A stretch of DNA of 64,000 nt from Diprion similis (lineage: Eukaryota > Arthropoda > Insecta > Hymenoptera > Diprionidae), in contig NC_060113.1 in NCBI RefSeq assembly GCF_021155765.1, forward strand, positions 2,842,501 through 2,906,500. The letters run 5' to 3'. Under the pieces are notes generated by a model. That model was given only the letters and a program-made list of their open reading frames with translations. It had not been told where the DNA came from and did not search any database. Shown piece after piece: positions 1 to 64,000 of this stretch (the first letter of the stretch is position 1; the number at the start of each line of letters is the position of its first letter). A program made the position numbers and the translations under genes.

Positions 1-642
1 CACTCAGCTGATGTCGTGAAAAATACATGGCTGAAGACGCAATTGTTTCGCAATTTCATTGCATCCTTGCAAATATTCACAGAGATTATATTATTAAATC
101 GGACACGTATACCGAAATAATTCGGACTTTTTATACGTGCGCGTTTCACTTAGGTAATGTAATTGCTACGTTTTCGTAATTCGAAAAACGAACAAAGCAG
201 AAAACGAAAAAGTTATGAAAAAAAAAAGAAAACAGAATTTTTTGTCACCACGCAACGAAATACTTAAGACGTCCCGTATCTTATTTTTTATTTTCCTTCC
301 ATTCTTTTTGTTCCGCTCATGTACCTATAACATTACTGCAGTACGTATTAGGTATCACCATAACGACGACGCAACGAAGAAACCAGCTTCGATTTTTCAC
401 CCGCCAACAAACTCGCTGATCGAAGTCTTCCTACGTTTATTATTTTTTTACACAGTTATTGCAAATTAAAGAGCGCTAGTCTTTTACTTGGAAAAACTTT
501 TGATATACGAGGAAAAATTTGAAAACGTAACGTTCTTACATCGATTTCGAAACGACAGGAAAAATGGCTTCCATAAGATGTATCGAACGGTGCAATTTGA
601 TTGTTCATCGTATTTTAGTATCACAGTCTTCAGTAGGGAATG
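1..642. other. AT-rich non-genic flank
   Basis: No coding signal is supported. The short open frames have no recognisable domain, biased codon use or splice context. This stretch lies outside the recognisable left-flank duplication that starts near 643. Confidence 0.6.
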
Positions 643-753
643 GATTATCGCTTTTTATCAGGGGATCGGTGAATGAACATATTACAGGGTGATATTTGAA
701 CGCTAATTTATAAAATATGAAGAAGATCATACGAATCAAATCCCGAAAAAAAA

Positions 754-780
754 GATTATTGATTATTGATTATTGATTAT
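754..780. repeat. GATTATT microsatellite, about 4 copies
   Basis: Four near-perfect head-to-tail copies of the heptamer GATTATT. Confidence 0.85.
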
Positions 781-1772
781 CTGTATCGTTGAAGCTGAAT
801 CAAAATTTTGACTATCGTCGGAAAAACTTGTCGTATGAGTTGTATGTTAGGCATAAAAATCGATTAGACAATGCAATTAACGTGATTCTTGCATGTGAAA
901 AATTTCGTGTTTAATCTTCCAAATCTGAGCTTAGAGAAATATGTTTGTAATAGTAAAAGTCTGAGAGTTTGGTTTTATAATAAAACACGAATACAAAAAT
1001 TGAAAAAAAAAAGACAAATAAATAAATGAATCATAACGATAATAATAACAGTAACAATAATAACGATAAGAGAATCAACAACAAACTAGTAATTCAAACA
1101 AACCAACAAAAACATATAGAACTTTATTTTCACCAATTATTTTTGAATCTTCTGAATATAATCTATGTATACTAATAGAAACTCCAAAAATATAACTCTG
1201 GTATGTACGAAAAAAAAGTAAATTGTGAAAAATTATGAAAATTATATGGACCCTATACATTATACACATATATACATATGAAACGATATATATTCCACGA
1301 ATGTATTTTAGATTTTTTTTCATAGACTAGCAAACGAAACGTGAAAATGAAACAACGACTAGCGGAGTTATAAAACTATTTGAAACGTGCAAAATTTGTC
1401 TCATCTCAAAATTTTGTATCATGATATAATAGCGTGCCGTGTCCGTATTGATAATCGGCGATAACAAGAATCCGTGGAAGGATTCGTATTTCATAAACGT
1501 ATAACACTTACGTAGATGTTATAAATATATTGTATACAGTAGATGATAGAATACGAACGGCTGACGGACCAGGAAACATCATTGGGCGACTTATTTCAAT
1601 ATTGTTGAGATGCGGTGTCTCGTGATTTAAACAAGAAACAATAATGAAATGGAAAATGACCAAACCAATATGAATTACACGCAGTATCCATGAAATTTAT
1701 TTCGAAACCATCTGTCGAATCGGTCGGATTAAAATGATAATAATTTTCATGTAAAACGAAACTAGCGTACAG

Positions 1773-1788
1773 ATATATATATATATAT
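1773..1788. repeat. (AT)8 microsatellite
   Basis: Uninterrupted AT dinucleotide run. Confidence 0.85.
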
Positions 1789-2362
1789 CTCAGATATATT
1801 TTGAAACTATTAGATCATGATATTACATCTCTGTTTGAACATCCATCGTCAAGTTGCGCGGAAAATAATCCCTTTGTGCTGTCCAATTTGAAATTAAATG
1901 TCTCCCATTCTTTTTTGCATTCAATGGATAAAACCCGTTCTGATCGTTTTTGAAAATCACGCGAATCGAGAGAGATCTTATCTGCCTGAGACAAATTTTG
2001 AGACTTGACCTTATAAACTGAGACATGGTTTTAAGGAACCTCGATGAGAGAAAAGTACCAACCGTTTCGTTCCTAATGCGAACTTCGCGTGTCATTTCGC
2101 ATGAAAATGCTGAGTTATGATACGTTCATCATAATTGAATTTACTGACGACGCAAATACGCCGAATACCAAGAAGACAAAGTAATCGATATGGCCTATAT
2201 ATAATCGGCAGGCACAATTCGTACGCAGTAATACCTGTAACGATACTATACGGGTTAATATATTGGAGGAAACGAAACATATAATGCTCGGAGCCTAAGC
2301 GTATGTGTTTCCAGGTTGAGAAATTGAAAATTGTATATAGAATGTATTATAGTACCTAAAAC

Positions 2363-2475
2363 GATGATAATAGTAATATAAATAGTAATAATAATAATAC
2401 TATTCTTCATAGTAATGATAATAAATGATACGAATAATGATAAGAATAATAATCATGAGAATGATAAGAAAAATG
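2363..2475. repeat. AAT/GATAAT-rich low-complexity tract
   Basis: Imperfect trinucleotide and hexanucleotide repeats of A, T and G (AATAAT, GATAAT) just before the satellite array. Confidence 0.7.
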
Positions 2476-2715
2476 TAATGCGTACGCAAGATGTAAGTTA
2501 TCCTTTCTTGAATCACTTAATAAATAATGACAATATATAAAGGTATCGATTCATTGCCTTGATATTCTGGAACCGGAAGACTGTGGGTAAGTATTTGAGG
2601 GAAAGCGTACATCCTTCCTTTTTCAGTGGCGAAAGGTAGATACAAACCAAAAGAAGTATGCACCTTCTTTAAGAAGAAAATGTTCATCGTGTATCCTCAG
2701 GTTGTGAAAGACCAT

Positions 2716-3397
2716 TATTGGACAGAAGACTTTTCGGCCATCGCAAATCCATGGCTAACCCCTTTGCATTTCCGGTGAAAATTTCAACAACTTTGTAATG
2801 TGCTGCTATTATTTCAGTGGGGCACTATACCTACGTAATTTTTCAAAAAAATCGATAAGGCGCAGTCCCGGAACGCTGTGAGCAACAGATCGATGGTTAC
2901 AGCCGAAGAACGGGATACGTATTTTATCAATTTTTTTGCTGCTGTTCTTTACGTCGTAATTTCTCTGCTGTTGCTCCTACGCTCTTTTTCATGTGTTTGT
3001 TGAGTTCCTGTGGGTCGATTTACTCCGGAAAGGGTTGTGGGGATCGATTCCGATGCGAAAAATTTTCGGCTCCGGAAATGAGGAAAAAACGGAGGCTAAC
3101 CCCTTTGGATTTTTGGCCAGAATTTCGACGACTTTGAAAAGTGCTGCAATTAATTCTTTAGAACACTATTCCGACGTAATTTTGCGAGAGAAATCGATTG
3201 ATCGCAGTCCCAATGCGCTGCGAGCAACACCTGTAAAGTTACAGCCAAAAAACTGCAGATTTTCATCGTCATTTCTCTGCTGCTGGTCCTGGGCTATTTT
3301 TCATGTGTTTTCTGAGTTCCTGGGCGTCGAATTAGTCTAAAAAGCGTCATACGGATCGATTCCCAGAAAAAAGATTTTTCGGCCAAAAAAAATCCAA
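2716..3397 (+). repeat. Diverged left-edge satellite monomers
   Basis: Two monomers recognisable by the landmark GGCTAACCCCTTTG at 2753 and 3094 (AGGCTAACCCCTTTGG). The first is 341 bp and heavily diverged; the second is 304 bp and moderately diverged from the core consensus. Satellite-like sequence begins upstream of the first landmark, near 2716. Divergence that rises toward the edge is expected when unequal exchange homogenises the interior of an array. Confidence 0.9.
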
Positions 3398-6300
3398 GGC
3401 TAACCCCTTTGCATTTTTGGCGAAAATTTCGACGACTTTGAAAAGTGCTGCAATTAATTCTTTAGGGTACTATTCCGACGTGATTTTGCAAGAGGAATCG
3501 ATTAATCGCAGTCCCGATACGCTGCGAGCAACACCTGCAAAGTTACAGCCAAAAAACTGCAGATTTTCATCGTCGTTTCTCTGCTGCTGGTCCTGGGCTA
3601 TTTTTCATGTGTTTTCTGAGTTCCTGGGCGTCGAATTAGTCTAAAAAGCGTCATACGGATCGATTCCCAGACAAAAGATTTTTCGGCCAAAAAAAATCCA
3701 AGGCTAACCCCTTTGCATTTTTGGCGAAAATTTCGACGACGTTGAAAGGTGCTGCAATTAATTCTTTGGGGTACTATTCCGACGTGATTTTGCGAGAGGA
3801 ATCGATTAATCGCAGTCCCGATACGCTGCGAGCAACACCTGCAAAGTTACAGCCGAAAAACTGCAGATTTTCATCGTCATTTCTCTGCTGCTGGTCCTAG
3901 GCTATTTTTCATGTGTTTTCTGAGTTCCTGGGCGTCGAATTAGTCTAAAAAGCGTCATACGGATCGATTCCCAGAAAAAAGATTTTTCGGCCAAAAAAAA
4001 TCCAAGGCTAACCCCTTTGCATTTTTGGCGAAAATTTCGACGACTTTGAAAAGTGCTGCAATTAATTCTTTAGGGTACTATTCCGACGTGATTTTGCGAG
4101 AGGAATCGATTAATCGCAGTCCCAATACGCTGCGAGCAACACCTGCAAAGTTACAGCCGAAAAACTGCAGATTTTCATCGTCGTTTCTCTGCTGCTGGTC
4201 CTAGGCTATTTTTCATGTGTTTTCTGAGTTCCTGGGCGTCGAATTAGTCTAAAAAGCGTCATACGGATCGATTCCCAGACGAAAGATTTTTCGGCCACAA
4301 AAAATCCAAGGCTAACCCCTTTGCATTTTTGGCCAAAATTTCGACGACTTTGAAAAGTGCTGCAATTAATTCTTTAGGGTACTATTCCGACGTGATTTTG
4401 CGAGAGGAATCGATTAATCGCAGTCCCAATACGCTGCGAGCAACACCTGCAAAGTTACAGCCAAAAAACTGCAGATTTTCATCGTCATTTCTCTGCTGCT
4501 GGTCCTAGGCTATTTCTCATGTGTTTTTTGAGTTCCTGGGCGTCGAATTAGTCTAAAAAGCGTCATACGGATCGATTCCCAGACAAAAGATTTTTCGGCC
4601 AAAAAAAATCCAAGGCTAACCCCTTTGCATTTTTGGCGAAAATTTCGACGACTTTGAAAAGTGCTGCAATTATTTCTTTGGGGTACTATTCCGACGTGAT
4701 TTTGCGAGAGGAATCGATTAATCGCAGTCCCGATACGCTGCGAGCAACACCTGCAAAGTTACAGCCGAAAAACTGCAGATTTTCATCGTCATTTCTCTGC
4801 TGCTGGTCCTAGGCTATTTTTCATGTGTTTTCTGAGTTCCTGGGCGTCGAATTAGTCTAAAAAGCGTCATACGGATCGATTCCCAGACGAAAGATTTTTC
4901 GGCCAAAAAAAATCCAAGGCTAACCCCTTTGCATTTTTGGCGAAAATTTCGACGACTTTGAAAAGTGCTGCAATTAATTCTTTAGGGTACTATTCCGACG
5001 TGATTTTGCGAGAGGTATCGATTAATCGCAGTCCCGATACGCTGCGAGCAACACCTGCAAAGTTACAGCCGAAAAACTGCAGATTTTCATCGTCATTTCT
5101 CCGCTGCTGGTCCTAGGCTATTTTTCATGTGTTTTCTGAGTTCCTGGGCGTCGAATTAGTCTAAAAAGCGTCATACGGATCGATTCCCAGACGAAAGATT
5201 TTTCGGCCAAAAAAAATCCAAGGTTAACCCCTTTGCATTTTTGGCGAAAATTTCGACGACTTTGAAAAGTGCTGCAATCAATTCTTTAGGGTACTATTCC
5301 GACGTGATTTTGCGAGAGGAATCGATTAATCGCAGTCCCGATACGCTGCGAGCAACACCTGCAAAGTTACAGCCGAAAAACTGCAGATTTTCATCGTCAT
5401 TTCTCTGCTGCTGGTCCTAGGCTATTGTTCATGTGTTTTCTGAGTTCCTGGGCGTCGAATTAGTCTAAAAAGCGTCATACGGATCGATTCCCAGACAAAA
5501 GATTTTTCTGCCAAAAAAAATCCAAGGCTAACCCCTTTGCATTTTTGGCGAAAATTTCGACGACTTTGAAAAGTGCTGCAATCAATTCTTTAGGGTACTA
5601 TTCCGACGTGATTTTGCGAGAGGAATCGATTAATCGCAGTCCCGATACGCTGCGAGCAACACCTGCAAAGTTACAGCCGAAAAACTGCAGATTTTCATCG
5701 TCATTTCTCTGCTGCTGGTCCTAGGCTATTGTTCATGTGTTTTCTGAGTTCCTGGGCGTCGAATTAGTCTAAAAAGCGTCATACGGATCGATTCCCAGAC
5801 AAAAGATTTTTCTGCCAAAAAAAATCCAAGGCTAACCCCTTTGCATTTTTGGCGAAAATTTCGACGACTTTGAAAAGTGCTGCAATCAATTCTTTAGGGT
5901 ACTATTCCGACGTGATTTTGCGAGAGGAATCGATTAATCGCAGTCCCGATACGCTGCGAGCAACACCTGCAAAGTTACAGCCGAAAAACTGCAGATTTTC
6001 ATCGTCGTTTCTCTGCTGCTGGTCCTAGGCTATTTTTCATGTGTTTTCTGAGTTCCTGGGCGTCGAATTAGTCTAAAAAGCGTCATACGGATCGATTCCC
6101 AGACGAAAGATTTTTCGGCCACAAAAAATCCAAGGCTAACCCCTTTGCATTTTTGGCGAAAATTTCGACGACTTTGAAAAGTGCTGCAATTATTTCTTTG
6201 GGGTACTATTCCGACGTGATTTTGCGAGAGGAATCGATTAATCGCAGTCCTGATACGCTGCGAGCAACACCTGCAAAGTTACAGCCGAAAAACTGCAGAT

Positions 6301-9300
6301 TTTCATCGTCATTTCTCTGCTGCTGGTCCTAGGCTATTTTTCATGTGTTTTCTGAGTTCCTGGGCGTCGAATTAGTCTAAAAAGCGTCATACGGATCGAT
6401 TCCCAGACGAAAGATTTTTCGGCCACAAAAAATCCAAGGCTAACCCCTTTGCATTTTTGGCGAAAATTTCGACGACTTTGAAAAGTGCTGCAATTAATTC
6501 TTTAGGGTACTATTCCGACGTGATTTTGCGAGAGGAATCGATTACTCGCAGTCCCGATACGCTGCGAGCAACACCTGCAAAGTTACAGCCAAAAAACTGC
6601 AGATTTTCATCGTCATTTCTCTGCTGCTGGTCCTAGGCTATTTTTCATGTGTTTTCTGAGTTCCTGGGCGTCGAATTAGTCTAAAAAGCGTCATACGGAT
6701 CGATTCCCAGACAAAAGATTTTTCGGCCAAAAAAAATCCAAGGCTAACCCCTTTGCATTTTTGGCGAAAATTTCGACGACGTTGAAAGGTGCTGCAATTA
6801 ATTCTTTGGGGTACTATTCCGACGTGATTTTGCGAGAGGAATCGATTAATCGCAGTCCCGATACGCTGCGAGCAACACCTGCAAAGTTACAGCCGAAAAA
6901 CTGCAGATTTTCATCGTCATTTCTCTGCTGCTGGTCCTAGGCTATTTTTCATGTGTTTTCTGAGTTCCTGGGCGTCGAATTAGTCTAAAAAGCGTCATAC
7001 GGATCGATTCCCAGAAAAAAGATTTTTCGGCCAAAAAAAATCCAAGGCTAACCCCTTTGCATTTTTGGCGAAAATTTCGACGACTTTGAAAAGTGCTGCA
7101 ATTAATTCTTTAGGGTACTATTCCGACGTGATTTTGCAAGAGGAATCGATTAATCGCAGTCCCGATACGCTGCGAGCAACACCTGCAAAGTTACAGCCAA
7201 AAAACTGCAGATTTTCATCGTCGTTTCTCTGCTGCTGGTCCTGGGCTATTTTTCATGTGTTTTCTGAGTTCCTGGGCGTCGAATTAGTCTAAAAAGCGTC
7301 ATACGGATCGATTCCCAGAAAAAAGATTTTTCGGCCAAAAAAAATCCAAGGCTAACCCCTTTGCATTTTTGGCGAAAATTTCGACGACTTTGAAAAGTGC
7401 TGCAATTAATTCTTTAGGGTACTATTCCGACGTGATTTTGCAAGAGGAATCGATTAATCGCAGTCCCGATACGCTGCGAGCAACACCTGCAAAGTTACAG
7501 CCAAAAAACTGCAGATTTTCATCGTCGTTTCTCTGCTGCTGGTCCTGGGCTATTTTTCATGTGTTTTCTGAGTTCCTGGGCGTCGAATTAGTCTAAAAAG
7601 CGTCATACGGATCGATTCCCAGACAAAAGATTTTTCGGCCAAAAAAAATCCAAGGCTAACCCCTTTGCATTTTTGGCGAAAATTTCGACGACGTTGAAAG
7701 GTGCTGCAATTAATTCTTTGGGGTACTATTCCGACGTGATTTTGCGAGAGGAATCGATTAATCGCAGTCCCGATACGCTGCGAGCAACACCTGCAAAGTT
7801 ACAGCCGAAAAACTGCAGATTTTCATCGTCATTTCTCTGCTGCTGGTCCTAGGCTATTTTTCATGTGTTTTCTGAGTTCCTGGGCGTCGAATTAGTCTAA
7901 AAAGCGTCATACGGATCGATTCCCAGAAAAAAGATTTTTCGGCCAAAAAAAATCCAAGGCTAACCCCTTTGCATTTTTGGCGAAAATTTCGACGACTTTG
8001 AAAAGTGCTGCAATTAATTCTTTAGGGTACTATTCCGACGTGATTTTGCGAGAGGAATCGATTATTCGCAGTCCCGATACGCTGCGAGCAACACCTGCAA
8101 AGTTACAGCCGAAAAACTGCAGATTTTCATCGTCATTTCTCTGCTGCTGGTCCTAGGCTATTTTTCATGTGTTTTCTGAGTTCCTGGGCGTCGAATTAGT
8201 CTAAAAAGCGTCATACGGATCGATTCCCAGACAAAAGATTTTTCGGCCAAAAAAAATCCAAGGCTAACCCCTTTGCATTTTTGGCGAAAATTTCGACGAC
8301 TTTGAAAAGTGCTGCAATTAATTTTTTAGGGTACTATTCCGACGTGATTTTGCGAGAGGTATCGATTAATCGCAGTCCCGATACGCTGCGAGCAACACCT
8401 GCAAAGTTACAGCCAAAAAACTGCAGATTTTCATCGTCATTTCTCTGCTGCTGGTCCTAGGCTATTTTTCATGTGTTTTCTGAGTTCCTGGGCGTCGAAT
8501 TAGTCTAAAAAGCGTCATACGGATCGATTCCCAGACGAAAGATTTTTCGGCCACAAAAAATCCAAGGCTAACCCCTTTGCATTTTTGGCGAAAATTTCGA
8601 CGACTTTGAAAAGTGCTGCAATTAATTCTTTAGGGTACTATTCCGACGTGATTTTGCGAGAGGAATCGATTAATCGCAGTCCCGATACGCTGCGAGCAAC
8701 ACCTGCAAAGTTACAGCCGAAAAACTGCAGATTTTCATCGTCATTTCTCCGCTGCTGGTCCTAGGCTATTTTTCATGTGTTTTCTGAGTTCCTGGGCGTC
8801 GAATTAGTCTAAAAAGCGTCATACGGATCGATTCCCAGACGAAAGATTTTTCGGCCAAAAAAAATCCAAGGTTAACCCCTTTGCATTTTTGGCGAAAATT
8901 TCGACGACTTTGAAAAGTGCTGCAATCAATTCTTTAGGGTACTATTCCGACGTGATTTTGCGAGAGGAATCGATTAATCGCAGTCCCGATACGCTGCGAG
9001 CAACACCTGCAAAGTTACAGCCGAAAAACTGCAGATTTTCATCGTCATTTCTCTGCTGCTGGTCCTAGGCTATTTTTCATGTGTTTTCTGAGTTCCTGGG
9101 CGTCGAATTAGTCTAAAAAGCGTCATACGGATCGATTCCTAGACGAAAGATTTTTCGGCCAAAAAAAATCCAAGGCTAACCCCTTTGCATTTTTGGCGAA
9201 AATTTCGACGACTTTGAGAAGTGCTGCAATCAATTCTTTAGGGTACTATTCCGACGTGATTTTGCGAGAGGAATCGATTAATCGCAGTCCCGATACGCTG

Positions 9301-12300
9301 CGAGCAACACCTGCAAAGTTACAGCCGAAAAACTGCAGATTTTCATCGTCATTTCTCTGCTGCTGGTCCTAGGCTATTTTTCATGTGTTTTCTGAGTTCC
9401 TGGGCGTCGAATTAGTCTAAAAAGCGTCATACGGATCGATTCCCAGACGAAAGATTTTTCGGCCACAAAAAATCCAAGGCTAACCCCTTTGCATTTTTGG
9501 CGAAAATTTCGACGACTTTGAAAAGTGCTTCAATTAATTCTTTAGGGTACTATTCCGACGTGATTTTGCGAGTGGAATCGATTAATCGCAGTCCCAATAC
9601 GCTGCGAGCAACACCTGCAAAGTTACAGCCAAAAAACTGCAGATTTTCATCGTCATTTCTCTGCTGCTGGTCCTAGGCTATTTTTCATGTGTTTTCTGAG
9701 TTCCTGGGCGTCGAATTAGTCTAAAAAGCGTCATACGGATCGATTCCCAGACGAAAGATTTTTCGGCCAAAAAAAATCCAAGGCTAACCCCTTTGCATTT
9801 TTGGCGAAAATTTCGACGACTTTGAAAAGTGCTGCAATTAATTCTTTAGGGTACTATTCCGACGTGATTTTGCGAGAGGAATCGATTAATCGCAGTCCCG
9901 ATACGCTGCGAGCAACACCTGCAAAGTTACAGCCGAAAAACTGCAGATTTTCATCGTCATTTCTCTGCTGCTGGTCCTAGGCTATTTTTCATGTGTTTTC
10001 TGAGTTCCTGGGCGTCGAATTAGTCTAAAAAGCGTCATGCGGATCGATTCCCAGACGAAAGATTTTTCGGCCAAAAAAAATCCAAGGCTAACCCCTTTGC
10101 ATTTTTGGCGAAAATTTCGACGACTTTGAAAAGTGCTTCAATTAATTCTTTAGGGTACTATTCCGACGTGATTTTGCGAGAGGAATCGATTAATCGCAGT
10201 CCCGATACGCTGCGAGCAACACCCGCAAAGTTACAGCCAAAAAACTGCAGATTTTCATCGTCATTTCTCTGCTGCTGGTCCTAGGCTATTTTTCATGTGT
10301 TTTCTGAGTTCCTGGGCGTCGAATTAGTCTAAAAAGCGTCATACGGATCGATTCCCAGACAAAAGATTTTTCGGCCAAAAAAAATCCATGACTAACCCCT
10401 TTGCATTTTTGGCGAAAATTTCGACGACTTTGAAAAGTGCTGCAATTAATTCTTTAGGGTACTATTCCGACGTGATTTTGCGAGTGGAATCGATTAATCG
10501 CAGTCCCGATACGCTGCGAGCAACACCTGCAAAGTTACAGCCAAAAAACTGCAGATTTTCATCGTCATTTCTCTGCTGCTGGTCCTAGGCTATTTTTCAT
10601 GTGTTTTCTGAGTTCCTGGGCGTCGAATTAGTCTAAAAAGCGTCATACGGATCGATTCCCAGACGAAAGATTTTTCGGCCAAAAAAAATCCAAGGCTAAC
10701 CCCTTTGCATTTTTGGCGAAAATTTCGACGACTTTGAAAAGTGCTGCAATTAATTCTTTAGGGTACTATTCCGACGTGATTTTGCGAGAGGAATCGATTA
10801 ATCGCAGTCCCGATACGCTGCGAGCAACACCTGCAAAGTTACAGCCGAAAAACTGCAGATTTTCATCGTCATTTCTCTGCTGCTGGTCCTAGGCTATTTT
10901 TCATGTGTTTTCTGAGTTCCTGGGCGTCGAATTAGTCTAAAAAGCGTCATACGGATCGATTCCCAGACGAAAGATTTTTCGGCCAAAAAAAATCCAAGGC
11001 TAACCCCTTTGCATTTTTGGCGAAAATTTCGACGACTTTGAAAAGTGCTTCAATTAATTCTTTAGGGTACTATTCCGACGTGATTTTGCGAGAGGAATCG
11101 ATTAATCGCAGTCCCGATACGCTGCGAGCAACACCCGCAAAGTTACAGCCAAAAAACTGCAGATTTTCATCGTCATTTCTCTGCTGCTGGTCCTAGGCTA
11201 TTTTTCATGTGTTTTCTGAGTTCCTGGGCGTCGAATTAGTCTAAAAAGCGTCATACGGATCGATTCCCAGACAAAAGATTTTTCGGCCAAAAAAAATCCA
11301 TGACTAACCCCTTTGCATTTTTGGCGAAAATTTCGACGACTTTGAAAAGTGCTGCAATTAATTCTTTAGGGTACTATTCCGACGTGATTTTGCGAGTGGA
11401 ATCGATTAATCGCAGTCCCGATACGCTGCGAGCAACACCTGCAAAGTTACAGCCAAAAAACTGCAGATTTTCATCGTCATTTCTCTGCTGCTGGTCCTAG
11501 GCTATTTTTCATGTGTTTTCTGAGTTCCTGGGCGTCGAATTAGTCTAGAAAGCGTCATACGGATCGATTCCCAGACGAAAGATTTTTCGGCCAAAAAAAA
11601 TCCAAGGTTAACCCCTTTGCATTTTTGGCGAAAATTTCGACGACTTTGAAAAGTGCTGCAATCAATTCTTTAGGGTACTATTCCGACGTGATTTTGCGAG
11701 AGGAATCGATTAATCGCAGTCCCGATACGCTGCGAGCAACACCTGCAAAGTTACAGCCGAAAAACTGCAGATTTTCATCGTCATTTCTCTGCTGCTGGTC
11801 CTAGGCTATTTTTCATGTGTTTTCTGAGTTCCTGGGCGTCAAATTAGTCTAAAAAGCGTCATACGGATCGATTCCCAGACGAAAGATTTTTCGGCCAAAA
11901 AAAATCCAAGGCTAACCCCTTTGCATTTTTGGCGAAAATTTCGACGACTTTGAAAAGTGCTGCAATCAATTCTTTAGGGTACTATTCCGACGTGATTTTG
12001 CGAGAGGAATCGATTAATCGCAGTCCCGATACGCTGCGAGCAACACCTGCAAAGTTACAGCCGAAAAACTGCAGATTTTCATCGTCATTTCTCTGCTGCT
12101 GGTCCTAGGCTATTTTTCATGTGTTTTCTGAGTTCCTGGGCGTCGAATCAGTCTCAAAAGCGTCATACGGATCGATTCCCAGACGAAAGATTTTTCGGCC
12201 ACAAAAAATCCAAGGCTAACCCCTTTGCATTTTTGGCGAAAATTTCGACGACTTTGAAAAGTGCTGCAATTAATTCTTTAGGGTACTATTCCGACGTGAT

Positions 12301-15300
12301 TTTGCGAGAGGAATCGATTAATCGCAGTCCCGATACGCTGCGAGCAACACCTGCAAAGTTACAGCCGAAAAACTGCAGATTTTCATCGTCATTTCTCTGC
12401 TGCTGGTCCTAGGCTATTTTTCATGTGTTTTCTGAGTTCCTGGGCGTCGAATTAGTCTAAAAAGCGTCATACGGATCGATTCCCAGACGAAAGATTTTTC
12501 GGCCACAAAAAATCCAAGGCTAACCCCTTTGCATTTTTGGCGAAAATTTCGACGACTTTGAAAAGTGCTGCAATTAATTCTTTAGGGTACTTTTCCGACG
12601 TGATTTTGCGAGAGGAATCGATTAATCGCAGTCCCGATACGCTGCGAGCAACACCTGCAAAGTTACAGCCGAAAAACTGCAGATTTTCATCGTCATTTCT
12701 CTGCTGCTGGTCCTAGGCTATTTTTCATGTGTTTTCTGAGTTCCTGGGCGTCGAATTAGTCTAAAAAGCGTCATACGGATCGATTCCCAGACGAAAGATT
12801 TTTCGGCCAAAAAAAATCCAAGGCTAACCCCTTTGCATTTTTGGCGAAAATTTCGACGACTTTGAAAAGTGCTGCAATTAATTCTTTAGGGTACTATTCC
12901 GACGTGATTTTGCGAGAGGTATCGATTAATCGCAGTCCCGATACGCTGCGAGCAACACCTGCAAAGTTACAGCCAAAAAACTGCAGATTTTCATCGTCAT
13001 TTCTCTGCTGCTGGTCCTAGGCTATTTTTCATGTGTTTTCTGAGTTCCTGGGCGTCGAATTAGTCTAAAAAGCGTCATACGGATCGATTCCCAGACGAAA
13101 GATTTTTCGGCCACAAAAAATCCAAGGCTAACCCCTTTGCATTTTTGGCGAAAATTTCGACGACTTTGAAAAGTGCTGCAATTAATTCTTTAGGGTACTA
13201 TTCCGACGTGATTTTGCGAGAGGAATCGATTAATCGCAGTCCCGATACGCTGCGAGCAACACCTGCAAAGTTACAGCCGAAAAACTGCAGATTTTCATCG
13301 TCATTTCTCCGCTGCTGGTCCTAGGCTATTTTTCATGTGTTTTCTGAGTTCCTGGGCGTCGAATTAGTCTAAAAAGCGTCATACGGATCGATTCCCAGAC
13401 AAAAGATTTTTCGGCCAAAAAAAATCCAAGGCTAACCCCTTTGCATTTTTGGCGAAAATTTCGACGACTTTGAAAAGTGCTGCAATTAATTCTTTAGGGT
13501 ACTATTCCGACGTGATTTTGCAAGAGGAATCGATTAATCGCAGTCCCGATACGCTGCGAGCAACACCTGCAAAGTTACAGCCAAAAAACTGCAGATTTTC
13601 ATCGTCGTTTCTCTGCTGCTGGTCCTGGGCTATTTTTCATGTGTTTTCTGAGTTCCTGGGCGTCGAATTAGTCTAAAAAGCGTCATACGGATCGATTCCC
13701 AGACAAAAGATTTTTCGGCCAAAAAAAATCCAAGGCTAACCCCTTTGCATTTTTGGCGAAAATTTCGACGACGTTGAAAGGTGCTGCAATTAATTCTTTG
13801 GGGTACTATTCCGACGTGATTTTGCGAGAGGAATCGATTAATCGCAGTCCCGATACGCTGCGAGCAACACCTGCAAAGTTACAGCCGAAAAACTGCAGAT
13901 TTTCATCGTCATTTCTCTGCTGCTGGTCCTAGGCTATTTTTCATGTGTTTTCTGAGTTCCTGGGCGTCGAATTAGTCTAAAAAGCGTCATACGGATCGAT
14001 TCCCAGACAAAAGATTTTTCGGCCAAAAAAAATCCATGACTAACCCCTTTGCATTTTTGGCGAAAATTTCGACGACTTTGAAAAGTGCTGCAATTAATTC
14101 TTTAGGGTACTATTCCGACGTGATTTTGCGAGTGGAATCGATTAATCGCAGTCCCGATACGCTGCGAGCAACACCTGCAAAGTTACAGCCAAAAAACTGC
14201 AGATTTTCATCGTCATTTCTCTGCTGCTGGTCCTAGGCTATTTTTCATGTGTTTTCTGAGTTCCTGGGCGTCGAATCAGTCTAAAAAGCGTCATACGGAT
14301 CGATTCCCAGACGAAAGATTTTTCGGCCAAAAAAAATCCAAGGCTAACCCCTTTGCATTTTTGGCGAAAATTTCGACGACTTTGAAAAGTGCTGCAATTA
14401 ATTCTTTAGGGTACTATTCCGACGTGATTTTGCGAGAGGAATCGATTAATCGCAGTCCCGATACGCTGCGAGCAACACCTGCAAAGTTACAGCCGAAAAA
14501 CTGCAGATTTTCATCGTCATTTCTCTGCTGCTGGTCCTAGGCTATTTTTCATGTGTTTTCTGAGTTCCTGGGCGTCGAATTAGTCTAGAAAGCGTCATAC
14601 GGATCGATTCCCAGACGAAAGATTTTTCGGCCAAAAAAAATCCAAGGTTAACCCCTTTGCATTTTTGGCGAAAATTTCGACGACTTTGAAAAGTGCTGCA
14701 ATCAATTCTTTAGGGTACTATTCCGACGTGATTTTGCGAGAGGAATCGATTAATCGCAGTCCCGATACGCTGCGAGCAACACCTGCAAAGTTACAGCCGA
14801 AAAACTGCAGATTTTCATCGTCATTTCTCTGCTGCTGGTCCTAGGCTATTTTTCATGTGTTTTCTGAGTTCCTGGGCGTCGAATCAGTCTCAAAAGCGTC
14901 ATACGGATCGATTCCCAGACGAAAGATTTTTCGGCCACAAAAAATCCAAGGCTAACCCCTTTGCATTTTTGGCGAAAATTTCGACGACTTTGAAAAGTGC
15001 TGCAATTAATTCTTTAGGGTACTATTCCGACGTGATTTTGCGAGAGGAATCGATTAATCGCAGTCCCGATACGCTGCGAGCAACACCTGCAAAGTTACAG
15101 CCGAAAAACTGCAGATTTTCATCGTCATTTCTCTGCTGCTGGTCCTAGGCTATTTTTCATGTGTTTTCTGAGTTCCTGGGCGTCGAATTAGTCTAAAAAG
15201 CGTCATACGGATCGATTCCCAGACGAAAGATTTTTCGGCCAAAAAAAATCCAAGGCTAACCCCTTTGCATTTTTGGCGAAAATTTCGACGACTTTGAAAA

Positions 15301-18300
15301 GTGCTGCAATCAATTCTTTAGGTTACTATTCCGACGTGATTTTGCGAGAGGAATCGATCAATCGCAGTCCCGATACGCTGCGAGCAACACCTGCAAAGTT
15401 ACAGCCGAAAAACTGCAGATTTTCATCGTCATTTCTCTGCTGCTGGTCCTAGGCTATTTTTCATGTGTTTTCTGAGTTCCTGGGCGTCGAATTAGTCCAA
15501 AAAGCGTCATACGGATCGATTCCCAGACGAAAGATTTTTCGGCCAAAAAAAATCCAAGGCTAACCCCTTTGCATTTTTGGCGAAAATTTCGACGACTTTG
15601 AAAAGTGCTTCAATTAATTCTTTAGGGTACTATTCCGACGTGATTTTGCGAGAGGAATCGATTAATCGCAGTCCCGATACGCTGCGAGCAACACCTGCAA
15701 AGTGACAGCCAAAAAACTGCAGATTTTCATCGTCATTTCTCTGCTGCTGGTCCTAGGCTATTTTTCATGTGTTTTCTGAGTTCCTGGGCGTCGAATTAGT
15801 CTAAAAAGCGTCATACGGATCGATTCCCAGACGAAAGATTTTTCGGCCACAAAAAATCCAAGGCTAACCCCTTTGCATTTTTGGCGAAAATTTCGACGAC
15901 TTTGAAAAGTGCTGCAATTAATTCTTTAGGGTACTTTTCCGACGTGATTTTGCGAGAGGAATCGATTAATCGCAGTCCCGATACGCTGCGAGCAACACCT
16001 GCAAAGTTACAGCCGAAAAACTGCAGATTTTCATCGTCATTTCTCTGCTGCTGGTCCTAGGCTATTTTTCATGTGTTTTCTGAGTTCCTGGGCGTCGAAT
16101 TAGTCTAAAAAGCGTCATACGGATCGATTCCCAGACGAAAGATTTTTCGGCCAAAAAAAATCCAAGGCTAACCCCTTTGCATTTTTGGCGAAAATTTCGA
16201 CGACTTTGAAAAGTGCTGCAATTAATTCTTTAGGGTACTATTCCGACGTGATTTTGCGAGAGGTATCGATTAATCGCAGTCCCGATACGCTGCGAGCAAC
16301 ACCTGCAAAGTTACAGCCGAAAAACTGCAGATTTTCATCGTCATTTCTCTGCTGCTGGTCCTAGGCTATTTTTCATGTGTTTTCTGAGTTCCTGGGCGTC
16401 GAATTAGTCTAAAAAGCGTCATACGGATCGATTCCCAGACGAAAGATTTTTCGGCCACAAAAAATCCAAGGCTAACCCCTTTGCATTTTTGGCGAAAATT
16501 TCGACGACTTTGAAAAGTGCTGCAATTAATTCTTTAGGGTACTATTCCGACGTGATTTTGCGAGAGGAATCGATTAATCGCAGTCCCGATACGCTGCGAG
16601 CAACACCTGCAAAGTTACAGCCGAAAAACTGCAGATTTTCATCGTCATTTCTCCGCTGCTGGTCCTAGGCTATTTTTCATGTGTTTTCTGAGTTCCTGGG
16701 CGTCGAATTAGTCTAAAAAGCGTCATACGGATCGATTCCCAGACAAAAGATTTTTCGGCCAAAAAAAATCCAAGGCTAACCCCTTTGCATTTTTGCCGAA
16801 AATTTCGACGACTTTGAAAAGTGCTGCGATTAATTCTTTAGGGTACTATTCCGACGTGATTTTGCGAGAGGAATCGATTAATCGCAGTCCCGATACGCTG
16901 CGAGCAACACCTGGAAAGTTACAGCCAAAAAACTGCAGATTTTCATCGTCATTTCTCTGCTGCTGGTCCTGGGCTATTTTTCATGTGTTTTCTGAGTTCC
17001 TGGGCGTCGAATTAGTCTCAAAAGCGTCATACGGATCGATTCCCAGACAAAAGATTTTTCGGCCAAAAAAAATCCAAGGCTAACCCCTTTGCATTTTTGG
17101 CGAAAATTTCGACGACGTTGAAAGGTGCTGCAATTAATTCTTTGGGGTACTATTCCGACGTGATTTTGCGAGAGGAATCGATTAATCGCAGTCCCGATAC
17201 GCTGCGAGCAACACCTGCAAAGTTACAGCCAAAAAACTGCAGATTTTCATCGTCATTTCTCTGCTGCTGGTCCTGGGCTATTTTTCATGTGTTTTCTGAG
17301 TTCCTGGGCGTCGAATTAGTCTAAAAAGCGTCATACGGATCGATTCCCAGACAAAAGATTTTTCGGCCAAAAAAAATCCAAGGCTAACCCCTTTGCATTT
17401 TTGGCGAAAATTTCGACGACTTTGAAAAGTGCTGCAATTAATTCTTTAGGGTACTATTCCGACGTGATTTTGCAAGAGGAATCGATTAATCGCAGTCCCG
17501 ATACGCTGCGAGCAACACCTGCAAAGTTACAGCCAAAAAACTGCAGATTTTCATCGTCGTTTCTCTGCTGCTGGTCCTGGGCTATTTTTCATGTGTTTTC
17601 TGAGTTCCTGGGCGTCGAATTAGTCTAAAAAGCGTCATACGGATCGATTCCCAGACAAAAGATTTTTCGGCCAAAAAAAATCCAAGGCTAACCCCTTTGC
17701 ATTTTTGGCGAAAATTTCGACGACGTTGAAAGGTGCTGCAATTAATTCTTTGGGGTACTATTCCGACGTGATTTTGCGAGAGGAATCGATTAATCGCAGT
17801 CCCGATACGCTGCGAGCAACACCTGCAAAGTTACAGCCGAAAAACTGCAGATTTTCATCGTCATTTCTCTGCTGCTGGTCCTAGGCTATTTTTCATGTGT
17901 TTTCTGAGTTCCTGGGCGTCGAATTAGTCTAAAAAGCGTCATACGGATCGATTCCCAGAAAAAAGATTTTTCGGCCAAAAAAAATCCAAGGCTAACCCCT
18001 TTGCATTTTTGGCGAAAATTTCGACGACTTTGAAAAGTGCTGCAATTAATTCTTTAGGGTACTATTCCGACGTGATTTTGCGAGAGGAATCGATTAATCG
18101 CAGTCCCAATACGCTGCGAGCAACACCTGCAAAGTTACAGCCGAAAAACTGCAGATTTTCATCGTCGTTTCTCTGCTGCTGGTCCTAGGCTATTTTTCAT
18201 GTGTTTTCTGAGTTCCTGGGCGTCGAATTAGTCTAAAAAGCGTCATACGGATCGATTCCCAGACGAAAGATTTTTCGGCCACAAAAAATCCAAGGCTAAC

Positions 18301-21300
18301 CCCTTTGCATTTTTGGCCAAAATTTCGACGACTTTGAAAAGTGCTGCAATTAATTCTTTAGGGTACTATTCCGACGTGATTTTGCGAGAGGAATCGATTA
18401 ATCGCAGTCCCAATACGCTGCGAGCAACACCTGCAAAGTTACAGCCAAAAAACTGCAGATTTTCATCGTCATTTCTCTGCTGCTGGTCCTAGGCTATTTC
18501 TCATGTGTTTTTTGAGTTCCTGGGCGTCGAATTAGTCTAAAAAGCGTCATACGGATCGATTCCCAGACAAAAGATTCTTCGGCCAAAAAAAATCCAAGGC
18601 TAACCCCTTTGCATTTTTGGCGAAAATTTCGACGACTTTGAAAAGTGCTGCAATTATTTCTTTGGGGTACTATTCCGACGTGATTTTGCGAGAGAAATCG
18701 ATTAATCGCAGTCCCGATACGCTGCGAGCAACACCTGCAAAGTTACAGCCGAAAAACTGCAGATTTTCATCGTCATTTCTCTGCTGCTGGTCCTAGGCTA
18801 TTTTTCATGTGTTTTCTGAGTTCCTGGGCGTCGAATTAGTCTAAAAAGCGTCATACGGATCGATTCCCAGACGAAAGATTTTTCGGCCAAAAAAAATCCA
18901 AGGCTAACCCCTTTGCATTTTTGGCGAAAATTTCGACGACTTTGAAAAGTGCTGCAATTAATTCTTTAGGGTACTATTCCGACGTGATTTTGCGAGAGGT
19001 ATCGATTAATCGCAGTCCCGATACGCTGCGAGCAACACCTGCAAAGTTACAGCCAAAAAACTGCAGATTTTCATCGTCATTTCTCTGCTGCTGGTCCTAG
19101 GCTATTTTTCATGTGTTTTCTGAGTTCCTGGGCGTCGAATTAGTCTAAAAAGCGTCATACGGATCGATTCCCAGACGAAAGATTTTTCGGCCACGAAAAA
19201 TCCAAGGCTAACCCCTTTGCATTTTTGGCGAAAATTTCGACGACTTTGAAAAGTGCTGCAATTAATTCTTTAGGGTACTATTCCGACGTGATTTTGCGAG
19301 AGGAATCGATCAATCGCAGTCCCGATACGCTGCGAGCAACACCTGCAAAGTTACAGCCGAAAAACTGCAGATTTTCATCGTCATTTCTCCGCTGCTGGTC
19401 CTAGGCTATTTTTCATGTGTTTTCTGAGTTCCTGGGCGTCGAATTAGTCTAAAAAGCGTCATACGGATCGATTCCCAGACAAAAGATTTTTCTGCCAAAA
19501 AAAATCCAAGGCTAACCCCTTTGCATTTTTGGCGAAAATTTCGACGACTTTGAAAAGTGCTGCAATCAATTCTTTAGGGTACTATTCCGACGTGATTTTG
19601 CGAGAGGAATCGATTAATCGCAGTCCCGATACGCTGCGAGCAACACCTGCAAAGTTACAGCCGAAAAACTGCAGATTTTCATCGTCGTTTCTCTGCTGCT
19701 GGTCCTAGGCTATTTTTCATGTGTTTTCTGAGTTCCTGGGCGTCGAATTAGTCTAAAAAGCGTCATACGGATCGATTCCCAGACGAAAGATTTTTCGGCC
19801 ACAAAAAATCCAAGGCTAACCCCTTTGCATTTTTGGCGAAAATTTCGACGACTTTGAAAAGTGCTGCAATTATTCCTTTGGGGTACTATTCCGACGTGAT
19901 TTTGCGAGAGGAATCGATTAATCGCAGTCCTGATACGCTGCGAGCAACACCTGCAAAGTTACAGCCGAAAAACTGCAGATTTTCATCGTCATTTCTCTGC
20001 TGCTGGTCCTAGGCTATTTTTCATGTGTTTTCTGAGTTCCTGGGCGTCGAATTAGTCTAAAAAGCGTCATACGGATCGATTCCCAGACGAAAGATTTTTC
20101 GGCCAAAAAAAATCCAAGGCTAACCCCTTTGCATTTTTGGCGAAAATTTCGACGACTTTGAAAAGTGCTGCAACTAATTCTTCAGGGTACTATTCCGACG
20201 TGATTTTGCGAGAGGAATCGATTAATCGCAGTCCCGATACGCTGCGAGCAACACCTGCAAAGTTACAGCCGAAAAACTGCAGATTTTCATCGTCATTTCT
20301 CTGCTGCTGGTCCTAGGCTATTTTTCATGTGTTTTCTGAGTTCCTGGGCGTCGAATTAGTCTAAAAAGCGTCATACGGATCGATTCCCAGACAAAAGATT
20401 TTTCGGCCAAAAAAAATCCAAGGCTAACCCCTTTGCATTTTTGGCGAAAATTTCGACGACTTTGAAAAGTGCTGCAATTAATTTTTTAGGGTACTATTCC
20501 GACGTGATTTTGCGAGAGGTATCGATTAATCGCAGTCCCGATACGCTGCGAGCAACACCTGCAAAGTTACAGCCAAAAAACTGCAGATTTTCATCGTCAT
20601 TTCTCTGCTGCTGGTCCTAGGCTATTTTTCATGTGTTTTCTGAGTTCCTGGGCGTCGAATTAGTCTAAAAAGCGTCATACGGATCGATTCCCAGACGAAA
20701 GATTTTTCGGCCACAAAAAATCCAAGGCTAACCCCTTTGCATTTTTGGCGAAAATTTCGACGACTTTGAAAAGTGCTGCAATTAATTCTTTAGGGTACTA
20801 TTCCGACGTGATTTTGCGAGAGGAATCGATTAATCGCAGTCCCGATACGCTGCGAGCAACACCTGCAAAGTTACAGCCGAAAAACTGCAGATTTTCATCG
20901 TCATTTCTCTGCTGCTGGTCCTAGGCTATTTTTCATGTGTTTTCTGAGTTCCTGGGCGTCGAATTAGTCTAAAAAGCGTCATACGGATCGATTCCCAGAC
21001 AAAAGATTTTTCGGCCAAAAAAAATCCAAGGCTAACCCCTTTGCATTTTTGGCGAAAATTTCGACGACTTTGAAAAGTGCTGCAATTAATTCTTTAGGGT
21101 ACTATTCCGACGTGATTTTGCGAGAGGAATCGATTAATCGCAGTCCCGATACGCTGCGAGCAACACCTGCAAAGTTACAGCCGAAAAACTGCAGATTTTC
21201 ATCGTCATTTCTCTGCTGCTGGTCCTAGGCTATTTTTCATGTGTTTTCTGAGTTCCTGGGCGTCGAATTAGTCTAAAAAGCGTCATACGGATCGATTCCC

Positions 21301-21637
21301 AGACAAAAGATTTTTCGGCCAAAAAAAATCCAAGGCTAACCCCTTTGCATTTTTGGCGAAAATTTCGACGACTTTGAAAAGTGCTGCAAATAATTCTTTA
21401 GGGTACTATTCCGACGTGATTTTGCGAGAGGAATCGATTAATCGCAGTCCCGATACGCTGCGAGCAACACCTGCAAAGTTACAGCCGAAAAACTGCAGAT
21501 TTTCATCGTCATTTCTCTGCTGCTGGTCCTAGGCTATTTTTCATGTGTTTTCTGAGTTCCTGGGCGTCGAATTAGTCTAAAAAGCGTCATAATAATCGAT
21601 TCCCAGACAAAAGATTTTCCGGCCAAAAAAAATCCAA
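3398..21637 (+). repeat. 304-bp satellite array, 60 in-register monomers
   Basis: A tandem head-to-tail satellite. The landmark AAGGCTAACCCCTTTGCA recurs at 3398 + 304k; I checked many positions (for example 7046, 9782, 18598, 21638), and 60 steps give exactly 18,240 bp, so there is no net insertion or deletion. Monomers differ by a few substitutions only. Each normally contains CTGCAG, two ATCGAT sites and the perfect palindrome CGATTAATCG. Shared variants define higher-order blocks. Short open frames of 66-97 codons in some monomers are not genes: 304 is not a multiple of 3, most copies carry an in-frame TAG in TCCTAGG, and no domain is visible. It is probably heterochromatic or centromeric satellite DNA, but the location is inference. 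Confidence 0.98.
10086..11605 (+). repeat. Trimeric higher-order repeat block in satellite
   Basis: Monomers starting 10086 and 10390 share diagnostic variants with those starting 10998 and 11302: GCTTCAATTAATTC plus ACACCCGCAAAG in the first of each pair, CCATGACTAACC plus GCGAGTGGAATCG in the second. The spacing is 912 bp, or three monomers. The second type appears again at 14038, nine monomers further on. This shows that multi-monomer blocks, not just single units, were duplicated. Confidence 0.8.
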
Positions 21638-22112
21638 GGCTAACCCCTTTGCATTTTTGGTGAAAATTTCGACGACTTTGAAAAGTGCTGCAATTAATTT
21701 TGTAGGACACTATTCCGACGTAATTTTGCGAGAGGAATCGATCAAGCGCATTCCAAATACGCTGCGAGCACCACCTGCGAAGTTACAGGCGAAAAACTGC
21801 TTATTTTCGTCCTTATCTCTCTGCTGTTGGTCCTACGCTCTTTTTCATGTGTTTTTCGAGTTCCTGGGGGTCGATTCACTCCGGAAAGTTTCGTACAAAT
21901 CGATCCAGAGACGGAAAATTTTCGGCTCTGGAAATGAGAAAACAACTATGGCCAACCCCTTTGGATTTTCAGCGAAAATTTTGACGATCCTGAAAAGTGC
22001 TGCTTCAAAATCTCTAGGCTATATTATGACGTAATTCTGCGAGAAAAAACGATTGAGCGCAGTTTGAATGCGCTGCGAGCAACGGATCGAAAGTTACAGC
22101 CAAAAACGAATG
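21638..22112 (+). repeat. Diverged right-edge satellite monomers
   Basis: One 313-bp monomer starting at 21638 and a partial one starting near 21951 (landmark GGCCAACCCCTTTGG) diverge progressively from the core. Similarity fades after about 22112. Some variants, such as TTTGGATTTT and CTCCGGAAAG, are shared with the left-edge monomers rather than the core, so they look like an older form of the repeat. Confidence 0.88.
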
Positions 22113-22431
22113 CCGTATTTTTTCAATAATTCGGTGCTTCATCCTCATTGAAAGTACATTCTTGCTACTTTGTTCTATGGTTCTTGTGCTTGAGCCAATT
22201 TTTTCACACCCTCTCATCGCACATTGTAAAAATATTTTTGGCTATAATATGAAATTTCATGAAAGTTATTGAAAATCCATTGCTAGATTAAACCGACGTC
22301 GCATCAACTGGAATTGAATTGAAATTTTACGAGCAACTAATTTTCGTTCAACGTGCGGTGGAAATTTCCGTGAAAACGTAACAATCGTCATTATAGTCTG
22401 GAATGTGACTCGGTTTTCTTTAGTTCTCACG

Positions 22432-22790
22432 TATCATCGCCTTTTGTAAGGGAATCAGTGGATAAATCACGAGATGATATTCGAACAGCAATTTGTAAAA
22501 GATAACGTATTGAGACAATAATCAACGGATCTCGTTGAAAAAAAAGTACCAACAGCTGATTCTTCATCCCAACTTCGCATTATGCGCGTCGTAATTTCGC
22601 GTGAAAATGGTGAATTATAATGATGCGATCATTACAATCGAATTTATTCACGACTCAAAACGCCGAATACCAAGAAGACGAAGTAATCGATCTAGCCTAT
22701 ATATTATGTAATCAGCAGATACGATTCATACGTATTAATACCTGTAACGATACTTCACGGAGTTAATATGTTAGAGGAAACGAAACAGGT
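22432..22790 (+). repeat. Right copy of satellite-flanking direct repeat
   Basis: 22432-22512 resembles 643-722 and 22527-22790 resembles 2034-2280, in the same order and direct orientation. Key shared words are AAAAAGTACCAAC-like sequence, GCCGAATACCAAGAAGAC, AATACCTGTAACGATACT and GAGGAAACGAAACA. Because both copies lie outside the array, the satellite is bracketed by direct repeats. No coding potential is seen. Confidence 0.75.
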
Positions 22791-23824
22791 CATGAATATA
22801 GGTATAATGTTCTGTTAGTTAAAACTTGATGTAAATTTAAGAATATTTTTTTATTGAAAATATTTTGTATATTTAGATGTATAGGTACATAAAATGTGTA
22901 TAAATTTTTGTGTTGCTCCATCAATAAAAAAAAAGAAAATAATAATAATTACTTGTATACATCTATCGTAATGAATTATCGTACACATAGTGTAACGATG
23001 TATAACAGTAAAATTATTATTACGGTGACGGGGGAGAAAGAAAAGAGCCTCGCACTAATGAAAAAGGAACAAACCGCAGAACTCACAGCTGTATACACAA
23101 GAAGCAGATAAAGTATAATAATAAATATATCATTATATTGTTTAGTCGAGATTTACGTATCTAGGACGAAAAGAAAGGCAATGAAACAAAAGCATATTTA
23201 GAATTGAAAAGTCTCCAAACAAGGAGAAGAAACAATTTTCTCAAAACAACCATATTACATTATTATCCACTCAACAATGTTATGTCTATCCATATACATA
23301 TATTGTGAAAAATTTTTATCGCCTTGCATTTCAAGCATCATATTATACGTTTTAGCTTTGCACGTAAACTACAGTTTTTCATGATCCAATTTTATTATCT
23401 ACTTTAAATACTTTTCATAACTTTTACACAAGTTATTGGCGAGCAGTTGTTTTCATTACGACGCCAATTGACGAGACGATTCGTCCAACGTAACCGAGGA
23501 CGTCGAACCAGCCGGCGAAAGTAGGTTTTGTACATCGTTTTACCCATAATACGTGTTATTTGTTCGGATTTTCTCGTTTTATTTAATTTTCTTCTCTTGA
23601 ATTTGTTTGTGGTTTTCCTTTCTTTCCTCGTTTTTCAAATGCTTTTCTCGAACTTGACAAGACGAACTCCGACCAATCCTCCCTCGCACGCCGCGTGCAG
23701 AAGAAGAGTTATACAGTGCAAATTACCAACGAAATTGAATTGAAATTGGTTTTTGAATGTTACACAGAATGTTCGATCTCCACGCGGTATTTTCTTCGAT
23801 CGATTTACATTTTTTGAGTTATAT
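22791..23824. other. 3' flank of first tetraspanin gene
   Basis: AT-rich, no gene recognised. It should contain the 3' untranslated region of the minus-strand tetraspanin that stops at 23825-23827. Confidence 0.5.
23578..23583 (-). terminator. Candidate polyadenylation signal, first tetraspanin
   Basis: AATAAA on the minus strand, about 240 nt past the stop codon of the first tetraspanin. It is the right motif in the right place, but this hexamer is common in AT-rich DNA. Confidence 0.4.
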
Positions 23825-26800
23825 TTACACCCTGTAGCCTCTTCGGTCGTCGTTCCTGATCGAGTTTGCCAAACACAGGGCGAATATTATGCCGACCAAC
23901 TGAAAGCGGAAATATAAAAAAACATTCGTTAAACACAGAAATATAAGTGAACATCCGACGCATGTTACATGTTTCAAAATTGTAATTCATATATTCTACT
24001 CAACAGACAGCAATTCAATGATGGAAAAAAAAAATTTCAAAAAATCTAACCTCAGTTGCAGCAACGCCGATGGCAATTCCGCCAATGATCTGTGCGAATT
24101 TTCCGAAAATATTCTCGAGCGCATCGAGACATCCAGTTGTGTATATCGTTGACGTGGATGAGGAGCAACTGACACCCTCAGCATTTCCGCAGCAACTCCA
24201 TGGAATGGTGCCGTTAGAGCTGCTGGAATAGTCCGCAGCCGAATTCACTCCGCAGCAATTCAACTGTAATACGAAGTAAAGAACTTGTGTTATCGACTCA
24301 CTGCACAATACCGCTGCATTTCATTTTAAATGGCGCTTGTGAATTGTACTTTTTTTTTCTTTTCAAGACCTACCTGAGTCTGTACTACGTCAACAATGGC
24401 CCGGTCATCGTCGCTTGACCAGTATTTCGCAAATATGTCTTTGTAAGCAGTGGTGATGTTCGATTTCCACTCATCGGTACCGACATCTTTGTATATGAGG
24501 AAGGCCCAGACACCGATGGCGATTTGGATGATCAGGATAGCCAGAAGGAAGACGGCGAACTAAAATTTAATTGTACCGGTTAGCCGATTCGTTCGCATCG
24601 CATCGATGCAGAGAGTCTTTTGGATCGATTTACTAAAATATCGTTGCCTCTTTACTCACCGTCACAACCATGCAGTGATTCTCCCTTATAGTTCCGCAGC
24701 ATCCGAAGAATGCAATCACGAACACTATCGAGCCGAGGATTATCAGACCGATAGCTGGAGCCCCAACGCTTTCGCTAATTTTCTGGTAGTCGTCCAATTC
24801 CAAATGGATCCAAACGCCAAGGCCAAGGAGGAGCAAACCCACCAGCTGTAAATGAATTAAGATAAACGTTATGAGAAATTTTAATACGCAAGATGTTACT
24901 CAGTATATATAACGATGTTGTAATGAGATATACCGATGTTACAACTTATTGCATTTCGTAACGACTTTATTTTTTTCCCGGACTTGTAACTCAGAGGAAA
25001 TCGTTGCGGGATGGGAAATCACACGCTTGCTCGTCATAGGCGATAAGTAATCCACATTGGTTGTTCATTGTACGTGCGTCTGACTCACAGCCGTTCGTGA
25101 TAACGCAATATGATATTTATAAAACGCTGTTAGTCCCCTGGTTACGGTTCAATCAAAGATGAGTACATGCGAACTCATAATCATGTGAATCAATGCATTG
25201 GCTACTTGGGGTCGTCGAGGAATTTCGAATCGACGAGATCTTCGAATTCGTCGAAAATTCTGGATAAGGACGTGAAAGATCCTGCTTAAATGTGTGAAGA
25301 ATTGTGACGAAGGACTCTAGCATAGTATCATCGAGTTTATCCTTCTTCCAGAAATTAAAGTCTGTCAAAGGTCGCAGCAACAACCGCGTAACGTATGTTC
25401 AGAACAAAGACAAATGGCCGACGAATGACGAAACGACGGTCGTATTACGTATAAAGTACGAATGTGGAATGGCAATAACCAGCAACAGTAGATTGCATAG
25501 TTCGTTCCATGTGCAAGACGAAGGACAATGTAGAATCCCGACGCTGATGAGCTTTTTGCTGTTACCTTCAGTCAGATAAGTTTGCCGGTTTGCCGGTTTG
25601 TACGGCTATGCGATAAGCGCTGCCTGATACGCCGCATATTCGCGTTTTTCACGTGTTTACGAGCCACTCGAAACGAGTGTTCAATAAGTAAGTATATGTG
25701 TAAAATAATCGGGCGACCATCGTTTCCAAGCAAAGTGTCTGCCGATGCTTTCAGTGATCGACTTTAGACACATTGTTTGAATTTTATCAATTTTTTGGTC
25801 AAAACGAGAATCGTGAAAGTTGGCAGCCAAACTTGTTAAATTCATTGAAAACAGCAAAATGCAGTTCAGTTTTATCCTCACAACTTTATAAAAGGATTCG
25901 GGGTTCAAGATATGTCACAAAATTTTGATTTTCGTTCTTCGCTACATTCTTTGAATAAATATCCGAACGTTTGGCTGTTAACTCTGGCTGCTATCTCCAG
26001 CTTCGTCGAGGGTCGAGTACCATTAGATGAAGATAATCACTTCCTGGAATGAAATGAGTGATTGGAGAGTTCTACAACGTTCTATGCCTCAAATTCAAGC
26101 GTCGAAAAATTTGTATTATTTTATCTATCATTTAGCGCTGGCGCAAGATAAGAAATTATTATCGCCCGTGCTGAGTATACGCAGTATGATACAAATAACT
26201 GATCTATAAGAGAGAAAAAAATTATTACGTATACTTTTAGACCCAGTTTATTATACGACTGTAAATATGAATCCCTCTTGCACTGTTCCACAAACATTTT
26301 TCAAACATCGTTTGAACAAAACTGCGAATAAAAATTCGTGCGTAAATACAATTACAAAAAATTATTGTTTGTGCATTACGGAGGGGGTGGGGCAGGGGTC
26401 AATGAAAAAATCCCAATAACAAGAAATCAGCGTGCCTATATTATGCAACGGTGCAAATAATCACGCATGCAGGTATCATAAAGGCTCTCTTATCGTCATT
26501 AAAGTGTGCGCCATGCTTCGTCGCTCTCGCGTTGGCAAACTGAACGGTTTAGAGTGATGTTATCGTTTATTTGAAGAGTCGTACACGGTTGAAAGATATG
26601 CGTTCAATACTTTTCGGACAAATAAACTGTTCGTATATTATCGTATCTTGCGTTCCTCGTGGATGACGGTTCGCGAATATGCCGGCAAACCGACTGCGCA
26701 GCATTGAATGTACCGATCGTGAAAATTTTATATAAATTTAGCACCGTGACTAGTAGTGCTATATATATATCTGTATACCGTGCAACATTTGAGCCGGTAT

Positions 26801-28068
26801 TCAAGGATGAAAGAATCTCACGAGCTTTGGAGATCCCGGGACTGTTGGTTTGAGCTTCTTGCGCAATGTTACTATTAATATACTTTATTATCTGCACATC
26901 TACGTAGATAAAAAAGAAAAATGCTACGAGGATAAATTCATTCGTCGAGTCTTTATTTCCACGAAGAGATTATAACGGAGGAGAAAGAAGCGATAAAATA
27001 TGCAAACTTATTGTAATGAACGATGATCTCAACGAAATCCTGTTTTGTGTCTTTTCGAAGAATTTTGCACACTTATAAATTTGCAATCGTTCGACAATTG
27101 TCCTTGGCCAAAAGTAATCGGTAATATAAAGTCACGGTTTTTTTCCACTCGCTCGTAGATGGAAAAAACATATCATTCATCTGAACTTGACATTTCCATG
27201 AGCCTAAGAAAACATGTAACCAAAAATGTATTCCTTTCAACGAAATGTCTCGTCAATAATCGGGAGTTTATGTATTTTTGTTATTACCAAAGTTCACGTC
27301 TATCCTCCGAAATAAAAGACGTCACATATTTACGATTCTGATATCAGGCAGAATTTTAGTTCGAGAGAATATCAATATTGCTGCTCTGTCTCACTGGTGA
27401 AAGGAATTTTTATTTCTAACGAACGGTAAAACGGTGAAAGCGAAAGGCGATACTTGGTATTCATTGTCGGCTCTCAATTACACAGACGCTTCGGAATTTA
27501 ACTTCTTGGTTTAAGCGACTCTAGAATGAATCTGCAAGGTCTTCGTGGGCGGTTTGGTCATCCTTGAAAGACGCTTTACGGTAAGACCAAGGCTCTGCGG
27601 TTCTGCGCCCATATCGGGAACTCCGTACAGGATATTGAGTAAGGGAAAACTCACGATGAGTAAATTTCACCGTAAATCCCCCGAAAATGAAGCAATAATT
27701 ATAAGCCTGAAGCGTCGATACGTGAAACGTGATCCTGCAATTGATGACAACGACTACTCAGGAGGGCCAGGACTGATCTCTACTTGTCGCTTAGCCATAC
27801 CCTCAGCAATTATCACGCGGCTATCCGTCAACAAAGCTGACAATTTACGTATCCGTACGTGATTAGATTCGCGATCTATGCCTGAACAATGCGGTAAACA
27901 TCGTTGACTCATTCGTAATGTTCGAGTCTCAGGGGAGGGGGGGGGGAGGGGGGCTTTGTTTGCGTACGATGAATGTTTACATCCATGCTCTGGTATAGCG
28001 ACACTTACCGAGAATATGAAATTGAAGGCGAAAAGTAGCCATCTTATGCATTCACACGCGCAACTCAT
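23825..28068 (-). CDS. Tetraspanin (Tsp42-like), 5 exons, 239 aa
   Basis: A four-pass membrane protein that organises tetraspanin-enriched microdomains. Coding exons on the minus strand: 28068-28009, 24845-24660, 24559-24374, 24263-24051, 23899-23825. All introns are phase 0 with GT-AG ends. Exon 1 ends within TM1; exon 2 completes TM1 and carries TM2 with the conserved GCCG at residues 68-71; exon 3 has TM3 and the start of the large extracellular loop; exon 4 has CCG at 147-149, PWSCC and two further cysteines (six in the loop); exon 5 completes TM4 with a short tail. N-glycosylation sequons are N116 and N161. Intron 1 is 3.2 kb, the others 100-151 bp. The length is typical of the family. 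The loop pattern with PxSCC suits insect Tsp42/CD63-like members; the exact orthologue is not assigned. The start is the only ATG giving the canonical short cysteine-containing cytoplasmic N-terminus. Confidence 0.95.
24846..28008 (-). other. Large first intron of first tetraspanin
   Basis: Donor GTAAGT at 28008 (minus) and acceptor TTTACAG at 24846. No coding exon with tetraspanin similarity was found inside. A G-rich tract on the plus strand (27932-27953) lies close to the donor. Confidence 0.8.
27932..27953 (+). repeat. G-run tract with G-quadruplex potential
   Basis: Four G, A, ten G, A, six G. On the plus strand this can form a G-quadruplex; in the tetraspanin pre-mRNA it is C-rich, 56 nt inside intron 1. 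Confidence 0.75.
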
Positions 28069-28211
28069 CTTGATTTAACGATATATCGTGTGATTTAAAA
28101 TCGAGAAGAATTTATCGTAAAAAAATTACACCCGCACCGGTAGAATCACGTCGCGGATTGTTCTAACTCTGAACAAGTACCGGAGCCAACTGACTAAGCG
28201 CGACGTTCACT

Positions 28212-28236
28212 CTTGGCTCTTGGCTCTTGGCTCTAG
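28212..28236. repeat. TGGCTCT short tandem repeat
   Basis: The heptamer TGGCTCT is repeated about 3.5 times upstream of the first tetraspanin start codon. Confidence 0.75.
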
Positions 28237-28854
28237 AATTCTGGCTAACGCAACGCAACTACTTTGATATACGAACAAAATTGCCCGAAGCGACCCGAGT
28301 TAACAACTAGGCGAACGATTTTCCCAGCGGCTGGGGACAAACTGATTCTCCGCGACCATCCACTCACAATATTTACACCATTCCCCCCACATAGTTGTAG
28401 AAGGAAAAACATTCCATGTACGAGGAAAAGAAGTTGGCTTACACGTCGTGACCATACAATGATGTAATTCTCTACTGTGGTTAGCGATATGAAAACCACT
28501 ATCAGCGGAAATCCTTTTCGACTGGAGGAGCACCGTTACTAGTCACAGCCCAAGGAGTCCAGTTAATCGTTAAGGATATAATTTTACTCGAATAACTCAA
28601 TTATGCGATGGCAGGTCTTTGGCAACAATTTTTACAATTTTCAGAAAAACAACAATATGCAATAGTAAAATGCTGCCATTTGAGGGCTACAATATTGCAG
28701 ATAAGAGTGAAGGTGGATGGTCTATTGGGTCCAGTGGGTACAGTGGTCCGAAGAAGTTCTTTCGCCGCAGGCTCTTCGGCTCCGATGATTTTGGATGATG
28801 ATCGGAGGCGGAATGTTCTTATTCGGCCCACTGTACACGGCTCTTATAATGGGG

Positions 28855-28862
28855 TGACGTCA
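28855..28862. promoter_or_regulatory. CRE palindrome TGACGTCA
   Basis: A perfect full-site CREB/ATF element about 790 bp upstream of the first tetraspanin ATG. The full 8-mer occurs by chance roughly once per 65 kb, so this is suggestive only. Confidence 0.35.
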
Positions 28863-29194
28863 GGGGTTTTTTATTCAACCAGAACGTGATGGCAGAGTTG
28901 GGCGTGAGACGCGCACGTCGGTCTGGCAACACTGCCACAGCCGATCCCCACCGAAGCCCATAGAGAGTCTGGTGTTTGAGGTATATGCACGGCTATATGT
29001 TCAATTGTAACGCATCCTTACACATACGCAGTTGGCTCATGACCATTGCGTGTTCCATTTAGGCGTGGAAGAGAGGGACACCGTGACAGACCTCCTCCTA
29101 CTACGCGCCGACAAGTGAGACCAGTTTGCGCTCGAGGTTAACCAATGTCGCTTTTTTTTTTCTTTTCTCTTCTATCTACCATTGTTGACTTTGT

Positions 29195-29218
29195 GAGAGA
29201 GAGAGAGAGAGAGAGAGA
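29195..29218. repeat. (GA)12 microsatellite
   Basis: Uninterrupted GA dinucleotide run; could serve as a GAGA-factor type site, but there is no other evidence. Confidence 0.85.
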
Positions 29219-29549
29219 AGTCACGGATCGACTCTCGGGATACGATACACTGTAGTAACTCTAGAGCCCAGGTATACAGTTTCCTCGGATCCGGGACCAG
29301 CGGGATTCTAAAAACCTGTTGTTCTACCTGCAGTCTCTTTCTCTAAGCTCTGCCTCGGTGAAGAAGCCCGGACACTTCTTCCTAGGCACAGGCATCACGG
29401 ATTGACGTGATAATTTCAACCGTTTCGACGACTTCCTGCCACATCCGACTTCGATCGAATCGATTCGTTGGATCCGCGAGGATAAGGTGGATGGCAGAGT
29501 TCTCATGACTGGGTTCAATATCGGGTTAATCTATTTCTTTGTAAGAGCA

Positions 29550-29706
29550 AACCGACTCATGAACGGGAATTGAATTTACTTTATTGGAATTTCATACTGT
29601 AACTTATGCTACTTACGTTTGCGTGGAAGTGAAATAATCGTCATTGCGGTGTGGAATGACACACGATTTTCATTAAGTCTTGAACTCACGGTTCGTATCA
29701 AAGAGC
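29550..29706 (+). repeat. Dispersed relative of satellite-flank sequence
   Basis: It resembles 22300-22430 beside the satellite. Both contain GGAATTGAATT, then a CGTG(C)GTGGAA word, then AATCGTCATT followed by TGGAATG, a TTTTC-rich stretch and CTCACG..GTATCA. Alignment by eye with small gaps suggests a shared dispersed element, probably an old transposon fragment. Confidence 0.5.
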
Positions 29707-31893
29707 CTATTGAGAGATAAGCGTTCCAACTCGTTCTCGAAATAGTTTTCGTTATTTGAGTAAGAAGATAAACTACCCGTTTGCTGTATGCAAAGCGTTG
29801 CGTGTATCAGTAAAACTGGCATACATGATAATGTTTATAGAAATCAAGGTAGAGCCCGGATGCTTAATTCGATTATATGCTATTATCTGAGAAGTGTGAT
29901 TATCGGTTAAGAAGAGTCAAGAATACTTCATTGAAATTTTCACCGTTTGTCACTTGTCAGGGAACTGGAGAGCGTTGTTTTTCGTAGATAAGGAAAAATT
30001 GAGATGACTCGTTTTACTTCCAACAAATAATTCACCGTCGTAATTAATCCGTTTGTTTTCGTCGACTAGATAAGGACGACTCGTTATTTTTATGTCGTTA
30101 ACGCATCGTAATTATCATCGCGCAGCGTGATTAACGAGGCTTGAACCGGAGCCAAGTTCGTGTACCAATAGTTAGAATAAAAAAATACACAACATAAGTT
30201 GAATTTCATCAATAATAGTAGTCCGAAAAGAGGATTAAGTCGATAAAGAAAGAAGCTACAGCCTTTCTCATCTGCGTCTCGACCACACGACGCGACGGAG
30301 TAAACAACGTGTAGCTTCGAGAAATCGATACCCATGGCGCGACTCTTTACTACCCATGCTGCAGGGTTAAACAAGCAATTTCTTGGTCCAGACGTGACGC
30401 ACTAGTTTTGCTCCAGACGCGGATGGCGCCAGAATTTTCTGAAAGGGGTTGTCCGAACGGATCGAAGAAGCCGGAGCCAGCTTTTGGAGGCTTTGTGGCA
30501 AGAGTTCACCACGTCGAAGTGAGGAACGTTAACGTAACAAAACGTCATGGAATAAATCGTTTTACAATTTTATACCGACTTTCAAGAAGTTAGCTTTTCA
30601 AAATGTGAACGTATTTTCTTTTCTTATAATTTACGAATTAACGATTTTCCCAAACATGCATCGGTGAAGTAACGTTACCAACTTCATCCTCATGAGGGTT
30701 TATCTCTGAAATAATGTTAGAATAAAAAAAATCAATCAGGATGACCCATACCTAGGGTCGAAACGTCGGGATAAAGTTGTTATTCTTCAAGACCTTCATA
30801 TCCAAGAACTTTCTTCACAAACTTATTCAGGTTAAGATTTCTTTTATCGTTTATCTTTGAAGTTCAAGCTGACATTCAGCCTTTAATTAATATCGACTCA
30901 TTATTATCGCTTTTTTCTAGCGGACGGACCGTGACCGTGATGAATTTCCGGTGTTAAAAGGCGTCATCTTCCGCCCGTACACCACGGAAAAAATGGGGTT
31001 TCTTAACCATCGACTTCCTGCAGACGCGTAGACGGTGTAGCGAAAGAACTACTCGAGTTATCGTGAACTTTTCAACGCCTCGACTTGCTAGAAATGAAAA
31101 GAACCTCCGCAGGTAGTCAGCACCGCATTGTTCGGACCAGGTAGAGTCGGCTAGTCGGAATGCGAAGGGGCAAACAGGTTTTCCTTCGAAAATAAGGTCG
31201 GCTGCACGTTACAGTGCAGCTGCATCATCGCTGTTACATCACGATGCAATAAATAAATAACAGCAAGTAAATATATGAAATCGCAGAAATCGAGAGCGAC
31301 TTCGATTGCACCAAAGATTTTTTTATGATTCGCAGGTAATCTCTGAGGTAGCTAAAAACCGTCGCTTCTCTTATGCAACTAAAACCAGTTAACGCGGCGC
31401 CGATGATTTAATTTTGAATTCGACATTTGGCGTTGAATAACGTATCGGAGTTACCAGAAATTTGATAATATATCGGAGTGCCTAAGCTTCTATAACAGCT
31501 CGTGACGTTTGCGGTTGACTAATCCGGCCGGAAACCAGGGCGCAGATAAAATTGATACTCGATATATTGAAGTAATCAGTTTAACAACTCACCACAAAGA
31601 CGAAGTTGAATATGAAGAGCAGGTACTTGATACACGATATTCCGCAGCTCATTTTGCTTCTGTTTTATTACTTTCCTTCACAATTCAAGGTGTTCTTCAA
31701 GCTTCACTTTCGAAACTTCGGATTCTTCTACCCCGATATCCTTGACGTGTCAGCTCTCGATAATTACTGGAGTGGTGTACTGGGTTCGTATACCGTCTAA
31801 CGCTGAAGGTCCGCTCTCGTCCCTGTCGGCTTTGCACTGTGGCACAGATTCAACTGACTCGAAGCCCGCGCTGCGCTTCGGTGTAATGCAGGC

Positions 31894-31912
31894 GCCCCCC
31901 TGTCCGGGGGGC
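31894..31912. other. GC-rich hairpin
   Basis: A perfect 7-bp stem GCCCCCC/GGGGGGC with a TGTCC loop, set in AT-rich DNA and preceded by another small hairpin (CGAAGC...GCTTCG). No RNA family is recognised. Confidence 0.6.
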
Positions 31913-33679
31913 TTATCTATCACTTGAGATAATAGGAAACAGATAGGAGCCAGTGGTACCTGGCTGATTGCGAATGAATTTTCGTCGCGCCTTTCCAACG
32001 GTAGAAGAAAGGCGCAAGGCAAGTTTGTTAAAAAAAATGCATATGAGCGAAGGGCCAGTTCGAACGTGATCAAATGATGGGAAATTCACCCTCTGATGGT
32101 GGCAGCAAAAAATCCTACTTATCATGCCCCAAACGCACCTTTATTATTCAAGAATACAGTGTAGTCTGATTTTTCTTACATCCAACTTCCACGTGTCCGT
32201 CTCTCACTGCGAAGCACGAGTCTGGCGGTTGTTTTTACCCTCAAACAGGTGGGAATGGGCCTAAATTAATTTCCGCCAGGTGAATACCGGCGCCATTGCA
32301 ATTTGGACGAACGAAACGACGCGGAGCTTGTTCGACGATCCTACGCCAGTGTTTCCAATCGTGAGCGCATGCCTTCGAGAAACGACGAAACTAACGGGTG
32401 ACCGTCATTCTTGAAACTCACTTTCGTGAGGTCCGATTCTTCGACGTGTTTTTACGGAGCGTATCTCCATTGACGAGCCGTTGCTGTTGCGTGTAGGTGA
32501 GGTTAATTCCTTAATGCTCCTTCGACTTCGTCCTCTACTAATGAGTGTGCAGATATTTTTAGGTATTCGCGAAGGATTTCTGTCTGCGTGTCACGTCATC
32601 GGTTTACACCTTCTCAGACTCTCTTAACGTTGATTTTCTTTCCTCATTTCAATTGACGTTTCTTCGTGGATTCAATGTCTTGTTCTGTTTTTTAGTATCA
32701 AGGTTTAGTTTTCTATTCGACGTCCGATGGAAGTTATTTAAACCGATGTATGTTACATGTAAAAGTACCAAGTAAATTCTTGACCTCTTTTTATTTTATT
32801 CCTATTTTTACGACACGCGTGATTTAATCGGCTGAATTCTGTTTACGCTGTACAAGTGAACGTTTTTAATCTTACACCGGTGATTTATTTTTGTACTCAA
32901 ATCTGCGGTTTGGTCGAGTTTCGATTAGATATGGTTCTTTGTTTTTGCTAGTTTCTTACATTTCTACCTCCTACGTTACATATACTCTGCACTGCCACTT
33001 GGTCGAAAATCGAGTTACGCTGTTGTATGAGTCATTTCCATTTTAAACTCATTGTCAACGCCAGCGCAAAAGTAACGGTGGCATATTCATCATACCTCGT
33101 ATAATACGTTTCGTAATGAGACCTAATTACCCCACGTATTGTAGTGGGACTTTCGGAATTAGCTCATTTAATTACACACGCGTCCCACTTATAACGCACT
33201 TATAAGTATACGTATGATTAAATTTTTAAAACAATTAGTGCAATTCGTAGTAGTTTACGAAAAGGCGTGCAGTCGATGCTGATTTATAAAAATTCAACCG
33301 TTTTAAGTACATTTCAGTCTATCTTACAGCAGATATAAAATTGTCGTTCGTTTCGTTTCACTTCAACTCTCATCATTTTCCTTATAAGTATTAACGCGTG
33401 TAGCCTTGTTGTGAGTCATCGGTATAATCTCTGGATAGACTGAGATAAGGCTTGTTTAGAAAGAACGAATGCCTCTAGTCAGTGTCACTTGATTCTGACG
33501 ATGAATTGAGTTAAAGCAGGTCATTACGTTCGGTTGATGACTCTTCTCCTGATCGGAAGAGTGCCTTATGCGTTGACTAATGCTCGTATATGTAATAGCC
33601 GTTACCGCGAAATTGACGTTACATCGGTACTAACGTCACGAGAGATGAGCTGTGCACAAAGTTTTTCAGAACACTGCAC

Positions 33680-33713
33680 ACTTGTTGTAACACTTGTTGC
33701 AACACTTGTTGCC
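33680..33713. repeat. 12-bp tandem repeat, about 2.8 copies
   Basis: ACTTGTTGTAAC, ACTTGTTGCAAC and ACTTGTTGCC lie head to tail. Each full unit also contains a small inverted repeat (GTTGYAAC). Confidence 0.8.
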
Positions 33714-34294
33714 TGCGTGCTTCATTCCAATCGATCCAACTGTGTGTTTTATTTTTACGAGTCGGTCAGGTGGAGTAGAAGACAAATCAGTGATGTTTGC
33801 TGAATTGAATATTTCTGGGTTCACGCATTTTACAAATATAAATGCGAATTGGCTAAAATTCGAAAATTAAATATATTTTATAAACGATCCCGTTTAGAAC
33901 AATGAGGAAGTAGGTAATTCCAAGAAATTCGTTAAACCACAAATATATTTACCCTCGCTAGTATCATGGCGCGCGTGGATAACACAGAGGAAAATGAAAG
34001 TCCAATTGTGATAAACAGTTTTAAACGCTGGCTGACGTTATAAATAGTATATTGGATTTGATGAAACGGCTTATGTCTACAATGAATGTATAATATCGTC
34101 TGCTCAACAGCCTGAGCACACAATTATGAGTTGCATGTAACCGTGACGTCGGTGAATATATAGGCAACTACTATTATATGCAGTAAAAAATTCAGTTCGG
34201 TTGCTCTACATGTTGTTTTTATAATAAAATCTAGGCGTAATCTATAGGGTTAAACCATATGCTAATTGACTATCATAATTTATACGTAAAGAGA

Positions 34295-37200
34295 CTACAT
34301 CTTTCGTCTTGGCGGTACTCGGGGCTTGACCACCAGCTGAGACGATGACTCCACCCCTGTACCGGAGGCATTTTGCATCCCCAGTGCATTCTGGGAGTTT
34401 CTAACCTCGCTTAGCGACAGGATTTCTCGCCGTCTTCTGGCAGCGCCCTTCTTTATCGCTCGAGCGAAGAAACATGCGGATATCACTCCGCACACCTTTG
34501 GAAGAAAGGGCAAAAACATGTATTAAGTTTTATTGAGCGGTTAAAATTCCAGATTTTTATTACAAAAGGTGGACTATTTTCTTAAATATTTTTTCCTTTC
34601 ACTTTTCAAAATACGAAACAATACCCGGTGAATTATACAATTTTAATTTTTACATTCATTTCTCAAATGTTTTTATAGTGCAGGATCGGTTTGAGGAATA
34701 GTTGAAAATTTCAAAAATTCTATCTGCTTCACACGGCGACAGGCATCAAACATTTCGGAAAAACTGCAAATTCCTTAGAGTCTTAATAATTTCTTTGAGA
34801 ACAACAAGACACCGTGTATTATTGTGCGATTGTTTTCATTGTTATACAAACGTTCGTGTTTACTAAAGAAATACGCAAACGATGTTCTTACTTTCTTTGC
34901 AGTTTTTCAGCAATTTCAAAATCTTTGATTCACGACTGACGCTACAGGAAAATCCTGAGGCTCAAACAAGTGGTTTCGCAGCGCCTGAATAATCGCAACC
35001 CAACAATCACGCATTATGAAGTAACAATTTCTCGGCCGGTAAATGAAACACTTTTTTTTTCAAATGAAATTTGCAGATAAGAAATCGCCAACCGCGAAGC
35101 TTCGCCAAAAATTTTAATTTTCAACACTGTGAAAGAGTGATCAGAAATTTTCCGGCCCGTTGAACGTAAGCCCTCAATATTCGAAATCGGTGGAATTTCT
35201 AATTATCAATGATCGAACGTTCACCATCCAAATCCACTGACAATGAATTCCATTTCCATCCTATAAATACCCCTAAGTTCCGAGCGAACAATGACCGAAT
35301 AATTATTTGGGTAAACTTTCTATTTTCACCGTCATTAACTCTCACCTGAATGAGAACGGAGCAAAGTGCAAGTAGAAAAACGTGGAGGAGAATAGAACGC
35401 GTTCGGTTAACAACCAAGTGTAAGCATCCTCTGGAATACATGGTGGTACAAGTGCCACCGGCAACGGTTTCTGGATTTTCCACCAAGGATGTGTCGCAGC
35501 AGGACCAAGGAACGGAGTCCAGGATCCTGTAGTCGGCGGGTCCATCGATGCCGCAACAGCGCAGCTGTGCAAAAATACGAAATAGATTAACCCAAGAAAT
35601 CTCCAGATTACGCTTTAAACCCCAATGCGAGTGCGCAAAATTATCTAACGAAAAATTTTTTACTGCTGCAATCGTCTCATGGACTGAACCTGATCCTACA
35701 AGCAGTTGTTTTATCAACGATCTTAATCAAGTCCTCGTGAAAAATTTTATACCCCCTGTCATAGTAACATCAGATAATATCGAAGATTGCTTGCGGAAGT
35801 GAAATATTATGCTCTGAACGATAAAAATCGGCGATCTTTTGTCCGTCGGATACCCGATAACTTACCCTTATTTGCATTCGATCCCAGGTGGATTTGTCGT
35901 CGGTTGCAGCAAGGGCGAAGGCCGTCTCGTGATCGGAAGTACGCAGAGGATCAATCTGTTCGTGTTTAATCACAGCCCATATTCCGGTGCCGGCTTCTAT
36001 GAAGGCGACCATGCCCAAAACCGTGGCAAACTTAAAGATCAAATAAGAAATTAGATTGCAATCGCTCGAGACGTGACTCACGATTCTAATTACACTCGTG
36101 CTGATGCCGCTGATAGTGTGAGCGATAAGCAAGCTGATCAGATTCACCAATGGTCTTTGAACGTGCTTTAAAACCATCGTCGTATAATCGATGAAGTCAG
36201 CGATGGACGCTCTGCTTTGCCTTCAAATTATGAGCTCAATGTCTTCGTTAAGGTTGCGAATCCTCGTCGAAGTTTCGATTCAAATCAAAACGAAGACAGG
36301 CGAACGAAATATTTTCATTAAAACCAGTTATGCCTCACTGTGCGACAAGTATTCATTGATACTCCACGTTTTTACTACGCGAAATGTAAATGTGGTCATA
36401 TTTTAACCGAGCTCAATATGATATTTGCATAGTTGAAATTTTGCGCGGTGTTAACATATATTGAATAACGACAATGTTTAATCTAAGGTAAGTTTATCGG
36501 TCATTGACCCTGTCGCGTTTATTGACATTATTTGGTTGAGCCTGTTTGGTCCTAAGTTCTAAGATTAGCAAAAAGTAAATTCTAGTGTGCAACCCTTTGG
36601 CAATTAGTTTCAGTCATCGAGAAATTCACAATTTGTTCCGTCGATTTATTGTTTTGGAAAACAAAAGAGTCAATAATTGGGTCTAAACGTATCAGTAACT
36701 GGTCCTACACTTGCCTTAATTGATTGCTTTCTATTTTCATGAAGTCTGATTAGATCGATGTTTTTTTCTTAAGATAACAGCTCAACACCTAATTCTACAT
36801 GCCAGACGTACATCTTATCGACGAGTTGTGGTGCCATTAATTTCTTTTGTTTTAATTCGTTCTCGCCCGACGCTTTTTGCGGAATTCCCACCGGATACAC
36901 GATTAGGCTCCGTAGATCGGTATCCAAGATATCGTTATCACAGTTGTATAAACAATCGGAGAGTGAGTCACAAGCAATATTTACAGAAAATTGCTCAACG
37001 AGTCGCACCCATTCGAAATTGGCAGCTATATACTTCCGCGTATTATCTTTTCTGCAAAGGAGTTGAATCATCGACGCTCGATCAAGGCCGACGGATTCTT
37101 TTTTTTTACGGCAATTAAAAGAGGTTTATTTCTATTTTTTCCATTATCCGAGACGCAGTGTCTTCTCAAAGTCGAAGCAGTGCAAAAGTTGTTCGAGTCT

Positions 37201-38065
37201 TTACCGTTTTCCGGATATCCGGAAGCTGTCGATATCCGACCGCGTGGAATTCCGACTACATGTGATCTCAGTGTCGCTGGTTTCTGTTAAATTTTCAATT
37301 AATTACCACAAACCTACTAACGCTGAATACCGATTCGACACAGTTTGAAAGACTTATACCGAGTGTCCCACAAAAGTAACCACACAAGCCTTACACAAAT
37401 GACTTGCACCCTGTGAGTTGAGTCGACGATGTGCCATCCCCCCCATCCAAGGAGACAGGTGACCAGACCCATGACCAGAAGGGTGATCGACGACCCGCAG
37501 ACATCGTCGGGAGTCAAAGGCCGGTACTGTTTCAGCTGGTAAATAAATATCCCAGATCCGACGGAGACGATGAGGCCAGAAACCTGTTGAAATTGATAAG
37601 AAGATTATAGATTTAATCAAAGAAGCTCCGATCGCTCATTCCTCGTCTTATGATTCTCCGTATCAGAGGCGAGCTCCGTAATCTCGGCAGATAAGCAAAC
37701 TGCGTATCAAAGCCTTACTGGTATGGACACAGCATGGGATGATAAAATATGACGCCGATTCCATTTTCACTATTAAGTACACCGTTACTAAAAAATCACG
37801 AATCACTGATGAAACAGCCCACCACTGCAAAGATATTTAAACATCCCAACAAGCATGTCATTTAAATTCTCACAGAGATGCAGTTTAACGAATCATATTT
37901 CCCGGCGACGATGAACGACGCGAGGTCATCGGAGGACCGGAAATAACTAGAATCAAAAACCCGCGGTGGCTAGGTGGTAAAGTAAGTGGATGGTGGTAGA
38001 CTTACGCCGAGGAGGATGACGTAGCCAAGTAGAAAATACCGGAGGCAGGTGACGGTCCGAGCCAT
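34295..38065 (-). CDS. Divergent tetraspanin, 5 exons, 277 aa
   Basis: A second four-pass tetraspanin. Minus-strand coding exons: 38065-38006, 37583-37395, 36030-35866, 35564-35346, 34495-34295. All four introns are phase 0, and exon 1 is 20 codons exactly as in the neighbouring tetraspanin, which supports tandem duplication. The large loop keeps CCG (141-143), PWSCC and two more cysteines, and has a sequon at N191. Odd points: the usual GCCG after TM2 is replaced by GWGG (66-69); the N-terminus has a single cysteine; and the cytoplasmic tail is unusually long (about 55 aa) and starts very basic (KK and RRRR), instead of the normal 10-20 residues. The frame is continuous and splice sites are good, so it is a diverged functional gene rather than a pseudogene. 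Partner proteins are unknown. Confidence 0.93.
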
Positions 38066-39645
38066 CTGACGATGTTTATAAATATCCTCTACTTATATCG
38101 CGTCGGGGACGCGGTGAATGGCAAAAGCAGATACCGTGGGTTCTACGCACCACTTGGCCAGGTTCTCATCGCTGTTTTCAGCGGACACCCGGAGTAAAAT
38201 CGGCCCCGCGAATCACCACCGGTCATTTCGATGGCACTGGAGGTTCGTGTTCCGCTCTGGGCACGTGGTGCTCACTCTTATCGCGACTCGTTCCACCAGC
38301 CCGGACACCCAGCGATGGTCGAACGAGTCCACTGGACGTCTCGAAACCAAGTCCCACTCTCGGGAGGTCCGGAAGGTCACTCCGTCGTCGGCGTCATTCC
38401 TGCAATGCTGCGGAACGACGGATGATCCCTGAGACAAGACGGTCGAACACCTTTTAAAATGGGACTCGGATAAACCGCTCGTTCAGCTCGATGCACACCG
38501 CGGACTGTGCTGCAGATGCAAACCCGCTTACCGAACGTCACGCATCACGGTGACCCTGGTGATTCAGAGACACGCGTTCTCCGCCTCCATACTCAACTAC
38601 GCGTTGACCCCCGATGCCCGATGGGAACACAACAGAACAAAGAGATCGTCGGTGCAATGCACCGTCGTCTGGCAGGAGTTGGTGCGGAGGAACTCGCGAT
38701 TTCTTTGGGGTCAAGGGTCACCGATTACCGGACCTTGGCTTAGGCATGTGTCCACTGATCCGCGTCTATCGCTGATGATTACCATTCACTCTCTAAATTG
38801 GCAAAGCTGATTTTTCCACTTCTTTGTAGACCGCAGTGACCGGTACCGGATCAAGCCTCTTATCGATCCGGAGCGTGTTGTGTACCTGCGTCATAGTAAC
38901 GAGGACAGGTGCATTTTCGTGGGGACCAGGAGTTCTGAGTCATCGTTGTTTTAGTCGTGAAAAATACTTGTTTTTGACGGTTTGTATTTGCGTTTTTTGG
39001 AAGCTACGAAGCACGATGCCAGTCACTGGAGTCACGGTCAAAGTGCGTGATCGTCGATCGATCTTTTCGGCTGTCGGGAAGTCATTTTTTTTAGGATAAA
39101 TACTCGGTCGGCAATATCGTGGACTTGCATGAGTTGATAATTAGCGATACAAAGCTGGGAAGAGATCGTCAACAAAATAACTCGATCATTATCGACTAAT
39201 TTTAACCAACGGTTTAATCTTGTTGTTCGTTTTTTCAGTAGCTTAATAAAAGTAAATTTGCGGCGTTTTTGCCAACTTTAAAGACTCGGGCCACTATTTT
39301 CTACCCAGATGGTGGCGCCATCGGTGAGGATTCTATAAACTGACGAGTCGAGTTAAGGATTACTCGATGCTGCATCCTTCATTTGATATTTAAAGAATTG
39401 ACGAATCTTGACGAATGTATGCTTTACAGAAAATAAACGCAACTTTGTACGATGAAAAAAAAATCTCTTCAATACTTTGTCCGCTTCAATTTAAACATGT
39501 TTACAAAATATTATTATATCTTATCGGCGATTGATTTTCGAGCAGATCGATCGTCTTGAGAATAAATTAGCAGGACGTAGCAGGCGGCGAAACAACAGAG
39601 TTTCGTTTGTTTGTTTCTTGCTGATAAAACTCTTGACACAAGAAA
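38066..39645. other. Divergent intergenic region, tetraspanin 2 / SANT gene
   Basis: About 1.6 kb between two head-to-head genes, so it probably holds both promoters. 38100-38750 is noticeably GC-richer than the surroundings and has overlapping open frames on both strands without domains. A TATA-like word on the minus strand (38092-38099) is only about 30 bp from the tetraspanin ATG, and the ATG is preceded by CGTCAG, which could be a splice acceptor from an upstream 5' UTR exon. Confidence 0.45.
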
Positions 39646-41565
39646 ATGTCGTCGTCTTCGTCCTCGAAGGGTACCCGAAAAACGTACAGTTTTGAGGAGC
39701 GCGAAATCCTCATTACATTGATAAACAAGCACGGAGATGTCGAGGACAAAAAATCCGATCCGACTTCAATGTGCAAGCGAAAATCGGCCTGGACCAAACT
39801 AGCCGAAGAGTACAACGCGCTCGTTGGTCCTTACGCGACGAGGTCTTCGGTTCAACTAAGACGCTGTTGGGAAAACATGAAGGCCTGCAAGAGGAATCGG
39901 GAGGAAAAACGATCGGGGTAAAGTAGATCGTTTTTAGGGATGAAAGTTTTTCATTTATCTGCTTCAAAAAGTCGGCTCAAATTGACAAGGAAGGTACCCG
40001 GGTTGTTCCTCGCCGATTTTATTCATCCTTAGAGTGATATGTCGTACTGGCTATGCGTAGAAAAACGTTCGACACATATTTTTATGTGCTGATTCGAAGC
40101 AAAAGAAGAGTGAAACCATCCCTCACTTACGACTTCATTCTCAAATAGTTTTGTTTTTACGGATTCTCGATGATGACGTCTAATTTTTTGGTCAAAGTAC
40201 TCGAACTACATTATCCACCATAATTAATTTCGGCCGGGATTGATATGTGTAGATACATATTTTGTCTGCACGATGTCTGATGTATGGAACGAAAAAATGC
40301 AGATTCTATTTTTCATATTTTCTTCTCCATATTCCAGTTTTTTAAGTCTATATTATACGAGCATATTTTGTCATTTTCAATACATATTTTTTCGGGTTCT
40401 AACTATAATCAACTGCAAGTAATCTGCACAGTATTACCACCCTGGAAGTGCAAACCCCTTTTTTAAACCGGAAATGGTAACTGTTTCCTTTCAGTCGATT
40501 TTTTTTCAAAAATTGATGCGATTTAACATATGTTACAGAATAAGGAAAATCATCGGTGTACCAATCCCATCCTTCATGGTCAACGCGCACTTTGTCGAAG
40601 CGAAGCGAAGTCAAGAAGAACGAAGCCGTCGGAAGGTATCGAAAGCAAAACGAAGTTTCCAAGATTCATGAAATGGAAATTTCATAAATGAAAACCAATT
40701 CAAATAATGCCGATCGTTTATAAAACCATAATTCAAACTTCGTTCTGCTTCTGACACCTTCCGATTGCTTCGTTCTTCTTCTCTTCGTACAAACCTTTCC
40801 AAATTTTCATCCGCTCCAAATGCGCCCTAATCGAATCCGTACAACGATTTGTTCAACAGACCAACGTCGAAGGGACTGAATCCGAACATGTCCTCGGACC
40901 GTCTGCGGCTGAGTTTGTCGAGCTGGCAGGACGGCATCACCTCGGGCCAAAACTCCATGGACACCTCGGCTTCGGCGAGCACGGTTGGACTTCCGCCGAA
41001 CGTGGTATTCGAGCCAAAAGCATCGGAGCCGTTCACCCTGCAGAGCGTGCCCGCCTCAAAGGCCTCGAAAATGGCGCTGAAGGTGGGTCAGCGCGGTGAC
41101 CTTGAGGGAAAGGATCCACCGTTGGGTGTTCCGGTGCTGACTTCCGGCTTGACCGAGGCGAAGATGGAGCTGCCCCCCTCGATCGGCCCGATGGGCGACT
41201 GTCCTGAGAAGTTCATGACCGACCCTGAGTCCTCGATGGAGGACGTCCACTCCGACGGGGAGGATCTAGCGATCGCTGAAGCTCGCGGAGCCTTCTGCAT
41301 CCGGACGAATAGCATTCAGCCGAGGGTCTCGTCGCCCTGCAGGCTTCCCCAAAATCGTCTGCAGCGCAGGATCGGCAGCGCGGCTCAGAGGAGCGAAGAA
41401 TTGCACGTCTTGGCTCTTTCCGAGGCTCAGATCAAGGTCGACGTTGCAGCGATGCAGAAGGAGGAGGCGAGGGTCCGTCTCGAGGAGGTTCGGTATCGTA
41501 AGGAGGAGGCCAGGCTTAGAATGCTTTTTTTCACCTACAAACTGGACAGACTTAAGGAAGACTGA
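39646..41565 (+). CDS. Myb/SANT-like DNA-binding protein, 2 exons, 325 aa
   Basis: Exons 39646-39917 and 40860-41565. The donor GTAAAG leaves a 2-nt overhang (GG) and the acceptor TTCAACAG supplies one base, giving a Gly codon and one open frame. The start has a good context (AAAATG). Residues about 14-88 form a Myb/SANT-like trihelix domain (SFEEREILITLINKHG, then a basic KRKSAWTKLAEEYNAL segment and QLRRCWENMK), close to the Myb_DNA-bind_5 type found in insect regulators and in domesticated transposon-derived proteins. The middle is Ser/Pro/Gly-rich. The last 50 residues are a charged coiled coil (EARVRLEEVRYRKEEARLR) that may dimerise. It is probably a nuclear transcription regulator; targets are unknown. 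The 942-bp intron contains a long inverted repeat. It converges on the ZP/PAN gene downstream. Confidence 0.85.
40608..40789. repeat. Long imperfect inverted repeat in SANT intron
   Basis: Left arm about 40608-40658 and right arm about 40735-40789 are reverse complements with few mismatches (GAAGAACGAAGC..TCGGAAGGT..AACGAAGTTT). They are separated by a spacer of about 76 bp that has its own small palindrome. The transcribed intron could fold into a stem of about 50 bp. It may be a MITE remnant or a hairpin RNA precursor; no terminal target-site duplication is evident. Confidence 0.75.
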
Positions 41566-41865
41566 GTCACCGGATGGGTTTGGTTTGATCCGTCGTGACG
41601 TCATTTCCCGCAATCGCCAATGCGGTTTCGTTTCATTTCGCAATTGCTTGGTGGGCTTGTTGGTTGAAGTCGCTTATTTCCTTATTTCCCTTCGTCTATG
41701 CTTATACTCAGTGTTTAAAGAAACAGAAAAACAACATTCGTACAGTTTGTGATTACAAAAACACACTGATTATATGCGACGAGTGATAAAATTCGATTGT
41801 TGCTTTTTTTTTTTCTTTTATTTCTTAGAAACCGATATATTAAATATTGTCTCGTACAGTAGTTT

Positions 41866-41871
41866 AATAAA
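41866..41871 (+). terminator. Candidate polyadenylation signal, SANT gene
   Basis: AATAAA about 300 nt after the SANT gene stop codon. Confidence 0.45.
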
Positions 41872-42590
41872 TATAAAAAAATTGCATAACTTGTTTGTGG
41901 TTTTTGTTAATTTTAACGATCTTAACGATTACATTATTTCAAATTTTAATGTTAGTATCGTATACGTATACGGTATAAATAGATTATGCGGTTTACTTTC
42001 AATTCAAGAAGAGAAAAAAATATTATCGTATAACGCACTTTGAAAATACTTTGATTTTTCAAACAATGCAATATCCAGCTTTTATTGTTGCTCACTGTAC
42101 TTCGTGTTTCTGCAGAATTTATTATTCAACTCTATTAATCTTATCCAAACTTTGATAACAGCTCATTGAGAAGTGAATGGAAATTTCCAACTATGAGGTA
42201 TCATTTATCTACCCTACCATGTACAAATTATATAAATGCGTAAAATAGATTCACACTGCGCTTTATAGAGCTTCACGATTATACCGTCTGGACGATCCGT
42301 CGCTGTCTGTCTCAAATAAATATAATTCTATTACATATATCCTACATTATACGCGTTCGTTAATACAAAATACCCTAAAGTATACGTCTATTTATACCTA
42401 ACTCTAGATTCAAATTAAGACAATACGTAAGATTAGTATTTGCAATAAATTTATCAACTGTTTTATTCATAACTACTTTCAATTTTTTAATTTATACTTT
42501 TAATTGTAGTGCATATTCAGACAGTCTGACACGTTCTGATTGTTTTCCTTCTCTTGTAGTGAATCAGGTCGGTGCACAACTTGCTCAAAA

Positions 42591-42596
42591 TTTATT
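42591..42596 (-). terminator. Candidate polyadenylation signal, ZP/PAN gene
   Basis: AATAAA on the minus strand about 360 nt past the stop of the ZP/PAN gene. Confidence 0.4.
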
Positions 42597-42955
42597 GATA
42601 TAGACAATTTTTGATATTTCAAATGTCTCAGGCAGTTATCGTCGGCAGTAGCTATATATATATAAAATGTCTAAGAGTGCTGAAAATTCCGGGTCCATGC
42701 AAATCGAGAAAATCGTTGCAGAATTAAACAATGACTGTGATTAAAAAATTGCATCATATATTAAGTCAAATTACTTCACAGGTATACATAAAATTGATTT
42801 TTAAAAATCTTAAACTTTTACGGAACTTGCATCAGCGATACCCGCGTTAAAAATGACGACGTTGATTCGAAGCTTTATCCGTTTGGAAAAGATGAGTGTA
42901 ATTTCTGTTTGATTTACAGATTTAAAAAATTTGTCATTCTTTTTCGACCCCGCCT

Positions 42956-45900
42956 TTACATCAGATGAAAATTTTCATTTCGTGCCGATTTTGGCTCGTT
43001 CCCCGAACAGTGAGAGCTTTCAAAGAGCGAAGGATCGGTGTAAATCGGTTCGCTAGGATCAAATCCTGCCCGTCTTGTGCCCGCTAATCCTACGGCACCT
43101 TCCAGGCCACCGGAACTTGTCAATCGTTGATTGATGACGTTACTCAACGATCTGGAAATTGATCTGAACGGAAGTTTCGTTAGACGAATTATGTATAGAA
43201 ATTGCACTTGAAATCGAAAATTAAGGCACCTCTGTCACATTTCAATTAACTTACGTCGACTGAAAAGGCTTCTGCAGTCCTGATCTCAAAAATGAAAAAT
43301 TATTCTGCGCTCGTGTGCTGTACGCGTCTTCGGGATTGCTGCTGCGGTGCGAAGACTTGTCAGCGTTCCTGTTCTTCACGATTATCGAATAGGCGTATTT
43401 CCTGATTAGGCAATTAGAAACAGTTTCGATACAAGAATCCAACGAGTTGGGAAAGTACTGAATTCACACCAAAACTTCAAACAAGGTGTCCAGATTTTTT
43501 GATTTTTATGGATTTCATGATTTTCATGAATTAAAAACCTTCTAGGGGACTTGAAATCGAACAAATCACTCGACAAACTGCTCGGACGATTTTCAAAGAT
43601 AGGCAGGAAGCTGTGGTTGATTCCATCCATGGACTCGCTGGTTCGGTGGACGGAGGAGCAACTTCAAATTTCAATATCTACTTGCAATAATCGACTTGTC
43701 CTGTTTTTCACGCGTCTCCGGAGTCTCTGCGGATCGGCTGTGCAGTTTTTGAGTGATGCATTTGATTTCAAGACTCCCTTGAAGTCCTCCTTGAAAAAAG
43801 CCTTCCGAAACCAATATCTCGGAAACTACTGATTTTTGGGACTTGGTTCCATGAAAACTTTTGATCGAGAGAATATGTTTTATAACATAATGAAAATTCA
43901 GCCAGTTTTCATAAGGATTTTGCGGGCTTCTCAACGGAGAGCATTGACCCGACTCACAAGAAATCGATCCAAGCTTCTATTACCGAAGATTTAGGTAGAT
44001 CTTACAATTAGTCACCTGTAAACCAGCATTGAGAGCAGAACGACGGATACGAGAAGAACAACCAGCCCAACAACAGCCACAACAAGTCCGTAATACTCGC
44101 TGGGTGTGATGCAAACGGATTCGAAGACCTTGGTATGCTTCTCGACCACGTTGTCCTCGACCATATCGTAGCGGGAGTCGAATACCTGTCAATCGGAGGA
44201 TAACCAGTTAAAATGCAGTCATTTTTACCCTTGAATCGAGAGTTAATCCTTCGGAATCGCACCTCGATCATCTCCCTCACGTGTTCCTCTTCATTCTCGT
44301 CCTCGTCGTCACTCCGCGTGTTGTTTTGGATATTGGATGCGGTGGAGGCGGCCGTTGTTGTGGCGTTGACCTGGTCCTCCTCGTCCTCGTCGATCAAAGT
44401 CACTCCTGCGAGGTCTCTTCTCCTCCTACCGAAGGATGGCTCGCTGCGACCAGCGCCTCCCGAACAGTAAGCCGGCTGACATCCGTCTCTGCAGGTGCGA
44501 ACGGTGGCTTCGAAGACCAGGAAATTCGATTCCGGAATTTTGAAAGCGTTGAAACGAGCCTCCAAACTGTCTTCCCGAAGACGATCAAGACCCGGAAAGA
44601 CGTAGTTGTCCACTGGGCAGCTGCAGGTTCGATTTTGAAAAGAAAAAGAACACCGTGGTATCTCGAAATCAAACGTTGACGGGATCAAAATCGTTTTAAA
44701 TCGTATCCTCACCCGTATCTATCGATCAATTGTACACTTCTTCCGGAATAAGGATCTCGGGCTATGACGTTGGTAGCAAAGATGTCCGTGACGTAGTTGT
44801 ACCTGGAACATAATTGTGACAGATGACGGATTTCTCGTCGGCGACAAGAATGCTTCAATTCCACCCACTCACCCGTCTTGAGCCTCCAATCTGAATGTCA
44901 AAGGATCACCGACGGCTATGGTAGTCGTTGGTCTCCCCTGGTAAAGGATCAGCAAACGGACTCTCGAACTCAGGGTGTTTTCGGCGGGTAGATATTCTAT
45001 CGGTATCGGAGACCCGGCACTGCTAGGGGAACTTCTTCAGGTTAGATCGAGATGCGACAATTCATGAGTCAAGCGAACGCTTTAAGGTGCGGCTAATCCA
45101 TGCAAAGTGCGCAGCAAACTACGAGTGTACGTCAAATACGCCATGAAAAAATTCCGTGGAAACGTTTCACTTTCTCTTTGGCTAACAGTGAAGTGAAAAA
45201 AGCGATTCGTGCACTTCAGCAAAAACACACAATAATTTATATGACCTGGCATACCCGGCACCGATGTAGCCGGATGTGACGACAGCCTCTCCTGGTCCTC
45301 GAAAGAGACAGGTGAGGTTGAAACGCTTGTCCCTACCGGTCTGGACGTAGTCCGAGAACTGGACCACCACTATGTTCGTCATGGTATCACCATACTTGAA
45401 AACACATCGAAAGATACGGTCACATTCTTCAAGTTCATCATTGAGTGGCACAATTTTTACTGCTACTTTAAATACTCACTCGCTGGGTACCGCATTCCGG
45501 ATATCCTTGAGCCCCGCTGATCCTGAGGACGTTGACGGTCCCCCCGTTGCCTCGGAAAAAACACCGGTCGTAGTACCCGTAAGTGTAAATTCGTCCAATG
45601 AAACCCTCGGGCGTTCGAAGAGTGAACTCCATACCCTCTTCGCTGCAAACTTGACTCACTGAAAGTGATGAAAGTGTGAGAAATGAGACGACTCCTGATG
45701 GTATTTGAGTCAAGTGACTGACTGACCATCGAGACACTCGTCGTCGGCTCCCTGTCTTCCGTTTCTCTCGTAAAAATCGTAGTCCGAGCTCCTGTCATAG
45801 TAAACGGGATCGCCCATCTCCATGTCACGGGAATCCCTGTCACTTAGCTCGCAGTTGTCTCTCTCAGCGCCATAGGGAGCAGCGTATGGTCTGAAGTTGA

Positions 45901-48900
45901 AGGACCTACATACGAAGTCCCTGGCGTCGGCACACTCTCGTTCGCAAGTTGCGAGGGAAGAAGCGGTCGTGTATCTTCGAACGAACGGCTTTCGCACCCT
46001 GGTGCGTTGCCCGACCTGCCGAAAATTGTCCTGGTCTTCGCACCGCGATATCAATGGGGGTCTGCCTATTATCGGACCACCGCCAACCGACCCAAATGGT
46101 CTCGTTTGATGGACTCCACCTTCCCCCACGTAGCCTCCACCGATTATACCGTTGTCACCATAGCTGCTGTCGTACCCATCCAAGGGTCGCGACGGTCCGT
46201 GAGGACGACTTCCGATTCCACCGTAGCTGCTGTCGTATCCATCCAAAGGTCGTGACGGTCCGTGAGGACGACTCCCGATTCCACCATAGAGAGGACGACC
46301 TCCGTACCCTCCCTTCGTACCGCGAATGTCGTCCTCGAAACCACTCGGGTAAATTCCGTTCGCGCTTACGCCCCCGGGATAGCTGTTGACGACGAGTCAT
46401 GTTGGAAACGTGGATTTGATTTTGGTTCATGGAAGGAAAGGTCTGTTTAGACCGTCAGTGCTTATGGCTTAGGTAGTGAAAATCGAGAGTCAAAGAGAGA
46501 ATCTTGTCAAGAGTATTGCGCAAATGATGTTTTTCAAATGAGAATTATTCGTGATTATCTTCTCAAGTGTCTTTAAATTCGTTTAAAACTGTCCAATACG
46601 ATTTTGAATAGGCTTGAAATAATGACTTGTGCAAAAATTCGTCAAAACTGAACCAATTTCTGAACCTCCAAGGTCACTGGATATCTTACCGGTCTCTATC
46701 ACGTTCCGGAAACCGATCGCTGACGGGATAACGATCAAGAGGATACCTGCTGCCACCAGATCCGATGGGTATTCGATCCAGAGGATCTTCCGGATACCGT
46801 TCCAGGGTGGTTGGGTAGCGGTATCCTCCTCCAGGGTAGCGGTCAGGACCAGTTGGATACCGATCAGCCGGTTCAGGGGGATACCGGCCGCCACCAACTC
46901 CCGTAGGAAATCGGCCCTGGTCCAAGGGATCACCGATGGGGTAGCGACTAGGCCCAGTCGGGGGATACCTGTCGACTGGGAACCTTCCTCCGTACGTCGG
47001 GTACCGGTCACCACCAGGCGGGTATCTGTCGTCCGGGTATCTATCACCGGGAACCGGGAGTCGACCACCTCCAGATGGATATCTATGGTCGGAAACGGGT
47101 GGTCGACCCGCCCCCGGCAGCGGGTAACCATCGTCGGGATATCTGTCGCCGGGAATGGGGTACCGACTGCCACCAACGGGCGGGTACCTGTCGTCTGGAA
47201 GCCTGTTGTCCCACCCTGGATATCGATTTGGGTATCTATCTCCCTTGTTGTTCGAGGGGTAGGCGGATTCGTCCGGGTAACCTGCGGAGCGGAAAGAAAG
47301 CTTTCGTGAACCATTCGGTGGTACGGAAGATCCATCGCTATGGTGGTCTGACAGTCAGCCACCTACCTGGTCTCCCAACAGTCGGCCTTCCTTGGTTCGT
47401 GTCCTGGCCCACAGGGTCTGGTCTGTACCCGGGAACATCGCGGTCACCGTCCATGTATTGATCTGCAGTGGACCAAGAAGGAGCGGATAAAAAGGGAATG
47501 CGAATATGGTGAACATATGTGTATACCTATCACGAATGATCTGACGGATTGAAACGCGGTGTATCTGCTCGGCGTGATCCTGACGTCAGATGGACACAAT
47601 GGATCCCCCTGAAGTATTTGCACTTGAATAATAGGGGGACACGCATCGTTTGCCACCTCACGAATCATACTCCCGTGAAATTATTGTTTTTGTCGTTGGC
47701 TTGTTAGCATTACGACCATATAGCTTTCGACCCACGACGCAGCGTCGGAATATTGACCTTGCTGATACCGCTCCGTTCAGTTTCACAATAAAGAAGGATA
47801 ACTCTGCAGAAACCATTCCAACTTACGCATCAAATTCTCGTAATAATCGTAGTCCGCGTCGTAGATGATCCTGTGCCCGTCCCGTTTGTTGAATCTGCTC
47901 AAACGGCAGGTATGAAAGTGCTCGGAGTAGACGGCACTTCGACATTGGAAGCTGGTCTGTCTGAGGCACTCGTCGAGACACTCGCTGAGGCTCCTGCCGG
48001 TTATTTCCGAGTGAAATTCACCGCTGAGCCGGGAGTTCCGGTACCGCTGGAAGGCAGTGTCCGGTCGTCGACCGTCGGCAAAAAGGTGGGACGTCACGCT
48101 GTTGTCGGGGTATTCGGAGCCCCTCGCTATCGAGCGTTCTACGTTTTATTAGCGGGAAAACGCAGGTACCAACAAACCGTCAATGTATTGACACAGTTCA
48201 AAGAGACGAACTACCATCGAAGGGTATATATACTTGTACTATACGCTATTTCAACGAAATGGAAAGCAATGGCTTACGGTTGTCCAGGCAAACAAGGTCG
48301 TAGAAGTGGTAACTTGGGCTGCTGCTGATCCCGATGTCGTCCTTCTGCGACACTGAGTCCTCTTCCGAAATCACGCACTGTCTTGTTTGGTCGTCGAACT
48401 CCACGCTGCGGCAGAAGTACTTGTCAGCCCTTAGGCAGAGGCCTTGACACTCGTCGAGGGTCAGGTTCGTGTAGATGTCGACCTCGAAGGGTCCGCGAAG
48501 CCGCTTGTTCTCTTCCTTGACGAAGACGGCCAGTCCATCGCAGCGTCGTTCGGCTGCGATAAAATTACCATCGTTAAAACAAATTCAGGATTCAACTCGA
48601 CCAAAACGACTTCTCAATCATCACCATTTAGACAGGTGTTCTCAAGGTAGTCGCAGTTGGGATCGTCCTCCAGCAGCTCAGGGTGAGTCCTTCGCGTAAA
48701 ACGACTCAACGAGCAGCTTCTCAATGCCGCGTCGTAAGTCGCCGACCGGCAGACGAAGCTGAACTCGTTCAGACACCTGCAAACATAACCCAGGAGAAGG
48801 TCCTCGCGTCCTTTAAGGATCCGTGGTTATTATACCCAACTCACCTATCCTCACAATCGGTCCTGTTCGCCGCGCTGACTTCCTTCAGATCAGTCATAGG

Positions 48901-50472
48901 TAGCTTAAGCTTCTTCCGAGGATGTCTTTCGAAGACGTAGCGACGATTCGGGCATTCCCTTTCTATCCTATTGGCTGAAACCAACCGTGCAATTCAGTTT
49001 CTCAACATCCACTATATCTTCACACGACACAACCATTCGAGACTCACACATCAGACAGACTTCCGTGAAGTGGACACTGTTCGGCACGAGCATCAGGTTC
49101 CCGATACCTTCGGGAAGCGCTTGTTCCCTGGTCAGGTAGCAAGTGCTCTCTTCGTACTCGGCGGCGCCGCTGAAAGAGGCGATCCTGCTCCCTGGCTGGA
49201 AATCGAAGCTCGTGCACGCCCGGACAAGGTTGTTAGTCGCTGTTCTATCCCGTAGGCAAAGCTCCTGGCACTTTTCGAGCACCCTGAAGGGGGGCGCCGA
49301 GTCTCTGACCTGAAAATGTGAATCGGTATGATTTTCCGTGGTCCACATTGTCAAGAAAAGGTTTATACTTTTCTTTTACACACTTACCACTTCGTCGTCA
49401 AACCCTTGCAATTGCTGGTCGGGCAATCTTTCGTAAACTACTCTTCCCGCGCCACCGTTGCAGGTCGTTTGAGCTACGTTCAAAAAGTAGGCTTAGTTTA
49501 GATTAATCAATTAAATTTTGGGGGGATTCCTCGGATGGCAATAATCACGCTGTTGAGGCTGCCTTTGAATAAATGTTTAAATGTCAAATTGAAATTCAAG
49601 AAAAACTGCATCGCACGATCTCACCGGCAATTTCTAGATTTATTGTGCATGAATTGGCGGTGCAGCGGTTATACCTGTTCACACGTTACACATTCGTTTT
49701 GCGCAATTTCGCAACCGTGCGACCCCATTTGATTTATCTACGCCCATTTTGCACGTCCGGCCGAATTTTTTTACTTTCTTTTCCTGGATCACATTTAATC
49801 GCGTTTGTTTGTTTTTTGTTATTGCAATATTCCCAACTCTTTAACCCATCGATCGACACTGTCGTAAAACGGTATTGATAATTATTTGACATACGGTGTA
49901 CAAGAGAAAATACGTCGATCAAAAAACAGACTCACGTTCGACCGTATAAATCGCGCGGAAATTCCAAGAGCACCCGTGGTTCCACGTATACTGTTACCGG
50001 AAACGGAAGTTACGCCATCAGATTTTGACAATGCCGATTTATAGATTCTTTTGTCTGATTTTCAGTCGTTCGTTCTACGCTACTTTACCTTTCCCATCGT
50101 AGTAAATAGACGTGTTATTGAATTTACAATTTCGATTTCTCTTCGCTACTTTTATTGCCAATAGATAGTTTCTTTTGTTCGCTTTATTTTTCTCTCAACA
50201 AGACGAAGAATTCTTTCGGAATTACAGCGCACAGACACAAATCGAATTAGTTGAAGTTGAAGTCGAGTCTCTCGTTGTCTGCCCCAAGTTCTACTCTTAC
50301 TACTGAATCTCCGGCTCTCAGCCTCTTGACCGTTACTACTCGAGCGTGATCGCGAAACAAGGTAAAGAAAGTATATAACTATAGAGAGCTACTTACCGTT
50401 GGTGAGCATCTTGAGAATGGTGAGTACCGTGATAGCTTGAACCATACTGAACATATCATGGATTTTTCTCAT
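42956..50472 (-). CDS. nompA: NompA-like PAN/ZP transmembrane protein, 18 exons, 1359 aa
   Basis: Exons (minus): 50472-50397, 49473-49388, 49309-49048, 48974-48845, 48776-48625, 48553-48278, 48138-47827, 47462-47367, 47281-46690, 46382-45727, 45658-45480, 45394-45255, 45022-44873, 44802-44713, 44620-44263, 44185-44016, 43401-43255, 43163-42956. Together they total 4080 nt in one frame. Order: signal peptide 1-25; PAN/apple modules at about 30-140, 148-233, 240-325, 346-431 and 775-878; a Gly/Tyr/Pro RYP-rich linker 432-774; a ZP domain 884-1117 with 8 cysteines; RRRR furin-type site 1131-1134; an acidic stretch; TM 1218-1240; a 118-aa cytoplasmic tail. Five PAN plus ZP matches Drosophila NompA, which links sensory dendrites to cuticle. 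The alternatives are the shorter PAN/ZP relatives nyobe, neyo and trynity, so the symbol is less certain than the architecture. Exon 7 has two in-frame acceptors 12 nt apart; the exon 15 donor could instead be GTGAGG 18 nt earlier. Confidence 0.85.
44713..45658 (-). other. nompA: ZP-N and central ZP exons of the PAN/ZP gene
   Basis: Four exons (45658-45480, 45394-45255, 45022-44873, 44802-44713) carry the first four ZP cysteines (VC, RC, EC, TC) and the ZP beta-sandwich strands. The next exon, starting at 44620, has the last four (CP, TC, GC, YC) and then RRRR. Eight cysteines plus a dibasic cleavage site before the TM is the standard ZP polymerisation and release layout. Confidence 0.85.
46160..46285 (-). 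repeat. 63-bp in-frame tandem duplication in exon 10
   Basis: Two adjacent 63-nt copies encode 21-residue repeats beginning GGIGSRPHGPSRP and ending DGYDSSY. They differ at a few silent positions only, which indicates a recent duplication under protein-level constraint. Confidence 0.9.
46690..47281 (-). repeat. nompA: RYP-repeat exon of the PAN/ZP gene
   Basis: A single 592-nt exon encodes about 197 residues made of degenerate GGDRYP / DRYP / SRYP units (roughly twenty), with no cysteine. It joins PAN4 to PAN5. The Tyr-Pro-Gly composition resembles cuticle-matrix linkers and is likely flexible and extracellular. Variable spacing and codon changes between units show it is an old repeat region. 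Confidence 0.85.
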
Positions 50473-52614
50473 TTTGAAAGTTGAGTGCTCACGGTAAATC
50501 AAGTGGTCATGTCACTTGGGGTAATACTCTGCAATCAAACCAATAAATTCGTCGCAATTAGAATTAGATCCTCCAATTTTCACTCACAATTTTTGCGATA
50601 TTATAAAAGCATCGTGATACAGTATTGCGTTATACAAACCGGCGGTAAATCCATTGGCACGATATTGAAAGTCAAAGAGTATAGTCAAAACGAATCGAAG
50701 CAAGGATCGCTTTTCACCTCACTGGACAATCTAATTCACCGCACAAATTTATCCCCGATTTGGTAAAGTTGATCTCACGCGATACCGAATAACCGAAAAA
50801 TGTCACTGGTAAAAATAATTTCAGGACCGTGACAATGAGTTGACTAAATCGCTCGGTGACTGTTGATGTACTGGTCAGTCAGACGGTCAGTTTGGAACGA
50901 ATAAAATCGCCCGGCTTACCCGTTGCGGTGGGTGATGATAATGGTGGTGGTAATGTCGGACAATGTTCAAATGCCGCACATGTTTGTGACAATAATTATC
51001 GGTGCCCCCATCTCGCGATCATTCCATCATAGCAAAGCGTTTTACGACTCTTGACAATGTCCAGCACCACGTCTACAATGGGCCAAAAGACCTCGACGCG
51101 AATATAATCGCTGCAGGGACAAAATACGCAACGATTTCTCTTTTTATCTCTCCGCTAGATCTGCGGGATCAAACACGTCATTTCAATTTTTATTTTACAA
51201 CTTTTTCCGATCCAAGCTCGAGCACGTGACATCGGATTTTATCCCCGGAAATGGGAATTGATATTTTTTACGCTCTCGTCGCAGCATGCTTGTGATTATT
51301 TCGGAGAAGGTAAATTGAGAGTGAATTACAGAACCTTTACAATTGGCAGAATACTCCAGATTCATATATATTCCAAATACTCTTCATTACTCTAGTCGGG
51401 CGTTTCATCAAGGCTCTAGTAATTAACAAGCTGAAGACTCGCGGGTATATCCAATTTCTTATTATCGCTTAACTCGCTTCGTCTGGAAGATAGACTCGTT
51501 AATCTTAATACGAGTGCTTCAGACGCTGCGTTTCAATTCCTCCCCCTCATCACGGGCCGCGTTCTATTTCAAATGAAATGCAACGCGTCTGTACTCGGAG
51601 ATTTTTATTCCGCTCGAATGAACTGTTTTGACTGAGAAAAATTATGAGTGATTGAACCGAAGTTCATTATTTTTTTAGATTCTCAAGCATCAAGTTTTAT
51701 CGCATCTCAAGTTCTTAGCTACGAAGGTTCAAAATAAAAATATCTCCAGCTCACAAGGAATTTCGATAATTACCACAAAATTGAAACTTTTCTTCTCAGA
51801 CTTATAATTAAAATCATATCTCAAGACGCTAAAAATTTCTCGAACTTCGGTTACACAAAATTCGAGTAAAAAATTCCTCAAATCCAAACTTTCGCCGATC
51901 GTAAGCTCTCTTCTAAATTTCTTTATCCAGAAGAATTCCACACTCAAGATGAACCAATGAAAGGTTCAAATTGATAGGGCAATAGCCCTGAGCCTGAACT
52001 CGATCGTCGTGTAACAAAGTGAAGCGCTTATTACACGCGTTACACATGTGCGAACGGATACTACATGCACCTCGCATGAGTATACGTCCGTAAATAGCCA
52101 AGGCAACAGAGCGTGGTTCCTAAACTTTTCCCCACACCCTCATCGAGCAGTCTCCTATCCCTGAGAGAGTCGATAATACATATTCCGCAACAGACCTTCG
52201 CCTGAAACCACAATTACCGCAGGAATTTCAATCACCGTCGGTACATCTGCTCTCAGAAATTAATCCTCGGATAGACTTGACGAATCCCGAGAGAAAAAGC
52301 ACGCGGAGAACCGTCGCTCTATCAATCAAATTCAAATCTTTCCTAGCAGAATTTTTATACCTATCCAAAGTTTTCTGTGAAACTCCCCGTAAGAACGTCA
52401 CCAGATTCGTTTTCACGATTCAATCACGGTTGCCTATTTTTTGACGTTGAGTGGTTAGTTTCACAGAATACTCCTGTTTCAATTCACTTTCCTGCTGGCT
52501 AAAATCTTTATTCGCGATTGAAGTGAATTTGGATCGTTAAAATCAGTGAATATATAGCTGTATGAATTCCCAGTCTCAAGGCCTTTTGCCAAATATTGTG
52601 TTTTTGTTTCTGTT

Positions 52615-52634
52615 AAAAAAAAAAAAAAAAAAAC
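52615..52634. repeat. Poly(A) tract, A20
   Basis: Uninterrupted run of 20 A; could be a homopolymer microsatellite or a retroposon tail. Confidence 0.85.
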
Positions 52635-54860
52635 AATACATATATATTTTCTCACCATTCTTATATTACATAAACATAGACAATTAATTGAAGGTGAACG
52701 GCTCAACTAACAATAAATTGGGGAACACATCACATCTGCAGTCCACCTTGACTTCCGTTTGTGATAAAATGTTTTTATTTAAATTTGAATCGTATCAATT
52801 TAATGCTGAGTGTAATTACATTAGAACGATGTCGTCACGGGAAAAAGAAGTCTTGAATTTATCGAGTTCTTAGCTTTATTGTTAGATAAACAGGTTGCGA
52901 TAGCTCCTTAGACTCCACCTCTGTACATAAAATCCCAGAGTGAAGTTTAAGGGTCTAGTACAGTGTCTTGCGTGTGAAAGAAAATTTTTTGACGTTAAAA
53001 TATACGAGATACTTCGTACCATGAACGAGGATCTTTTTGATATTTAAAAAAATACATATTTCCCGAGCAAAAAACGAGTCTTTGGCTATGTAAAATAGGA
53101 ATTTTTTTTTCAAACCACTGACGTTTTGTTAATTTTCAATATTTTAAAAAGATCCTGATTCATGATACGGAGAATCTCATCTAGTTTAACGTCAAAATTT
53201 TTTTTATCAGATACTGGCATTCTGAAGACCTCTACAACCGCAGTTAGACCCGAAATTTTTTCATGAAAATTATCGTAACAATATATCAGAAGTATCAAAC
53301 ATATCTTATTTTTTTTTTTTTTGGAGTCCTGAAAAATCATCTCCATTTCACACCCGAGGAACTTTACTAGCCCCTTAATCCTTCGACATTCGATTAATCA
53401 AAAGTTGATGTCTTCGCCCCTTCACGGGAAATAGCGTCCATTTCACATTTCTTCGTTGTATTATACGTATATTGGAACTTTGATTTATCGTTGCTACCAA
53501 ATTGCAACTCGTCTGCTGTATCGTACGTTCTAGTACGTAGAACAAGCACGTAGCACCTCGGTGTACCGCACCATTCAATTATCGTGACAATAAATTAGTC
53601 ACGTTGGCCTGTTCGAATCAAGGGAAAAATTTTTCACGCCTCGCGCTGTTTCCTGCACGATCATATTCACAATGGCCGTGTAACCGCTAGTCCCGTTTGT
53701 GTATTAACAATGAAAATCAAACCCCTAGGAATCGCCCTCCGCCTCCTAAATTACCGATTGTCTTCAATCGAGTCCAATTTTTTCTAATTCTTTGCCCAAT
53801 TTTGCTCTGAAATTTAATCATCAGACTAGATAATCGTTGTGCTAAATTCAATAAAAAAACAATGTCTATCGAGGCGAAGGAAAAAAACTGAGCATTACGC
53901 ATAATAGTCATTTTTTTTCGAATTAATTTTCATTTGCAGGTGAAACGGGGAAAAGGAAAATAAAAAAATAATAACGAGAGATGAGAAAGAAAAGGTGCCA
54001 ATTATTTAAATGAACGCTTTGAATATAACCGTCGAATAATTTATTATAAAAATTATAGATATATGTGGACGGCAATCAATTACAGCGATACAATTACGGA
54101 GCGAAATTTAGGTTGAAAAATTTTTCAAACGAAAGAAAAAGGTAGAAATTAGACCGTGAAGGTAAATTCAGCTCATTATACTTCCGGCTGTAATAAAACG
54201 TAATCTGAAGGCGTATAGCTGAGCAAGGAGCCTGTGAATTAATTATTACGTCCTTCTGCTTTCGACGCTTACGTTTAATTTATGTTTATATAGCTCTATG
54301 AAAATCTCAAGCCAGCCGGCATTTAACGGAGTGCAAATAATGGGCGTGATGTGTGCCACAAGTGCATGCACTGCACATTGTTGCGAACGTGTTTTATGTA
54401 ATTGATGCAATTCACCAAAGGCTGCATTATTCCTGCACGTCATGCGGACAGCGGTGCAAATTCAAACGCAAAGTGTATTAATTGCGCTGCGTGTGTCGCG
54501 GATAATATGCGGATAGCGCAGTGCGCAGTGCTAGGACACGTCTTATTCCGGAAACGGAAGGATATTGTTCGCCATTGATGATGTCGACGGTCGCGTTTTC
54601 CAAACGCATCACGCAATCGTCCCGTTCCTCTGTTAGGTTAATACCGAAGCCGATGGCTTGTTGCAGGTGCCAGGAATCCTCGAAGGGATCGCCGCCCTTC
54701 GGCAATTCCCCAACCCTTCGGGAAAATTAATTGACCGCATCAACTTTCGACCCTGGAGGCGATGTACAGAGGCAAAGGGGAGGCAAAAAAGAGGCTGGAT
54801 GAAGAGGGAAATATCAATTGGCGAAGCAGAGAGAAAGGCGTTCTCCTTTCACCCTAATCA

Positions 54861-54886
54861 TCCTCATTATCATCATCATCATTATC
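54861..54886. repeat. CAT/CCT trinucleotide-rich run
   Basis: Imperfect (CAT)n run within the intergenic region. Confidence 0.7.
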
Positions 54887-57800
54887 CTTCTCATAATCGC
54901 ACAAATCGTCGATGGTATTCACAGCTCTTTTTGCTTGAAATTCGAGGATATGAAAAAATGTTTTTCTTTTTCTTTTTTTCATCGAAATTTCTCTTCAGTT
55001 TTACAAACGACAAGATAATCATAAAACCTGATCGACCCTAAAGTGGGAAGAAATATAAAACGAAAAATGGTTGAATTAGTAGTCGAAGAAATTTATTGAA
55101 TCGAAATGAAGAAAACTTTTGTTAAATCATGCAGTTTATTTTTACCTCTAAAGCCCGTATCAAGGGATGCGATTCTTCCGTGTATAAAAAGTTTGATAGC
55201 GAAGAAAGTTCAACGTTGGATTGAAAGTATTATTCGGAGGGGGAATCTGAATTGGTCGAAGCTGCAGGAGGAATAAATTGAGAAGAGAAGAATCGGAAGA
55301 TAATCGATTCGAATTCAATCAACCCTGTCATAATACACCTAAAATAATTAGCAATTGTTGAGCGATGATTAAACGCCGGAATACAATGGCGTTTGAATTA
55401 TTGAACGATCGTCGAACCGGGAAATATGATCAGGGTGCGATGGAGTGGATATATTCGTACAATGATCGGAATTAGACCAAAGTAACGAAGACTGTATTCC
55501 CTCAAAAATTAGCCCAATTTATTACTACGCGTATAAATCTCGCCCTCCGATCGACCAGCTGTAAAAATGTCTCGATCCAAAAAACAAGGGCGGCGATCAA
55601 GATAAGAAAATAAAAATGAAAATAAAACAAAGGCAATAAAAACTCGAAATTATATTCACCTTCGGCTCGCCGGTTCCTCCTTTTTTCACACTTCCAGGAC
55701 CTCGAAATCCCGTCGTCCTCGAAGGGTGCAGCAGGGAAGTGATGAGTGAGAATGAGCACCGAGTGTTGAGCAATAAAAAATTGGCCTGAAGGCTCTAAGG
55801 CGCCAAGATGGGGCACGTCCAACACGAATGGCACCTGTAATCAGACTGAGTGAGAAAATCGGCGGCAATAAAATAGCGGCGTGCCTACGGACCGTGATTA
55901 GCTTTGGGCCCGAGTCCCAATGCAGGTGTAGCAGGGGGCCCCGACCCCCGCAGGGTCCAACCTGTCCTTGCTGCCGCCGGAAGTGCTCGCATTGTTCCAC
56001 GGACATCCGGGAAAACGCATCTGGCCGAAGCCAAAGAGAACGCTCGTCGTTTTAGCCATTATATGCCCGATGTATGTACGAATACATGTACAAGCATGGC
56101 TGATGCTGCGGTGTACAGAGAAAAGCATCGTCATCGCGGAAATATGCCTCCAGGTCCAACGTGAACTCTCTCATATTATCTGGTGGAAGTTTTTTTTGCC
56201 GCGTGTCTTGATTTCATTTTCATTCGGGTGAATTCGAATTCCGCAATTTTGCTGGACGGAATTTTAGTTTTGATGTTTGATAGAGCGAGCAAGAATTTTT
56301 TACCGCACTTCAGCTTTTCAAAAAGTTTTCGCTGTTTGCAACGATTTGTTTTTTTTTTTTTTGTTTTTTTGTATCTTTATTTCGTTTGGCTCTCTTTGAG
56401 TTTTAACACGGATACGTACAGAGAAAGTTATAGTATGATTCGCTAGTTTTGGACTAGAATTTTTTTTTTTAAGCACGACGTCGACGGATGAGGGAAAAAT
56501 AATTTGTACGTGTGTTTTCTTTTTTTAATCAGATAATATTAGGTCCGTGATTAAACAGAAAATGAAGCTAATACAGCTGATTAAAAATTCTCTAACAATA
56601 TGATGTGTTACAAAATCAGTGAAATTCTATTGTTAATTGTAGGTTCGGCTATTTATCTTTTCTGAACACTCTGCTTTGTGTTTTTCTGCTCTCAATTTGT
56701 ACATGTACTAAAACTGCATAGTTTTTTCCTTCAATTAATGTACAATTAATGGTTCTGATTTTACAACAAAGAAAAAAAAATATTTGGATGAAAATTTTCT
56801 TCCTTCATCTACAATGAATACGGGTTCCCCTGGGATTTGAAATTTCCGGAAGTGAAATACGCCAGTTAGTTCAGAGGTCAAAGTGAATTTTAGATCGAGT
56901 TATGTATTGAAAGTTCATTGGGCCGGAGATATTCGTCGGATTTCAACTTATTTCAATTAAATAATTGGGAGTATAGCTATTTTTTTTTATCAGTCAACTA
57001 CAGGTTATCGTACACGTGCCAAAGAGCCAAGTTCCGTTGAATTCGATACAGACTTTCAGAACAATATGAATCCAAAATAAAAAAGCTTTGCCTTCATCTT
57101 GGCGCAGGTACTTTACGCGAAAAGAGATTGTCTAATGGATTGTATAATTAGAAATATGAAATATGAAGAATTTTTGTAAGGAATCTGAAGAATGTGAAAA
57201 TTTGTATGAAAAATTAGAGAAATTTGTAAGAATTATTAGTAAATTAGGAGGAAAAAAATGTTGGTGTGACTCTGCATGGAGTAAATGCTGCGAGAATAAA
57301 TTACACGCAATTATTTATGGCCGCAAGTTCAACGCCAGTTCGTTCATCTGTGAGTTTCTTTGTTCATGAGTGACTAACGAAATAGTAATAAGGATTTCCT
57401 GAAAACTGTCTTATCTCCATCGATGGATGCGTACACACGAGCATTTTTGCCGTACAAAATGTTTTCAAGCCTGTTCAGCGGTGACAAGCTTTGTTTGTGA
57501 AATTCGCAGTTCGATAGCCTACGTTTAGTCAATTGAATATTGTTTTTCCTTTTTTTTTGTTATTTTCATTTTCTTTTTTTGTGACCAGACTATCTTTTGT
57601 CCATTCCCCTTTTCGACATAATCAACACTGTTTAGCATTTTTTCATTGCCACCTGCTTTAATAACATGAACCGAGGACATAATTGTATGAAGGATTGAGT
57701 AATGAAAATTCACTCTCTGCGAAATTTTTTCATTCTTTTTTCTGGCTGGGCCGAATGCCACGTCTGGTTGTATTTTTCACTATTTTGTAACACTACGTGA

Positions 57801-58559
57801 GATCACGAGACGCGCAGGAAGTTGCAAAACATAGGATGGAATTGGAGATAGTAATTTTCGCAATACTGGTTTCGTCAGTTTAAAAATTGTCCGCGCGAAT
57901 TTGCCAAATTTTGCTGATGCTCTTTCAAAAAATTCTCAGCGATGTTGTGAAAACCATTATGATTAATCGGTCCATCATACTGACTAATCAGGGATTTTCT
58001 TTTTTGTTCGAAACTCTTTTGCTCTCTTAAACGGTTCGTCTAATTTATTAATTACCATTGAAAAAAGGTGCTTTCGGATGGGAAGGGCCATTTCACGTGA
58101 GAGAGTATCAAAATCTGATTCATCAGGTTCACATACGCCATGCATGCACACGGTACGATTTGATGATGCGTAAACCTGATTTCATTCAAATGTTAATGAA
58201 TCAGGTACGCTAAATTCCAGCACAGGTACAATTACCAGACCGCAAAACAGATTTAAAATCAAATTCTCATTATTCATTTTCTGGGAAATGAAGCTCTGGT
58301 ATGTACAGGTACAATTAATTCAAAAATCTCAATTTTCATTGTCTTCGTAGTCAAACAAAAAACAGTATGAACATATAAAAAAGACAGTTCGTTATTGCGT
58401 TTATCTTCAAGCGCGCATATTTTTAGGATTTTTAATCTGAATTTTTTGAAAAACCAGACAAGTTTCAGACATATTGTAGCTAGATAAGAATCTAGTTCAG
58501 CGGTAGTCGAAAGACTGCGAAAAGTAAATTCGAGCTCGGAATCAGATTCGAACATCGGG

Positions 58560-58622
58560 TCACGTGATCCGCCATGTTGTATCCCGAGTGTCACGTGACC
58601 ACCCACCGCTGGCGCTGATTGG
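58560..58622. promoter_or_regulatory. Patj upstream promoter cluster: two CACGTG boxes and CCAAT
   Basis: TCACGTGA at 58560-58567, CCGCCATGTT (YY1-like) at 58569-58578, GTCACGTGAC at 58590-58599 and ATTGG (inverted CCAAT) at 58618-58622 lie within 63 bp, in a locally GC-rich stretch just upstream of a plausible noncoding first exon of Patj. The palindromic CACGTG boxes suit USF/MITF/Myc-class bHLH factors. Confidence 0.5.
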
Positions 58623-58639
58623 CTGAGAGATTCGCGTTG

Positions 58640-58722
58640 AGCAGCAGCTGCGAGAGAAGCGAGGAAACCACGAAGTGTCAGAATTGTGCCGTCGATCAAA
58701 ACAACAACCTCGTCGCTGACTA
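58640..58722 (+). other. Patj: Candidate noncoding first exon of Patj
   Basis: A good donor (A|GTAAGC) at 58723 follows the promoter cluster, and an acceptor (TTATTTCAG) at 59239 precedes the coding start exon. The 5' limit is not visible; 58640 is a guess. Confidence 0.35.
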
Positions 58723-59239
58723 GTAAGCAAGGTGAAACATTTTCATTGTTACTCGGTTACGATTTTTTCCTGTTATCGTGTCTCGCCTAGTGTCGAAGCT
58801 TTTCCATTACATCCCCGCGTCCGACTGTCGACTGTCGACTGTTTTTTCCTGGCTTGATATCACCTCGTGACAACAGTCAACACCTCCGCTAACTCAGCGT
58901 TAAAATTCTACGCGAATTCCTTCCATTCGAGTGATTATCGATTTCCTGAGCCTTTCGTCGTGCGAAAATTCAACGAGAGCCGAGTCGACAATTTCGCAAC
59001 TCCTCGAAAGGAATGCGTAAACAATTTTAGCCGCCAGAGACCTGATTCTTAGAAAATCGATCGAGCTGCGACGGCTGTTTCTTCGTTTTGAGGTTAGGCC
59101 TGAGACGTGTTCTACGAACGAAATTGTTTGTTGTGACAAATAACGTTGGAAAAATCTACCCAAATTTCACTCTCGACTAACTTCACACTCTTTTTTACAT
59201 CTACACGATTTCACTTATTTTTTTACCTTCTTATTTCAG

Positions 59240-59309
59240 ATACCAAACTACAGAGAGAGCTCCTCACGATTTTTAGACAGTCTCAGCGGAGCTGGAGAAA
59301 GATTAAAAG
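59240..59309 (+). other. Patj: 5' UTR part of Patj start exon
   Basis: It follows the acceptor TTATTTCAG and runs to the ATG at 59310 (context AAAAGATGC). Confidence 0.5.
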
Positions 59310-60712
59310 ATGCCGTTGAACACAGGTGAGTGTGCTTAAGTTTTAGAACTAAATACAACAAGCTTCAGATATTTGATATCTTTCCATTTTTACAACATGT
59401 TCTCGATGTTCTGGTCGTAGGCTCAGGGTTTCAAAAAATCCTCGCTCTACTCCCACTCGCGATCAGAATTCTAAACGATAATCTGATTACTTTACGACGA
59501 TCTCGACTCTGAGATAAATACAGTTTTATAAAAGCTGATCTAGATGTTTGAAATTTGCAATACTTATTCAAAATGCTACGTAATAAACTATCTATCAGAA
59601 TTTATAAAGCAGGATTTTACACAAATATATCGCATAAGTTACCCTTCGTTTTTAAATACAACAATCAGTCGACGATCTTCCAATTTTGCCGTTTTCTTTT
59701 TCAGTTTCTTTTATGAATATCAAGCCTGACAATTCATATAAAATCTGGCCACAGTTACCATTCACAATTTACTAGCACGAAAATATTTCTCATTTTTCTA
59801 GATATATCAGCAGCGCTCTTGTTACTCGAGCAAGTTCAAGAACGAGTGAAATCATGCGACGATCCAAAGCTTCAACTGCACACAAGCGACGATTTGGAGG
59901 CATTGATATCGCTGCTGGAGGATCCAGTCTTCCGGAGTATAGTTACCATCCAGGATTCGTTGACCGACTTGAACGCGCAGCTCGGCCAGCATCCCTCCAT
60001 TCTGCCTGGTGATTTCGACATCAATCTTGGAGGACAGCTGGAGCTTTCTTTGCCCAGCACGCCGGCACAGCCCCTGGGTCCCAACATGTACCAAGACATT
60101 TATCAGGACGGCAGCGAACTAGACGATCAAAGAGTTCCTGTCGCTCGACTCGTTCACAGCAGTAGCGAAGATACTAGTGCGCAGGTAAGCAACGAAGCCG
60201 GTGAATGTTTTCTGAACAGCTCAGAACTGCCTCGTTTACATTCCGTTTCTTTCGATGTTTCAGGTGACCAGTCCCAGCTTGGCCTCGGAGGATCTCAGCA
60301 TGCCTCCGATAACGACTCCGACTTACGCCAAGGAATTTCAAAAGGTCATCGAGGCCGCGTCTAAGGGACGTCAGATATACACAGTGCAGGTAGAGGCCTT
60401 AATTGAATTGTTATTGTCGTTGAATTTGGTTGTAATAGAAATTTTGACGGAGTCTGGATTCTTTGAAACTATTTCGAGAGAATATATCCAGAGAAAAAGT
60501 TTAACAGTGCTTGTAATCTTGTGAAAAAGTTTCTTGTAGTATGTAGAGTCATTGTGTTCGATAATTTATTATTTCAATCTTTTCCGCACGCTTCAGCTGT
60601 ACAAACCTGAGGGTACAAGTCTTGGATTTAGCGTCGTAGGACTTCGCAGCAAGGACAAAGGCGAGCTGGGAATTTTCCTGCAAGAAATTCAACCCAACGG
60701 CATCGCAGGCTG
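59310..60712 (+). CDS. Patj: Patj polarity scaffold, 5' exons (partial)
   Basis: N-terminal part of the Crumbs-complex multi-PDZ scaffold that binds Stardust/Pals1 through its L27 domain at the apical junction. Exons: 59310-59325, 59802-60184, 60264-60389, 60597-60712; 641 nt encode 213 residues and end in a split codon at donor GTGAGT. The L27 domain is in exon 2 (about residues 5-65, with SCDDPKLQ, LEDPVFRSIV and QDSLTDLNAQLGQHPS), then an acidic Ser-rich linker, then PDZ1 from residue 176 with the ligand loop TSLGFSVVG and DKGELGIFLQEI. The family matches Drosophila Patj closely. The first coding exon is only 16 nt. No exon completing PDZ1 was found to the window end, so the next intron exceeds 3.2 kb or I missed a small exon. 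Confidence 0.93.
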
Positions 60713-63700
60713 GTGAGTTTTTAACAACTACTATTTTACCACGTTCTGAAATGAATTCCAACACGAGTGGATCTTGAGAATGAATTTTTACGCTATTAAG
60801 TGATTCTTTCTATGCTTGAAATTTTCTTTCGCTTCGATTTTTTTTCACCAGATAATATTTAAGACAATCTATAAACACAACTTGAGTAATTCGCAAATTT
60901 GATTACCTCGTAATTGCTTGTTAACTGAAAATAAGCTGTTTCTATATCGTTTACTGCGGGGATAAGCGAGGCGGCTCAAAGACTGCTCGAAACTCAATGA
61001 ATAAGTCAATATTCCACCCCGAAAATAGGAATACTGCGACTAAAGAGAGGGACGAGGATCGGAGACATTTCAAACCCGTTGCTAAAAGTCCTCAGATCTA
61101 CACTCTTCAGAAGAGAACGGTTATCGAGCCGCGATTAATTCCAGAAAAATCGATCGTCCGACGTTACGGGTACAGTGTTATACCCCATAATTTCAACGCC
61201 TTTTCAGTTAAACCCATTAATCCACCCTCAAGTAGTGTAATTGTACGTATTAAAAGCGATCGGCTCCGTAGCAGCAGGTAGATTTTCGCTTTTATTTGCC
61301 TTTTTCTTTTTGTTTTTACGTGTTTTCAATACAAGTTTAAAAAACTTTCGATCAACGCTAAAAAGTTCTGCTTTCTTTGCTGAAAAATTTTGCTGAAACG
61401 TATTCCGTTTTCAGAATTTTTTCTTAGCCACTGTCGATCCGATCAAGAATTTCAACGTTAGCCAACATTTTTTGCCTTTCTTTCGGGTACAATTAATACG
61501 TTTCATCGAGCGATTCCCCCCCCCCCCCCCCCCCGAGTGAAATGGTTCGGAATTTTCTTTGCAACCTTTGACGTTAGTTATAGTTATATTTCCGCGTTAT
61601 TAGTGGAATTCAATGTTGCATGCCACATCAGAAAATGTCCGCACGATATTTTCGCAGACGATTGATAAAATCGATCGGAAGAATTACGTACCGTATTTGT
61701 AATATACGAACGGGATGAAAAAAGAGATAAAAAACGGGAGGGATCAAACCTTCGACTTTCTTTTCTCTCCGTTTACACTTCGAAGACGTGAAACGTAAAA
61801 TTTGATGTAAACCTACGCGTTATCGTGGATATTGAATAGGCGTGATCGATTTTACGGATCATCCCACGAATTCTTTCACATACCTGTATAAATATATGTA
61901 TGTGTATATAGTATACATGTTTGCACGAAGATGTATCGCCTTCTATTTTTTACTCTCGGAATCTTGTGCTCAGTACCGTATACTATACTCGAAATAACAC
62001 GAAAAGCCGTCAATTCAATTCCATACGTATCTAGGTCTAAAGCTCGCAAAAGCTCTTGGCTCAGGAACCGACAGGATATCCCTCGAATATTGTGCACAGA
62101 GTTGGTTCAGGCCTCTTTACCCAATCCTAGTTTCTCTTCAAACTCTATTATTAATACGAATTCTCTCATCTTTTACAGAGTCTCAAAAATCTCGGCAATT
62201 TCTAAATTAGATTAGATTTTTCATATAATATAAATGTCATTCGTGATTTACATATATATATAGTAGCAAGGAATCGAAAACGATGCTCAGAAATGCTCGA
62301 AAATTTTACCAGAGAGAGAGATAAAAACGTGTTGGATTCGGATTTGGCGAATAAATAAAATTGAAAAAAAAAAAAAAATGCATGCAGATTTTCTCAACGT
62401 TAGAGGATAAAAAATAAAACCCACAGTAAAAAATATATTGTAACCCAAAATTAAACTGTTTAATGCCAGGCGAACGGTGAAAAAGAACGGAAGCACAAAA
62501 TGAGGAGTTTTTTATCCCCGTGGTAACAAAGGATTTACTTGGGTTTTTTTTTCTCTTTTTCTCTTTTTTTTTCTCTTCCACCCTGAAATCTCCTGACCTT
62601 GACTGTAATCCGCAAAACGGTAAACGAAGGGCGCTTGGGTTCCGCAATTCAATTCCAGCTTGTTCTCGCCGTGAACGTTTACGGGTTTTTTGTTTATGTG
62701 ATCGAGAAGGGTATGGTTTGCCCTTAAGTTTAACGTAAGAAAAAATATAGCAAAATCACGAACAAGAGCTTCGATATCCATTTTTTTTTAATTTCAAAAT
62801 GCATTCAAAAACGGTTAAAAAATTTATCACAATAAAATTGTTCAATTTCAGGCAACGATGACTCGTTACGTTTGGAAAGTCGTTTCAAAATTCAAAATTC
62901 AACGTTATTAATGTGATTAAAACAAGAATAAATAAATAAATAAAAAATTGTCTTCTTAATTATTTCACTATTTTAAAACTGTTCCGAAAAGAAAAATCGA
63001 TATCGAAGTTAACCTCGTTCATAATTTTAACGTAACTTTTTTTCTTTTTTTTTTTCTACTGCACTATCAAAGGAAACGTTTTAACTTTCGAATGTAATAG
63101 CTGTTTGACGATTAATTTACCTACGATCGTCTAATTGTGATAAAGTAATAAAACAAGTATTAATTTTTTACTTTGTTACACAATTCGTCTCGCTTCTGTA
63201 GTACGATATATAATACGAAATGGACAAGAGCTGGCTCTGCTGCTTGTCCACCTGGATATCCTTGAGGCTTTGGTCCACCGCGAATCCTTTTTTTGCATTC
63301 ATCCTTCTTCGCACTCCTGCAGAATGTCCAGCTACGACCGGCCGGATTGAAGCGAATCGCTCTACCATATCAAACTTGATCCTGAACATGAACTCGATAT
63401 TACGTATTAAAAGGTACGTCGTGTGTTGTAATCGATTCTCGCATCGGAGTTGATTTAAGAGTTGGACAAAAATTGATACTTTTTCTCAATTTTCTTACGA
63501 GATATCTGGAAAAAAAAACACGAAAATATTGGAATTATAAACAATAGTTGAGATATCTATTCTTAGTTTCAAATCGTTTCAGAATTGGTAGAAATTTATT
63601 GGATTTCTTTTATTTCACTCTACGATTGCTTATTATATTGAGCAATATAATTAATAAAATACATCGATCTTTAGGCAAGCTCCCCGCGCAATATCCTTAA

Positions 63701-64000
63701 CTCGTTATGTATTCGATTTATTTTGATCGTTGAAATTTATTCTCCATACGATTTCGAATCGAATCGAATCGTAATTATTTGAATATTGCAAATGAACGGT
63801 TGAATATTGTATTTTGAAATTTGAGTTATCGACGAAATGGCATTCGAACATCTCTCGTTATAGGTACGTCACTTTGTCACACGCTTTTAGTACAAACACA
63901 CGCATTTATGGATGCTCGTTATCCTACACTAATCAATCTAACTTAATTGAAGAAGCGAGTGCGACTGAGGGACCGTGAGTTGTGTAATTGATTGATTCAC
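60713..64000 (+). other. Patj: Patj intron running to window end
   Basis: It starts with donor GTGAGT. No continuation of PDZ1 is seen. It contains a C19 homopolymer at 61516-61534. The remaining open frames have no domain. Confidence 0.6.
61516..61534. repeat. Poly(C) tract, C19
   Basis: Nineteen consecutive C in AT-rich intron sequence; prone to length error or i-motif/G-quadruplex formation. Confidence 0.8.

Follow-up and report, generated by a model that had tools for sequence, protein, structure and literature searches.

A 304-bp satellite array in perfect register in Diprion similis, and a preferred insertion site of two retrotransposon families in the same satellite

The satellite array and its surroundings

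The window analyzed here is a 64,000-nt stretch of Diprion similis DNA (C9:2842501-2906500 of a 269-Mb genome in 60 contigs); array coordinates below are window positions, and the array and its flanking features are all given on the + strand. At 3398..21637 lies a satellite array of 60 monomers of 304 bp, with no indels by Tandem Repeats Finder and monomer alignment. It is degenerate at both edges: on the left (2721..3397), the monomer at 3094 matches the consensus at 94.7% and an outer one is more diverged, with indels; on the right (21638..22130), divergence grows outwards, again with indels, and the outer limit is approximate (22130-22140). A segment of the left flank (2033..2286) is directly repeated to the right of the array (22524..22794), at 76% identity. 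Every 304 bp the array presents a box known from other arrays as a retrotransposon target, the first (GGCTAACCCC) at 3398..3407 and the last of the regular array at 21334..21343. In the window array 53 of the 60 monomers have the exact box sequence, and none of the boxes in this array has a retrotransposon insertion or a footprint. No Rfam family reaches its gathering threshold in window positions 1-24500, which cover the array and its surroundings.

The array lies in a gene-bearing region, as two of nine scanned ORFs, both exon-like and on the - strand, have a tetraspanin domain (35199-35726) and a PAN domain (45710-46396). The latter is overlapped by a 63-bp tandem repeat of two copies with 91% matches (46156-46289).

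The initial annotation had placed landmarks at 3398 + 304k over 60 steps, with no net change in length, and both observations are borne out. Cut at these positions, all 60 monomers are in register and head-to-tail, with between 0 and 7 substitutions each relative to the consensus. Tandem Repeats Finder reports a single array (2954-21874; period 304, 62.2 copies, 97% matches, 0% indels), and no compensating indels appeared when the 60 monomers were aligned. Identity at a lag of 304 is 0.981, and at 300-303 and 305-308 it is 0.32 or less; a half-monomer (dimer) structure is excluded by an identity of 0.286 at a lag of 152. The monomers carry 56 distinct substitutions, 23 of them singletons, with a mean pairwise difference of 6.0/304. 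Some blocks have been copied within the array: monomers 0-4 match monomers 46-50 with at most one difference each. A higher-order repeat was considered and rejected, the order of variants being non-periodic apart from such block copies.

A register this regular could conceivably be made by the assembly itself, through collapsed or templated repeats. We consider this very improbable: the window monomers differ from one another by 6/304 on average and in non-periodic order, the array edges decay normally, and indels of 1-8 bp are present in other arrays of the same assembly.

The satellite across the genome

A 24-mer from the monomer occurs 7,712 times genome-wide, which implies at least about 2.3 Mb of satellite, or near 1% of the genome. 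The sequence has two usual properties of satellite DNA, namely head-to-tail arrays of similar monomers, and high copy number with arrays at many loci. For comparison with the window array, 200 kb were fetched around known copies on four further contigs, giving eight more arrays and a sample of nine in all. The 304-bp register is common to these other arrays and not special to the one in the window: all eight are built on it, and a single consensus is common to all arrays sampled. Alignment to this consensus yielded 572 pieces, of which 536 cover the full monomer; 534 of these were retained (two with >15 substitutions, one of these with three indels, were dropped); the 36 non-spanning pieces, mostly clipped by end mismatches or by the ends of the fetched regions, were left out of the variant count. 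Among the 534 monomers there are 290 distinct substitution variants, and four distinct within-monomer indels, all of one base, found in seven monomers.

Mean differences per 304 bp range from 2.9 to 6.4 within arrays and from 3.8 to 7.6 between them (excluding C1z, an array of six monomers). The nearest neighbor of a monomer is in the same array for 77% of them, and nine of 301 haplotypes are shared between arrays. The pattern resembles that of ordinary concerted evolution, accompanied by some exchange between chromosomes. A flanking element carrying the arrays from place to place was also considered, and rejected: the available flanks of different arrays share only satellite-like sequence and the retrotransposon insert described below.

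An older subfamily, with a spacing of ~312 bp and about 83% like the consensus, is found beside one array and around one element. The respective stretches are at about 8430 to 9960 of L009 (C1:2.928-2.930 Mb) and 268-2124 of L074, and have 83-86% identity to the 304-bp consensus. Several of the 312-bp monomers are crossed by an open frame of 449 residues (L074 positions 2-1348); 312, unlike 304, is a multiple of three, and the frame is probably due to chance.

Retrotransposon insertions at a single bond

Beyond the within-monomer indels, the register shifts inside the sampled arrays at five places and in four ways, all of them at the CTAACCCC box that starts the monomer: by -6 twice and +8 once in C7, by +1 in C11, and by a 270-bp element insert in C5. 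Five further shifts are at degenerate edges or in older monomers (one in C1a, one at the C7 edge, three in C1z). On C1, one element, here called family A, interrupts two arrays at an identical monomer position, with different 5' truncation points; the C5 insert belongs to a second family, B.

The genome was then searched with the 3' end of each family. Family A gave 30 matches, 27 of them at 81% identity or more, and 23 of these 27 (11 + 12) abut the satellite at one common bond, all in the same orientation; outside that bond are L029, L036, L041, and L042, as well as three 69% matches (L045-L047). For family B there were 29 matches, two of which stop short of the 3' end and were dropped; 24 of the remaining 27 (10 + 14) join the satellite at the same bond, with L057, L060, and L064 away from it. 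For the two families together, 47 of 54 copies share both bond and orientation (47 of 59 if every dropped match is counted), so that most copies are at one bond of one repeat, as in site-specific non-LTR elements. Copies within 100 kb of each other were grouped by hand, giving about 39 satellite loci on 14 contigs; finding 39 of 46 loci (the latter also a hand count) in satellite would have a probability of about 3e-32 even if satellite made up one tenth of the genome.

The three 69% matches (L045, C10:1571531; L046, C7:239340; L047, C1:17999714) represent a third related element, with this identity in the 3' end. Their 3' flanks are non-satellite and similar at all three places, perhaps as part of a duplicated segment.

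The 3' flanks of the 26 copies with fetched satellite flank are 83-99.5% like the consensus, indicating that old and young monomers have both been hit. All nine family A copies examined have different 5' ends, which suggests that the insertions are largely independent. A few may have been multiplied along with the satellite around them: family A has four possible local duplicates at C9:2.44-2.47 Mb and two more, similar in their 3' flanks, at C1:7.80 Mb, and family B has three at C11:8.94 Mb. As an account of the distribution as a whole, however, amplification of element-bearing monomers is scarcely credible, given the hand-counted loci more than 100 kb apart, the nine 5' ends, two families just 44-46% identical to each other, and flanks drawn from different satellite subfamilies.

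At the located 5' junctions (nine of family A, three of family B), the satellite ends within CTAACCC in 11 of 12 cases and two bases before it in the other; in three other B copies (L069, L070, and L072) the junction was not located. These positions are compatible with a stagger of at most about seven bases. Both families thus insert preferentially at the 8-bp stretch GG|CTAACCC|C. The retrotransposons explain changes in length elsewhere in the satellite; they do not explain the regularity of the window array, since it has neither insertion nor footprint.

Small insertions and deletions at the target box

Smaller changes at the target box were searched for genome-wide by the spacing of TCCAAGG and TTTGCATTT, as pattern matches that may include non-satellite sequence. 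The two motifs are closer than normal at 43 places, and 1-8 bases farther apart at 26; about two or three in each list may be there by chance, judging from reversed-pattern controls (2 and 3 matches). Sorting the places by locus and allele leaves 22 deletion and 14 insertion events. As the insertion in one C7 monomer duplicates the left anchor, that monomer is listed twice, and the separate events number 35. Two control boxes searched with anchors of the same lengths had one and three deletions, the three at a single locus, while intact forms of the target box and the two control boxes in the nine-array sample number 520, 520, and 538.

The indels at the box are larger than those at the poly-A tract of the monomer, and they are at the bond where the elements insert. 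They are probably footprints of endonuclease cutting, a reading suggested by position and size. The main alternative is that the elements merely prefer a box that is unstable on its own account, by being slippage-prone, G-rich, or a recombination junction. The box does have a CCCC run adjoining TTT, and its one-base events (seven of the 22 deletions; one insertion, of an extra T) may be slippage; the poly-A8 tract, searched with longer anchors, likewise often loses bases, with 48 deletion places (about 11 loci by eye) to the 43 at the box. All but two of these 48 are -1, however, and the two are -2, while 15 of the 22 box deletion events lose 3-7 bases, the insertions include clean CTAA and AAC duplications, and the two control boxes are nearly deletion-free. 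On balance we think an origin without the retrotransposons unlikely, although it keeps appreciable weight, and favor cutting by their endonucleases.

Maintenance of monomer length

Of the causes initially proposed for the perfect register, recent amplification and homogenization are supported by the common consensus, the block copies, and the prevalence of same-array neighbors; strict selection on length does not fare as well. Selection for 304 bp, for example through nucleosome or protein spacing, would account for several observations: four distinct within-monomer indels against 290 distinct substitutions, a length common to arrays on five contigs, and an indel share that is low in comparison with an old non-satellite repeat pair in the flanks (4:290 vs. 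8:35, p about 1e-5). When young retrotransposon copies serve as the reference, with homopolymers excluded and totals tallied by eye, the shortfall of indels does not reach significance (3:290 vs. 2:38, p 0.11).

Monomers of other lengths have, moreover, themselves been amplified. At C13:1.39 Mb, seven monomers carry a 4-bp CTAA duplication at the target box, placing neighbors 308 bp apart; a poly-A tract one base shorter, making 303-bp monomers, is found in 22 monomers at C13:3.64-3.67 Mb (3.636-3.666) and in nine at C10:7.12-7.15 Mb (7.119-7.149); and the older subfamily, ~8 bp longer, was amplified as well. Strict selection for 304 bp is therefore not supported, and we regard length selection in general as improbable. 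The initial suggestion of nucleosome spacing finds no support: the strongest AA/TT/AT/TA periods of the consensus are 11.7 and 16 bp, there is no clear 10-bp period (power is moderate at 9.8-10.1), and there is no 152-bp half. The monomers with the CTAA duplication (L048, C13:1392660-1397575) have a repeated spacing of 1220/308/916, and so form a higher-order repeat.

Most likely, then, the 304-bp length is kept here by recent copies that have been evened out among themselves. The structure of the window array and the sharing of variants are plain from the alignments; the process and the age are what these suggest. Its monomers would be young, amplified block by block, and homogenized through recombination, and the register would have been kept because few indels have occurred since they arose.

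Element anatomy and proposed mechanism

One family A copy spanning both reading frames (L074) starts at C12:9216148 and ends near 9220577, for a length of about 4.4 kb, of which the first half was read. ORF1 begins with a cysteine/histidine-rich stretch and includes Baculo_FP domains 1 and 2 (Pfam; L074 positions 2151-3242). ORF2 has an APE-type endonuclease at its start (Exo_endo_phos, E 1.3e-11). Family B is represented by an 880-residue open stretch that includes the last part of an endonuclease together with a reverse transcriptase; in this partial frame the only endonuclease match is Exo_endo_phos_2, just below its cut-off, with E 1e-5. The reverse transcriptase domain RVT_1 is found in both (E 4.1e-40 for A, scanned on the C1 and C14 copies, and 2.4e-40 for B), and the A and B proteins are 44-46% identical. 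A reverse transcriptase domain, an apurinic-type endonuclease domain, and 5' truncation with short target duplications are together characteristic of APE-type non-LTR retrotransposons; the tandem 3' tails and cysteine-rich ORF1 hint at the CR1 group as a possible placement. The target duplications are between 0 and about 7 bases long, a range made less sharp because the tail can pair with CTAA. The 3' tails, (TAAAC)n and (ATCTAA)n, lead directly into CTAA|CCCC in both families, making pairing with the target end possible.

Judging from these junctions, target-primed reverse transcription is the likely mechanism. The endonuclease would nick the lower strand within GGGGTTAG or just beside it; the TTAG end released in this way could then pair with CUAA in the tandem 3' tail of the element and serve as primer for the copy; and a second cut, no more than about seven bases off, would generate the short target duplications. 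Cuts that were aborted or repaired may have left the small deletions and duplications gathered at the box. That a young, evened-out satellite, a preferred site of the two families within it, target-primed insertion, and footprints of cutting jointly explain the observations is, in our judgment, probable.

Implications

More speculatively, two diverged families may have settled in the satellite by way of a telomere-like GTTAG box, with their cuts as the chief source of its larger length changes; the breaks could in turn promote the recombination through which the satellite is multiplied and homogenized, so that satellite and elements amplify each other. We offer this tentatively, as the less likely extension of the results above. 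Thousands of equal target sites do provide a natural tally of how often a single bond is cut, repaired, and used for insertion. They offer a way to test if breaks made by retrotransposons drive the turnover of the satellite, and if a recognition core is common to telomere- and satellite-targeting endonucleases.

Comparison with known systems

A literature search of partial coverage found no report of this satellite or of an APE-type element specific to a satellite of this kind. The R1 and R2 elements of rDNA resemble families A and B in having a multicopy tandem target, insertion at one bond, and 5'-truncated copies. The target of A and B is a satellite, however, and not an RNA gene (R2: PMC5035012).

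The nearest case reported in these sources is a U2-derived satellite that is hit occasionally, by YURE of the Utopia/YURE elements (PMC4640811). These too are site-specific non-LTR elements, but they group with the restriction-like-endonuclease lineages and target U2 genes (PMC4640811), while A and B are APE-type. The satellite specificity of A and B is also strong where that of YURE is occasional, and no Rfam family was found at threshold around the window array.

The dispersed satellites of Crassostrea gigas likewise form arrays spread along many chromosomes (PMC10048060). In D. similis, the larger sampled arrays contain tens of monomers and serve as insertion sites for the elements instead of being carried by them, unlike those described for C. 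gigas (PMC10048060).

Families A and B also resemble the TRAS and SART elements, in endonuclease-directed insertion at a single position of a tandem repeat. The target of A and B is a 304-bp satellite inside chromosomes and not (TTAGG)n. TTAGG repeats are present at the start of contig C1, but no two adjacent TTAGG units were found in the 3' flanks (about 195 bases) of the seven non-satellite A and B copies and the three distant matches, so that the telomeric location typical of TRAS and SART is not seen in the fetched flanks. In SART1, the RNA 3' region has been proposed to pair with the target end (PMC7265360); its tail is poly(A), in contrast to the (TAAAC)n and (ATCTAA)n of A and B. A further likeness is to telomere-specific TRAS1, for which GTTAG is reported to be essential for lower-strand cleavage (PMC7265360): the lower strand of the satellite box, GGGGTTAGCC, contains the same GTTAG.
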